Below, in pieces: positions 1 through 64,000 of a DNA stretch of 64,000 nucleotides; within the stretch, counting starts at the first letter, position 1, and every line of letters begins with the position of its first letter. The stretch comes from Letharia columbiana. Taxonomy: Eukaryota; Ascomycota; Lecanoromycetes; Lecanorales; Parmeliaceae. Made by a program: the position numbers and the translations under genes. The stretch spans positions 992,001 to 1,056,000 of the forward strand of contig NW_023501043.1 in the NCBI RefSeq assembly GCF_014066305.1, written 5' to 3'. Under the pieces are notes generated by a model. That model was not told the origin of the DNA and did no database searches. It saw only the letters and a program-made list of their open reading frames with translations.

Positions 1-1273
1 GAGTAAAGGACTTTATGCGTAGGGACTTTCATGCACGGTGCCGGCTTAACTGCGGTACTACCTTTCACAGTACTGGCTTTTGCAGTGCTGCCTTTTACGG
101 TGCTACCTTGTACTGCACTAGTATGCAATAGTTGTCTCGGTGGCGTTTGCTTTCCTCTGCACGCTAGAGACTCTATAGACTGGTTTGCAGGTGCCAAGAT
201 GGATCAATGCTAAGTGCAGATTTATGAAATGCATAGGTTCGACCTTGATTTTGAAAGTTCGACTATAGAAATAGGGTTTCATAACAAGTTGAGGGATAGA
301 CCTGCGAGTTGAGGGACAACCCTCGAAAAAAGGGACAGGCCTCGGCCAAGGGATAGGCCACAAGTTAAGGGATAGACCCACGAGTTGAGGGACAGACCTC
401 CGGCAAAGGGACAGGCCTCAAGTCATATATGGCTCGCTTTCACCATGTGTTTGGAAATAGTTTCAAGACCTCTTTTGTGACTAGCGTCTCTAGACCTCAC
501 GTGTCTTCCGACACTTATTCTTCAGACGCTAGTCTCAAGACCAAATATGTCTCAAGCCAGCTGTTTCCAGACCTGATATTTCTTGGGACAAATTACGTCT
601 CCGGACACATGTCGCCAGACCTGGCATGTCTTCAAACATTAGTCTGAAGACATCTTATGTCTAAAGACAGGATGCGTCTAGAGACGGGTCATTCCCAGTA
701 TCTCGGTTAATGGATCTTGTTAGCGCTCATCAACGCATCAAATAGACTTTGCTGGCATAGATGCCATCTTCTTCCTCCAAGAAGAAGAGAAAGATACGTT
801 GAAAATCTACAGCACTGTCTTCACTGGTTTTCCCGATGCTGCGTTCCCCAACACTGCTCCGTGAGGAGCTCACCGCCTAACTCTGGTTGTTGGTCATATT
901 GCCTTTCCTATTTCTGTATCTCATTTCTACACCTCGCCCCTGAAATTTTCTCCGCAGCTATGACAAGAAGGGTGAGGTTAGCGTCGTTCGACAACCGAAC
1001 TTCCCGTTGCCTGATCTCACATGGTAGACATTCCATATTCTCGAACCTTCTTGCTGCGCCTCATCCTTCTGCAGTAGCATCCACTTCTGGCTCCACTTGT
1101 CCAATTACTGCTCCTAATCCCTATTTCCATTCCGCGAATCCATTCATGTTCTCTTTCTAGCTATCTCCACGCTGGGCTTGCCACAAAGAAGCTCAGCGGT
1201 GCACATTGTTGGTCCGTGATGCGACGTTTGGCACCAAGATCAGCCCGGGCGGAATCCTAGCACTAAACCCCAA
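1..1273. other. No supported gene; short imperfect repeats
   Basis: Several open frames exist here (for example plus 717-1160), but none shows a recognisable domain or a splice context. Bases 45-120 contain an imperfect tandem of about 16-17 bases built on ctggcttttrcrgtgctg. Bases 285-425 contain six or seven imperfect copies of about 20 bases built on agttgagggacagacctc. Bases 460-690 repeat variants of gtctccagacctg and gtctcaagacc. These look like decayed minisatellites rather than coding sequence. Confidence 0.5.
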
Positions 1274-2464
1274 TCATATTGATGGGAATAGATCAGCCAA
1301 GCTGCCATAGTGCGAGGCCGTTTTCCAACTGGATGGCCTCAACTGAGGTTCTACTTCTGTCAATTCCGAGAGCTGAGGCCGAGAATCCCAAACCTCGTAT
1401 TGTACACTTTTGGCGGAAGGTGAACGAGGGTCTGCAAGCTGAAGAAGAGACCGCTTAATGTCACGTCCTGACTGGCGCGACGATGCAGCGTCCTTTGCAC
1501 AACGGATTGATGGCACCGGTTGAGGGTTTCGTTGTATCGAACAAGATTCGCGAGATGTGACGCTATCCCCAGAACCTGCTACGTCTGAGCCTGAAACCAT
1601 CTCATCTGCGTCCTCCGCTTCGATTGGCCCATCGGAAATACACCCTGCTGGTAATGTCGGGGGTTGATCTCGGTTCCAGATACTCCTAGACTGGGTGCTC
1701 TCATTTCGCGCCGAGACTGTGTCCGATTGCGGGAGCCGGGTTTCTACATGACCGGGCTCTGCTTCTAATACCGGCCCTTTCGAAGTACGCTTTAAGCTAT
1801 AGAGTCGCTTCTCTAGCTCGGATAGTCCATGGTCTCGACACAGCCCTATTCCAATCTCGAAATTCACATACGTACCCTGATGCTTCTTACTTCCCCGCAA
1901 GATCTTGTACTTCTCAGAACCTAACCACTTTCTGAGATCCCTCACTGTATGTCTTGAACGGCCAGTGAGTTTGGCAATGTGGGAGGCGTTGATTCTAAAG
2001 TCTGACCTTCGAACCATAACAGGGCTAGGAAAACCCGTGATTTCAATGAATTCTGAAAGCTCTGGCTCTTTTACTGGCTCTTTTGTTGGCTTTTTTACTG
2101 GCTCTTTTGCTGGCTCTTTTACTGGCTCTGAAAGTTCTGGCTCTGAAAGTTCTGGCTCTGAAAGTTCTGGCTCCTTTACTGGCTCTTGCGGGACACCCTT
2201 CCAAGTACGTAGCTCCTCCTCCAACTTAGTCAGACCGTACCTCCGACACAACTCTACCCCAACCCAGAAGTCCACATATATACCTCTGTAGTTGAAGTCA
2301 AAAACTGTGTCGAAGCTCCGCCTAAACTCTCGCTTGATCTTGGATAGTTCGGTGTTTGGCTGACTGGATACTCGACAAATATCATGAACTCTAATTCGAA
2401 AGTCTGACCTTCGCACCGTGACAGGTTGAGGAAGCACGTTAGTTACGAAAAATGGAAAAAGCTG
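1274..2464 (-). CDS. Two tandem KilA-N (APSES-like) domains
   Basis: This open segment continues from the preceding exon through a 54-base in-frame intron (2465-2518, GTATGA donor, CCTAG acceptor). It holds two KilA-N/APSES-type DNA-binding domains. The first spans about 2430-2210 (V-R-R-S-D-F-R-I, then G-I-Y-V-D-F near its end). The second spans about 2035-1795 (V-R-R-S-D-F-R-I-N-A-S-H-I, then Q-G-T-Y-V-N-F). They are separated by a Pro/Glu/Lys repeat linker (E-L-S-E-P three times, then K-E-P-V units) that reflects a small DNA repeat at 2060-2180. The C-terminal 150 residues are polar with no recognised domain. KilA-N domains bind DNA in phage proteins and, as APSES, in fungal transcription factors. 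Whether this part is still expressed, alone or joined to the kinase, is unclear. Confidence 0.7.
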   Translation of the reverse strand, partial: QLFPFFVTNVLPQPVTVRRSDFRIRVHDICRVSSQPNTELSKIKREFRRSFDTVFDFNYRGIYVDFWVGVELCRRYGLTKLEEELRTWKGVPQEPVKEPELSEPELSEPELSEPVKEPAKEPVKKPTKEPVKEPELSEFIEITGFPSPVMVRRSDFRINASHIAKLTGRSRHTVRDLRKWLGSEKYKILRGSKKHQGTYVNFEIGIGLCRDHGLSELEKRLYSLKRTSKGPVLEAEPGHVETRLPQSDTVSARNESTQSRSIWNRDQPPTLPAGCISDGPIEAEDADEMVSGSDVAGSGDSVTSRESCSIQRNPQPVPSIRCAKDAASSRQSGRDIKRSLLQLADPRSPSAKSVQYEVWDSRPQLSELTEVEPQLRPSSWKTASHYGSLADLFPSI

Positions 2465-2512
2465 CTAGGCGAAGTAATTGTGAATAAGTCCATATACAAA
2501 CATAGGGCGGTG

Positions 2513-2932
2513 TCATACCTTGGCGGGATAGTTGTTGACATACTCCACAGGCTTGCTGTAGTTATCACGCTGGAGCTTAAGTCCGTGATCTATTAATGGC
2601 TGCAGCTCCTGCTCCAGTCCGAAATGCTTGCAGAGTATTTGTCCGTGTTCGAAGTTAACCCAAGAGCATGAAGAAGCAATACCTGCTATAGGTGGAAGGA
2701 CCTCGACCTTGATACTTTGTTCCATCAGCTACAGAAGATGTTCAATATCACCGGAATTCTTGTTAGTCAGTGTCAGTATCTAACTTGCGTTGAGAAGGCA
2801 GTCTTCTTTTCGCATGAGCACAATTTTGTCATCAATCTTTATCTGTATATATCTCCCGTCAAAATCCGTCACCTTGACAAGGACCAGTCAGCATGCGCGA
2901 CATGTCTGACGGGCTCATTGAGGATGGTGTAC
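2513..2932 (-). pseudogene. First KilA-N domain, interrupted by two TAG codons
   Basis: From 2872 downwards the minus strand encodes a KilA-N start (I-x-I-x-x-x-I-V-L-M-R-K-E-D followed by L-L-N-A) and, after 2728, its end (S-W-V-N-F-E-H-G-Q-I-L-C). These segments and the flanking kinase and KilA-N frames are all in one phase: 3082 to 2872 is 210 bases and 2872 to 2725 is 147 bases. Two TAG codons at 2780-2782 and 2729-2731 break the domain. The first falls exactly where the family has Q in the N-A-T-Q-I motif. A GT..TAG segment with a branch-like ctgactaac covers the same bases, but it is 56 long and would shift the frame, so decay is the simpler reading. Confidence 0.65.
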
Positions 2933-3079
2933 TTTAGCTTTACCCTCATTCTCGCCGTCCAGGTTTCCTCCGTCCAGGTTCTCTGCCAGTATTGCCCCCA
3001 CATTGTCGTGAACATTGCGCTTTGACGAAGGCGTCTCGACCTCCCTTGGACTCCCTTCCGCTGCTGGGGCAGACGCCCT

Positions 3080-5150
3080 TTACAAAGGAGACCTCGTCCG
3101 TTTTTCTGTGGATTTTCGCGCGACTTGTCTCGTGATACGGGGCACTCTCGGAATAGGCTCCACAGCTTGAGTGAAGCTCGCAACGTCTTCTGCTAATGGT
3201 TCCTTGCCGGGGTCCAGCTGCGGTATCTGACGAAGCTGTGCTGCTGAGTTGTGTCCCTTACGCTTTGACGGCTTCGAAAGATCTTCACCGGCTTCGCACG
3301 AGACTAAAGCTCGTGACCGTTTTGATCGTCCTCTTCCCGAAGTGTCAGCCGTGGGAGATTGGGTCGTCTGTGGCCGCCACCGCCACCGCTTACTTAGCGT
3401 TGACGTGGGACTGTTTTCAGTTTTAGGATTCCAGATCTGTGTAGGTCCCTGAGGGTGCCGGTCAAGTGATGGCAGAGATGCACGATTGTAAAAGTGAGTT
3501 CCTTCTCGACGATCACGCTTCGAGGGAGCAACTTCAGTCGTTTCCGATGCGCCTCCTATGTCGTAGAATCCTGCATTTTGAAGGGGTTGCGTTATGACGG
3601 ATGTGATCCTCGTGACGTCGTCTTGACCGGCTGTCTTCCCTGTAGGCGTTGTACGTCTAGTGTCGATAGTTGGGATTTCGTGAAATCCTAGACGATATAC
3701 TTCCTCTAAGCAATCACTTGCTGATCGCCGGTGTCGATAATCCATCCTCAGCATCTTGGTTGAGATGAGATCTATCAAAGCGTCCCCTTCCCCTTCCATA
3801 TCCTTGGCTTTTCGGACTATATCTCGACACCACGGCTCGCCCTTGGGCTCTTGACTTGCCCAAGGGAGACCGTATCCGTATTGTAATACGACCACTCCTA
3901 GTGACCATATGTCAACCATAGCAGTGTAATGATGACGTCCCCAGATCTCGGGAGCGGCGTATTCATCTGATCCGCAGAAGGTTTTCAAGGTGGAATCGTT
4001 CTTGGCCAATCCAAAGTCGACGAGCTTGATGACGAAGGGTATTCGGGACCGAAGGAGGATGTTTGCCGGCTTGATGTCCCGATGCGCTAGAGGCGGAGAA
4101 TGAGAATGCAGGTACTCGAGAGCCTGGAGTCCTTGACAAAGAATTTGGAGGTTCTCTTCTTCGGTGATGAAATCTTGGCAGGCTAAGCTTCCAAGAGGCA
4201 GATATTCCATCACCAGCAGAGGTTTCTGCTCCTCCGAGAACTTCACGAATTTCACAATATGCTCCTTTGCGAAAAGTCAGACAGGGATCGTTCATTAGGT
4301 TAATAATCACACTCACGTGTGAAAGACTCATCAAGGTGTCAACCTCTTTCTTCCAACTACCGTGATGAAACTTTTTGGCAGCATTCACGTCGCCCGTGCT
4401 TACATCGACGGCCTTGTAGACCGTGCTAAAGCCACCGCGTCCGAGCTCTTCTTCCAACAGATAGATAGGCTGTTGTCCGGGAGGCTTTGGTCTGGGAGAC
4501 TCTTGTCCAGGAGAATGTTGTGCAGTGGGCATCGCGGTCGTTTGCTGGCTTTCCATGCCTAGCTGGCTGAGTGGGGGGAGCGCGTTTCGGCGCTCTTCAA
4601 AGTAGGCGTCACGATGTGCCTCATACTCGGCCCGACGAGAATCGCGGTTTTCTGGCCACTTGACCTTGAAGATCAGATCATTTTTATCACCGACCGTGAT
4701 TTCGATATTCTTGTATGTGTCGAAGAGGATCCAGGTGAATTGGGTTCGACGAGAAGGGTTCTCGCCATTGTAATCAACTTGTGCTTCTTTTCGAGATGTA
4801 TTCTTGAATATAACCTCTCCTCGCTCGTTGAATGTGATGCAGAATTGTTGACCGCTGAAGCCGGCACCTCGCTCGCCCAGGAAGACATCGCAGATTCGTG
4901 GATCACTTCCGAACACAAAGCCTTTCTCGAGGTTCTTCGGCTTGTCGTCAAAGGTCAGTTGTATTTGAGACCTAGGTTGGTCTACAGCGGGGGTACTTTC
5001 TCGACTTGAAATATCCGCTATAGACTCAGACGCAGGCAGGCATCGATCTTGATTCTGCGGTCTATTCCACGCTCTTTCGGCCGTTGTACCGTACGCCTCC
5101 AGTGTTATGATGAGCCTGGGATCATTCACGTCCATCTTGAGAATTTCCAA
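3080..5150 (-). CDS. FHA domain serine/threonine protein kinase
   Basis: Exon 1 is 5150-4317 and exon 2 is 4264-3080. The 52-base intron 4265-4316 has a GTGAGT donor and joins S-L-S-H to E-H-I-V in phase 0, giving 672 residues. Residues about 62-165 form an FHA-like beta domain (FGSDP near residue 80, FSGQQ near 98, YNG near 127). The usual SxxH histidine is Q. Residues about 229-450 form a protein kinase: glycine loop LGRGGFSTVYKA near 236, NAAKK lysine near 259, catalytic HRD at 339-341, DFG at 361-363 and APE at 382-384. All catalytic residues are present, so it should be active on Ser/Thr. The tail is basic and disordered. FHA domains bind phosphothreonine, which suggests a role in a phosphorylation cascade. 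The TAA at 3080 may be secondary, because the frame continues into KilA-N domains. Confidence 0.85.
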
Positions 5151-5459
5151 TCGAAAGAATGAAGCGATAAACCTTCAGCAGATGATTATTTAAAGGAAGA
5201 GTTCTTCTGATCAGAAATATCTCATCTACCCAACCTTCGTATGCTACCCAACCTTCCCGCTGTATTTAGTAGAGGGCAACGACAGGTGCCACGACACCAC
5301 AGTACGAGCATGGAGGTTTTGATTGGTTCCTATAGCGCCCACCATAAGATTAATCGTATCTACCCCCATTCCAACTTATCTTCGAACAGTCCCCCTCCGA
5401 CAGTCCCCCGTCCACACTAATGTGGCTACCGGCTATACCCGCAGCCACCCGGCTTGATA
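5151..5459. promoter_or_regulatory. Upstream region of the FHA kinase gene
   Basis: Ordinary base composition, no open frame of note. It would hold the kinase promoter because it is directly 5' of the minus-strand start codon. No specific binding site was recognised. The AT-rich tract begins just beyond it. Confidence 0.35.
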
Positions 5460-8089
5460 TAGGCCTTGACATAGTGAGTATCTGACTAGTAGGTATATTA
5501 TCGATATTTCTTCCATTCCACGATATTCAACTAGAACGTTAGACCTTAACGAGTGAGGGAGGCCTTATAATATAGGTACTCAGCGAGGCAATAGTTGTAG
5601 TTGACGTTATTGTGTGGCCGATACCGAATATTCTCGCTAAGCTTACGAGTATTTCGAGTCTTCTTTTTATAACGTTAATAGAGTATCGTCTAAATCTAGC
5701 GAGTTTTATACTCGCTATAACTAGTTACTATAGTAAATTCTTACGTATAAGATTAGTCCTTAAGACGTAGGATTATATTATTTTTATTAGAAAAGATCTT
5801 ATTATTAATAAAGATACGCTTATAAATAGCTAAAAAGGTAGCGAAACTACGCCTCTTCTTATCTATAATCGTCGTAGTATACTTAATAGAATTTATAATA
5901 TATAAATAGATAGATAAAATAGAGGAAGATAAATATTATAAATAGTCTTAGAAGTTAAGTTTAAATAAAATGCGGGGATATAAAAGAAAGATAAGTATTT
6001 ATCTATTTATAAGATCTATAGACATCGATCTTCTTACGAATAATCGTTTTCACTCTTATTTACATACTACTTCTATTTGCACGCTCTAAGATTCGATAAA
6101 TTCGACGTAATATTAAAATGCCTACTCGTGCGGCCGATCTTTTAATTACGTACTAATTAGAAGAATCTTATCTAATTATCGTTTCAATTAATAGAATAGA
6201 TTGAATTTGATCTTTTCTCAGCACACTCTCCGCACCTACGCATACAACTATTTTTCGCTCTATATTCTCGTATTTCTCTTAATAAAAAACTCTTATAGTG
6301 ACGATATAAGCCCGTAGGCCCATATATATATCGCGCGTATCTCGTCGACGCTCTTAATTTCTATCGAACATAACTACTATAAATATAATCTTAAAAATAA
6401 TTATTTATTTACATGTAAATAATAATCTACGACGAGAGATAATACTAAGAAAATATAGAATCTAGATCTTCTAATTAATGAAATAATTAGTTATAAGATT
6501 AATCTATCTAATTAATACGTAATTAAAAGATCGACCGTACGAGTATTATTTATTAACTCTATATAATAAATTAATATAATAATAATAATCTTTTATTTCT
6601 ATTAAGACTCTATAAGAAAATATTTAAATTATTATTTTCTAGATTTAATTTATCTAATTTTATCTCTATTTTTATTTTCTATTATTTCTTTTAACTCTCT
6701 TATTTCTTTTATTACTTTAATCTTTTCTATCTTTTTAAATCTCTATTATCTTATTATATTTAAGTATATATTAAATTATCTCGTTATTATTATAATTATA
6801 AGCGATACTCTTAATAATTTAATATAGAAAGTATAAATATCATAATATCTTTTTACTGAAACTCTTAATTCTTTTTATAATATCTAATTGTCTTTAAAAA
6901 GAGTAAAAATAATATTTATCTTTTATTTTAATATACTTATCTATATTAAGTTTCTTTTTTTTACTTTCTCTTATTAAGATTATTATTAATAATTTAAATT
7001 ATATTAAATTATATACTTTTTTTAATTTTTATAATAATATTAAATAAATATTTTTAATCTTAAATTAAATTTAATAAGATTAAGAGTATATATAATTATA
7101 TTATATATTTAAATTTTATAAATTTTTATAAATTTTATAATAATAATATTCTAGCTTTAAATAGCTTTTAATATTACGATTTTTAATAAAACTTAATATA
7201 ACTTTATATTATTTATATAAATAAACTTTATATTATTTTTAAATCTTAATAGCTATTATTTTATCTATTTATAAACTTAAATTATATAATAATATAAATC
7301 GATAATATATATTATCTAAAAAAACGTTTAAAGTAGATATTAGTATATTAGTATATATAAAAGAATAAGATAGAACTAATCTAAAAAACCTTGAATTTGT
7401 ATATACAGCCAATTATAAATTTAGGATCACTACGCTCTTTAGTTAGATTCGCTGAGTTATCGCGGATAAATAAATTAGCGTCCGCAATTATCAAAATCTC
7501 GCCCTTCCGCGCCTCTCTTATTAAATTATAGATATACATTATTTACAATAGTAACAACTTTTTTATTTTCTATTAAAATTTTGATTTTTTTTTTAAATTT
7601 TGAAGCGCTATTTAGGCTTTTCGAATTTTTAAGAATTTTAAAAATTTGTCTTATAATCATTAAAGCGCACCGAATTCAAATATCGCTCACCAAAGTTCGC
7701 TTACCAAAGATCGCTCACCTATTTAGATACTCGATAGCCCACTAGACTCTAATTAAAAAAATGACTATAAATTTAATTCATAGGCCTTTACTCGTATAAT
7801 AGAATAAGATAGAGCTACGTTAAAAAATCTTAAATTTATATATATAGCTAATTATAAATTTAAAATTACTACGCTTTTTAATTAGATATCACGAGTAAAT
7901 AAATTAGCGTTCGTAACTATTAAAATCTATTATTCTACTTTTAATCATTTAATAACTTTATTATTTTCTATTAAAATTTTAAGATATATTTTTTAAATTA
8001 TAAAGCGTAGATTACGCTTTTTAATGCTTTAAAAATTTCGAAATTTAGTCTTATAATTATTAAAAAGTAAGATATTTAAATATCGCTTA
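5460..8089. repeat. AT-rich, RIP-like tract with decayed repeats
   Basis: Almost no frame is open in this stretch. It is dominated by A, T and TA dinucleotides, the residue expected after C-to-T mutation of duplicated DNA in ascomycetes. Two copies of a dispersed repeat are still readable at about 7350-7760 and 7780-8089. Both contain gaataagatagarcta and later tagcgtycgyaaytat blocks, shared with better preserved copies at 21860-22160 and 59225-59590. No gene is supported. Confidence 0.7.
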
Positions 8090-9172
8090 TGTTAAGAAAT
8101 AGTTCTAAGTGGAATCATATGCATGAATAATGTGTATATGGTGTGATAATAATGAATTACAAGAAGCCTGCAGTAGAAGAAGTCTCTGCAGTGCCGCAGT
8201 GCCAAGGCACTAAGCCCAATCGGGACGCCTAGTGGAGAAATCCGTAACAAATGCCACCGAAGAAGAAAAATAACAGCGTCCTCGCTGCTGACATGGAGAC
8301 GTCAGAGATACACCATATGCCGTAGGCCTGCTTCCCCCTGAATCTTCTCTGAAACACCTATCCTTGACCTGTAGCCTCCATGCCTTTCGCGTAGTGAATG
8401 TAGTCAGGTGGAGAGGCGAGTTGAGAGGCGAGAAGAGAGGCGAGAAGAGAGGCGAGAAGTGGAGCATTACTAAGGCGAATGGAAGACTCTCTGCAATAGT
8501 GCATAGTAGCCTGGTGTGGAATAGTGGAGAGCGTGCCCGTATTGTCATTGTCGCTGCTGCTGCCCGTGCTCTTGTTCTCCGTAGTCTTCTCCGCAGTTTT
8601 CTCCGCAGTTTTCTCCGCAGTTTTCTCCGCAGTTTTCTCCACAATTGATTATTGCCATGGCCTATGCTGAGGAGCGGTAACTTGGTACTCAGCAGGGCGG
8701 AATTTGGCTTCAAGGCCTGCCAGTCTGGTGTTGAAGGCTGTCATAGCCTGACTGATAGCCTGACTGATAGCCTGAGTGACTGCGTCATGGATTGCCGTAG
8801 TGATCATAACTTGTAGGGAGGCTGTTTGCTCTGCTGTAAAGCCAGGCATAGGGCTGGAAATGTGGCTATTGTACGCCATGGTGGTAGGACGAATGGCCTA
8901 GTGAAAGGATCGCTGTAGACGAGTGTTTGTAGGGTCCGATTAGGTGCTGAACTAAGGCGAGGTGGGCGTCTAAGAGACTCTAGAGATGCTGCACTCGGTG
9001 GGAGTGGTGTTCTCTGTAGATTTCTCTGATAGTGAGTGTTGTAGGGTTCGTGTAGGTGCTGGACGAAGGCGAGGTAGGCGAATGTAACGAGGACAGCTAG
9101 TGCTAGGCCTGAATCGACCGAGGTGTTGCTACCATTATTAAGGAATAGTTCTAAGTGGAATCATATGCATGA
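8090..9172 (-). mobile_element. Short non-autonomous LTR element (family A)
   Basis: A 160-base LTR at 8090-8249 begins tgttaagaaatag and ends ccgtaaca. A truncated second LTR at 9136-9172 repeats its first 37 bases and has TA in place of the initial TG. Inside the second LTR, read on the minus strand, lies tggtagcaacacct, the same primer-binding-like sequence found in the BIR-carrying element at 24401-25739. The roughly 0.9-kb interior encodes only small minus-strand frames and no protease, integrase or reverse transcriptase. It is therefore non-autonomous and needed enzymes supplied elsewhere. A RIP-decayed copy of the LTR lies at about 20474-20634. Confidence 0.75.
8358..8879 (-). CDS. Small gag-like frames of family A element
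   Basis: Two short minus-strand frames fill the element. The frame 8879-8649 (76 residues) has a central repeat of Q-A-I-S that looks amphipathic. The frame 8642-8358 (94 residues) begins with five copies of A-E-K-T and continues to L-S-T-I-P-H-Q. This order, an E-x-T-A repeat followed by L-S-T-I-P-x-Q, is also found in the BIR element ORF at 24718-25416 and in the tandem array at 22551-23620. A shared origin is likely, although the function is unknown. The two frames may be one disrupted ORF. Confidence 0.4.
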
Positions 9173-9378
9173 TACCCCGATGGAAAAACACTACCCCGAC
9201 CCGACCCTACTCCGTTGAAACTCCGCCCCGGAGCGGGGTGGTGTTGGGTATCTAAAACCTCGCCCCACCCCGCCTCGTTGCGTAGCGTAGACGGGGGACT
9301 ATCGGGGGGGACTATTCGAAGATAAGTTGCCTCTATTCGCGCCATACCGCCATCTTAAATCCGATAAATCCGATATAG

Positions 9379-9561
9379 TGTCAGGGAATGAACCGTGTAT
9401 CGAATAATGATATTAGTGGTATCATATGAATGGAATATTAACTATGAAGGTTGCTAAGTAACATGTGTGCCGAAGTCATCAGAGTGCCAAGCCGCCAAGG
9501 AGCTAGCCCGAATGGAGCCTAGCGCAAGTCTGGAGAAGGAATGCCGGTTGAAACCATGACA
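9379..9561 (-). repeat. LTR of family C element (3' side)
   Basis: 183 bases, tg...ca ends, paired with 12055-12237. Preceded by TATAG, the target-site duplication. Confidence 0.88.
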
Positions 9562-9600
9562 TTACCCCCCCCTCAAATGGCCATGTCCCTATGGTCCAAA

Positions 9601-10187
9601 TCATGGCGACGGCGAGGTGGCAACAGCGAGACGATCGTCATGATCCATGGTGCACTGGCCTTTATGGCCTGAAGCATATTTGCTACCCCCTGAAACAACA
9701 ACTTTGAACTTTTTCTCGCAGACACTCTCAGTGTCCAACCGTGGCATTGAGCCAAATCTCATGTAGCATGGTGTGGTGGATTCGTGGTTTTGGCGCATTG
9801 CCGAAAAAAGCGAAAAAAAATCGAAATCGAATGAGGCCAATTCGTTCAAAAACGCAAAGTCCGATGATTTGCCGAATCGAAACTGATTTGAATGCGCTAG
9901 CCGCATGCGGCTAGGCGGAACGGTTGTTCATCCACATCGGAATCCAGAGGCTCTGCTGGAGTGACCGTTTCTTCTTTGATAGTCAAGGCCTGAATTTTGG
10001 CCTGCAATTCCGTGTTCGTAGCAGTGAGAGTCTTTGCATTGGAACGATGAAGGTCCCGTGACTCTCGAAGTCGTGTTACGGTTGTGTTGAGATTCTGAAT
10101 AGTAGTGTTGAGGCCACGAATCTGGGCCTGGTAATGCTGAATCGTCAATGACGATTCAGGACGGGTTTCTTCTTGATCCGAGTCCAT
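9601..10187 (-). CDS. Coiled-coil frame at the 3' end of family C element
   Basis: The frame 10187-9897 (96 residues) starts M-D-S-D-Q-E-E-T and has regular N-T-T and L-N-T spacing suggesting a coiled coil. The frame 9906-9601 follows with a four-base-scale overlap region in another phase. The start codon sits at the edge of the 103-base tandem array, and each array unit repeats the same M-D-S-D-Q start. No enzymatic motif is visible. Confidence 0.35.
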
Positions 10188-10685
10188 AACGGATCAGGTG
10201 GAGATCTCTCCACTGATGCAGGCAGGTAACAGGTAAGGCAAGCGAGAGATAGTCGAAATATCTCCCCGCAGAGGCTTGATCCGAGTCCATAACGGATCAG
10301 GTGGAGATCTCTCCACTGATGCAGGCAGGTAACAGGTAAGGCAAGCGAGAGATAGTCGAAATATCTCCCCGCAGAGGCTTGATCCGAGTCCATAACGGAT
10401 CAGGTGGAGATCTCTCCACTGATGCAGGCAGGTAACAGGTAAGGCAAGCGAGAGATAGTCGAAATATCTCCCCGCAGAGGCTTGATCCGAGTCCATAACG
10501 GATCAGGTGGAGATCTCTCCACTGATGCAGGCAGGTAACAGGTAAGGCAAGCGAGAGATAGTCGAAATATCTCCCCGCAGAGGCTTGATCCGAGTCCATA
10601 ACGGATCAGGTGGAGATCTCTCCACTGATGCAGGCGGGTAACAGTTAAGGCAAGCGAGAGATAGTCGAAATATCTCCCCGCAGAG
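10174..10685. repeat. Tandem array, 103-base unit, about five copies
   Basis: Units start at 10191, 10294, 10397, 10500 and 10603 (ggatcaggtggagatctctc). Each unit contains the near-palindrome ggtggagatctctccac and tatctccccgcagaggc. Copies 1-4 look identical by eye. The period is not divisible by three, yet long minus-strand frames run across the array. Confidence 0.92.
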
Positions 10686-11100
10686 GCAGGGTAGGCAGGC
10701 AGGCAGGGAATCGTCCGAATATCTCCTCCACAACAAGGCGATTGAGTAGTCGATATTCGAGAGATCCCCGCAGAGGCAGGGCAGGCAGGCAGGCAGGTAG
10801 GTAGGCAGGGAATCGTTCGGATATCTCCTCCACAACAAGGCGATTGAGTAGTCGATATTCGAGAGATCCCCGCAGAGGCAGGGCAGGCAGGCAGGCAGGG
10901 AATCGTCCGAATATCTCCTCCACAACAAGGCGATTGAGTAGTCGATATTCGAGAGATCCCCGCAGAGGTAGGGCAGGCAGGCAGGCAGGCAGGTAGGCAG
11001 GCAGGGAATCGTCCGGATATCTCCTCCACAACAAGGCGATTGAGTAGTCGATATTCGAGAGATCTCCGCAGGGCAGGGCAGGTAGGCAGGCAGGAGCAGG
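10686..11100. repeat. Second tandem array with (ggca)n spacer
   Basis: Four copies of a roughly 90-106-base unit contain cgattgagtagtcgatattc and tccacaacaagg, separated by variable runs of ggcaggcaggta. Spacing is 102, 90 and 106 bases because the microsatellite varies in length. It directly follows the 103-base array inside the family C element. Confidence 0.85.
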
Positions 11101-11166
11101 CAGGCAACAATAGCTTAGCTCACGGCTATGTTGGATAGTTAATATTATGTCAAGGTAGAGGCCAGC

Positions 11167-11940
11167 TTGTCGAAGTTTCTCCAACACCTTTCCTATGTGC
11201 TGAACATGCTCGTCTTCGGTGTTACTGTAGATGTTTCCATCTCCAACAGTGTATGCTCGTCGAGTCCCGTTTCTCTTTCCCGGCCTTCTCATCCACTCGT
11301 TGCTCCCAGAATTGCTGGACTGCAGGGCATAACCGTCTCGCAAGCTGCCCCTTTGTACCACATATCTCCAAGCTCCTGCACAATGCTTACGATGAAGTCA
11401 AGGCAAGGGCTGTTCCTCAGGATCTCCGCAAAGTTCTTATAGTATGGGTTCTCGGATATCGAGGACGGTTTTCTCCACTGATTCATCCACCCATATTATA
11501 TATAATCTCTCCAGGTCAACTTAGCAACACCCGACAGTGCGATGGGACCCAAAGCCGGATAGCATCCGGTTGCTCTTGCTTTCGTTGAGTTTAGCCAGAG
11601 GTCGCTTTTTTTCACATTGTGACCTTCTGTAGTTGCTTCCTTTACCCATTTGGCAATGCCTTTCTCAATCTTTTCGAGGTCGTCAACATATTGAGAAGGA
11701 AAGTCAATGGGGACATGTCGGGGGTCGATTGGCGGTAGATGAAGCATTGGGTTGCCTCGGAATTGGGTTTGATGGGTTCACTGGTGTTGAGCCAGTGGGA
11801 GTACGGAGGAGGTTCGGTCTGGGGTCTGTTCCTTTTGGTGTAGTGAAGGTATCCATTTCCTTCAGGTTCTTATTCAATCTAGCCAGATTGGCCTTTGTGT
11901 AAGTGGAAGACTTTCTTTTGAATGATCTTCGGAGTAGCAA
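11167..11940 (-). CDS. Gag-like frames of family C element
   Basis: Minus-strand frames lie directly downstream of the 5' LTR. The frame 11940-11704 is basic and proline-rich. In another phase, 11747-11496 and 11486-11289 share one frame interrupted by a single TAA (11496-11498), and encode a segment with D-D-L-E-K-I-E-K-G-I and G-D-M-W-Y-K-G. No zinc knuckle or protease motif was seen. The position suggests a structural (gag-like) protein, but no family was recognised. Confidence 0.35.
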
Positions 11941-12054
11941 GCTCCTTCAGCTGTGGCTACTGACTCCTTGGTGGTGCACTCCCTTCTTGGCTACACATTC
12001 AGTATGACTAGTGAGCAGGTCGCTACCGCTCCAGAAGAAAGATAGATAGTATTA

Positions 12055-12237
12055 TGTCAGGGAATGAACCGTGTATCGAATAATGATATTAGTGGTGTCA
12101 TATGAATGGAATATTAACTATGAAGGTTGCTAAGTAACATGTGTGCCGAAGTCATCAGAGTGCCAAGCCGCCAAGGAGCTAGCCCGAATGGAGCCTAGCG
12201 CAAGTCTGGAGAAGGAATGCCGGTTGAAACCATGACA
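12055..12237 (-). repeat. LTR of family C element (5' side)
   Basis: 183 bases, near-identical to 9379-9561. Followed by TATAG at 12238-12242. Confidence 0.88.
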
Positions 12238-12868
12238 TATAGATAGCTACTACTACCATAGCTACCACTATTACTTATTTAAATAGCTTACTATTATAGT
12301 CTATTATAATGGCTAATACTACGATATTATAATCGTCGTCTATAAATCTAATATAGTAGATATCTCTACTCTAGACTTAAATGTGGCCTACTTAAGTCCA
12401 GTTAAGAAAGAGGCTACTGCACCTCTCACATTAAGCCTACTACTACTATTAAACCTCGCTCTATTACAGTAATAACAGTGAGGTAGAAGAGATAAAAGAG
12501 GTAAGAAAATAGTAGAAGAAGAGGTAGAAGAAGAAGAGGTAGAAGAAGAAGAGGTAGAAGAAGAAGAGGTAGAAGAAGAAGAGGTAGTAACGGTTTTTTC
12601 AAGACATGATAGGTCGATAAGGCCTAAAAAATGGTGATTTGGATTCTCCGATATAGAAGTCTTGATAGTAATGAAAGATCAATACTATTGTGCTAGTTCG
12701 CTATACAAATTTGGTGAAAGGTAGACATTTTGATATTACGTCGGAATTATCGGATTTAAGATGACGTAAAGAGGGTAGATACGATTATCGAAGGATTTCA
12801 CCCTCGAGCTAATCTAAGCCCGTGCAAATAGCCAGAGTTTAATATGCGACCACACTTTATTAATAAGA

Positions 12869-13369
12869 GCCCCTTCGGTAACCACATATTTTCAAAATAT
12901 GCCAACATATTTTCAACTTTGGTTTTCAAACAGGGGTAAGATATCATGCTAAGAGTACACCCCGTAATCACTCGTAACACTTTCCTCGAGGATCTCTTCA
13001 GGGACCGTTAAACCCCATAATATGACAGTAACATCACCACCGATTAATACTATTCGAAAGAGTATAATTAATAGAAATAAGTCTTCTTATTCACTTAGAC
13101 GAAAAGCGCAAAATTTAAATCGCTATTATATTAAGATTTCTAATTTTTAAAGATTTTCTATCCAGATATCGCCTTTTCCAGACTTAAATTATGGGTTGAC
13201 CCATAATTTGGATATTTTCAAATATTTGGCCCTTAGGGCTGAAATCTCAATTGTCAAATTTTGGTCTTGGCGCCAAGCTTGCATAATATTTCCATGCACG
13301 TATTGAATGGTAATTGACTAACGAAAAGTCAAATGTCATATTTTGAAAATATGTGGTTACCGAAGGGGC
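12869..13369. mobile_element. 0.5-kb MITE with perfect 33-base inverted ends
   Basis: Bases 12869-12901 (gccccttcggtaaccacata and on) are the exact reverse complement of 13337-13369. The 501-base element has no meaningful frame. Part of the interior is AT-shifted while other parts are normal. A perfect short palindrome (aaattatgggt, tg, acccataattt) lies at about 13183-13206. It lies next to the TIR element and upstream of the gene at 13605. Confidence 0.82.
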
Positions 13370-13604
13370 CCTAAATGTCTGGATCGAAGGTCATCACACC
13401 ATCTTTCAAGCTTGGCTGCAAACACCCCGCACTTGAGTCAGAGGATGTTGCCCGTTTCAGGATCGCTCTCTAGTGCAGAAGACGATTGGCTGAGATGTTA
13501 CCCGTGCGCTGATCGCTTTGTCAGCAGCTTTATTTTCCTCTGCTCCACCGATTCTCATTTTCACGTCTCTGAGTACGACGGCGTCCTCTTCTTCCTCCTC
13601 CACC

Positions 13605-16019
13605 ATGAAGGTTCTGGCAAAAGATCTGTGCAAGCCGGAAGTCGTTGCGGCGATCGCGAGAATCAGGTGAGAAAGATGGGTTTTCTCACCACTGGATAGT
13701 CGTACTGATGTTCTTTTTCTTCTTAGGTTCTTTGAAATAGAGGATAGGCCGAACGTGACTACAGAGATGTGGGAGAAATTCCTGTAAGGAGTGTGATTTG
13801 GGAGACCTGAATCTTTCAAACCCGAGATCGTGAAACTAACACTCCATTCTACTTTTAGAGACATGACCCGTAATGTGTATCACACCCAGCCTGTGGATCC
13901 AGAAGATCTTGAAGCGAAACTTCGGTGAGAAGATTTCAAACTCCTAGTCTCGATCAGTCTTCTCATGATGGACGATCCTACTGACGCTTCGAGAAAATCC
14001 AGAAACTGCTCCCCCAGATTGAACGAACCTCCAACCCCTCCCCCTGATTGCTCCCCTAGCTTGAGCGAAACCCCAACCGAAGACGATGAGGAATTCATAG
14101 AGCGGTGTAAACTCGAAGCCAAGCAAGTCTACGATACCCTGACACAGATGGGTGGGAGACCGACTCTTCCGATCCGATGCAACCTACACTGGAAGACCGT
14201 CCTTTTCGGTGGAGAGCAATTCTACCAAGATACTGAAGAAGACGAGGAGCTGTTCTACTATGGCACTGTTAAACCACGTCGCGCTCCTCATCCCACGGAG
14301 GCTGGCGTTATTGTGTCGCACTGGGCAGCAGAAAAAAAGCGACTCGATGAAGAACTACAACGGTGGCAGGATTTTCTCGATACTCAGCAATGGAGACGTG
14401 AGCATCATCCAGAATTTGCAAGAGAGGAGGACATGGAACTACAGCGGTACCCGCACGATCCACAGCTCACAGCAAGCCTGAAAAAATTGAAGGACTGGAA
14501 AGAGTATCAGGCCTATTTTCAAAGGGGAATCGACCGGTTGAAGAGAGGAATGGAAGGGGACCGACGAGCGGTGGAGGCAATACAGCGGAAAGATCCTGAA
14601 GTGGATTGGAGCACGGGACTGGGAAAATTCCGTGGGTTGAGCCACGAAGGCTGGCTGGATAGTATAGAAAGACGGCGGGAAAAGCTCGCAGCGGAGGAAA
14701 AACGGTTGGAATGGGTCAAGAAGCAGCTTCCAGCGGTTCTTTCGGAATGCGCTGTGTCACTGATGGAATTGCCGGAATCTCGTCGTCAGATGGAGGAGAG
14801 GAGCGAGATGGAAGCGAAACAAGTCTATACTACTTTGGTGGATACAGGTGGGAGACCAAGCCGTCCGGTCCGGCCTATGCCTGACATCCATGATGCCGAA
14901 CGTACGGATGAACATATTCACGCCCTTTGCCACTGGAAAGGTGAATATAGCCAGTTCGAGGAAGAATTGAGGGAATGGAAGAAATTTCTGGACTATCGGC
15001 AGAAGAAAGAAGCGGATGGGAAAACGGAGGTGCAGCTGAAACAACAACAATGTGCAGAGGGCCCGACCCAAGTGGACCTTTGGAGGCAATATCGGTCCTA
15101 TCAACAAATGGAGGTCGAAAACACTAAGCAGTGGGTGGAATTCTGGCAGCGGCAAGTGAAACACTTCCAGCAAGAAGAGGATAACTGCGCACTACAAGGG
15201 TGGGCAAGTACAGCCGAGCGACACCATTTCGAGGCTGAAGACGCCCGATCTTATGTCGAAGAAGCGCGAAAGCAAGTCGGACCTCCAGAGTCGCGGTTGA
15301 AATGGGTAGAACAACAGCTTTCAGCCCTTCTCGCCGAATGCGCCGTCTCGACAATAGAAGTATCTACATCAAATCCTCTCGAGGATCAAGCCATGCCACC
15401 GAAAAGAGCATCGAAGTCAAGTCAAACCACGCTCAAGGATCTCAGATCCAACCGATCTAGCAGATCGACCCTGCGAGGTAATCAAAAACCGGACAAAAAC
15501 AAAAAGTGTGCTTCAGCAAATTCTGTGCTTGGTCCAATCCATTCATCAAAAGTATCAAAAGCCGCCGGAAGGAAGACACCCCGCCCCCGACGACCGTCAA
15601 AGATCCCCGCAGAGCGTGACGATGTCCAAAACCAAGGCCTTAACATAACCATATCACCACCTCCGCCTGCCAATGTTGCTCCGCGCAGAAGCCGCCGGTT
15701 ATCTACCAACCAAAAGAGGTTCGGTGCATTGGAAGCGGATTTAGCTGCCGATCTGGGGAGGAATGCACAACCCCAACCTACCGAGGTCATGCTGCGCAGA
15801 AGCGATCGGATATCGAAACAGAAAGAGAGGATGAGCACATCAACTTCTAGTGCGGCGTTGAGCTCAGTCGTGATCTTGCAAACAGCTCCGTTCCCACGGT
15901 CCAAACCTAAAGGTCGCGTTGCAGGCACTAAACCAGACAGGAAATGGGGGAAACCGCGTGGAATATCGAAGACGCAAGGAAGGGATCTTTCACAGAAGAG
16001 GACTAAGATCCATACTTAA
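13605..16019 (+). CDS. Hypothetical coiled-coil protein with internal duplication
   Basis: Model: exons 13605-13666, 13727-13783, 13859-13924 and 14003-16019, giving 733 residues. Introns have GTGAGA, GTAAGG and GTGAGA donors and actaac, cttttag and ctactgac signals, and the frame closes exactly. The start ATG has a CACC context. The body is highly charged and alpha-helical. A block beginning E-A-K-Q-V-Y-D-T-L with G-G-R-P is repeated at residue spacing of about 230 (E-A-K-Q-V-Y-T-T-L with G-G-R-P), each ending L-x-W-V-x-x-Q-L with A-E/S-E-C-A-V-S. The last 180 residues are basic and disordered with R-R-S-R-R-L-S and R-R-S-D-R-I-S. No enzyme motif was seen. Fungal genomes contain many such uncharacterised coiled-coil proteins. 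The basic tail could bind nucleic acid, but that is conjecture. Confidence 0.7.
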
Positions 16020-16674
16020 GGATGAGGTCATTTCGAGACGATTTTGGTCTTCGATAAGCAGGGAGATATAGTGTCACGTCATACTATCATCTAGTGTCCT
16101 GGTTCAATCCCCGTTCCGAGCAAGCAGACAGATGTTAGATCCTCCTATATATTGGGTTGGAGAATTTGGCACTACTGGCGCCTCGAGAGGACCAAGATGA
16201 ATGCGGAAATCGAAAAGAGAATTCGAATACGCAGACAGGCCTTTAATGGAGTAAAGCTTCATGTGTCCAACAAAGGTACTAGACGTAGGTAGAGCCTCTG
16301 CCAGTGAACCTGAGGGCCACTCAGAAAAGGCAACACCTTTGCCAGAACTATATAACTGTCAATTCTACTCATCGCTTTTAGACCTCGAAGGATAGCTCCG
16401 CCTTGAAGGAGCTAGCGAGCAAGGATTCGCACAAAGTTTGGCCTCGGGTAGACGTACCTATTGGAGAAGATTCTTCTGATAAACTTCAGAATCATTCCAT
16501 TATGTCCGTCAGAACCGTACACCACTGGCTGTGGAGTGTTCGCTTCAAGGATCAATTTCATGGAATGAAAAGATGTAGCGAATGGCAGTAGTGTCTCAAA
16601 TTTACTAGATAATCTTGATGCCTACAATTTCAAGAACATATAGACTCCTTCTACGAACAAAAAATGATAAACGA
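16020..16674. other. Intergenic region, no feature recognised
   Basis: Lies between the 3' ends of two convergent genes. A short frame at 16403-16591 lacks any domain. Nothing else is supported. Confidence 0.5.
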
Positions 16675-18546
16675 TCACCGACCCTTATCTGCACGTGCCG
16701 GTCTTCCCCGTTTGCCTCCCCGCTGCGCCTGGTGTTTCGCCTCAAACTCCCGCAGCAGTTCCTGTGCGTTTCCTAACTCGCGTTCGAGCAGCCATGTCTC
16801 CTTCCAGCACACCTTGTATTCATAGCCCTTTCCCCTTCGTCTCTTGCCAACGATCCTTACGATCTCCCACTCCTCTTCATCCAATGCTGAACCTCCTTGG
16901 TCCTGATGGCGCTCAGCAAGTGGTGGGGGGACGGTGATGGCGTGAGGGGGATGAACGGTCACTGCTGCTCTGCGATTACCTCCACAGATAGCCTGCTCAA
17001 TTCGATCATGTGATAGTACGATACTGGGAGAGTTGGGGCGATCGAAGGGCGAGGTAGTAGGTTCGGTAGTAGGTCCAGAGGTACTAAGACTCCAGCAACC
17101 GTGTGTCTTTGGCTGTTCCTTCGGATGGGAGCTTTGGAGGTGTATGGTATCAATCTCAGACTCCACGCTCGTGGCCCTGGTAGAAGCGTCAGTTTCGCCA
17201 GTCTTTTCGTCGTTATCCTCCACCACGAGAGGGTCATCTGAAATACGTTAGAAAAAATCCCGGGTACTGATTAGAAATGCACTGTGGGGCACACCTTAAC
17301 TGTCACCAAATTCACTGGATCGACTTAAGCTTGTTGTTTTCTTGTATTGCGGGAATTTTCGCGAAAAGGGAGGCCGTCTGAAAACAGGCTTAGGTTGCGA
17401 TCGGATCCGTGCGAAATCAAGGTCGCTTAAGTTATTATTGATATCATCTGTTTTATCGATCATGATCGCGTCTTTCTAGAGTCATTAAACGCACCCGTAG
17501 GGACTGGTATCTGCGCACTGACCTGCACGCGGGGCCTTCTTCAACCCGTTGAACACCTCCGCCGTCGTTCAAACCCGCACTGTCTGCTGTGCGCTTGGAG
17601 GAACCTTGAATATCGGTGGCGTCCATGGCTGTCACAGGCTCAACGTCCGTAGCGCTCCACATCCATGAAGAGCCAGCGGGATCTACCGCTGATCCTACGG
17701 CGTCTTCTTGGAGTGGAGACCGCCACAGTGATGAATCAGGATTTGGCGACGCAATAGGCGATCGGAGAGAGTATGGGATGATGTTGTCTGTACTGTAGCT
17801 CGCTCCTTTGTCCCCTTTCTCTTCCCCCCCACAGGAGTGACAAGGCTCGATATTTTTGAAGCTGATTCCTGTAATGTATGTCGACGAGGAGAGGGTAGTA
17901 GGGAGTGGAGGAGGAGGACCAGAGACGGGATCTTCTGTCTTCTCGCGGAGGATGGAACATCTAGATAGGCGCTATCTATTAGTACTAAGATCTGCTAGCG
18001 GGGGTTTGAGGGTCGTACCCAGCTTCTGAGCCTGCTACAGAAGTCCGTGGAGTGTTGAGGGAGCAGTGTCGCCCGCCTTGCTCAGAAGTCGAGCCGTCGC
18101 TTCTAGAGTGGACGCTGCTGCTGCTGTCGGTATTCGCACCCTTGTCTTCACCTAGTCTTAAGCCCGATTGTTGCGACTCTTGTGCTGCTCCGGCACCGAG
18201 CACCAGTTCCTCGAAGGATGGGAAGTTTTCGTCTTCCTCTCCACCGCCTCTACTGCGGCTGCTACTGAGATCGAGTCCGTTTGAGGGAGCTGGAGCTGTT
18301 ATTCAAGGCCTACAAGAAGCGAAGACGGCGAATATTACCTCCGGCATATAATTCAGTGCCTTTGAGATCCAGTGTATGCTTGTAGGATAATAGATCGAGA
18401 GGATCCTTCGACGACGAGCCAGTCGAATCAAGGACTTCGATCAGATCGTAGTCGTTGAGGGGTCCACCCCATCCGCCGTTGGATCTAGGAACCGTAGGAG
18501 TATATCCCTCTCCGCAGATGACGGGAACATCACCAACCGACGCCAT
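16675..18546 (-). CDS. Chromodomain-like protein, multi-exon
   Basis: The last exon (17237-16675) follows a TTTCAG acceptor. Near its end it encodes a chromodomain-like segment: E-E-E-W-E-I-V-R-I-V-G-K-R-R, then Y-E-Y-K-V-C-W, W-L-L-E-R-E and L-L-R-E-F-E. The order, with a small hydrophobic strand, Y-x-V-x-W and a C-terminal helix, fits the fold, though one aromatic-cage position is unclear. The first exon starts at ATG 18546 (M-A-S-V-G-D-V) and splices through a 49-base intron (18290-18338) into a Ser/Gly-rich acidic segment. The coding frame then continues at about 17870-17540 with a Cys-His-containing stretch (E-P-C-H-S-C-G-G). The introns between 17985 and 17237 are not fixed. Chromodomains read methylated histone tails, so a chromatin role is inferred. 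Confidence 0.55.
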
Positions 18547-20034
18547 CGATGGTCTTTTGCCAGCCAAATCGGCTTTGCTGGGGTTGGTAGAAATGGATGG
18601 AATCCAAATCGATCAATGTCATTGTGTCTCAAATGCAGATAAAGGAGCTGTGTGTGGAGTCTGAAGTTGGAAATCCGAGACGCTCAGAGTGGGGCGAGAT
18701 GAGGAATATATGCGCTTCTGAGTCGTGCCTACAGCGGCGGTACCGTGCCTGCACTCTCTCGAACCAATGAACTACCGAAAACATCCCCTCAGTACCGTCT
18801 CCCCCATTCTCGCACTTGCTGCCTGCTCCTCTCCAACAGCCTCAATCGCCGATCTCTGGCCATCACAGCTTGGTCACCATTCATCTGCCTCACACCCTGC
18901 GGCACGCGCTGGCGCAGTCTCTCGACCATTGTTGCCTCGTAATCAATCCACACCCCATTCCGGCCAAGTCTTCACTGCGCCCCTCGGAGATATCCAACTA
19001 TCGAGCCACGTCAGCTGCAGTTGCCTAGGCCTTACGCGCTGGGACTTCTGCAACAGATCAGAGGCCTTACATCCTCCTCGATCCACAGAGAAAAGCGAGA
19101 TCACCGTCTCAAGGCCACGTCACCAGAACGAGGTGAATGCGGGAACTTGGTCGGCGCAGTCAGGCAGACACGGAAAGAGCACTGTCGATCAAGGCAAGCA
19201 GATTCCATTCCTTGGGTTTGGCTCACAGCCGCTGCTCGGCTTAATGCTCAGCCCCCCCTGATGCTGTGTCACCCAATCATGGCCGAGGGGCGATCCCTGT
19301 CCACGCAGCCAGGCAGACGTGTGGGGAGGCATTTCTTTCATTGGTCATGTGGTAGCCATCTTCAGGTCAGATAGTTGCTTCGCCCTGGAATGCTCGCCGC
19401 AAGCTGAAATTTCCCACCAATGTCGTCGCAGAGTCGCAGATCAGCTGAGCGGTGGTGAAACAGTGGCTGGCACGGGAAGGCCGAGGCAGAAAGGTTCAGA
19501 CCGGCAGATCCGAATGATGAGGCGCTCCAGCATGGTCGAAAAAGGAATCATCTCCGTGCGTTGGGAGCGGAGCTGAGCTGCAGCGCGGGCGACAAGATAC
19601 GAGGTAGCGAATGAGAGGGTTCGCCTTTATCGCTAGCTCCAGCCGTAGGCGAAAGTGGGTAGGCCAAGAGACGGCAAGGATGAGAGGTACAGCAAAGTGA
19701 TCCCGAAAGGAAAGGCTATTCAGCAAAATGCCTTATGCAAGGGTCAAAGCACAAAGATCGGCGATGGTCGGCGATGGTCGGCAGAAGCCAGTTAGGCAGC
19801 AGGGGGTGGGCGACGTTGCGCAGACCCTTGCAATACGAGAAGGAGCGAGGAGACGGCAGGGAGAATGGGAGAGAAAGTGGGAAAACAGCGAGGGGTGCAG
19901 GTCTTTATACCTTGGAGAAAGCGGCGGGTGGGGCGATGCCGAGCGCCTTGCCCGAAGAGGCCGCGCTAAACCCGATAGGGCCGCGCTTGGCCTGGAAGCA
20001 GGAAAGGGCGGACATTTCACCGCGACGTAGATTA
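18547..20034. other. GC-normal region without a recognised gene
   Basis: Open frames occur on both strands (for example plus 18725-19261 and overlapping frames at 19728-20030), but they lack domains, and several overlap in different phases. Direct short repeats such as tcggcgatggtcggcgatgg lie near 19756. The region ends abruptly at 20035 in an AT-rich tract. It may be promoter and non-coding sequence of the chromodomain-like gene. Confidence 0.4.
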
Positions 20035-21860
20035 TTTAAAAGACAAATTATACTTAAATTCTTAATAGAAATATTTGTAATATTATTAATAGAAGATAGC
20101 GATTATAATATTATAATATTAGTTATAAAGATAAATTATTACTATTACTTATTTAAATAAGTAATAGTAATAGCTATAATAATTATATTTATATTAAGAA
20201 ATTATTATAATTTAAATTATATATATATATAATATAAAAGTTATTAATTAATCTATATAATCTATAAATAGATATATACGATATTAAGTCTACGCTAGTA
20301 GCCCTATAAGTATTTCTAAGATATCTTATAATAATTTAAAGTTAATATTAAGATAGTCTATTATTATTTATTAAGTATATAAGATTAACTTATTATTAAT
20401 AAGAAGAAATCTACTTATTAAGTATATTATTTATTAACCTACTACTTCGTTTAATACTCTTATTAAATATATTATTAAGAAATAATTCTAAGTAAAATTA
20501 TATATATAAATAATATATATATAATATAATAATAATAATAAACTATATAGATCTATAGTAGAAGAAGTCTTTATAGTATTATAGTACCAAGGCACTAAGC
20601 CTAATCGAGACCCCTAGTAAAGGAATTCGTAAATATACTAAGTAAATATTATAAATAAGTATAAGTACTATAATAATTAAGTTTTAATAGCGAAAAAAAA
20701 GTAAAAAGAGATTAAATCTATTCGAATAATCTATTTATTACTAATTAAAGAATTTATAATTTTTTTTAATAGATATTCTAATATAATATACGAGTTTAAA
20801 TCTATAAATTAAATTTATAATCTATTTTTTTAATTAGAACTATCGAGTAAATTTAATAAGTAAACTTTAATAAGCGATATTTGAAATTCTCTATCTTTAA
20901 ATAATTATAAGATTAAATTTTTAGATTTTTAAATTATTAAAATATGCGAATTACGCTCTATAATTTTAAAAAAAAAAATCGAAAGACTTTAATAGATAAT
21001 AGAAAAGCTATTCTAAAATCAAATAATATACTTATTTTTTCGATTCGGGCTCTCGACTATCGAGCGAACTTTAATAAGTAATATTTAAACTTCTTAGCGT
21101 TTAAAAGTTTTAAGATTAAACTTTAAAAATCTAAAATTATTAAAACGCGTAATTTATACTTTATAATTTAAAAAAATTATTAAGTTTTAATAGAAAGTAG
21201 TAAAGTTATTAAAGAATTAAAAGTAGAGTAAGAGATTATAATAGTTATAAACGCTAATTTATTTATTCGCGATATCTAACTAAAGAGCGTAGTAACTCTA
21301 AATTTATAATTAGCTATATATATTAATTTAAGATTTTCTAACTTAGCTCTATCTTATTCTATTATACGAGTTTAAACTTATAAATTAAATTTATAATCTA
21401 GTAATCTAGTCGTATAGTTAAGAAGTTTACTATTTTAATAGTCTAGTCTAGATAGATTAGCGCTATAGATTATAGATATAATCTAGTATTGAATTAAGAA
21501 GAAACGAGATAGTTTAATTATTAGATACTTCCGCGCCGAACTATTAAGATAATAGACTTCTCGATTATATAAGTATTTTTTTAATTAGAATTATTTACCT
21601 TTAAATAATTATAAGATTAAATTCTTATTTATTAAAATACGTAATTTACGCGCTATAATTTAAAGAAAAATAAAAAAGTTATTTTAAATTTAAATAATAT
21701 ATATATATATTTTTTATTTAGAGCTATTGAGTAAATTTAATAAGCGATACTTAAAATTCTATATCTTTAAAAAATATAAGATTAAATTTTCAAATTTTTT
21801 ATTATTAAAAAGTGTAAAATGCGATCTATAATCTAAAATAAAAATTATTAAATTCAAATA
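20035..21860. repeat. AT-rich, RIP-like tract with LTR relics
   Basis: Heavily AT-shifted and without genes. Readable relics include a family A LTR at about 20474-20634 (keeps ccaaggcactaagcc), part of a family B LTR at about 20265-20340 (keeps tctacgctagtagccctata), and inverted copies of the dispersed repeat at about 20760-21380. Confidence 0.7.
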
Positions 21861-22165
21861 ATCAATATATATAATAGAATAAGGTAGGGCTGAGCTTGAA
21901 AACCTTGAATTTGTATGTGCAGCCAATCATCAATTCGGGTTCGCTACGCTCTTTGGTTAGACCGGCTGAGTCAGCCCGGTAGCCCTCCCGCGCCTCCCTC
22001 ATCAAAAATTTGTGTGTAGAAGTTTTACACTCTGAAATAAGCAGCTCCCTACGGATGCTATTTCTTCATAATTTCGTAAATTATAGAGCTCAGTTTGCGC
22101 TTTCTAACGCTGTAAAAATTATGAAGTTTGGCCTACTATTGGTGAATTAAATGAACATTCAAATA
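21860..22165 (+). repeat. Best preserved copy of the dispersed repeat
   Basis: Contains gaataaggtagggctgagct, then tgcagccaatcatcaattcg and ccctcccgcgcctccctcat. The same blocks recur, with C-to-T and G-to-A changes, at 7350-8089, 24125-24260, 25745-25990, 27090-27440, 27760-28130, 58600-58800 and 59225-59590. It has no coding capacity. It is useful as a near-ancestral reference for the family. Confidence 0.7.
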
Positions 22166-22550
22166 TGGTAGTCATGGTAGTCACACCAGACGCGTCCGGG
22201 ATCGGATAATAATCCTTCCACCTGTTTGTTATTCTTCCATTATTCTACCAATTCTACCAATTCTATCAATTCTACCAATTCCACCAATATGAACATAATC
22301 GTCTTCGGTACCCCTCGCCCAATTAGAGCCCCTTACTGACGCCCCCAGGCCACCCCTCGACAAATCCGCTACTGCTGGCAATCGAGGCCGCAAGCGAGCC
22401 TAACAGCTACCTACTACTGCTCATAAACGCGTTAGAAAGCCCTCAAAAAGAGCTCGAACGGATACGTCCTTCCCTACATACTCCTCCCAAGCCAGCGATA
22501 GGTGGGTTAAACTAACATTCAAATATTGTAGTCACACCAAACGCGTCCGG
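22166..22550. other. Unassigned insert flanked by similar short sequences
   Basis: The block ttcaaatatggtag...tcacaccagacgcgtccgg near 22158-22200 recurs as ttcaaatattgtagtcacaccaaacgcgtccgg near 22513-22550. It brackets about 310 bases with an attctaccaattctatc microsatellite. It could be a duplication or a small insertion. No gene is supported. Confidence 0.4.
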
Positions 22551-23620
22551 ACGTCATATGCTCTCCACGATTCCACATCAAATCATCACTCAGCAAGCGG
22601 AGAACACCACTGCAACTTAGCCGTTCTATATCAAATCATCACTCAGCAAGCGGAGAACACCACTGTAACTTGGCCTGTCATCCCCACTGCATTGAGGAGT
22701 AAGAGGAGGAACTACAACAGGCAAATGCGGAGAACACTGCGGAGAAACCAAGCGGCAACAAGGCCACCATCGTCAAGAACACGGCTCAGCTCTCCAAGAT
22801 CCCACGTCATATGCTCTCCACGATTCCACATCAAATCATCACTCAGCAAGCGGAGAACACCACTGTAACTTGGCCTGTCATCCCCATTGCATTGAGGAGT
22901 AAGAGGAGGAACTACAACAGGCAAATGCGGAGAACACTGCGGAGAAACCAAGCGGCAACAAGGCCACCATCGTCAAGAACACGGCTCAGCTCTCCAAGAT
23001 CCCACGTCATATGCTCTCCACGGTTCCACATCAAATCATCACTCAGCAAGCGGAGAACACCACTGCAACTTGGCCGTTCCACATCAAATCATCACTCAGC
23101 AAGCGGAGAACACCACTGCAACTTGGCCTGTTATCCCCACTACATTGAGGAGCAAGAGGAGGAACTACAACAGGTAAATGCGGAGAACACTGCGGAGAAA
23201 CCAAGCGGCAACAAGGCCACCATCGTCAAGAACACGGCTCAGCTCTCCAAGATCCCACGTCATATGCTCTCCACGGTTCCACATCAAATCATCACTCAGC
23301 AAGCGGAGAACACCACTGCAACTTGGCCGTTCCACATCAAATCATCACTCAGCAAGCGGAGAACACCACTGTAACTTGGCCTGTCATCCCCACTGCATTG
23401 AGGAGTAAGAGGAGGAACTACAACAGGCAAATGCGGAGAACACTGCGGAGAAACCAAGCGGCAACAAGGCCACCATCGTCAAGAACACGGCTCAGCTCTC
23501 CAAGATCCCACGTCATATGCTCTCCACGGTTCCACATCAAATCATCACTCAGCAAGCGGAGAACACCACTACAACTTGGCCTGTCATCCCCACTGCATTA
23601 ATATGGTACATCACTGCAAT
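22551..23620 (+). repeat. Tandem array, 200-254-base unit, related to the BIR element
   Basis: The block cgtcatatgctctccacg occurs at 22552, 22805, 23005, 23259 and 23511. Unit lengths are 253, 200, 254 and 252 bases. The difference is an optional 53-base submodule (ttccacatcaaatcatcact and on) present once or twice per unit. Translated in plus frame, units carry E-E-L-Q-Q-A-N-A-E-N-T-A-E-K and I-P-H-Q-I-I-T-Q-Q-A-E-N. The same phrases occur in the BIR element ORF at 24718-25416. The array is thus an expanded, truncated relative of that element in the opposite orientation. Confidence 0.85.
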
Positions 23621-24150
23621 AACGTCACAAGAGGAGGATCTACTATCACAGTCAATTGGGCCTCTATAGGAGGAACATCGGACGATACATATTTAGACGA
23701 ATTGAAACCGTCCGATGTCTTGCTCTGATAGCTATTTCATTATTCGAAAGATTTTACTGCGACAGGAGATAATGTGGGATTCACACCACTAATTGGCATG
23801 TTGTCTCCATTTCTTTCCGATATTTCGATACTTCTTGCCATAAGGACATAGCCTTTCTCTATTTTTTATAGGCAATTATTACGAATCAATCCTCCACACT
23901 TAATACACCTTCCTAATTAGGCCTTAGCGCGCCTCTCTCCGCACATATGTGCCTGTTTATCGCATAGATTAAATCAATTTTGTAGTGGTGGAAGTAGGTC
24001 AAAAACGCACAGCAAGCGATCAGAGTTCGATTTGACTTAGGGCTAGGGCTAAAATTCCATTTGACTTAGAAAAATCCAACTCCATTTGACTTAGAAAAAT
24101 GAAAAATCCAACTCCATGAATTTAATTCATGGGCCTTTACTTGTATAATA
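23621..24150 (+). mobile_element. 3' end of a BIR-element relative and flank
   Basis: Bases 23640-23880 parallel the minus strand of 24542-24780 (for example acgaattgaaaccgtccgatg, cttcttgccataaggacat). The match ends at ggcaatt, beyond which a different sequence follows. Bases 23880-24145 recur in reverse at 58795-59010. There is no coding potential beyond the array. Confidence 0.55.
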
Positions 24151-24400
24151 GAATAAGATAGAGCTAAGCTAGAAAATCTTAAATTTATATATATAGTTAG
24201 TTATAAATTCGATAGATCTACGCTTTTTAATTAAATATCGAGAATATTAGAACTAATATAGATATAATATTAATATAAATAAGATAGAATAAGAATAATA
24301 AGACTATTAAACTATATAAGTAAAAAGAAGATATAATATAGTAGAAGATATCTTCGCTAAGCTACTAGATTATAGAACTAAATAGTATATTAAGAGTATC
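24151..24400. repeat. AT-rich dispersed repeat copy
   Basis: RIP-decayed copy beginning gaataagatagagctaagct. The BIR-carrying LTR element is inserted at its end, after gtatc (24396-24400). Confidence 0.55.
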
Positions 24401-24541
24401 TGTTAAGGAATCATTATGATTTGACCCATATATGTGTGTGGTGTAAAAGATGTTGATTATCTATGTAGTCTGCAGGCAGATATGTGCGGTGCCAAGCCTA
24501 CGCTAGTGGCCCTATGAGTATCCCTGAGGCATCTCATGACA
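24401..24541 (-). repeat. Family B LTR (3' side)
   Basis: 141 bases, tg...ca ends, preceded by GTATC. Pair of 25599-25739. Confidence 0.9.
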
Positions 24542-24717
24542 ATTGCCCACAAAAAACAGAGAAATGCCATGTCCTCATGGCAAGAAGTATGCATGCATGA
24601 TTTTTCGAAAAACCGGAAAGGAGTGGAGACACCGTGCTATTAGTGGTGTGCATCCCACGAAATCTCCTGCTGGAATGAAAACTTTTGAATAGTACCGGAG
24701 CAAGACATCGGACGGTT

Positions 24718-25416
24718 TCAATTCGTCCAAATATGTATCGTCCGATCTTCCTCCTGCAGTGGCCCAATTGGCTGTGATCGTCGCAGTGGATCCTTCTCTT
24801 GTATCGTCAACTCAATGATATGCCATATCAATACGATATCGCCGAGGCACGCAGAGATAGCAGGCCAAATTGTAGTGTCATTCTCCGCTTGCTGAGTGGC
24901 GATTTGACGGGGGATTGTGGAGAGGTAAGCCGTGTTCTTGACGATGGTGGCCTTGTTGCCGCTTGGTTTCTCCGCCGTGTTCTCCGCCGTGTTCTCCGCA
25001 GTATTCTCCGCATTTGCCTGTTGTAGTTCCTCCTCTTGTAGAGTATCAGACTGAGTGGCTTGCTGAGTGGCTGACTGAGTGGATGACTGAGTGGCTTGCT
25101 GAGTAGCTGACTGAGTGACTGGCTGTAGAGACCTTCTCGTATATTGCTGGCGAGTCTTCTGATTCCGGTGCTTCTTCTTCTGCTGTGTTGCACGGACGAA
25201 TGGACACTCCGGTGATCGAGTAGCGTGGAAATCGAATGGATTATCACTATCCCAGTCACAAGGATCAAGACCGCATAGTGAGCACACCGTTAGATCCGGG
25301 GATGGAAAAGTAGGGTCGAATTCTCGATGAAAGCCAGCACGGGCTACGTCAGAGGCACTTGGATATACGTGTGGCCATGACGTGAATGAGGCAAGTCTTG
25401 CAGCGTATGAGTTCAT
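24718..25416 (-). CDS. BIR-domain (IAP-repeat) protein inside an LTR element
   Basis: 232 residues from ATG 25416. Residues about 3-78 match a BIR domain: R-L-A-S-F near the start, S-W-P-H, A-R-A-G-F, then the zinc ligands C-S-L-C, H and C with spacing C-x2-C-x15-H-x6-C (the family usually has x16). The domain is followed by a basic stretch, then short repeats of Q-x-A/S-T-Q-S and of E-N-T-A, then the L-S-T-I-P-R-Q phrase shared with family A elements. BIR domains bind peptides. In animals they occur in inhibitors of apoptosis and in survivin; in fungi in Bir1-like chromosome proteins. Here the domain is the only recognisable product of a retroelement. It could be a captured host gene fragment or a retroelement-encoded domain. 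The ORF is uninterrupted. Confidence 0.8.
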   Translation of the reverse strand: MNSYAARLASFTSWPHVYPSASDVARAGFHREFDPTFPSPDLTVCSLCGLDPCDWDSDNPFDFHATRSPECPFVRATQQKKKHRNQKTRQQYTRRSLQPVTQSATQQATQSSTQSATQQATQSDTLQEEELQQANAENTAENTAENTAEKPSGNKATIVKNTAYLSTIPRQIATQQAENDTTIWPAISACLGDIVLIWHIIELTIQEKDPLRRSQPIGPLQEEDRTIHIWTN

Positions 25417-25598
25417 TGTGATATCGACAGGCCTATTGAAAGGATCGATTTGGACGGTGTCAAAAGGTACTCGATGACTGCGAGTGTGTTGGAGGTCCGG
25501 CTTGGAGCGTCACACTATTAGGTGTTGATGTGGGCTTTGCGTAAACGTCTGATGACGCCTGGATATCCTATGAAGTAGGGCCAGGTGTTGCTACCAAT

Positions 25599-25739
25599 TG
25601 TTAAGGAATCATTATGATTTGACTCATATATGTGTGTGGTGTAAAAGATGTTGATTATCTATGTAGTCTGCAGGCAGATATGTGCGGTGCCAAGCCTACG
25701 CTAGTGGCCCTATGAGTATCCCTGAGGCATCTCATGACA
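25599..25739 (-). repeat. Family B LTR (5' side)
   Basis: 141 bases, followed by GTATC at 25740-25744. RIP-decayed solo copies of this LTR are readable at about 28170-28310 and 57848-57996. Confidence 0.9.
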
Positions 25740-28700
25740 GTATCTTACGTTTATAATAGCGAGTAAATAAATTAGCGTTCGTAATTATTAAAATATTTTT
25801 TCTCTACTTTTAATTATTTAATAACTTTATAATTTCCGATTAAAATTTATTAACTTTTTTTTAAATTATAATCTATAACTTACGCTTTTTAATAATAATA
25901 AAATTTGAAAATTCGGTTTTATAATTCTTCAAAGGTATGGAATTCAAATATCGCTTATTAAAGTTCGCTTATCAAATTTGCGCGATATGTTAGACCTGAT
26001 GCTGTCATAGGCCTTAACGCTGCTTGCGCCAAGGCGCCGACATCGCATATGCTACGTTAGGGGTCTCTTTCAGCGTCCAGTTTCAATAACGTGCCCCTTA
26101 TGCTTAGGGGCTTAGCAGACATAGATCTACCTCGCATGCCCCGAAGTTTTAGTATCCCTTAGAGATTAGTTCTACTATCAAATATACTATTAAATTCTAT
26201 AACGACTCTACGTCTTTTATAGCCTATGCCCGCTAGCTAATCGTTAGTAAACTACGCTCTTATAGATAGCTCTAAATAAAGAAATTAATATATATTATTT
26301 AAACTTAAAATAACTTTTTAATTTTCTTTTTAATTTTTTAAATTTCTCTCTCTTTAAATTATAAAGCGTAAATTACGTATTTTAATAATCTAAAATTTTA
26401 AAAATTAGTCTTCTAATTATTTAAAGGTAAAGAGTTTGAATATCGCTTATTAAAGTTCGCTTATTAATTATTAAGAAAATAAATAACTAAATTATAAATT
26501 TATAGTAAAGTATAAAGATATTAATTATTCTATATATCTATAGAGTAGATATATATAATATTAAGCCACGCTAGGCTTAATTAAGTAATAGCTCTAAAGA
26601 AGACCTTAGCGTACGTTAATATAAATTTACTCGATAGTTCTAATTAAAAGAATAGATTATAAATTTAATTTATAAGCCTAAACTCGTATATACTAATATA
26701 TTTTAATATTCTTTTTATATAAAATAATATTAATAAAAATTTATTTGAATAAAATTTTCTAATAATTTAAATATTGCTTATTAAAGTTCGCTTACTAAAT
26801 TTACTTAATAGCTCTAATTAAAAAAAAACGATTATAAATTTAATTTATAGATTTTTACTCGTATATAATTAATATAAAATTAAGTTAAAAATATTAAATT
26901 TTATTAAGTAACTAATTTAATTAGTAATATATTTAATAATTAAAGTTTTAAATAATTATATACTATTAATTTATCTATATCTAATTCTTATAATATACTT
27001 TTAACTTAATAATATTAAAATATTTAATAATAGATATATTAATATATAATATAGATTTTTATTAAGGAAAATAGATAACTAAGTTATTAGTATATATAAT
27101 AGAATAAGATAGAGCTAAGCTAGAAAACCTTAAATTTATATATACAGCGGGCCGCAGCCAATTATAAATTCGTTAGATCTACGCTCTTTAATTAAATCGA
27201 CTAAGTTATCGCGGGTAAATAAATTAGCGTTCGCAATTATTAAAAAATCTCTTACTCTACTTTTAACCCCTTAATAACTTTACTATTTTCTATTAAAATT
27301 TTTAGATTTTTTTTTTAAATTATAGCCCGTAACTTACGCTTTTTAATAATAAAAAAGTTATAAAATTTAATCTTATAATTTTTCAAATGCATAGAATTCA
27401 AATATCGCTTATTAAAGATCGCTCTTCGAAGTTCGCTCGACAGCTCTAATCAAAAAACAGATATAGATTATTTAACTTTAGAATAACATTCTTATTTTCT
27501 ATTAAAATTTTTCGATTCTTCTTTTAAATTATAGAACGTAATGTGAACTTTTAGATAAAAAAGAATTTCTAAATTTAGTCTTATAGATATTTAAAGATAA
27601 GGAATTCAGATATTACTTACTAAAGATCGCTTATCAAAATTTACTCGACAGCCCTAATCGAAAACAATAATTATGAACTTATGAATTTAATTCATAGGTC
27701 TTTACTCGTTAATTTATAATATAATATAAAGATATTAATTATTCTATATATCTATAGAATAGATATTAGTATATATAAAAGAATTAGATAGAGTTAATCT
27801 AAAAATCTTAAATTTATATATATAGTTAATTATAAATTTAGAATTACTACGCTCTTTAATTAGATCGACTAAGTTAGCTCGCTAGTTCTTTCGAGACCTC
27901 TTATTAAAAAAATAGATATACGTTATTTATAAATAGAATAACTTTTCTATTATCTATTAAAATTATTTAATTTTTTTTTAAATTATAGAGCGTAGTTTAC
28001 GCTTTTTAACGCTTTAACAATTTCGAAATTTAATTTTATAATTATTGAAAAGTAAGAAACTTAAATATTACTTATTAAAGTTCGTTCGATAGCTCTAATT
28101 AAAAAATAGATATATATTATTTAATTTTAGAATAACTCCTTTTTCTATTAAATAATTTCGAGGTTTTTTATTATAAGATATCTTAGAACTATTTATAGAA
28201 TTACTAGCGTGAACTTAATATCATATATATCTATTCGCTATTTATATAGAATAATTAATATCTTTATATTATATTATATATATAAGTTACATTATATTAT
28301 TTCTTAGTATTTTTTTTAAATTATGAAATGTAATTTAGATATTTTAATTATTTAAGAATTTAAAAATTTAGTTCTATAATTATTTAATGGCAAAAAATTC
28401 AAATATCGCTTATTAAAGTTCGCTTATTAAATTTACTCGACAGCTCTAATTTAAAAATTAAGTTATAAATTTAATTTATAAACTTAAACTCGTATATAAT
28501 ATTAAGTTATACTAGTATTATCTTATTACTAGATAATCTTAATATATTATAATAATTTTTTATCTATTATAAATTTATAATTATATTATCTTTAAATTAT
28601 TTAAATATTATATTATCGCTATAAATAATTATTTTTAAATATTTAATAGAATAAAAGAATTTTATTTAAAATCTAATTTTTATCTCGATTAGATGGCTCG
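25740..28700. repeat. AT-rich, RIP-like tract
   Basis: No gene. Several decayed dispersed-repeat copies are readable (25745-25990, 26280-26460, 27090-27440, 27760-28130). A RIP-decayed family B LTR lies at about 28170-28310 in minus orientation. A less mutated insert at about 25988-26160 keeps CpG-rich sequence (cttgcgccaaggcgccgaca), so it arrived later or escaped mutation. Confidence 0.65.
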
Positions 28701-29066
28701 AGAATTAAAAGCTTAATATATAGATTATATGCGAAAGGCTGCATTAATACGAACGAAGGGCTGTCGAAGATTCGGAGTCAAATTGTGATACCGGGTTAAT
28801 TGTCATATAAAAGACCACATCGTTATAAGGCCTCTTTGCATATAAGATATCGTTTAAAATAACGGTTTTCAGACGTAGGCTATAATTAGACTGTAAGATA
28901 GGGGTCTTAGTAGTCTGCTAAGTAATGGTACTTAATTTTAGTAGGCCCCCAGGGTAAAATCAGAAGTATCCTCTTCGTAGCCCTCTCTATAGTATTTAAA
29001 TCTATCGATAATCGATTAAGAATAATAAGTAGTCGGAGTAGGTACTAGTATAGGCCACAGTCCCCG
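28701..29066. other. Intermediate-composition stretch, nothing recognised
   Basis: Partly mutated sequence. A block ttataaggcctctttgcatataaga near 28835 has a relative at about 34726 (ttataaggcccctttacata), so both regions share a decayed repeat. No gene or RNA is supported. Confidence 0.4.
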
Positions 29067-29149
29067 TCAAAAGTCATTATCCCCCGAGGTTTACCCGGCT
29101 ACTGCTGGCTTCCCACGATTATTATATACATTTCTATGGAGAATTTACC

Positions 29150-29750
29150 ACAAATCCGACTTAATTAATTTAGAAGAGTTACCCTCTCGTAGTATTCGAT
29201 ATCGTTATAGTATCTCCGCAATTCTAGCCTTAATTTCCTCGAGAGTAATACGATTCCACTTCTTCTAGACTACCGTGCGAAGCTTTCATTATATGTACTA
29301 GTATCTTTAATATACACGTTTATTAAGAAGATTCTAGATACCCTCGATAGGATTTAGATCCGGCGATTAAGCGGGGTGTATTAGAGTCTTAATTTAATTA
29401 TTATATTTAAGCTAAATTGCGATATTTTCGACTTTCAAAGTCTTATTCTCCTTGCTACGAATAATTTCGTAACTCTTATCATTATTCTTCTATAGAATTC
29501 CACGTTTAGATATAATTCGTAGTTAATTAATAGACTTATAATAATCCGAAAGCTGGTGTTTAATATAGTGTTTCATTATTATACTATTTTCAGACGACTG
29601 AATATTAGGATTATGAGGAATACTCGCTTCTCACTAACGAATACGCTCTTTATACTCCTTCTTATTTTTATTTTTAGAACATCGACGTGGCTTTAAAGGC
29701 TTTTCGATTGTAATTCGAGGTCGATCGAGCTCGTTATAATAGAATTAAAG
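29150..29750 (-). pseudogene. Tc1/mariner transposase, C-terminal part, RIP-inactivated
   Basis: The DDE-type region is recognisable from S-P-D-L-N-P-I-E followed by N-L-L and K-R-V on the minus strand at about 29300-29378. Stop codons in this frame are TAA and TAG at positions consistent with CAA and TGG ancestors. Downstream frames also carry stops. It would have cut and pasted the element at TA sites. It is clearly dead. Confidence 0.7.
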
Positions 29751-29767
29751 CTTACCTTTATAATAAT

Positions 29768-30545
29768 ATGTGCTAGGGCGCGGGCTTCCCAGTAGTGAAA
29801 AGCTTGCCGAGTACTGGTTTTTGACTATATTGGATTCTCAGAGAGACCCCCTAAAACCCCTCGGACCCTTCGGGGGCTCTTTAAGGGCTCCGAGAGCTTA
29901 TATCGGAGGGGCTGTTAAAGCAAGCTCGAAATTTGATTGTTTTAGTAGTATTTGATTAATTTCGAGCTTGCTTTGACAGCCCCTCCGATATAAACTCTCG
30001 GAGAGCCCTTAAAGAGCTCCGAAGGGCTTAAGGGATTTTAAGTGGTCTAACCCTGAGAATCGAGAGAGAGATGTTATATTTCACTGATTAGGGGAGACCC
30101 CCTGAAACCCCCTAACGGGGGCTCTCCGAGGGCTCTCCGAGGGCTTCTGCCGGAGGGGCTCTTCTCGCAAGCTCGATAATTTGAATAAAAATCTTAGTTT
30201 TTAGTATATCTTTACGAATACTTTATCAAATTTCGTCTTCGCTACTTTATTTGAAAGCGTATAATTAACTCTATAACTCTATAAATTTATTTTATTATTA
30301 TCATTTATTACGTAACGTTAAAGGAATTAAATAGAATAAATTAATAAAGTTGATGTTAAAGGTTCAGCCTTATGGTGCTTCCTCTTTTAAACGTACCCGT
30401 GTTTAGAACGAAAATGAAGAAATAAGGTGTGTTTTAGACTAGAAATCGTGAAATTCGAGGATCTGATTGGCCAACCTTAAATTTATGGTTGTCGAACATT
30501 TTGTGATTTCAGTCTTGAGTAATGAGAAAGCAAGCTTTCCAATTA
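29768..30545 (+). mobile_element. Hairpin element copy 1 (HP1)
   Basis: Starts tagtgaaaagcttgccgag and ends gaaagcaagctttccaatta, short inverted ends. The full element recurs in reverse at 60185-60905 and its first 280 bases at 57464-57745. It contains a long imperfect inverted repeat with arms 29866-29936 and 29957-30026 and a loop of about 20 bases. No gene is encoded. A short open frame at 29770-29955 is incidental to the hairpin. Confidence 0.75.
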
Positions 30546-30699
30546 CGAGATATCCGCCGAGATATGAATCTTAATGTCCTAAAGGGAGGGCATCGACTGC
30601 GTATTTTCAGGCTCTGTAGAAATATCTACGTCCCGGAATATATAGCTAGATTTTGTAAATCCTGGATTCTAATGCTTCTCATTCGTTTAATTAATACAG

Positions 30700-30799
30700 T
30701 GTTACGGATTTAGTGTGCTTTAGGGGATTCTTGCTGTTCAGGCAGGGGTCCACGCTCTTTTGGCCCTGCGGTTAGCGATAAGGCACGTTTTCCGTGACA
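30700..30799. repeat. Possible solo LTR, little mutated
   Basis: 100 bases from tgttacggattt to tccgtgaca, with GC-normal sequence inside an AT-shifted neighbourhood. Flanks are tacag and aacag (4 of 5 bases shared). No second copy was found in the window. Confidence 0.35.
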
Positions 30800-31322
30800 A
30801 ACAGCATTAAAAATTCTTAATAATATCTCTCTTATAATCATTTCCGTACGTTAATCGCTTCTTGATATTCTTTTTAGATATTTGTTTAGCCGTACGTTAC
30901 TTATATATATAAGCATTATTAATATATTTTTAAGTATTGCGATGTATGGTTCGGGGATTAACTGAAATTTTATGATATTGAAGCTGACGCTCGAGCTTCT
31001 AATTACGTATAGGATTATTGACGTCACGTAGGATATCGTATATAGATTAATCAACCTTAGAAAGACGTCTAGAACGCTATTTTTTAAGTCTTCTAGTATC
31101 GAAAGAGCTCTTAAGCTTTCTAATTCGTAGCTAAGTCTTCCTCGTATTATATAGAATATTCTTCTCTAAATATATATCTTTAACTATTTTTCCACTATCG
31201 CGGATATCGACGGCTTCGAAGAACTTGGCTTTCTTACGCGTAGTAGCTTTATAACGATATAAACTGCGTGTAGAGGTGTAAGAGAGTATACTATACTTCA
31301 TTAGTCACTATTTAGAAGTATC

Positions 31323-31454
31323 TACTCGTGCTGTCCAGAAGTGAGTTCTTTGATAGAGCGAGGACACCAATAGATTAACCGATATTCGGCTAAGTGGAAG
31401 GATTTATTGGTGTCCTCGCTCTATCAAAGAACTCACTTCTGGACAGCACGAGTA
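31323..31454. mobile_element. Perfect 50-base fold-back element
   Basis: Bases 31323-31372 are the exact reverse complement of 31405-31454, with a 32-base spacer. The arms start tactcgtgctgtccagaag. They carry normal GC content although the surroundings are AT-shifted. It lies just inside the right TIR of the Tc1-like element. Confidence 0.85.
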
Positions 31455-31517
31455 TGGTAGTATTTTGGTGGGAAGCCAGCAGTGGCCGGGTAAACCTCGG
31501 GGGATGATGACTTTTGA

Positions 31518-32697
31518 TACCATCTCCCTTGCAGCGTCCAATTCATCGCCGTTACCGGCTACGAACCCTCTAACAAAGATTTCTATGCCTTCGGGAGTCT
31601 GCTCTGTACCTGTTTAGCAGCTGCTACGCGTTGATTAGGTCCCGACTCGTCAGCTGCAGTGGGCGTAGACTTACGGTCCGGCACGTCAGAGGAGCCAAGA
31701 GATCTCAAGGGAGCGTACATTTACACATGGGTGTACGATCGGATTCTTCGATTACGACAACGGTCAACTACGTACGAGCGAAAATCGGCGCGTCCCCCTC
31801 GAAGAATTCGGTAATCTATCATCGACATGACGGCGAGCCCCACCCCTCTCAATCGAATAATACCTCCCTCCCTCGCTAATCGATAACTCTTCTCTAAATA
31901 CTATAAGTACCCAACTCCGGCTATAAACGAGTCAGCTCGTTTACGAGAATTATATAGAGGTTTTCTACAGGAAAGAGACCAGACAAGAGAGCTGAATCTA
32001 ATGCGCTTGGAAAATACCCCCTTAACAGCGGAGTCAGCGAATAATAAGTAATAGCCATATATCTCCCAGTCAGCTATCGATATACGAATAGGCCTCGATT
32101 AGATCTTATATCCCTACGGGAATCGAAGCGAGCTCTCGACTTCGGTTTGACAAATGTCACTATTCTCTCTCTTACGTGACGATATACAATGGAATACTGG
32201 GCGTCTGAGTGTACTCTACATGGAACAGAGAGGCTAGAGCTCGGCCCTGAGAAACGAGGAAAAAGCTTCGGGGTACATTGCAGAGTGTAATGGTGTCTGG
32301 TTGCAATGAAGGCTTTGGAATTCCCAATATAATATATATAGCCGTGGTTCTACGGGATCACGATTATCTGCCGTACCTCAAATGGGGTACGGATGCCGGA
32401 TATAGCCGTAAGGCCGAGTGGGTAAAAACGGTTACACTCTAGGCTACGCCTTTCAATGGGAAGGGGTACGAACAGGGGCACGGCCCTCCGATGTAGGAAT
32501 TACACACACACACACACACCCTCGCCATCCAAATCCTCGTCATGGATCTCGCTGTCGCTACTATCAGCATCCTCCTCATCATTCATCACATATGTGGCTT
32601 CCAAATCCACATCAGAGTCCTTCTTCCTCTTCTTCTTCGCATCAGGATCCAAGGCATTGAAGATATCCTCCTTCTGACCGACAGGTAGATTTAAATG
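31518..32697. other. No supported gene; partial decayed sequence
   Basis: Frames are short (for example plus 31631-31879). Bases 32500-32519 are an (ac)n microsatellite, and 32560-32660 is a Ser/Arg-coding low-complexity run on the plus strand. This may include the 3' flank of the pogo-like element that follows. Confidence 0.4.
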
Positions 32698-34423
32698 CTA
32701 GTCCCCTACCTGGATTTCAGGTAGGTCGGCTAATCCAAGCTTCCTGAATGTGCCACGAATTGTTCCACCAAGCTCTTTATGTAGATCCTCCCAAGCCTGA
32801 GCCACCCATTTTGTGAGCAAAATTCGGCGATCACCGACGGTATACTTACCCTCCTTCCACTTGCTGAAATGGTCCTGATAGTGGAGGTCCTGTTGCCTCT
32901 GGATACGGATCTTTAGAGGCTTATTGATGGCCACATCGAGTACTTGAACGTAGCCGGTGCAGCCTGAGGGAATAAACGAAGGTATAATATTAAGATCCTT
33001 TAAGGCTTATTTTACCTTCGGCGTCTTTTAATCTTTGAAAATATTAAGACTAAGAAGGCGAGGATAAGGCTTTTTATAATCAAAGAACGTAGATATAGCG
33101 TAAGCGTATTACTCTCTTAGCTACTTAATTATAACCTCGCTATTATAATAGGCCTTCGGATTCCATTGGACCTTGACCCTCTCATCGTATTGCTTCATCT
33201 CGCTCCTGATCGTAGAGTTTTTCGGACCATTCGTCCCCTTGAAGATCAGAAGAGGTCTGCAGTGAGGAAATCCATCGGCCGTAACGTAAACCATGAGTGT
33301 GGCACACCTCTTGTCCCATCCGGATCTGGTTTCCTTGACCCAGACGGTTTCTGCACCCTTGAAGTCGTAGGACGTTCCATTCAAGAATTCGTAGGGTACA
33401 GGAGTCTGATCCATATTGCCAATGTCGCTGAGGAGGTAACGACCTTTATCGTGTAGAGGTATTTGACCGAGGAGAGGCTACGAGTTACGCCTATTGAATT
33501 AGAATTAAAGAACGATTTACTCGCGGTAATCTTCGGGAGTTTAGATAGATATATTAGCGATTATAGTAGAAATCTATATAGACTCTCAAAAGAAGATGTT
33601 GAACTTTTTAAGCTCTCTTCGTAGAACGACGAATTAAAATTCTATTTCTCTGGCGAAATACTTAAAACTAGCTATTTAAAAATCTAAAACCTATATAGTT
33701 AGTTAGCTAATCGACCTTCTTATGCACCTGTTCAGGGAATATAGCTTTAAAAACCTCCTTAGCCTGCTGGATAAACCACCGCTTGCTAATACTACTGCCA
33801 TGGCCTCGAGCCGTCTTGAAAAGCTCAATCAGACGGGCTTCTAACTCAGGGTATTTGGCTGCACCAGCTGCATATGACCGGTTCTTGCGGGTACCCTTCT
33901 TCATGTTCTAGATATCCACTTGATTGGCCATCCAGTTCTTGAGCATGGGTATGGTGATTTTGAGGTTTTTGGCCGCAAGGTACTTGCTGATAGGCTTCAA
34001 CTCACCAGTGCGTAAATCCGGATTCCTTGTGGTCATAGCATAGCTGACAGCAGCCAGCTTCTGCTCCCTGGTGTATGAGACCCGTCTTCTATCCTCCTCA
34101 TGACAGCCGTCGTTTCTATTCTGAGGTGACTCATGCTCAGGTAGAGCGTTGGCATAAGCAGCCCGCTGAGCTTCAAACTCGGTAAAAAGAGACTCTTCAT
34201 CGATATGAGGGATGTGGGTAAGAAGCTGATGCTTGGGAGACCGAAGTAGGCTGGATTTCGATATGCGGGCTCCACGAACGCTACGGAGCTCAATGGGCTT
34301 TGGAAGAGGGCCAGGTCTCAATTGGGTAGCCGAGCTAGGCTTCTTCATGAGTGCATCGAATGCATTAGGCTTGCGGAGCTGCTGGACTGACGATTGGCCT
34401 TGGGATATGTGTAGGGAAGCCAT
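32698..34423 (-). pseudogene. Pogo-like (DDE_1) transposase, broken
   Basis: Four minus-strand segments correspond in order to one transposase. Segment 34423-33908 (from M-A-S-L-H) ends in a psq-like helix-turn-helix region. Segment 33904-33707 has a CENP-B/Tc5-type DNA-binding segment. Segment 33414-33121 holds the DDE start (D-Q-T-P-V-P, G-W-D-K-R-C-A-T-L and D-G-F-P). Segment 32960-32698 holds the second acidic block (V-L-D-V-A-I-N-K-P) and the C terminus. The stretches between (about 32965-33150 and 33485-33715) are AT-shifted and full of stops. The decay is thus patchy: intact-looking coding blocks alternate with RIP-like blocks. Confidence 0.75.
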
Positions 34424-35393
34424 TGGGGACGAAGGAATAAAAGAATAAAGATGAAGAGCGAATAGGAGATGATTGCTCGTTTAACTAATATTGGAATAGT
34501 ATATATAGCTATTATAGGCGCGTATCTCCCTTTTAGAGGTATTCTCCTATCTAATAAGATATACTTTATAATTAATTAACTGGTTCTAGAGATACGATAG
34601 GAGAAATATGCTCTATATGCTTCTGTAGCTTCTATTTTGATAGGGCGTCTCTTCGAGCTCTCCGATTGGCGATAGTAAGCTTAGTAAGGCTATGGACTAG
34701 CGCCTCAGGCCATACGATACTACAGTGTTATAAGGCCCCTTTACATATAAAATACGATTCTAAACGATGATCAGATGGACGCTTCGGCTATATGGTAGTA
34801 TTTTATATGCCAATTAATCCGGTAGGACACGGATAGCTTAGGGGGTGAGGGTACCCTGCGGGCGCCTCGAGTATTGCGCAACAAAAGGTCTTTTAAGGTT
34901 TAGTCTTCAGAAAGGTCATTCATACGAGTCGTTCACATTTCTCCATTCTGGTAGCAGTCTAAAAACTGAATTAAAATACGTGTTAGCGAGACGTTAAAGA
35001 TACTGCGATTTTCGAAAGCAATCGTGATGTAAGACTTGTAAGTAAGCGATTTCCCCTCTGCCCTCTAGCCAGCCAACTAGTAGTCTTTTAGCGCAATGCC
35101 GAGGCGGTGATGTGCCGGTTCGGTGTAATATTGTGCAGATCGACCATCAAGAGTCAGTGTCCTGCTGTCGACGAGACGCCCAGGATACTCAGAGACTCCT
35201 TGTCGTGCCTGTGTCGGAACATGGACGAGGTGCGCTGTCGCTTGGTGTCAACAGTATCATAGCCATGTAGTGTCCCCCGAAAATATGATTTAAATTTGTG
35301 TTGCTGCAAAATTTGATGTACAAGCGCATAATATGTTTATCAAGATACGCTTCTTCCAATAGACGAGTAGAGTGTAGGCTGCCTTGAATAAAA
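34424..35393. other. Intergenic, transposon flank, nothing else seen
   Basis: The region up to about 34900 continues the transposon flank (partly AT-shifted, with a relative of 28790-28880). The remainder is normal sequence 3' of the coiled-coil gene. The frame 35189-35401 has no domain. Confidence 0.4.
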
Positions 35394-36759
35394 CTATGCA
35401 TCGAGATTCACAAGTCCTGCGTCTCTGAGATCAACCTTGAACGTGTCCAACTGCTGCTGCAAGGCCTCCGTAGTCGACTGAAGCTTGTCTTCCAGATCGT
35501 GGACCTCTGGTTGGAATTTCTCGGCTATGTCGCGATAGTGTTTTTTGAACCAATCTTCGGCCTCTTGGGCTTCCTTTCTGAATCTACGTTGTAGAGCCTT
35601 AGCTTCTCTCCTGAGCTGAATGTCTAGGTCATCGATGTCACGCTCAAGATCGGTGCATTTCCGCTGGACTGATCCGTAGTCGTATTCGAAAATTTGAGCG
35701 TCTTCTGTCGAAGGTCTTGTCGATCGTCGAGGTCAGAGATTTTGAGATACTAGAGCTTGTTCCCTCCATTAGCAAAGAACCAGGCCTGATCAACACTAGA
35801 GATATACCTTCATCAGACTGTCTAACCCTCTTGGCTTCTTTCAAGATTTCCTTCGCTGCCGCACGCTTCCGAGATTCAGGACGTGGCACATGAACACTCT
35901 CCAACGAAAAGTCTAACGCAGTCGACTCTGCGACTCTCGGAAGAGCGGCACGGGGACCACTGGCGACTTCAATGACAACCGACAGAGCAAGCGTCTGGCT
36001 CATGATTGGCTGAACGCCACGAGAAGGTTGAAGTGACGGGGCGTGCCTCCGCTTGGCAGATACAAAGGACAGAGAGTCGTCGATGGGATGGACGTCACGA
36101 GAAGGTCGCATTGAGCGACAGATGTTGCGACGAGGCGAAGAAGGACAGACAACATCTGAAGCGGGATTTTTGCCTTCGAGAGCTGCTTCAACCGAGTCGT
36201 TCTCGGCCTTCTCGGCCCTCTCGGCCTCGCCTTGAATATCCTGAGCAGCTTCGCAGGCCAGAAAATCGGCCACAGGTGTGGCCTTCACAGGACACTCATC
36301 AAGCGCCGACGTACACACGGGATCCTGGCTAATTCCAAGCTCTGAATCTTTGAAATCAAGATTTTCGGTCATGCCAACCGGCGAGGTTGCGGTATCCGGT
36401 TCGGCCGAATTCCGTTCGTCGTTGATTTTAGGCTCGATCTCGGAGAAGTTCCTGCTCACAGGTGCGACGTAATCACGGTCAGACTTTTCGCACGAAAACG
36501 TGTCCGCGAGAGTCTCGCGGTACGAGTCAGCACCCTGAACATTGGCCTCAACAGAGAACTCGTCACGAAATGTCGTCGCAAGGATGTTGCTTCCGTGATG
36601 GTCGATGGCATTGTTGCTTGTCCATATGTCGTCGTCGATTCTCATAGCATCGGGGGGCGGCAATGCGTCGATAGCGGTGAGGATAACATCATCATCTCCC
36701 ACCCCTGATGACTCGAAGAAGCCGTTGTCATAGGTAAAAGCGCTTGTTTGATCATCCAT
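35394..36759 (-). CDS. Hypothetical acidic protein with C-terminal coiled coil
   Basis: ATG at 36759. Exons 36759-35751 and 35704-35394 are joined across a 46-base intron (GTATCT donor, ctctgac branch, GACAG acceptor), giving 439 residues. Without splicing the frame would end at 35644 and lose the coiled coil, so the intron is favoured. The first 330 residues are acidic, low-complexity and probably disordered. Two near-repeats (R-S-M-R-P-S-R-D-V-H-P-I-D and P-S-L-Q-P-S-R-G-V-Q-P-I-M) suggest a small duplication. Residues about 337-439 form a long heptad-rich helix (Q-L-R-R-E-A-K-A-L-Q-R-R). No family was recognised, and its partner and location are unknown. Confidence 0.6.
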
Positions 36760-37803
36760 GATTGCAAGGCTTCTCGGCAGCGAGGCAAAATTCTTGTCGG
36801 TCTGGGAATTTGAGTGGGGAGAAAGAATTTTTAGAGAAAGAGAAGCAATGGGGAAAGGAGCCGCTTTATGTACTTTCTGTTGCGGCCTACCACGCCTCGA
36901 CTAAGCTCAAAAGGAGATGGGCTTTCAAGGCTGATCAGGAGGGTGCTCTAGTCTTATCTCACCCAACAGGCCACGATCAGGATTCTAGAACCCAATGGAG
37001 CAATCTTGCAGCCAGCTATGTACCGGGTTTGCCTTCTGCCATTGGACCTAGTGTCCTTCGGCCCTTCGTAAAACGAGTTGTCGTAGCAAGATTGTGCACC
37101 GATCAATCACGGTAAGATTGGGTTGGTGTATGTGAGTACGGCAGCACTCAGCCTTTCGTCTGCATCACTGCAAATACGATCCCTGAGAGCCGTCTTGCCT
37201 AAGGTGGTGAGCTTTGGCAGTTCCGCTCCCTTCGACATCAAGAGCATACCGTATCATCAGGGCATTGACGTTATCGTAATCAGAGCAATGGCCGAAGACG
37301 GTGAGACACTTCCGCTATCTTTACGTAAAAGGATTGAGCCTCGCATCGTGGACAGGGATGTTCTTAAGCGACTGGTGGATGCCACAATTAGAAACATGTG
37401 CATCGAGGAACCCCAATCAGAATGCTGGCGCTATGCAAAGGATGTAAGGACTGTCTTTCTTCTACCCTCAAGCCCCTGGCTGGTCAACATCGTGCGGCCA
37501 TTATGTCTCTGACTTCCGGCGGCGAGAGACAGATGAAGCTGAAAGGGACAAGTCGAGACTTGGCGTTGTTCAGTGTACGGTGGATATTGGTCTACTCTCA
37601 TGTATCTGACTGGCGAGGCTTGCTTCGCCTGAACGCCAAATGTGAAGAGGGTATGGCGTAGGTGTGTAGGTGCGGGATGTGACGGCATGAGAGCTGCAGG
37701 GTGCATGATTAGCCGGCGGCGACGAACATATAAACCCCCCAGCTGACCCTATCTTTCCGTTCTCGAAATCCACCATTTCCCCCACCTATCATATCCTGAC
37801 CTC
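36760..37803. other. Region between divergent genes; no firm gene
   Basis: The plus-strand frame at 37123-37512 (129 codons) and two overlapping frames at 36762-37115 and 37398-37661 have no recognised domains. They could be a diverged small gene or promoter sequence. Two promoters should lie here: that of the minus gene at 36759 and that of the plus gene at 37804. Confidence 0.35.
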
Positions 37804-38603
37804 ATGGCGCAACGAGTGCTCGGCCTAACATATACTTCTGACAGCTTTCCAGCCCAGCTTGTCACTGTTGTCCCATCCAATGGCGACTTTCATCTGATCT
37901 TAGCGAATCATTACTTAAGCCCTGAAATTCGCTCTGAACTCAATGCGATTGGCTTGACGGGTAGTGCAGGTAATCGAAGGATATTCCCTACGTGTGAGAC
38001 TGCTCTGACCTGTTGCCAGTGAATCCTATCGTAGTTGACGACAGTGAGAGGGCTCCAGATCTTCACGATCTATCAGATCCAGGCCCGTCAAGCAGAGCCG
38101 ATGATCCACGGCACGACATCGATGAGTTGCAGCGTGCACTTCAGGTCGAGCAGGACAACAACAAATATCTTCTCCGGCAGAAAAATAAGCTTGTCAGACA
38201 GAACAAAAATCTTCTTGATGCACAAGAGCGGAAGAAACACGAGAGCGTCGGCGCCTGCGACGAGGCCGAGAGACAAGATTGGCTTCAACAGAAAGAGCCG
38301 TTCGATCTTTTGATACAGGAAAAAGAGCAAGCCGAGGCGTTGGGACGTCGATTGAGCAGCGAGCTTGCCACGGCCGAAACGACGATAAGACTCCTTCAGC
38401 AACGCCAGGTACCTGAGTGCCCAATATGTCGAGAGGTGGTGTGTTGCGGGATTACGCAGTGCGGACACCAGTTCTGCGATTCTTGTTTTTATCTCTGGTA
38501 CCAGGAGCAAGGCGCCAAAGGGGCCACTCAGACATGTCCCACTTGCCGGGCGTATTTGAATAATCTGAATGGGGATTTATTCATCAAGATGCACGGGACC
38601 TAA
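37804..38603 (+). CDS. RING-finger protein, probable E3 ubiquitin ligase
   Basis: Exons 37804-37969 and 38020-38603 are joined over a 50-base intron (GTAATC donor, ctctgacc branch, TTGCCAG acceptor), giving 249 residues. Residues about 90-185 are a coiled coil. Residues 189-231 are a C3HC4 RING: C-P-I-C, then C-G-H-Q-F-C-D-S-C, then C-P-T-C. All eight zinc ligands are visible. RING domains recruit E2 ubiquitin-conjugating enzymes. The substrate is unknown. The gene is convergent with the FHA-like kinase gene, and the two coding ends overlap by 27 bases (38577-38603). Confidence 0.8.
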
Positions 38604-40253
38604 TGAACTACCGTCCGGAGGAGGACGATCTGCGCGGACCAGATCCATCAGAGCTTCAGCGGCGGTAGGTCGGGTATGGGAATCCCACGAAAGCATAGTC
38701 TTCAATACAGAGGACACACTCGTCTCGCACTGCGCTAGAAATTGAAGGACAATTCGGTGATCTCTCTCTGAACGGAGACTTCTTCCAATGATCCAATCAG
38801 CTGGGAACCAAGACTGTAGAAGCGTATATGCAAGTAGCCATATGTCGATTTTTTGGTCGTACTTTTGATTTTTGCCTTTTTGGATTTCGGGAGGGAGCCA
38901 CTTCCACCCTGCTATTTCCTCAACAGTACTAGTTGTCGCTTGGTGTAATTTTCCAAAATCGCATATGCCAGCGTGCCTCGGTTCACGTGGGAAGTATAAG
39001 ACATTCATTGGGGTAATATCACGATGCATCCAGCCACGGCTATGAATAGCGACAAGGCCTTCTAGAAGTTGCTTGAACAGTAGGGTGCGCAAAGCCCAGT
39101 CCGCCTCTAGTTCCTCGTGCCATAGGTGCTCCTTGAAAGAGACTCCCCTTTCCATAAATAGATATACTTCCAACGGATAGAAGCCCGTTAGAGTACTTTC
39201 GGCTTGCGAGTTACACCAACCGTAAAAATGCACAATACCTGGAGAGTGACCAAGTGCTCCACTGATTTCGATCTCGGTTTTGACGGTCTGTGCTTCGATA
39301 TGTGATCTGATGACCAGCTTCTTGACCGCTCTGAGGTCTCCAGTTCGCGGGTGGAACCCTTCCAGCACAACCCCGAAAGTGCCGCTTCCCATGCCTTGTC
39401 TGAACACAGCCCAGGGGGTATGGATGTCGGAGTCGAAGGGAATAGCTGATATGCGTGTCTCGGGCACTTGCGCCTCACGTGCCATCAGCCATGCCTTTCT
39501 CTCCTCGAGATAGAGCTGCTCCTTTGCCGACGTAGTAACACAAAATTGAATATCGTAGCGCATACCTCCCACAAGGAAAGACGTTCGGGGACGATGCAAA
39601 CACTGCATCGAGCCATGCTTCATAAACTCGTCATCGAGAACTACGGGCTTGTGACGACATTGCGCAAAGCCGTCGGGACCACTGCTGGCTTGAGCCGTCG
39701 ATTCGAGCTCTTTCATATGATGACCCTCGCCGGCGTGGAGAATCCAGGCCCCGGATTCGATATTCATTCTCAAGAAAGCATGGGCGCTGGCGAGGTGTTT
39801 TCGGTGTCTAGAACTTGGTGCGGCGAGCAGAATATCGACATTTCGACTGCGGACGTTGTTGCCCACTCCCTTTCCGAGGACCCACTTGACCCCTTTGCTT
39901 AGTGGTGTACAGTCAAAATTCAGACGGAAGTAACCATGGTAGATGGGCACTTCCTCGTCGCTTGTGGTGTCCACTGTCGCGCCTTCATCAAGCTCAGAAT
40001 CGAATCCCTCAGTGGCGGAGAGGAGCCCCTTTTCGGTGACAACGATGAATTGCGCATGATGCTCGTCTAAATGGCCGTTGCGCTTTCTCACAGCCAGCTC
40101 ATGAAAGGCGACCGCAGCTGGCCCTCCTTTCGGTGTGATCTTCAAAATATCATTCACGGCCGTTTCCGAAACTCTCTCAACAGTGGGGGCAGAGACACGG
40201 GATACAGCTCGATCTTTTGATCCACTAGCTCTTGCGACGATGTGTGTATTCAT
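38577..40253 (-). CDS. FHA-like domain protein kinase (second kinase)
   Basis: Single open frame of 558 residues from ATG 40253. Residues about 105-240 resemble an FHA-like beta domain (W-V-L-G-K-G, R-N-V-D-I-L-L, S-A-H-A-F-L). Residues about 281-545 are a protein kinase: glycine loop G-M-G-S-G-T-F-G at 287-294, A-V-K-K near 309, catalytic H-R-D at 410-412 with D-I-T-P-M-N-V, D-F-G at 432-434 and P-P-E at 455-457. The catalytic residues are all present, so activity is expected. The plan (N-terminal FHA-like domain, C-terminal kinase, no intron) parallels the kinase at 3080-5150, but the sequences are clearly different. The stop overlaps the RING gene end. Confidence 0.82.
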   Translation of the reverse strand: MNTHIVARASGSKDRAVSRVSAPTVERVSETAVNDILKITPKGGPAAVAFHELAVRKRNGHLDEHHAQFIVVTEKGLLSATEGFDSELDEGATVDTTSDEEVPIYHGYFRLNFDCTPLSKGVKWVLGKGVGNNVRSRNVDILLAAPSSRHRKHLASAHAFLRMNIESGAWILHAGEGHHMKELESTAQASSGPDGFAQCRHKPVVLDDEFMKHGSMQCLHRPRTSFLVGGMRYDIQFCVTTSAKEQLYLEERKAWLMAREAQVPETRISAIPFDSDIHTPWAVFRQGMGSGTFGVVLEGFHPRTGDLRAVKKLVIRSHIEAQTVKTEIEISGALGHSPGIVHFYGWCNSQAESTLTGFYPLEVYLFMERGVSFKEHLWHEELEADWALRTLLFKQLLEGLVAIHSRGWMHRDITPMNVLYFPREPRHAGICDFGKLHQATTSTVEEIAGWKWLPPEIQKGKNQKYDQKIDIWLLAYTLLQSWFPADWIIGRSLRSERDHRIVLQFLAQCETSVSSVLKTMLSWDSHTRPTAAEALMDLVRADRPPPDGSSLGPVHLDE

Positions 40254-40440
40254 CGCAGGCTTCTACTCGCAAGAATTTGTCGAGGATTGATAATTGGGGT
40301 GTGTAGACTCGTACGGAGTAGAGTACCTTGGTACGTGTTCGAGCGACCCCGGAAAAATTTATTGCCGGACGCCGGAGGCGCAAGAGGCTCAGATATCTTT
40401 GAGACACTTCACTAACAGCAATGAGCACTCGCTGTCAGCC

Positions 40441-41031
40441 ATGGATCATCCCAAATACCATCAATATCGCGAAGACTTTTTGAATGCGCCTGATTGGCAT
40501 TATGTGTCGTCCTCGGACGAGGCTAATGAGGAAGATGACCTTGACGGACTCCTTACACCGGTGTCTATGACTCGCCATTGCGATATCAGCAATACCTCGC
40601 ACGCCCCCTCCGCCCATGTCGCCCACAACTCCTTGTTGAAGCGAAATGATAGAAAGAGCTCCTCCGTGAATCTTCGGCAGAGCAAACCCTGTTCAAGCTC
40701 GCCACGTCGTCCCATCACTCGGTCGTACGGAATCGACTGTGTATCACTGGACTATCGGCGTAAAGGCTTTGTTGTCTGTCGGTCAGCTACGAAGAATATC
40801 TCCATGACCTTTGAAAGATATCTGAGACATTACGTTTGTCAAATGTACCCCGAATATGCTATAGTACTTACTCTATCAGGATATCGAGCGAGCAAAGATG
40901 AGCCATCGAGCCCGAATCGCAGATTCTATTATTTCCTCGAAGACCCCCTTTATACCGTCTCAACCGACACGACTTTAGCAGGAGGGTGGAAGTGGTTTAG
41001 ATCACAAAGAGGAGTTGCACGAAGCTGCTGA
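40441..41031 (+). CDS. Hypothetical protein, divergent from the kinase
   Basis: Start chosen at ATG 40441 (M-D-H-P-K-Y). An upstream extension to 40294 is open but lies in what should be promoter. This gives 196 residues. The N-terminal half is Ser-rich and disordered. Residues about 95-190 form a compact segment with aromatic residues (Y-L-R-H-Y-V-C-Q-M-Y-P-E-Y, F-Y-Y-F-L-E-D) and a W-K-W-F motif near the end. No family was recognised. It shares a roughly 190-base divergent promoter with the kinase at 40253. Confidence 0.45.
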   Translation: MDHPKYHQYREDFLNAPDWHYVSSSDEANEEDDLDGLLTPVSMTRHCDISNTSHAPSAHVAHNSLLKRNDRKSSSVNLRQSKPCSSSPRRPITRSYGIDCVSLDYRRKGFVVCRSATKNISMTFERYLRHYVCQMYPEYAIVLTLSGYRASKDEPSSPNRRFYYFLEDPLYTVSTDTTLAGGWKWFRSQRGVARSC

Positions 41032-42089
41032 AAATGGCCGAAAGCTACATCACAATACCGGAGTCATGGAAATAATGGTACGCGGGCAATTTATTGCAGC
41101 GAAGGTCCACACTCTCTAAGGGTCTGCTAAAACCCAACGGTGCTTGACACTTTACTTCAACGAGTGTAGACGAGAAGAGGATGATTTCAGGAAAGCAGTC
41201 GCATTAGACTGCGGACATATTTGCACGCAGACGAATTTGAGAAGCTACCGCACAGTGAGCTCCGTCGCCGGCCGAGGAACTAGAGGCCATACATGACGCG
41301 TCCGATTGGGTTCGGGTTGCGTCTCGTACTGCTTTGAAGATGATTCCCGGGCAACTTGAAAAGGTCAGCGCTCGCGAAATAAGTCATGAACTCTCGCAGC
41401 CCTTTACCTTGCGACACTTTTGTCATCCTCAGAAGAACGCCGACGATGGTCGATACCTCGGATCTGGTCGACGGAAAGGATTCTTGTGCTGCACACCTCT
41501 GAGCACTGGTTTCAGGACACATGCTGAGGGCGAGAAAAGGGGCTGGGGTCGTGATGGTGCCGATGCCGGAGAGGCTTTGCGTGCTCATGTCGTCAGGGCT
41601 CGATGAGGTGATACTTTGAGGACCTACAAAGCTTGGACCGGCTGGAACAACGGTCTGATTGGATGCGGGGTCTGGGTGGCTGTGATTTATGCTACTTCGC
41701 AATGATCCTTGGACTGCGTATGCAGTGACGACCCTGATGAATGTGAGCGTAAGAGTTTGTGGACCTTGAGTGTATCATACCGCACAAGTAACATTGCAAA
41801 TGTACAAACTATCATGATTGGTCTTGATAGCCACGTTTGACCTTGTGAAGTTGAGCTAGTATTTTATTTGCATGCAAAGAGATCGCAGAGTGGGGTTTTA
41901 TTTTTGAAATGTCACACGATCCATTTTTGGCTCTCCACAGTCTTGCACCACCGGATCTTCCGTGGTCCGTAAACCCTTCTGTGATAGTGATAAGAAAGGC
42001 ATGCGGCACATAAAGACACACCTCCAGGTTCATCTGCTTTCTCAAGCGATGAATCACACATGGTTGTGAGTGGCCTATTGCTACCACTA
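41032..42089. other. No supported gene
   Basis: Short frames on both strands (for example minus 41702-41280) lack domains. The region ends at the inverted integrase fragment beginning near 42090. It may contain the flank of the damaged copia element. Confidence 0.4.
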
Positions 42090-42178
42090 CAACCTTGCAA
42101 ACCATCTGAAAAACAGACTACCACATGGTAGCAGAGGGAGCAAGTCACCCTACGAACTATGGTTCAACAAGAAACCGG
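42090..42178 (+). repeat. Inverted duplicate of a copia integrase segment
   Basis: The plus strand from about 42098 to 42180 (accatctgaaaaacagacta and on) is the reverse complement of about 42512-42590 in the adjacent copia remnant, almost without change. The duplicated piece then continues into sequence for an acidic linker (S-S-D-D-D-D-E-E-D-H), which normally follows integrase in these polyproteins. Confidence 0.75.
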
Positions 42179-44850
42179 ACATATCTAGCGACGACGATGA
42201 TGAGGAGGACCATAGAAGGCCTACACCGGACACCAGTGGGGGCGATGTCTGCTCGCATGGAGTTGTAGGCCATTGGGAACGAAGTTTGAGTCATTAGTTG
42301 GACTCCCTTGCGGTCCTCATAAAAAATGACATTCGTAGGCCATTCGAATCGATTGTCCCGAGGGTCATAAATCCGGTACTGAGTGGATGAATGGTAACCG
42401 GTATATATGCCCTGGTAGGCCACAGCATGTAGCTTACTTTCTCGTTTTTCTTTTGGTAGGTAAACCAAGCATAGACAACCGAAGACTTTTTCGTGACTCA
42501 GGTCCGGTTTCTTGTTGAACCATAGTTCGTAGGGTGACTTGCTCCCTCTGCTACCATGTGGTAGTCTGTTTTTCAGATGGTTTGCATAGATTGCGGCCTC
42601 TGACCAGAAGCTCATGGGTAGGCCTGACTGGCTAAGCATGGGTCTCATGAATTCAGTCAACGTCCTGTTGAATCGTTCTGCGATACCATTCTGGTATGGG
42701 GTGTAGGTAGTCGTGAATTCCATAGTGATACCTCGTTCCTTGAGTGTATCCTCGACTGACTTGTATTCTTGTGCATTGTCGGTTCTGACTGACACCACTC
42801 CTCTTACCCCAGCCATTTTATCAATCATAATCACATTCCTAAGGATGAAGGCGTAGATCTGTTTCTTTGATGTAATGGGCTCGAAGTTCGATTGGTCAGT
42901 GGCCTCATCGATGAGGGATACAAACCACTTGCTGCCCCCCACAATGCTGCCCACGGGATATGGTCCCCAGAAGTCGGTGTGCATCCGAGCTCCTGGTACT
43001 GTTTCCTTTGGCCTGGGGTCCTTGTTGATCTGTTGAACCATTTTCGTGGAGTCACATGTGTCACATTGGAATCCTTCCGATGGTTTCATTTCCTCTACAC
43101 CTCTTGCGTAGAGATGTAGGTCCTTCAGGCGATACGCTCCAGTATGGCCCAATCGTTGATGCATTAGTCGAAAATGATCGACTTGTCCTGCTTGTTTCGT
43201 AGGTGTAGGTGTGCTTCCAATGGGAGGTCCCGACTCCCTAGAAGCGAATGCTCTATCAGATGTCGATGTGGTCAACTGATATAGGCCATTCCTCGCACAG
43301 CCCCTTGCTACCGTCTTGCCTGTGGATGTGTTGATGATTTCAACACCCAGGCTTCCGAATCGTACCTCAAAACCCTTTCGATCCAGTGCTATGATAGATA
43401 GCAGGTTACCACCCATTCCTGGGACATACAGAACATCTGTCATGGTCTGCATGTGGTTGCCCATACGAATTCAGATGGTTCCCCTGCCTGTCGCCATCAA
43501 CTCGCTTTGATTGCCGAATTCCACTGCTTTCGAATAAGGCTGCCAGTCGGTAAATAGTTCCTTGTTTGGTGTCATATGGCGAGTCGCTCCGGAGTCTATT
43601 AGCCAGCTACTGTTTCCTGAAAAGTCTGCTATCATGGAAGAATTCTTCACTGATAGTCCACTGTCGGTGGGCTCTGGCTTTTCCCTAGCCATCCATGAGC
43701 CTTCCTTTCGACTGTATGCATCGCTTACATCGCTAGCATCACCGTCGGTGTCTGATTTGTCTGCTGCTGCTGCAGCATGGTCTGAGCGTCCTCGCCCACT
43801 ACCTTTGGATGTCTTTGAACCCCTTGGTCGATCCTTTGATTCACGATTTCGCCCATCTGAGTCCTTCGCCCCATGGTTCTTATCCTTTTCGTCCTTCTCA
43901 TCCGGACACTCCCTCTCGTAGTGCCCGGTTTTCCCACAGCCATAGCATTCTACCTTGCTCATGTCCCTGGGAGGCTTTTGGCTTGACTGGCCCTTTCGTC
44001 CATTGCGTGCAAGTAGGCCTTTGTCCTTGGCCTGTCTGTCTTGCTCCACGGTTCGTAGGCATTCCACAGCCATTTCGGTGGTGAGATTCTCGTTAATCCC
44101 CAAATTGTATTTAGCCACATCGAACTCATTCCCCTGGCAAGCGTTCATAATTACCGTCGCCATGGTGAGATCGTGTGGTGCACAGGCTGGATTTAAGTCC
44201 GTGACTTCGTCCTGTAGGTTTCGTAAATCTGCTACCATTTGATCGATCGTTTGGTCTGCTGATTTGGTGTACCCGAGGAACTTCTGCAGCATGATAGGAA
44301 GACGTCCTTTGCCACTCAATCCATGAATTCTTCGAAGCTTGTCCCACATGGATTTGGAAGTGGTAAGGTGGGCAATATGACTCTTCTGATTTCGGTCAAC
44401 GTTACCCCTGATCAGTGTAGCGATCCACCTGTCCAAAACGGTCCATCGTTTAGCTGGCTCCCTACCGAATGGTGTGGGCATCAATAGGTCCTCTGACACT
44501 ATTTCAAAGATGCCACGTCCCTCGAGGAACTGTCGATGGTCCTGGGCCCATAGGTGGTAGTTCAAGTCCTTCAGAACTTCCATTTTGACGTGCGGTTTGC
44601 TGATGAGTCCCTTATCCAGTTCCTCCAACAAATCGACTGTTAGTAGATTGTCCAAATCGGGTAGGAGGTCCTCCTCCCCCTCTTCTTCCTCCCTTCCCTT
44701 ACCTTTTGGATGGTAAGGGTCCCCAGTTGGTGACGCTGTCTGTTCAGCGGATGAACGGTCTCGGCCCCCAGCCTGCTGCAGCCCTGCCCCCGAGTGTCCT
44801 TCGGTAGGATCCTCGAGGCGGCTGCGTCCTCTGGTACTCAGGTGGGCCAT
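42157..44850 (-). pseudogene. Copia-type retrotransposon gag-protease-integrase, truncated
   Basis: Frame from ATG 44850 to the stop at 43471 (gag and protease), continuing in the same phase to 42157 (integrase). One TGA at 43471-43473 separates them and may derive from CGA. Gag has a central helical domain and a CCHC zinc knuckle C-Y-G-C-G-K-T-G-H-Y-E-R-E-C. Protease has the active-site W-L-I-D-S-G-A-T. Integrase has H-Q-R-L-G-H with a C-x2-type zinc site, D-F-W-G-P, D-N-A-Q-E-Y and the catalytic E in G-I-A-E-R-F-N-R-T. Reverse transcriptase, RNase H and the 3' LTR are missing, so the element ended by rearrangement near 42180. It is otherwise little mutated. Confidence 0.88.
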
Positions 44851-44897
44851 AGCGGTGGTAGGTAGGTGTAGCGGAAGACTGAAACCTCGGTCAATGG

Positions 44898-44915
44898 CTG
44901 ACCGGGCTCATAACC
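44898..44915 (-). other. Primer-binding site, half-tRNA type
   Basis: The minus strand directly after the LTR reads ggttatgagcccgg. This complements the anticodon arm (gggctcataacc) of initiator-Met tRNA. Copia elements typically prime from such an internally cleaved tRNA. Confidence 0.6.
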
Positions 44916-45245
44916 TGTTGGCAATTGGCCCTACTAAGGCAATAGAATTGGTAGGCTATGCCAAATAGATTGAGTACATATGATAGGTAGAACATAAGGA
45001 AAGAACTTCATGCAAGTGGGCATGGGCCTGATATAAATGCGAAAAGTCGCTTGCCAAATCACTGGATATTTGTCCCTCCGAGTCATCCGATTTTGGCTTG
45101 TGGCCCATAGTAAATCGGATTGCTTCGGGGGTCACATCTCAGCCTTCCAGGCGTGTTAGTTACCACGGCACACCTGGGCCATGGCTATGTGGCTGTAGCC
45201 CCCAGCCACATTGTGGCCAATGGCTATAAGCCGTCAAAACCAACA
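44916..45245 (-). repeat. 5' LTR of the copia remnant
   Basis: 330 bases with TGTTGG at one end and CCAACA at the other (minus-strand orientation). It borders the primer-binding site. The partner 3' LTR is not in the window, so the boundary at 45245 is inferred from terminal symmetry only. Confidence 0.6.
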
Positions 45246-45667
45246 ACACAAAGCGAAAGCGGCGGCTAGTGCTTGAATAGGCTAGCGTTGAATATCTGGA
45301 CTCCAGGAGCCCTTTTTGATAGGATTTTATAGCAACGTTTCAGCTCTATGCGCTGTTCAAGACTTGTCTCCTTTCATTTCCGCGTCGTTGAATTGAAGTG
45401 TGCAACCGTAAATGCATGTGTTGTACGTTATCTCACCAACTCCCTCCGGTATTATTACTCCTACCGAACACCCTCCTCTAAACCTCAGTTTCCCCCTCCT
45501 TCTGGTAGAACATTCACTATTCGTGCCCGTTGCTTGAGTAATTGGGCAGCCTTAGCTTGCTCCAGTACTGATTCACTCCCAAGTATCATGCCGTCAAATG
45601 TTGAAGCGGTCTTTTCAGGCAGGCGCCACAGCGCGAGCCGATAGGCAGGATCTACTGCTCGACCTCA
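45246..45667. other. No supported gene
   Basis: A plus frame at 45348-45644 has no domain. This is probably the 3' flank of the SDR-like gene. Confidence 0.4.
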
Positions 45668-46402
45668 TTAGTCTTTGCTCTGCAGCTGGCAAATATTCAA
45701 CTTACTATCAGCGACAACCCAAGCCTGGCTTCGCCTGTTGAGCTTCTCTCCGAGTCTCTTTGTCGTGACGAGGCCGTGAAGGATGTCTTGAAAGGTAAGG
45801 AACCAATCTCTATCTTTCTTCCATGCGTAAGCCAAAAAATGGCTGTGGGCTTTAATTTCCTGCCCAGAGACCAAATTGGGCAGATGTTCATTGGCGATGA
45901 TGGAGAGGTCGATAAGAGTCTTTCTCTTGCGGGTGCCGGGCGTTAAGAAGTTGCGTATAAAGCCTTTCTTGCTTTTGTCGTTAAGATCCAAGTGTTGAGT
46001 AACGTCTTCGATCGTATACTCGTGCACGGGTCTGCTCGGGCACCTGCTAGGCGTGCAGAGAATCAATAGATCAGGGATGCCGATTCTTCGTCGCACTCCG
46101 AAGAAAATGGAAGCAATTCGATCGATGTCCGTGATGTCCGCCGTATGCATATAAATGCGTGTTGATGCACCGCACTCTTCGACAGATACTTTCAGATGCC
46201 CCTTGGCTGTCATTAAGGTGCATTCCCGAGAACCGACGAGAATGATATGAGACACCTTCGCGTACACACAAACATGGGCGACAACAAGATCGATTCCATG
46301 GAAGCTTCCAGTGATCACTGCAATTTTACCCGAGACCGAGTACGAGGAGAGAGTGCGAAACATTTGCCTGATGAGAGAGCTGTCCAGGTCTGCCTCAGAC
46401 AT
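45668..46402 (-). CDS. SDR-like protein, probably degenerate
   Basis: Start at ATG 46402 (context CACAATG), giving 244 residues. The open frame extends upstream to another ATG at 46501. Residues about 22-60 show a Rossmann start: G-K-I-A-V-I-T-G-S-F-H-G-I (the T-G-x3-G-I dinucleotide motif) followed by the strand I-I-L-V-G-S-R. Residues about 80-100 hold A-D-I-T-D. The usual N-N-A-G is replaced by L-C-T-P-S, and a Y-A-W-K-K occupies the place of the catalytic Y-x3-K but in an unusual context. Short-chain dehydrogenases use NAD(P) to oxidise or reduce alcohols and ketones. With these changes activity is doubtful. It lies tail-to-head with the O-methyltransferase on the same strand. Confidence 0.5.
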   Translation of the reverse strand: MSEADLDSSLIRQMFRTLSSYSVSGKIAVITGSFHGIDLVVAHVCVYAKVSHIILVGSRECTLMTAKGHLKVSVEECGASTRIYMHTADITDIDRIASIFFGVRRRIGIPDLLILCTPSRCPSRPVHEYTIEDVTQHLDLNDKSKKGFIRNFLTPGTRKRKTLIDLSIIANEHLPNLVSGQEIKAHSHFLAYAWKKDRDWFLTFQDILHGLVTTKRLGEKLNRRSQAWVVADSKLNICQLQSKD

Positions 46403-46600
46403 TGTGGTGGCTGGCTGGCTCCAAGATAGATGGAAGGAGCAAGTTGCATTGTTGGGGGGATCCTCCTCATGACATGAAACGCTGGCCGATGCGCGTCTCA
46501 TAAACGTCAAACAGGGAAAACTCTCAATTTAGTCCCTCTACGAAAGGACTCCTATGAGCTACACAGAGAAGATTGCTAGCAACGCGAGCAGCCTCCGAGA

Positions 46601-47933
46601 TCATTCCAGCACCGCTTCAATTAGACTTTCAGCATCTTGTGACGCCGACCAGATCTTAGAGATCTTGAGTCCGCCAGACTTCAGCAACTCCTCCCACTGT
46701 ATCTCGGTCCGCTCCATGCCCGCACATACTGCTATCATGTTGATGTCCAGGAAGGTAGCGTAGATGCTAGACCCACGATCTCGGAGACACCACTCGTTGA
46801 TGAGAAGCTTCGAGTAGTCCCTCTTCATCGCCGAGGCAGTACGTTGAAGTATCTCTCGACATTGCGTGTCCGGCCAGTCGTGAAGAATATTACGAAGATA
46901 ATAGGCCCGAGCACCTAAAAGGACCGGTCAGCATGCAGTTGAAAACAGGTCGAGCTCCTTACCTCGGATCAGCTGCGGGGTGAAGAAGTTGTATGCCATG
47001 GCCTCTGTGTTCGGGGCCGCAGTGATCTGATTGATCGTGTCCGGAAGATCCTGAAGAATTATTCGTCCGGGAAGATCAGGATACCTTTTCTTGACCTCTT
47101 GAATCTCGTGGCCGTAACCGCCGCCAATGTCGACAAACATGACCGCGTTGCCTTCGCCGGAGAACCCCGTCACCAATTCCTGTTCCAAGGGGAAGAACTC
47201 CAACCAGCTCTGCCGACCTTGGCGTTGGCTCGTCATGTAGCTATTGAAAACCTCCAGGAACTTGAGGTTCTTGGTCAAGAAGTCGAAAAATGGCTCATCG
47301 GTACAAAAAGCCATGTTGAACGCGCAATTTCGACCGTCGAAAGGCTCTTTATGGCCCGTCTTTCTCAAAAACTCCGGAAGATATTGCCATGTCATCCCCA
47401 CAACGTCAAAGCTATGTCAGCTCGAACGTGGTCGAGCTCTGGCGGGAACGTACCAGAATTTTGAGCCATCTCTCAGAGACGGTTGCGTAAATGTCTCGGA
47501 GATCCATGTCGCCCTGAATTCGTTGGTGCGTGTTCGTCTGACTGCCCCGAAAGCAGCGAGAGAGCGAAGGATTCGTGCTGGAATCAAGTCATCAGCTTCT
47601 GACCGTCAGAGTAGAAGTAGAAACACATATCAGCGTACCTAGCAATGCAGGATCTGCCTTCGTCACAGACGCCAATTCGTCCAGGCTTTTTGATCCCTTC
47701 TGGCCTCCGCTAAGGGCGTTGAAGATTCTCAGGTCGACGGCTACCCGAATCAATGCCGTCTCCAAAGGCTACAAGGGCCTTAGCTTTTCCCTGTCAGGGC
47801 CGGGAGGAAGCGGGGACGTAAAAACCTGGTACAAAATCCTTGCTTGCGTTTCTCCAGAAGTCTCAAGGGCAAGATTCAGCCATTGCGCGACCGCGCGGAC
47901 TTGACGACGTGCGTTGTCGAGAAGGAGTGCCAT
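46601..47933 (-). CDS. O-methyltransferase (plant-type/fungal secondary metabolism family)
   Basis: Five exons: 47933-47826, 47768-47639, 47577-47454, 47411-46963 and 46914-46601. The introns are 57, 61, 42 and 48 bases and every junction keeps frame, giving 374 residues. The N-terminal dimerisation part includes P-L-E-T-A-L-I-R-V-A-V-D-L and R-I-L-R-S-L-A-A-F-G-A-V. The SAM-binding motif is V-M-F-V-D-I-G-G-G-Y-G-H-E. The catalytic histidine lies in N-I-L-H-D-W-P-D. All core motifs are present, so the enzyme is probably functional and methylates a phenolic or similar hydroxyl using S-adenosylmethionine. Its length is near the short end for the family. With the neighbouring SDR-like protein it could be a remnant of a metabolite pathway, although no synthase is in the window. 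Confidence 0.82.
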
Positions 47934-48248
47934 TGTGAGAGTGAGAATTATTTTGGGTTTCAGGAAAGTTGAGGGTGCTTGGGGTGTAGCCACGGGGCCA
48001 CTCACTCGATTAGGTTGGTAGCACCGCCCTGGATGATCTGTGCCGAGCTTTCAATTGGACCTTCTCAATCTAGCCCCTGCCGGTGGAGAAAAACCATTAT
48101 GGTGGTCAATCGAGCACCATATCCACGCTATTCGAGGAGGGTCGGAGGGTGGAAATAGTCTTTCAATCTGGGCCTAACATGAAGGCAGCGTGTGTTTAAA
48201 TATGTGCCTGCCCATGAAAGTGCTAACCTTGTTCCAAGTATCCCAAAA

Positions 48249-49177
48249 ATGGCCGTTCTTAAAGCTCCCGCAGGTGGCAATCAAAACAGAGCGCCAGGCA
48301 TTCTCGCACTCACCTGGATTGAATGCTCTAGTTCTCTCATTGTTGTCGCTCTTCGTATGTTTACGCGGGCAGTGATCGTTCGCCACGTAGGGTTGGATGA
48401 CATATTCATTGTGGTCACTCTGGTGAGCAGTATTTTAATTTCAATGTTCAGGCAATGGCTGATGGGACCAGGTCTTCCCTCTCACATTCTCCGGCATCTG
48501 GACATTCTACGCGAGCAAGGGAGGCTGTCGGCATGTATACTATCTGTCTGCAGCTCGCCAAGCTCTGCTCACTAAGATCAACTGGATCTCGCAGCCGTTC
48601 TGCATCATGGCGATCGCCACCGGCAAGATATCCGTGGCCTTCCCTATCTTACGGATACTTGGAGTCGTCAGCATCTGGAAACGACGATTTCTCCATTTCA
48701 TTATCTACAGCGTCTTCCTGTGTGCTACGGCCGACATCATCGTCACATTCACTCAATGCATACCTATAAGGGCTTTGTGGATACCCTCAGTGGCTTCGCA
48801 CGCGAAATGTTTTTCTCCTACTATTTTGACAATCTTCGCATTGATCGTTTCTAGTAAGTTGATCCAGATACCTGGAATGAATGCTGCTAATAATCATAGG
48901 TTATTTTACCGTAGTCGATCTACTCCTAGCGCTTCTACCTCTTATCATCATCAAGGACCTCCAAAGGGAAAGGAAAAGAAAGATGGTATTGAGTACCGTT
49001 CTGGGCTTGGGGGTATTGTACGTCTACCCACAAACCTGTTCGAAGGGACATCCCTAAGTCATGAGTCGCAGTGCCGCTGTTTGTGCTGCCATCAAAATAA
49101 CAAAGCTTGTTAGAGAAAGCTTCCGCAGTGATTTTACCTGTAAATATGTGAGATCAATATCAACGTTGAGGTGCTGA
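48249..49177 (+). CDS. SAT4-type fungal rhodopsin-domain membrane protein, short
   Basis: Exons 48249-48422, 48472-48853, 48900-49017 and 49072-49177. Introns are 49, 46 and 54 bases, all GT..AG, and the frame closes to 259 residues. The order of features fits the family: R-M-F-T-R ... V-G-L-D-D-I-F near residue 50, the G-G-C-R-H-V-Y-Y-L block near 75, then several hydrophobic helices (K-I-S-V-A-F-P-I-L-R-I, T-V-V-D-L-L-L-A-L-L-P-L) and L-G-x-F-A-A-V-C-A-A-I-K. Five or six membrane helices are visible. The family usually has seven and a longer tail, so the C terminus may be truncated, or a further intron after about 49130 was missed. Function in this family is mostly unknown. Confidence 0.65.
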
Positions 49178-51469
49178 CATCAAAAAGGGGCAACGGTTGA
49201 TTTGCTGGTGTGGAATGTGTGAGTCGACACATTTGAATTGTATGATATCACCTGACGAAAGACGAATAGAAACGAGATCAACGTTATCATCGTCGCTGCC
49301 TGTATACCCACACTTCAGCCGCTATTATCCGGCGCCGGGTTGACAAGGCGCACAAAAGGGTATCGACGATCTGGGTCCACCGAGGACCGTATCGAACTTG
49401 GTAATTTGTCAAGGGTTTACGCTGTAAAGCGCAATGGAAATGCAGGGTTCCAAAGACATACTCAGCCAACGAACCAGGGCTCTATTCAGAGGACTATTGA
49501 CGTGGATGTTCGTCTGGCCCAGGTGTAGATCAGACACGAAGATTATCCTAGGTACAGAAGACGTGCAGTGCAATATCAAAATGCAACACAAAGCGCCGTC
49601 TTCCACCATTTTCCGAGTTATCCAATGTATTTTGTAGCTAGCACCCGTCTATTTTACCCTACTACCGTCGTGTCTAGCGCTCTTTATCCTTGCATTCTCT
49701 ACCGTCGTATCTAGCGTTCTTTATTTTCTGCCCTCGGTCGTGTCTAACGCCGTTTCTACTTTATTAATCCCTCACTACCTCTGTACGCATCTTAGATCTA
49801 AGCTCTAGCTCAGTTCTCGGAGCCCGTCATGCATGACGGTTACATTCAGCCCCCAGTGGTGAGGGTTGCCGCTCCCTACGTTACGGAAATAGCTCATTAC
49901 AGGAATGTACTCGTCTCTGCACGCCATGGAGTAGACTTTGTAGATACCTTGCTGTCAGACATATCCGTATTTGGCAGTGACATTGTATTGGCTTGGTATG
50001 GCATTGGGGGAAAAGGTCTCACGAGGCGGTATGTTCACGAGGATCCGTTCTGAATTGCCAATCTTGATGATTCAGACGTCTCGCTATATCCAAAGCTAGA
50101 AGATGTTTTCCTCGATAGTACGGTCGTCGTAGTGCGGAACCCAGTACTCGTATCTGACATACCGCTGTTCCGAGATGGCCAACTCTCGATCTGCTTCTGC
50201 CTAACAGTGGGACTGTGGGTTAGTGGGTCCATTATGAGGCCATAGCGTTGGTGGTTGTTTGATCAACCGTTCCGTCATTATGCGATATGCGATAGGCGGG
50301 AGACAGGTGGTCATGGCGAGTACTATTTGTATGGCCACTGCACCTGTGGTGGGCTCTTCATTCGAATTGTTCTCTTTCAGAGCCATATCATTGTTCTCCC
50401 TCCCACCCACACCTATATAGCTATAGCTTCATTTTCACTCCAGGGCATGTCGCTCAGACATGGGAGTTTTTCTAGCGCTGGGGGGCCTTTTTCGGGGCTA
50501 TTTGCAAAGGTCTTAGCTGCCCCGGTGTTGGATATGCCCAATCATATATCTACATATCTACTTGTGCATGCGTTTTTTTCTGTATGGCCTCACTGTTTGC
50601 GAACACTAATCTCGCTCAACCCTTTCCTTCTGAATATCATTGAAATTCTCTTTTCGAAGCGGACTGGAGTTGACAAAGACAGCAGCCTTTCGAACCTATA
50701 ATATAGTATTTAGTCAGCGATGGGAATTGATTATAAAGCTGATTAGAAATCTTACCTTCGCTAATGTCAACGGGACGCCCGGATTTGCCTTTTTCGGACT
50801 TCGTCAGAGTCCACCTCCTCATTCCATGTATTCTGAAATTCCTCGTTCGTAGGAGTAATCCGGATCCCGTCGAACAAATCCTTAACCGCCAGCTGAATGA
50901 CATGGGCTAGACACTCATGGCGGCATTATACTGGATACCGCATCTTTTCGACCGGATCCTGATTTTGCAGATTGCAATATCTTCGCCGAGATTAATATGA
51001 AATGTTCGAAGCCGGCTCCTCGAGCTGCGCTCGTTGGTCTGGAAGGCGTAGGATGGAGATTTGAGCTGCTATATATCTTCAAGTCCGATTCTGGGTCGGA
51101 CTCCTCGATCCCCTATCTCTTTCCTGTAAGATGCAAACCCTACCAGTGCCTTTACTGCCTCGGTGACACCGACCTACCTTTGGAGGAGCGACTTCCTAAC
51201 CTTGGCAATAAATACTCGTTGCAGCGGCACTTCGACCGCCGTCCCTTATCATCCCGAATGTGCGGTAGTCACGCTTGACATTGTGATGCTTTTAAAGAAT
51301 CATGCGGCGACCGTTCACGGAATCTACATGTCTGACAAGAATTAGAATGCCTCGTGGAGTTTTAGGCTGATTGTTGATTTTCCTGGCCTCACGGATTGCT
51401 TGTGTATACAAGAGCAACTGTTCTACGATTTTTCTATCTCCATATTTTGACGACTTGAAAAGCTCTAGC
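49178..51469. other. No recognised gene
   Basis: Short frames on both strands (for example plus 49829-50053, plus 50255-50701, minus 50903-50637) lack recognisable domains or clear splice links. Bases 49655-49760 hold three imperfect copies of about 32 bases built on taccgtcgtgtctagcgctc. The region may hold a diverged gene I cannot identify. Confidence 0.35.
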
Positions 51470-51775
51470 ACTGGGAGAGCGGGGGGCCCCGCTATGCTTC
51501 CCTGGGTTCGTCTCCACAAGGCTACACCCTGAGACAGTGTATTAACTCTTAGTTCTAAATGTATTGAACTTTCTAATATTGTACTTTCTAGTTCTCTATA
51601 GTATTTGGACTTGCATATCTTTTAAGTTGTGTAGCCTTCGTGTTTACAGATGTTTTGAGCTTGCTTGCCCTCGAAGTTTATACAACCTTCGAGTTAATAC
51701 ACTGTCTCAGGGTGTGTAGCCTTCCAAAGACGAACCTAGGGAATCAGAGGGTGTCCCTACTCTCCCAGTGCCAGA
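51470..51775. mobile_element. Fold-back/MITE-like element with about 75-base inverted ends
   Basis: The left end (51470-51545, gcactgggagag ... caaggctacaccctgagaca) and right end (about 51697-51775) are imperfect reverse complements. Shared cores are tacaccctgagacagtgtat and cctgggttcgtc/gacgaacctaggg. The interior is AT-rich. Size is about 306 bases with no gene. Confidence 0.6.
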
Positions 51776-52012
51776 ATCGGAGCTTAAGGAAGGGGGCCAA
51801 ATTGGAGCTTTGCCGGGTTTTGGGGGGGCTCTTCCAAAAATGGAGCTGGAGGGACGGTCCAAAAATGGAACACAAAAGGGCGAGGAAGACGAGATAAAGG
51901 GGATCCAGAAGTGGAGCAGGAAGTTCAGAGATATATTGGTGCTCGTCTATAATATGTTCCCCGCCCGTTCCCTGCTAAGGACGTGTCGTCGAATTAACAG
52001 GAAAGGTAGAAA

Positions 52013-52366
52013 ATGCCTTACGCAGCAAAAGCAAAAGCGCAGCAGTTCACCAGAAGGAAACCAAACTTGATGAAAAAGGCAGATCAGCTAGCGCGATTAT
52101 GTCACGCGGACGTTGCATTGATCATCCGCAGAAATGGAAGGTATTATACTTATCGATCGACTGATCACGAACGGTGGCCTCCCAGCATGACAGAGATCGT
52201 ACGTATGAATCCGATGTATCGACCTTTGGAAGCCTCGTACCCGTTGCCTGTCAATCTACTGTCCAAAGACTTTGATTACACTATTCGTGAGGTTCCGCAT
52301 AACTCAAAGGTGGAGGACCTGTCGAATGAGAGGTCTGGTTCAGTCGAGACTTCGGAAGGCACATGA
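52013..52366 (+). CDS. Small MADS-box-like protein
   Basis: 117 residues from ATG 52013. Residues about 11-45 resemble the MADS DNA-binding core: Q-F-T-R-R-K-P-N-L-M-K-K-A-D-Q-L-A-R-L-C followed by A-D-V-A-L-I-I-R-R-N-G-R. A short segment follows (Y-Y-T-Y-R-S, then W-P-P-S) seen in fungal stand-alone MADS-like proteins. There is no K-box or activation region. It would be a nuclear DNA-binding protein or a degenerate relative. Upstream exons are possible, because the domain begins very near the start. Confidence 0.65.
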   Translation: MPYAAKAKAQQFTRRKPNLMKKADQLARLCHADVALIIRRNGRYYTYRSTDHERWPPSMTEIVRMNPMYRPLEASYPLPVNLLSKDFDYTIREVPHNSKVEDLSNERSGSVETSEGT

Positions 52367-53119
52367 GTGTTAAGGGATCTGATGTCGCACCGCATGTATT
52401 TAGCAGTATGGGTAATGCTATACGGTAGAAACGTTGAGGAAGCTGAGATAACAATGCCGATACCTGCTCTCTTGACAGAAGCATTCTCGGAGTAGGCTAG
52501 TCGCCAGGAATTATTTTTGACCGACCAGTTGCGCTTAATAATATATTGAAGCTCCTGTAGCACCTTCATGTGGCTATACTGTGGTTGAGTGGGGGAAGAA
52601 GCAGTAAAGGGCAGAAGCAGAAAGATGGGAAAAGAGTGGGCATGCATTTGACCCCGAAAAAAGAGGCTCCTATTTTGACCGTCAGTCACATGAAACTTCA
52701 AATATATAAATAGTAGGAGGATGAAGCTAGCACTGGCAGAGATAGCCCTATGAAGCGTAGCGAAAGGCAGCATCGCGGAAAGCAGCACCGTAAAAGCCAG
52801 TATCGTAGAAGCCAGTAGTAGTAGAAGTGGCCGAAGGCAGGTTCTGCTGGGTGGGAGTATTATCAAGGACGATGGGAAGAAGCAGAAAAGCTTAAACCGC
52901 AAGTAGCTGAGGTTGGAAAGAGAACACTCGCTTTCTGAAGACTGCAGCGACTGCAAGTGAAGTTTGCGAGCTTGATAAGTCGATCCAGGCGTAAAGAGCC
53001 ACATTGAGGAGAATTCTTTTCCGCCTCACCCAATAGTACTATCAACTTTTGAATATTCAAGTCGATAGGAAAGAATTTATTAACCAGTTCTAGCGCAAAG
53101 GTCTTTGTCAAACAAAGCT
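52367..53119. other. Between the MADS-like gene and the NLR; no gene
   Basis: The minus frame 53004-52276 is long but hydrophobic-repetitive and antisense to the MADS-like gene at its end, so it is not supported. Bases 52745-52830 contain an imperfect 17-base tandem (gcagcaccgtaaaagccag) related in reverse to bases 45-120. This will include the NLR 3' untranslated region. Confidence 0.45.
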
Positions 53120-55719
53120 CTACTGCCACTCGTCAGTCCCGAACAGCCTTTCCTTCAACGCCAGTGCTTGTCGATGCATCTCTTCGGCCTCATCGTATTT
53201 GCCTTGGCTGCTCAACACCGAGGCCAGATTATTCATACTCGTCAGCGTATCAGGATGCTTCTTCCCCAGCACCCTTTCCTTCAACGCCAGTGCTTGTCGA
53301 TGCATCTCCTCGGCCTTTTCGTATTTGCCTTGCCTGCTCAACACCTCTGCCAGATTGTTCATGCTCGTCAGCGTATCAGGATGCTCCTTGCCCAGCACCC
53401 TTTCCGTTAACGCCAGTGCTTGTCGATGCATCTCCTCGGCCTCATGGTATTTGCGTTGGCTGCTCAATACCGAGGCCAGATTGTTCATGCTCCTAAGCGT
53501 AGATGGATGCTTCTTCCCCAGCACCGTTTCCGTCAACGCTAGTGCTTGTCGATGCATCTCCTCGGCCTCATCGTATTTGCCTTGGCTGCTCAACACCGAG
53601 GCCAGATTGCTCATGCTCGTCAGCGTAGATGGATGCTCCTTGCCCAGCACCCTTTCCTTCAACGCCAGTGCTTGTCCATGCATCTCCTCGGTCTCATCGT
53701 ATTTGCCTTGCCTGCTAAACACCGAGGCCAGATTGTTCATGCTCGTCAGCGTAGATGGATGCTCCTTGCCCAGCACCGTTTCCCTCAACGCCAGTGCTTG
53801 TCGATGCATCTCCTCGGCCTCATGGTATTTGCGTTGGCTGCTCAATACCGAGGCCAGATTGTTCATGCTCGTCAGCGTATCAGGATGCTCCTTCCCCAGC
53901 ACCGTTTCCCTCAACGCCAGTGCTTGTCGAAGCATCTCTTCGGCCTCTTCGTATCTGCTTTGCCTGCTCAACATCAAGGCCAGACTGTTCATACTCGTCA
54001 GCGTAGATGGATGCTCCTTGCCTAGCATCTTCTCTGTTTTTCTAAAATGAAACACTTGCATCTTGTACGCCTCGGACCATCGTCCTATCCTGGCCAGGAA
54101 GCCTTCCATCTCATCGATCATACCGAGTCGACCCGTCGCAAGCTCGTCCAGTGATTCATGCAGGGGAGAAAACATATCAAAGCTAGCCATCACGTGTGGC
54201 ACCAACCGGAGTTGATGGCTAGGGTCCATCTGATCCTTAGCGATGGCATCCGTCATAAGCTCTAGGGCCAGACTGCTCAGCTGCCGTTGCCCGTCCGCCT
54301 CCAACCGATCTTGTCCCCATGCATGTACGAGCTTATGTATCGCATAGCTCTTTTGATCCGGTTTCCACTGAATCAGAGAATAGCTTTGAAGCGTCTCGAA
54401 CGCCGATTCAAGCTCATATACTGTCCTTTGCTGCCCAGAGAAGAGGAATAACTGCCACGTCTCATTAGACGATGTCATGGCCTCTGATGGTTCCGCAACA
54501 CGAGTGGGAGCGCTCGCGAGGACACCGGCGCGGTCCCGATCGAAAAGACCCAGAAAGATATCCTCAAAGTTCACAAACGCCAACAGACTCAGCAAGCGGG
54601 CCGCGGCTGGATTGTGATTCTCAATCGCCTCGAACGATGCTTCCCATGTGCTCAAAACGCTTTCTCCGTATTGATGTATATGCCGCTTGGCCGGCCGTCG
54701 AAGCAGTTCTTTTCGCCGCTGCTGGTACTCGGGGAGATACCTCCTGATATCAGACGACAAGCGAGCCGTCACCGACACATACGAGCCAGCCAGGGTGATC
54801 GCCAAGGCCAAATACCCGAGCTCTCTCACGATTCCATCGACTTCTTTTATCACATCCGGCCCTTCCTCCGTCAGCTTCGCGTACCTTTGGAACAGCTCTA
54901 CCGCCTCCGACGGCTCCATATCCGCCACTTCTACCGCGTCCAGCGTTGTTATCTCCTTAGCTGTCGAGCTCCGCGAGGTGATAACAACATGCACTCCGGG
55001 CGTATCAGGCATGAAATATCCCAGGTCGATATAGGATTTGTCTCGATCGTTGTCGATGGTGTCCGCACTGTCCAGAACCACCAGCCATCGCCCCTCACGA
55101 CCGTGGAACCAGCGCTTAACCGCAGGCACCGCGTCCTCCACCTTCACTACCTCTTGACCCATATATGTCTGCCGACCATAGAGGAGTTGGTAGATTTGGA
55201 CATAGTCGCGCTCGATCGACTCCTTCGATCCAGCTTCGATCCAGAACACGGCAGCGTAGTCCCGTCGATATTCGCGGATGTAGTTCAGCATCAGCTGCGA
55301 CTTACCCGCTCCACCGAGCCCCCACAACACCAGGATCCGCACGTCTTCCCTCCTGTCATCCTTGAGGTCGTGTAACTGTTCTTTGATCTTTTGGTGCAAT
55401 CGCGGTCGCGAGACGAATTTGGGGACTGGTTGGAGGGACGAGCGGGCATAGTGGCCCTCATAGGTGCTCGGAGGGATCTGAGCAGCCGCCGTCGGATCTG
55501 AGCACTATCAGCTTGTGTTCTGTCCGTATTGGTGGGTGTCTAACTGATGGTGAGTCCCTGGAAACTACCCTGGAAGATCTGGCTGTTGGAAGCATGGGTA
55601 TTTCCAGTGTGAACGTGTCCCAGGTTCGACCCTAACTGAAAGCCTTGATTGTTGTGGCCCGCAAAGCTTGTCATGGGATTGGCAGTTGTCAGGCCTGATG
55701 CTACGGTCTCAGGTGGCAT
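53120..55719 (-). CDS. NLR with N-terminal GFQLG amyloid-type motif, NB-ARC and seven TPRs
   Basis: Exons 55719-55545 and 55497-53120 are joined by a 47-base intron (GTTAGA donor, GCTCAG acceptor), giving 850 residues. Residues 24-32 are N-Q-G-F-Q-L-G-S-N, a pseudo-palindromic motif with the G-x-Q-x-G core of RHIM-like amyloid motifs. P-loop G-L-G-G-A-G-K-S is at 118-125, with V-V-L-D-S-A-D near 190 (Walker B), V-V-I-T-S-R (sensor) and L-G-Y-L-A-L-A-I (GxP-like). Residues 554-850 hold seven kinesin-light-chain-type TPRs of 42 residues, nearly identical to each other. NLRs of this plan oligomerise on ligand recognition and pass an amyloid fold to an effector sharing the motif. The matching effector candidate is at 62608-63508. 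The frame is intact. Confidence 0.9.
53130..54020 (-). repeat. Seven 126-base repeats encoding TPRs
   Basis: Each unit starts with H-P-S/D-T-L-T-S-M and ends G-K-E/K. Conservation at DNA level is high between units, with differences concentrated at a few codons (for example R/G-K-Y-D/H/E and T/K/R-E-R/T-V). The long plus-strand open frames over this stretch are antisense by-products. Confidence 0.9.
55624..55650 (-). other. Pseudo-palindromic amyloid-type motif of the NLR
   Basis: Encodes N-Q-G-F-Q-L-G-S-N (residues 24-32). The same N-x-G-F-Q-L-G-x-N pattern is at 62650-62676, and a G-to-D variant is at 61220-61246. Confidence 0.75.
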
Positions 55720-55835
55720 GTCACCGCGTCTGCACCGACTCCTCGAGGTAGGCAGGATTGAAAGGCGTCGAAGATGTTCGTTGGATGGAGCAGGCTTCGC
55801 TTATCCTCAGCCTTGTTTTTTGCTCTCGCTTGTCT
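55720..55835 (-). promoter_or_regulatory. Upstream region of the NLR, shared with the decayed NLR
   Basis: The region directly 5' of the start matches 61030-61136 in reverse orientation (ggctgaggataagcgaagcc and on). Both NLR genes therefore have the same presumptive promoter and 5' untranslated region. The similarity ends where a transposon starts at 55843. Confidence 0.6.
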
Positions 55836-55842
55836 TGGCCAA

Positions 55843-57464
55843 TAATCGTATCTACCCCCATTCGCGCCATACCCTTATTTACGCCATCTTAAATCCGATA
55901 AATCCGACATAAATAGCTACCACTACCACTCATTCAAATAGCCTACTATCACAGTCTATTATAATAACCAATACTACGATATTATAGTCGCCGTCTATAG
56001 ATCTATTATAGTAGGTATTCCTACCCTAAATTCAAATGTGACTTACTTAAGTCCAATTAAGAAGAAGACTACTACGCCTCTCACATTAGATCTATTACTA
56101 GTCTCAGAAAAGGCCCCACGCAGTGGGTCTGAGTAGGAAACCCTGCCAAGCCTCGTTTTTTTGGTAGTTTGGCTGATATGAGATATTTACCCCTGGGTAT
56201 ATATCAGCATTAGTAAGTTCCGGGGTAGCTTTGCCCCGGAGCGAGCTACCCCGAAGCTACCCCGAAACTATTTTAAAGACTTAATAATCTATAACTTCGA
56301 TATATTATTACTCGATAACCGAACCATCACTTTTTATAAAAATTTATAAATATATTCTTAATATATATAATAATAATATATTAAATTTTCTAAATTTGAA
56401 GTTCGAAGTCTTTAAAGTTATTAAGCTTTTTAATTTTTTTTCTAAAAATCTTAAAATAATTAAATAAATTAAATAAATTAAAAAATAATATTAATAAAAC
56501 TTTATATATCTTTACTTATATCTATAAATTATTAAATAGTAATTTAAAATTATAAATTATTTAATAGATTATCTAAGATAATAGCTTAGATAAATAAATT
56601 TTAAATAAAAATATAAGAAATATTAATGTGTAAAATCTGGCCCAGAGAATTCTATAATAATATTCTTAAATAGACTTATAAATATAACGAGTATTTTAAG
56701 ATTATTTTTAGAGTTTTGCCGGTGCACGTTAAAAAATAAGAGGGGGGTTAAAAATATAGTTTTTAAAACTCTAATTTAAATCTTCTAAAAATAATTAATT
56801 AAGCTATTTTATTAAAAATCGAAAAAAAAAATCTAATTCTACGGTATTTAAATAGTTATTTTATAAAAGACTATTTATTTCTTTATTAGAATTCTTAATA
56901 AAAAGTTATATATAAAAGAAACTGTTTATTTTCTATTTCGGTCAATTTTGGTGAGGATCCCATACAAAATAACGGTTAATGTAGCGATTCCAGGGTTTTC
57001 TACTCAGACTCTAAGGGAAGGGTATGACGAATTTTCGGCCCGGAAAAAAGGTTTTTCCGACCTATCACTACCACCAACCCTTTCGAATAGAGTCTAAGTA
57101 CTGAGACTAATCTATTACTACTATTAAACCTCGCTCTATTATAGTAATAATAGTAAGATAAAAGAGATAAAAGAGATAAAAAAGTAATAGAAGAAGAGGT
57201 AGAAGAAGAAGAGGTAGAAGAAGAAGAGATAGTAGAAGAAGAGGTAGTAACGGTTTTTTCAAGATATAATAGGCCGATAAAGTCTAAAAAATAGTAATTT
57301 AGACTCTTCGATATAGAAGCCTTAATAGTAATAAAGATTAATACTATTATACTAGTTTGCTATATAAATTTAATAAAAGATAGGCATTTTAATATTAGAT
57401 CGAAATTATCGGATTTAAGATAGCGTAAATAGAGGTATAACGCGAATAGGGGTAGATACGATTA
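55843..57464. mobile_element. TIR element copy 2, split by a Mutator-like element
   Basis: The left end taatcgtatctacccccatt and right end ...ggtagatacgatta are inverted repeats, matching over about 60 bases including atcttaaatccgataa. The interior is related to 12238-12787 (agaagaagaggt repeat, tagtaacggttttttcaaga). It is interrupted at 56099-57109. No transposase frame is visible. It sits 124 bases upstream of the NLR start codon. Confidence 0.78.
56099..57109. mobile_element. Mutator-like non-autonomous element with 9-base duplication
   Basis: Starts tagtctcag and ends ctgagacta, flanked on both sides by atctattac (56090-56098 and 57110-57118). The nine-base duplication is typical of Mutator-type insertion. 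A subterminal inverted pair (gtctgagtaggaaaccctg near 56129, read in reverse near 56988) adds structure. The interior is partly AT-shifted and has no transposase. Confidence 0.75.
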
Positions 57465-57745
57465 GTGGAAAGCTTGCCGAGTATGATTCTTAGGGTGATC
57501 ACTCCTAACCCTTCGAGGGCTCTCGGAAGGCTTCTGCCGAAGGGGTTGTTAAAGCAAGCTCGAAGTATAGATAATTTGAGTGATATTTGATGGACTTCGA
57601 GCTTGATTTAACAACCCCTTCGGCAGAAGCGCACGGAGAGCTCCGAAGGGTTGAGTGGTCTTACTCTGAGAATTGAGAGACATATTTCCAAGGGGAGACC
57701 CCCTAAATCCTCCTTCCCTCCGAGGGCTCTCTGACGCAAGCTCGA
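57464..57745 (+). mobile_element. Hairpin element copy 3 (truncated)
   Basis: Starts tagtggaaagcttgccgag at the end of the TIR element. Arms at about 57507-57565 and 57594-57652 form a long stem. The stem bases differ from HP1 and HP2, but in pairs. The 3' half of the element is missing. Confidence 0.65.
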
Positions 57746-60184
57746 GTGTAATCGAACTTTAATCGAAATACTAAGTGTACTCTACGTAGTAATCTTACAA
57801 TCATTTCTTATTTTCTAAATATATTTATAAGAACTCTACTTAATCTCGTCTATATATGTTATGAGATATCTTAGAAATACCCATAGAGTTACTAGCGTAG
57901 GCTTGACACCGCATATATCTACCCTATAGGCTCATAGAACAATTAATATCTTTTATATCATATATATATATGAGTTAAACCATAATAATTTCTTAATAAT
58001 ATAGAATTATTTAAAAGCGTACGATCTAATCTATAAATCTACTAACTCGCTTTTTTATTATTGTTAGGAACAGTCTCCACGGGGGCTCTATAGGGCCTCT
58101 GCGGGCAGGTATTTAGGTCCAAATAGAGGTATCTGACTGTTAAGCGCAGACACCCCCGGAACCAGCTTTTTTAGCTGAGTTGCTAACAATCATATACTAT
58201 TCAGATAATAAAGAAATCGAAGAAAGTAGATTTTAAAAAAGGAGATGTAATATACGTACACTCTCTTTTAATACATATATACTCCCTCTCAAATTCGATT
58301 AGCTTTCGCGCGGCCGCTAGTCATATAAGATATAAATCTCGTATATAGTCTTCTAGGAAATATTATCGAGACTCTTAATTGTAGTAAGATAAGCCTTTTT
58401 AAACCTCTTCTAATAAAGTTTAAAAGATTAAATATTTTCAAATCGTCGAATAGTAAGGTCTTTAGATTATTCTTCTATGGCGATAGCTAATTAACTAGCT
58501 ATCCCCTCTCGTTACTACTAGAAATACGTTCATCGAACTCGAATATTTACTATCTACGAGTATTAGCTATCTAGTCTTTCTATAGCTAAAAGATATTAAT
58601 ATATATAAAAGAATAAGATAGGGCTAAACTAGAAAACCTTAAATTTATATATATAGCCAATTATTAATTCGAGGTTATTACGCCTTTTAGCTAGATCGGC
58701 TAAGTTATCGCGGGTAAATAAATTAGCGTCCGTAACTATTAAAATCTCTTACTCTACTTTTAACCCTTTAATAACTTTACTATTTTCTATTAAAACAAGT
58801 AAAGGCCCATGAATTAAATTTATGGAGTTGGATTTTTCTAAGTCAAATCGAATTTTAGCTCTAGCCCTAAGTCAAATCGAACTCTGATCGCTTGCTATAC
58901 GTTTTTGACCTACATACAGGCACATATGTGCGGAGAGAGGCGCGCTAAGGCCTAATTAGGAAGGTGTATCGAGTGTGAAGGATTAATCCGTAATAATTGC
59001 CCATAACAAATAGAGAAAGATCATATTCTTATTCTAGTGATGATGCTTTATATATGCACTTCGTATATATACACCTTATATATATAGTATTGACGTCGCT
59101 ATTAAGTAAAAAGCAGTGATATTAAGAATATTTAAGATATTTAGAATATTTGCCAAGTATATCAAGAGATTTAGCGCATGTGTAGGACTTTTAATATTAC
59201 TCTTCGTACTCTTATCTATATTTAATTAATATATATAAAAGAATAAGATAGAACTAAGCTTGAAAATCTTAAATTTATATGTGTAGCCAATTATCAATTT
59301 AGGGTTATTACGCTTTTTGGCTAGATCGGCTGAGTCATCGCGGGTAAATAAATTAGCGTCCGCAACCATCAAAATCTCGCCCTCCCGCGCCTCCCTCATC
59401 AAAAAAATAGGTGTACATTATTAACATATAGAATAACTTTTTTGTTTTCTATTAAAATTTTGAGATTTTAATTTTTAATTTTGAAGCGCTGTTTGTGCTT
59501 TCCGAATTTTTAAGAATTTTGAAATTTAGTCTTATAATTATTAAAGCGCAAGGAATTCAAATATCGCTCATCAAAGTTCGCTCGACAGTCGGACAGCCCT
59601 TATCAGGACCGGTACAGATGTAATATCAATGTAGGTATGTTGAATAAGATAACTAAGGTACCGAACTATGTAGGTGGGAAGGAGGCATGATATGGTAGGG
59701 GATGCCTCCGCCAAGGCCCGCTAGCCATAGGGCTGAGGGGTGTGTCAAGGGTACGCTCGTAACAGCCTTAATCAGGTACACATTATTTAATTTTAGAATA
59801 ACTTTTTTGTTTTCTATTAAAATTTTAAGATTTTTTTTTTAAATTATAGAATAAAATATGGGCTTTCAGATAAAAAAAGAATTATTAAATTTAGTTCTAT
59901 AATTATTAAAGTGTAAGGAATTCAAATATCGCTCACCAAAGTTCGCTTATCAAAGATCGCTTACCTACTTACTCGATAGCCCTAATTAAGAAAGTAATTA
60001 TAAATTTAATTCATAGGCCTTTACTCGTATATTAATAAAAGATTTAAAAAAAAAATTATATTAGCGAGTAATTTTAATTTTAATTTAGCGATAGCGAGAT
60101 ATAAGAAGAATTATAAGAATAATAATATAGTAAGTATACCTATAGTAGGATTTTAGATAAGAGGGATGCTAGCCCCAATGCTAA
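57746..60184. repeat. AT-rich tract with LTR relics and dispersed-repeat copies
   Basis: No gene. Readable pieces are a RIP-decayed family B LTR (57848-57996, minus) and a possible solo LTR at 58062-58198 (tgttaggaacagt...gttgctaaca, flanks attat and atcat). There is also a reverse copy of 23880-24145 at 58795-59010, and dispersed-repeat copies at 58600-58800 and 59225-59590. A less mutated insert at about 59598-59755 contains ggcatgatatggtaggggat. Confidence 0.6.
58062..58198. repeat. Probable solo LTR, 137 bases
   Basis: tg...ca ends with TGTTAG/CTAACA symmetry. Flanking pentamers attat and atcat differ by one C/T change, as expected if the duplication was hit by RIP. GC-normal, unlike its surroundings. 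Confidence 0.45.
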
Positions 60185-60910
60185 TTTTCTAATTGGAAAG
60201 CTTGCTTTCTCATTACTCAAGACTGAAATCACAAAATGTTCGACAACCATAAATTTAAGGTTGGCCAATCAGATCCTCGAATTTCACGATTTCGAGTCTA
60301 AAACACACCTTATTTCTTCATTTTCGTTCTAAACACGGGTACATCCAAAGAGGAAGCACCATAAGGCTGAACCTCGAACATCAACTTTGTTAATCTATTC
60401 TATTTGATTCCTTTAACGTTACGTAATAAATGATAATAAAGTAAATTTATAGAGTTATAGAGTTAATTAAACGCTTTCAAATAAAGTAGCGAAGACGAAA
60501 TTTGATAAAGTATTCGTAAAGATATACTAAAAACTAAGATTTTTATTCAAATTATCGAGCTTGCGAGAAGATCCCCTCCGGGACCTCGGAGAGGGTTAGG
60601 GGGTTTCAGGGTCTCCCAGTATATCAACTATCTCTCTCGATTCTCAGGGATAGATCCTTTAAAATTCCCTTAACCCTTTGACTCTTTAGGGTTGAGCTTC
60701 TGTCGAGGGGCTGTCAAAGCAAGCTCGAAATCAATCAAATATCACTAAAATAATCAAATTTCGAGCTTGCTTTGACAGCCCCTCGACAGAAGCTCTCGGA
60801 GAGCCCTTAAAGAGCCCCCGAAGGGTCCGAGGGGTTTTAGGGGATTCCCTGAGAATCAAAATTAGGTAAAACCAGTACTCGGCAAGCTTTTCACTACTGG
60901 AAGCCCCGCC
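60185..60910 (-). mobile_element. Hairpin element copy 2 (HP2)
   Basis: Reverse orientation copy of 29768-30545, full length. The stem arms (60674-60729 and 60758-60825) keep pairing although several stem bases differ from HP1. Its outer end abuts the tRNA-like relic and the 5' region of the decayed NLR. Confidence 0.75.
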
Positions 60911-60949
60911 CCAGCACATATTTTCCCAATGATTACGAAAATAGGGGTA

Positions 60950-61010
60950 AGGGCGGGGTACGAATACGAACTGATGACCTAAACGCTTGAGCTAGTGGGA
61001 TCAAGCAATT
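60950..61010 (-). other. tRNA-derived relic
   Basis: On the minus strand tagctcaagcg resembles a pol III A box, and agttcgtattcg 22 bases later resembles a B box. The normal spacing and anticodon arm are missing. It could be a deleted tRNA or a SINE head. A functional tRNA is not supported. Confidence 0.3.
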
Positions 61011-61029
61011 TTCAAAGCACACCCATTAG

Positions 61030-61136
61030 CGAGAGCAACAAGCAAGGCTGAGGATAAGCGAAGCCTGCTCCGTCCAACGACCATCTTCGACGCCTTCAAC
61101 CTGCCTACCTCGATGAGTCAGTGCGGACATGGTGAC
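61030..61136 (+). promoter_or_regulatory. Upstream region shared with the intact NLR
   Basis: Inverted match to 55720-55835, ending at the ancestral start ATG at 61137. Confidence 0.5.
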
Positions 61137-62617
61137 ATGCCACCTGAGACCGTAGCATCAGGCCCGACATGCTCAGCATGACAACTGCCAATCCCATGAC
61201 AAGCTTTGCGGGCCACAACAATCAAGACTTTCAGTTAGGGTCGAACCTGGGACACGTCCACGTCAGGGTTGGGAGTCAGCCAGGAGGTTCGTCAACCCTT
61301 TTCGATACTGCTAGTTATACAGCTGGTGAAGATGCTACAATTGCTAACAGCACGTGGGGATCTAGATCGAACACCTCCGACCTCTCGATTCCACAACAAA
61401 CACTTCGAGGTGCCCCGCAACCCCAGCTCTGTCTTCACTGGACGAGAAGAAATAGGCAAATGACTACAAAGTCACTGTCTACCGTCCACCACCCTGAACT
61501 TGCAGCAACAACAGAAGAGATTTGTCATTTACGGGCTGGGTGGATCAGGCAAGACGCAGGTATGCCTCAAATTTGCGGAAGATTATCGTGAAGAGTAGGT
61601 GTTATTTATTATTATATTTCAGGTCTGCACTGACGGTGCTTCAGATTTTGGGGTATATTTTGGATCGATGCGAGCAGTATAGAAAGTTTCGAGCGAGGTT
61701 ATCTACAGGTTGCCAAGGTCTGCGGTCTAGAACCTCACGTGGATGCTGTCAAACGATGGTTATCGAATATATCCGAGTCATGGGCCCTGATCTTAGATAA
61801 TGCTGCTCGTCTGGATATCTCTTTCCGGTGGGGAATCGAGGGATCGTCTTGATCACGACTCCCGGATTGCCAGATTCATGCTACCGTCGGGTCATACGAG
61901 CTGGGCGCGATGGAACCTGATGAAGCTGTTACCTTGATCCTCAAGACGACCGGTCTCAGTGATCAATTAGACAAGTCGATACGGAAGAGTGCGGAGCGGG
62001 TAGTCACGACCCTGGGATATTTGGCGCTAGCGATTGTTCAGGCTGAGGCGGTGATTCGACAAGGTCATTGTAGGATGGAGGAACACTGCACTATTTACTA
62101 TCAGCGTCGACGCGAACTTCTGAGTCAGAAAGCTGTGCAAGATGGTGAAGATTATCGATACACCGTGTACACGACTTGGGAGGTTTCGCTGAAAATAATT
62201 GAGGAGATATCGAGCGAGGCCGGGCAAGACGCTATAGAATTACTCCAGATCTTTAGCTACCTCCACCACGATGGGATTTCTGAAGAGATATTCTACCGAG
62301 CATGGAAAACTTTACGGAGCGACCCGCCTTCGGAATGGACGCTCTCACATCAATCGGACATACTACTTGACAAATCAAGTCAGAAATGAAGTGTCTACCC
62401 TCTTCGAGCAGCGGTGTCAATTTTGCTATCATTCTCTCTCATCAATCGTAATAAAGATCATTTGATTTCCATTCACCCGCTCGTGCACACATGGACTCGA
62501 GACCGGTTGAGTCCCTCGGACGAGGAAACGACCTGGACACAGACGACTTCAACGGTGGCCCTTTCGATACCGTGGACCTTTGAGACCGTAGACTACCGAT
62601 TCCGAACTCAAGGTTGA
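61137..62617 (+). pseudogene. Second NLR (NB-ARC), decayed, no TPRs
   Basis: The 5' end corresponds to the intact NLR, but a 14-base insertion just after the start shifts the frame. An internal ATG at 61169 reopens it. The motif is N-Q-D-F-Q-L-G-S-N at 61220-61246: G of the G-x-Q-x-G core is D. Downstream pieces in different frames are the P-loop G-L-G-G-S-G-K-T (61533-61556), F-W-I-D-A-S-S and W-A-L-I-L-D-N-A (to 61803), M-E-P-D-E-A-V onward (61910-62389), and H-P-L-V-H-T-W (62473 onward). At least three frame shifts separate them. The NB-ARC resembles the intact NLR in plan but is diverged, and the C-terminal repeats are absent. The locus ends convergent with the Helo-like gene, overlapping it by about 10 bases. 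Confidence 0.8.
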
Positions 62618-63508
62618 GCACCCCATTTCAAATTGCTAATGAAGCCCGTATTTTGACCTAGTTGGAAACCCGAATTGCTTGCACCTGAAAAGTTGACATG
62701 AACAGACCCAGAATCAAGTTGCGGAGTGGTCTCTGCTAGCCATTTTCTTGCTGTTGTACAGGCCTGCTGGCTTTGCTCAATAGCCTTCTTCTCGGCTTCT
62801 AGAGCCAGTTGGTCCTCCTCGAGTACTCTTTTCTGTCCCTCCCGAACCAGTAGACTGCTATCCCCATCAGGTTGGCTGTGTTGATCATGAGATATGGCGG
62901 AGACTTTAACGGCAAGACTTTTGAGGCCTTTAGTAATTTCCTCAATATGCACCTCAAGGTCCGGCTCCGTTTCGCTGATTTTATCGTCAAGCTTCTTTTT
63001 TATTCCATCAATGGCTTCGGCGGTCAAGTTAGAAGTAGTTCTAGAACCAAGACATATTAATAAAGATCGGAATGTTTGAATATCAGACCACTCACAGCGT
63101 GAAAAGGTCTAGTGCGATTGCAATGGTAGCTTTGTACGATGCGAGCTGGCCCTTGTATCCGTCAATGGTCTTTCCTTTATACTGCATTTTGACCCAATCT
63201 CTCGCGCTTCTGCTGCCATCGGCTGAATGCGTGGTACACTGTTGAATGAGCGACCTCAGGTTGAAACAGACCATGCCACACTGATGGAGCGGGTAGCGGA
63301 TGTCTTCAAACTTCGAGGCATCGCTCGTGACTGTCTTGTGGATAGAGCTGAGAACCGGATCGAGGGCTAGCAATTCGCTCTTCAAGTCTCGGATCGTTTG
63401 AGGAGCTTTTTGGATGCTGATCACAAGGTCGTAGACAGCCTTGCTTGTCTCGAATGCGAATGTTGCGATGCCCAGTAAACCGGCTGTGACTCCAATCGCT
63501 TCAGCCAT
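62608..63508 (-). CDS. Helo-like (HELLP/PigL_N) protein with C-terminal GFQLG motif
   Basis: Exons 63508-63096 and 63040-62608 are joined by a 55-base intron (GTGAGT donor, TTCTAG acceptor), giving 281 residues. Residues about 1-140 match the fungal Helo-like N-terminal domain (PF17111, PigL_N). It has a glycine-zipper-like start (I-G-V-T-A-G-L-L-G-I-A), then a helical bundle with K-A-P-Q-T-I-R-D-L-K-S-E-L and L-D-P-V-L-S-S-I. Residues 140-245 are helical and charged. The C terminus carries N-S-G-F-Q-L-G-Q-N (residues 260-268), the same pattern as the N terminus of the NLR at 53120-55719. In HELLP-type proteins the N-terminal domain damages membranes once the C-terminal motif forms amyloid on an activated NLR template. 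The frame is intact and no key residue is visibly lost. Confidence 0.82.
62650..62676 (-). other. Pseudo-palindromic amyloid-type motif of the Helo-like protein
   Basis: Encodes N-S-G-F-Q-L-G-Q-N. Matches the NLR motif at 55624-55650 in the five core residues and both flanking asparagines. Confidence 0.75.
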
Positions 63509-64000
63509 TAGGGTTGAGGTTTAGTATTTTCAAGCACTTTTAGATACTTTGGAGAAATTGTAGGGGACTATATATATATAATGTGGTAAAGAAGTGAAAA
63601 AGCTTCAGCATAGTTGAACGAAACAGTTCTACTATGTGGGTAGCAAAGGATGTAGAATCTATGGAAGCCTACGGCAGCAGGATATTTATCCCACCAGGCC
63701 AAGCTATACTACATATGGACTAGCTGCAAATGCCTGCAAGGAAGTCACGCCTGTTAACTACTCCCACACAAACAAGACGGAGCCCCCGCGACTAACAAGC
63801 ACATGAAGCCTTCTGCAAGCACAAGACTGCTTTCGTAGCATAGCAAGCTAACCAACCCCTATGATAGGCTAGAACCAGTAGTGTGGGGTAGTACCGGACT
63901 GCTGAGTGAGGTGTGTGAATGTGAATGTGAAATCGGGCTGAGGTAGCTGCTGTGGTAGGACTGATGTGATAGGCTGCTGTGATAGCTGTAGGGGAGGCTG
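63509..64000. other. Upstream of the Helo-like gene; no gene
   Basis: Presumptive promoter with a (ta)n run at about 63571-63582. The end (63900-64000) holds low-complexity repeats of gtgaatgtgaa and ctgctgtgatag. No frame of note. Confidence 0.45.

Follow-up and report, generated by a model that had tools for sequence, protein, structure and literature searches.

The closest described systems are the PP-class pairs of receptor and executioner treated in PMC7885112. According to that report, PNT1 and FNT1 of Podospora are NLRs of the NB-ARC-TPR type, PP motifs within a cluster are 32–48% identical, and no cross-seeding was detected between HET-S/NWD2 or HELLF/FNT1 and PP. The criterion given for neighboring NLR and effector genes in PMC9815663 is a distance of 20 kbp. 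Dyrka et al. 2014 (PMC4986451) described fungal NLRs with 80–99% similar NODs and different N-terminal domains, a pattern that they attributed to relatively recent fusion events, and exon shuffling has been cited as a source of a diverse repertoire of brown algal NB-ARC-TPR genes (PMC10197012, PMC12258605). Here, we describe a putative amyloid-signaling cell-death locus of the PP class, resembling pnt1/hellp, in a lichen-type fungus and propose, with a probability of roughly 80%, that its receptor was swapped, i.e., a 5′ cassette was copied onto an unrelated NLR and the donor then decayed.

The window (the whole stretch of DNA analyzed, 64 kb) contains an intact NLR gene, a decayed NLR gene and a HELLP-type effector gene. 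The sequence-only reading had placed both NLRs and the effector in this interval but had missed a repeat block and a ~220-bp inverted repeat in which the motif exon lies. A profile search of the 52.2-Mb genome with Ses_B (Pfam PF17046; curated cut-off, 23.2 bits) revealed four matches, the best three of which (29.8, 25.4 and 20.7 bits, the first two above the cut-off) lie within 7.1 kb at this locus. Specifically, the core reads NQGFQLGSN in the intact NLR (residues 24–32; 55624..55650, − strand), NSGFQLGQN in the effector (residues 260–268; 62650..62676, − strand) and NQDFQLGSN, a G-to-D form, in the decayed NLR on the + strand; all three had been read correctly from the letters, and the spliced models confirmed the first two. 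This is the published PP motif, with the core NxGxQxGxN. The RHIM-like G-x-Q-x-G likeness noted earlier was right; the suggestion of a possible recent motif variant falls away. In the Pfam scan, the intact NLR scored above the cut-off (29.9 bits for residues 1–60 and 24.3 bits for the whole protein) and the decayed copy below it (20.3 bits). The effector fell slightly below the cut-off in hmmscan (21.9 bits whole; 23.0 bits for its C-terminal part) and above it in the genome search (25.4 bits). The sigma and HRAM profiles, which are short and weak, were absent among the matches listed at E up to 1 (the best 25 of 47 for the whole NLR; all for residues 1–60 and for the effector). As a single-sequence query for further PP motifs, the effector C-terminus matched only itself.

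The fourth Ses_B match (contig C26; 15.7–16.7 bits, 15.7 in the genome search) reads NHGVQVGTY and is kept as a lead. It agrees with the core except at the last residue and sits in a 45-aa frame, with a frame for a NACHT-type NLR ~0.3 kb downstream. It may thus represent a divergent PP-like motif that belongs to another receptor, and the locus may not hold the sole PP-like receptor.

The effector gene (62608..63508, − strand; 281 aa) was identified by PF17111 and by homologues P0001–P0015. Its structure (exon 1, 63508–63096; intron, 63095–63041; exon 2, 63040–62608) is supported by P0002 and P0004, and the protein consists of an N-terminal HeLo-like domain followed by the C-terminal PP motif. 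PF17111, the profile suggested for checking this domain, matched at 154.5 bits (cut-off, 27.2), the best of 34 hits in the genome. A sequence search of the PDB with the effector produced one unconvincing match (E 1.4). Homologues in Psora crenata (83% identity), Stereocaulon virgatum (80%) and Teloschistes peruensis (73%) carry both Pfam families, and GFQ[LVI]GQN is kept in all 7 of the 15 homologues found whose models reach the motif. On sequence evidence, these homologues indicate a PP pathway in lichen-forming fungi. Among the matches listed with names, the locus tags of effector and NLR matches in other lichens were not adjacent.

The intact NLR gene (53120..55719, − strand; 850 aa) was defined from its ORF, its splice and a comparison with the Lepraria relative P0016, and its product has the order PP motif, native motif remnant, NB-ARC and TPR. 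The corrected model (exon 1, 55719–55545; intron, 55544–55498; exon 2, 55497–53120) uses a 47-nt intron with the donor A|GTTAGA, and this splice reproduces the sequence of P0016; an alternative donor, GTAGTT, was dropped because the A|GTTAGA model agrees with that relative. The Pfam scan and the receptor homologue search were made on the GTAGTT model, which is 8 residues shorter; the scan revealed NB-ARC (PF00931; 36.8 bits) and TPR_12 (388 bits). Converted approximately from residues, the NB-ARC domain occupies 54707..55390 (− strand). The TPR array, found as direct repeats D1 and by TPR_12, spans about 53150..54068 (− strand) and is made of nearly identical 126-nt units in 7 register copies, six at 82–100% and the outermost at 62%. 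The motif and domain searches bear out the proposed PP-class pairing of a fungal NLR with a HeLo-like protein, the motif being N-terminal in the NLR and C-terminal in the effector. The sensor is indeed of the TPR type rather than WD40, but this is no departure, because PNT1 and FNT1 are built alike (PMC7885112) and NB-ARC-TPR with PP is the published pnt1/hellp architecture.

The distance from the start of the intact NLR to the stop of the effector is 6.9 kb, well inside 20 kbp. The two are not immediate neighbors; the decayed NLR sits between them, directly tail-to-tail with the effector, and the two NLR 5′ ends face each other head-to-head across an AT-rich repeat block. A tRNA scan found none.

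Comparison of the two NLR genes revealed that the intact one is a recombinant, whose PP motif and the DNA before it are shared with the 5′ end of the decayed gene. The sequence-only reading had recognized a PP-class NLR and missed this chimeric history. The captured cassette (55609..55830, − strand), delimited by inverted repeats I1–I3, alignment and 20-base windows, comprises ~110 bp of 5′ flank, the start region and the PP motif; its counterpart at the decayed NLR lies at 61029..61261 (+ strand; inverted repeats, alignment and genome search). The piece is ~220 bp long and ends at a junction at ~55606–55612. Per 20 bases, identity between the intact and decayed NLRs is 16–20 from 55820 to 55621 and only 4–9 from 55600 to 55441, whereas identity of the intact NLR to its C9 and C8 paralogues is 0–13 from 55900 to 55601 and 12–20 from 55600 to 55201. 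In the genome, the cassette occurs in 2 places and the receptor side in 3, each including its own. The two cassette copies differ at 11/108 sites in the flank and at 2/111 in the coding part (Fisher p 0.0097), apart from indels of 14 nt and 2 nt (16 gap columns), which were left out of the site counts. The 14-nt indel lies in the coding part and removes the donor's first ATG from the chimera, whose translation must therefore begin at another in-frame ATG, upstream or downstream.

Beside the cassette lies the repeat block (55840..61020; 5.2 kb, 33% GC), an AT-rich, multi-copy, RIP-like element recognized by genome matches, RIP indices (TpA/ApT, 1.18; second index, 0.74) and an inverted repeat (55839–55912/57395–57468). 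Its 421-base end segment produced 98 matches in the genome, a count in which many places appear on both strands. Such a block at the cassette edge would suit a dying locus, in which transposon-driven rearrangement produced the chimera incidentally, signaling through it has ceased and only the effector is kept, perhaps for another partner such as the NACHT-type NLR on C26. The donor and the paralogues are dead, the donor ATG is lost, and the PP-like motif upstream of the C26 NLR fits the same scenario. Nevertheless, we consider it unlikely: the chimera keeps an open frame of 850 codons with a full NB-ARC and TPR array, while the donor and both paralogues are broken, and the C26 motif scores only 15.7–16.7 bits. 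Codon-position differences between the chimera and the C9 paralogue (50/39/98) show a third-position excess, although this is averaged over the time since the paralogues split. Under simulated neutral drift of 3, 5 and 6.5%, chimera exon 2 was stop-free in 6.3, 1.2 and 0.6% of 2000 runs, respectively.

The decayed NLR (61178..62605, + strand), traced by homologue search and by tblastn with P0136, P0137 and P0151, is broken in several places, and tblastn with the same three proteins found no TPR part. Its best relative, P0136 from Wetmoreana, aligns with it from the PP motif through NB-ARC; because this relative bears PP on the same body, the decayed gene is probably the remnant of an older PP receptor. 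P0136 is the only one with PP among the 120 listed of 844 donor-body relatives, of which 52 have 79 aa or more in front of the P-loop. Several top donor-body relatives carry another motif, of the VQIGDRYY type, so that PP has also moved among donor-type receptors. This scarcity of PP on the decayed body (1 among 120 listed), together with the canonical G in the intact copy and D in the decayed one, would favor a transfer in the opposite direction, with the intact NLR as the source of the cassette. We regard that direction as quite improbable, since the similarity of P0136 to the decayed gene continues past the core (residues 1–36) and since it is in the intact NLR that the sequence changes over to a native motif, one that its own paralogues and P0016 also show.

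Downstream of ~55609, the intact NLR is 87% identical over 400 bases to the two broken paralogues, both of which begin MQASHLDVRQ.G.HFGNTNAL.SQIFQGNFYGLTI and are devoid of PP. In the stretches searched, the C9 paralogue has frameshifts and no TPRs, and no more than 97 exon 2 codons of the C8 paralogue were found. Behind the PP motif, the chimera retains a remnant of this native N-terminal motif (SQIFQGSFQGLTIN type; 55546..55614, − strand), recognized by motif match and DNA alignment, which matches native motif residues 13–35 of a paralogue in the same genome (70% identity; E 0.00125). A genome-wide search for the native motif produced 3 matches, the third of which is the chimera's own remnant; all 3 fall within the NLR family of the intact receptor, and no partner protein for this motif was found in the genome. 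The body of the intact NLR did not itself bring the PP motif. No PP core was found before the P-loop among the 120 listed of 298 receptor relatives, although most of these are models without exon 1, so that the absence is truly tested in the 32 of 120 with at least 79 aa there. In a tree (61 of 122 rows, short search; support, 82–90), the chimera groups with P0018 and further out with P0019 and P0021, whose models begin inside exon 2, which leaves the tree with little to say about the sequence in which the motifs changed.

An ordinary inherited pnt1/hellp pair, with PP always on the intact NLR and the likeness to the decayed gene due to old common descent, would explain the agreement of architecture and motif with the published pair. 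It is very improbable here, given NB-ARC bodies only about 33% alike against 13 differences in 219 aligned sites of the 5′ block, the abrupt switch in identity at the junction, the presence in the same genome of receptor-body relatives that have a different N-terminus and the native remnant left in the chimera. Finally, a chance or low-complexity origin of the shared nonapeptide, with no amyloid function, is scarcely credible: the motif is short and matched no PDB sequence as a profile (0 at E up to 10), but N.GFQLG.N occurs twice in the six frames of the window (N.[GD]FQLG.N, three times) and 0 times in 60 random windows, the looser N.G.Q.G.N occurs twice where 60 Markov-1 random sequences average 0.03 per window, the three best family matches of the genome lie within 7.1 kb, and every testable effector homologue keeps the core.

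The receptor swap that we favor would have begun with an older PP-bearing NB-ARC-TPR receptor standing tail-to-tail with a HELLP-type executioner. Ectopic recombination would have placed a copy of its ~220-bp 5′ piece (flank, start region and PP motif) on an unrelated receptor of the NB-ARC-TPR type, where it took the place of the resident 5′ flank and of roughly 15 residues at the beginning of the native N-terminal motif, after which the donor would have decayed while the chimera kept its open frame. This order of events, like any selective reason for the swap, is what we infer. For signaling, the studied pairs suggest that a ligand bound by the TPRs would cause the NB-ARC domains to oligomerize, the PP motifs of the NLR would stack into an amyloid seed, the seed would template the PP motif at the effector C-terminus, and the effector's helical domain would attack the plasma membrane and kill the cell.

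A prediction of amyloid signaling is that the right short motif is enough to put any receptor in command of the matching executioner. The locus seems to be nature's own run of this motif-transfer experiment, in which a single genome still shows the donor, the relatives of the receptor parent and the junction. The amyloid motif with its 5′ flank could thus be a transferable plug, a ~220-bp copy of which gives a conserved executioner a new sensor, retiring the old one and keeping the output; we give this generalization an even chance. P0095 (Lepraria neglecta) has a VQIGDRQY-type motif, also found on donor-body NLRs, before the same FQGSQIFQGNFHGLTIN stretch, at nearly the same join as in the chimera. 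With this second candidate, motif exchange at the exon may recurrently rewire fungal cell-death receptors. The birth of new receptor-executioner wiring becomes testable, and the locus offers a natural pair for cross-seeding tests along with a natural G-to-D core variant.

Compared with PNT1/HELLP of Podospora anserina and CgPNT1/CgHELLP/CgSBP of Chaetomium globosum, as described in PMC7885112, the locus has the same placement of PP, which is N-terminal in an NB-ARC-TPR NLR and C-terminal in a HeLo-like protein. It also resembles PNT1/HELLP in having one short intron per gene and its genes in one locus, and the identity of the NLR and effector PP motifs (32% over 32-residue stretches) equals the lower end of the 32–48% within those clusters. 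Unlike in PNT1/HELLP, the intact NLR is chimeric and lies 6.9 kb from the effector, with the dead PP receptor in between, and unlike in the Chaetomium trio, a Ses_B scan of the genome, exon by exon, found no lipase SBP-like third PP gene. HET-S/NWD2 and HELLF/FNT1 (HRAM class) follow the same logic, in which the NLR motif templates the effector motif, but differ in motif class. Brown algal NB-ARC-TPR genes share the receptor build and trade exons, and the papers citing them (PMC10197012, PMC12258605) do not mention an amyloid motif where they do so. Unlike the fusions described in Dyrka et al. 2014 (PMC4986451), the piece that moved here is an amyloid motif of ~20 residues with its 5′ flank, the donor, receptor paralogues and junction are all present in one genome, and the join lies at the executioner's own locus.

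The locus is, by the make-up of its predicted proteins, of the pnt1/hellp kind. In Podospora, PNT1 is an NLR with a PP motif, an NB-ARC domain and TPRs and adjoins the HeLo-like executioner HELLP (PMC7885112); the counterparts here are a PP-bearing NB-ARC-TPR NLR (the intact NLR, 53120–55719, (−) strand; both domains present in a Pfam scan) and a HeLo-like effector (62608–63508, (−) strand; PF17111, 154.5 bits). The TPR sensor, which the sequence-only reading took as a departure from WD40, is thus the normal form in this kind (PMC7885112). Among the 15 effector homologues found, GFQ[LVI]GQN is kept in all seven whose models reach the motif, and the full NSGFQ start in six of these (P0012 is one residue short there). 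The window has the look of filamentous-fungus DNA, and the closest named relatives of its proteins come from Psora, Stereocaulon, Teloschistes and Lepraria, all lichen-forming fungi.

The motif itself, whose published core is NxGxQxGxN (PMC9815663) and which is written as PP/ses_B in a motif-modelling paper (PMC8086366), was confirmed in the spliced gene models where it had been claimed: the intact NLR has NQGFQLGSN (residues 24–32) and the effector NSGFQLGQN (residues 260–268). The decayed NLR (61178–62605, (+) strand) reads NQDFQLGSN, with the G-to-D change noted before. N.GFQLG.N had no match in 60 random windows generated with the window's base steps. Across the source genome (161 contigs totalling 52.2 Mb, with the window at 992001–1056000 of contig C8), Ses_B (PF17046) matched four times in a scan run exon by exon, which an intron-split motif could escape: three matches, of 29.8, 25.4 and 20.7 bits, fall within the locus, and the remaining one (15.7 bits) lies outside it. 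With an E-value limit of 0.01, PF17111 gave 34 matches genome-wide, of which 20 were flagged as passing the family cut-off, and the only one adjoining a Ses_B match is the effector of this locus. The fourth Ses_B match, NHGVQVGTY (C26:592063–592176, about 3064–3177 of the extracted locus L020; 15.7–16.7 bits), is one residue off the PP core and lies in a 45-aa frame ~0.3 kb upstream of a 771-aa NACHT-type NLR frame (L020:3459–5774, (+) strand), in which NPHP3_N scores 82.2 bits and NACHT 39.2 bits. It is perhaps part of another receptor, a second PP-like one without a linked effector.

The intact NLR is chimeric. An inverted repeat pairs 55609–55830 with 61029–61261 and spans the 5′ flank, start region and PP motif of both NLRs; this cassette was found in two places genome-wide. 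From 55608 downwards, the intact NLR has 87% identity to C9:192558–192964 and C8:1243196–1243596, two broken paralogues of its body. Scored in windows of 20 bases, identity to the decayed NLR is 16–20 from 55820 to 55621, 12 in the junction window and 4–9 from 55600 to 55441, versus 0–13 from 55900 to 55601 and 12–20 from 55600 to 55201 for the two paralogues. These paralogues have a different 5′ flank and start with MQASHLDVRQ.G.HFGNTNAL.SQIFQGNFYGLTI, a start found in slightly different form in P0016 of Lepraria neglecta, and the chimera keeps the second half of their N-terminal motif behind its PP motif (residues 13–35 of the paralogue motif, E 0.00125).

The decayed NLR appears, from sequence comparison, the likelier source of the cassette at this locus. 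Of 298 relatives found for the intact NLR, 120 were listed, and in none of these does a PP core precede the P-loop; 32 of the 120 have at least 79 residues there, and the rest are too short to tell or lack a recognised P-loop. P0136 of Wetmoreana, which ranks first among the relatives of the decayed NLR (54% identity, 99% query coverage), begins with PP (NSGFQLGAN), followed by a decayed-NLR-type body and TPRs. The PP motif has nevertheless moved among donor-type bodies as well: of 844 relatives found for the decayed body, 120 were listed (52 of them with 79 residues or more ahead of the P-loop), and among these P0136 alone carries PP and several others carry a VQIGDRYY-type motif.

Between the two NLR 5′ ends lies a 5.2-kb AT-rich, multi-copy repeat block (55840–61020) with RIP-like dinucleotide indices; on the chimera side it abuts the cassette's upstream end. 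It contains palindromic units (48-nt arms at 57519–57566/57594–57641), and its 421-base end segment gave 98 match rows genome-wide; since this segment is partly palindromic, many rows are a single place matched again on the other strand. Other very AT-rich blocks (16.5–23.2% GC in 1-kb windows) occupy 6001–8000, 20001–22000 and 26001–29000; the indices, computed for the first two, are RIP-like in both. The window also holds copia-like retrotransposon remains (42160–44907, (−) strand), with a Pol SH3-like domain over the cut-off and an integrase core just under it, both in 42160–43470, and a zinc-knuckle stretch seen by eye in the adjoining frame. Two protein kinase genes (PF00069) lie on the (−) strand, one at 3083–5174, spread over two frames (114.9 bits; second frame 20.3 bits, below cut-off), and one with a long N-terminal part at 38580–40262 (101.6 bits).

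The decayed NLR has broken frames in the stretch that separates the motif from the NB-ARC part, a stop ahead of the P-loop, a further break near 61850 and another stop near 62388; no TPRs were found, its similarity ending about at the effector's stop codon. Within the stretches covered by the search, the C9 paralogue is frameshifted and lacks TPRs, and for the C8 paralogue only 97 codons of exon 2 were found; no further close paralogue turned up, the next being at 33%. The chimera is open across 850 codons, and its differences from C9 number 50, 39 and 98 at codon positions 1, 2 and 3. When drift was simulated at 3, 5 and 6.5% change (2,000 runs each, with assumed rates and frameshifts left out), no stop arose in exon 2 in 6.3, 1.2 and 0.6% of the runs, respectively. 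Excluding a 14-nt and a 2-nt indel, the two cassettes differ at 11 of 108 flank sites versus 2 of 111 coding sites (Fisher p 0.0097), which fits constraint on the motif during much of the time since copying. The 14-nt indel falls within the coding part, where it argues against constraint having been strict.

P0095 of Lepraria neglecta (OEA41_002029) is a candidate second motif swap within the same NLR family, as a VQIGDRQY-type motif stands directly before the FQGSQIFQGNFHGLTIN stretch found in that family. Separately, a conserved short N-terminal motif with the core H-Q-x-G...FG...FQGNF.G.TI was seen in the NLRs of loci L018 and L019 and in the relatives P0016, P0109, P0111, P0116 and P0129. 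It recurs in the lichen-fungus NLRs and in those of more distant ascomycetes and may represent a signalling motif not yet described; the source genome yielded no effector partner for it. Searches of the open-licence part of PubMed Central yielded no report of PP signalling in lichen fungi, nor of a cassette with an amyloid motif passing from one NLR to another where donor, parent and junction can all be read in a single genome. Earlier work inferred swaps among fungal NLRs from NODs that are highly similar yet carry differing N-termini (PMC4986451), but the units described there are whole N-terminal domains, whereas the unit here is an amyloid motif cassette.
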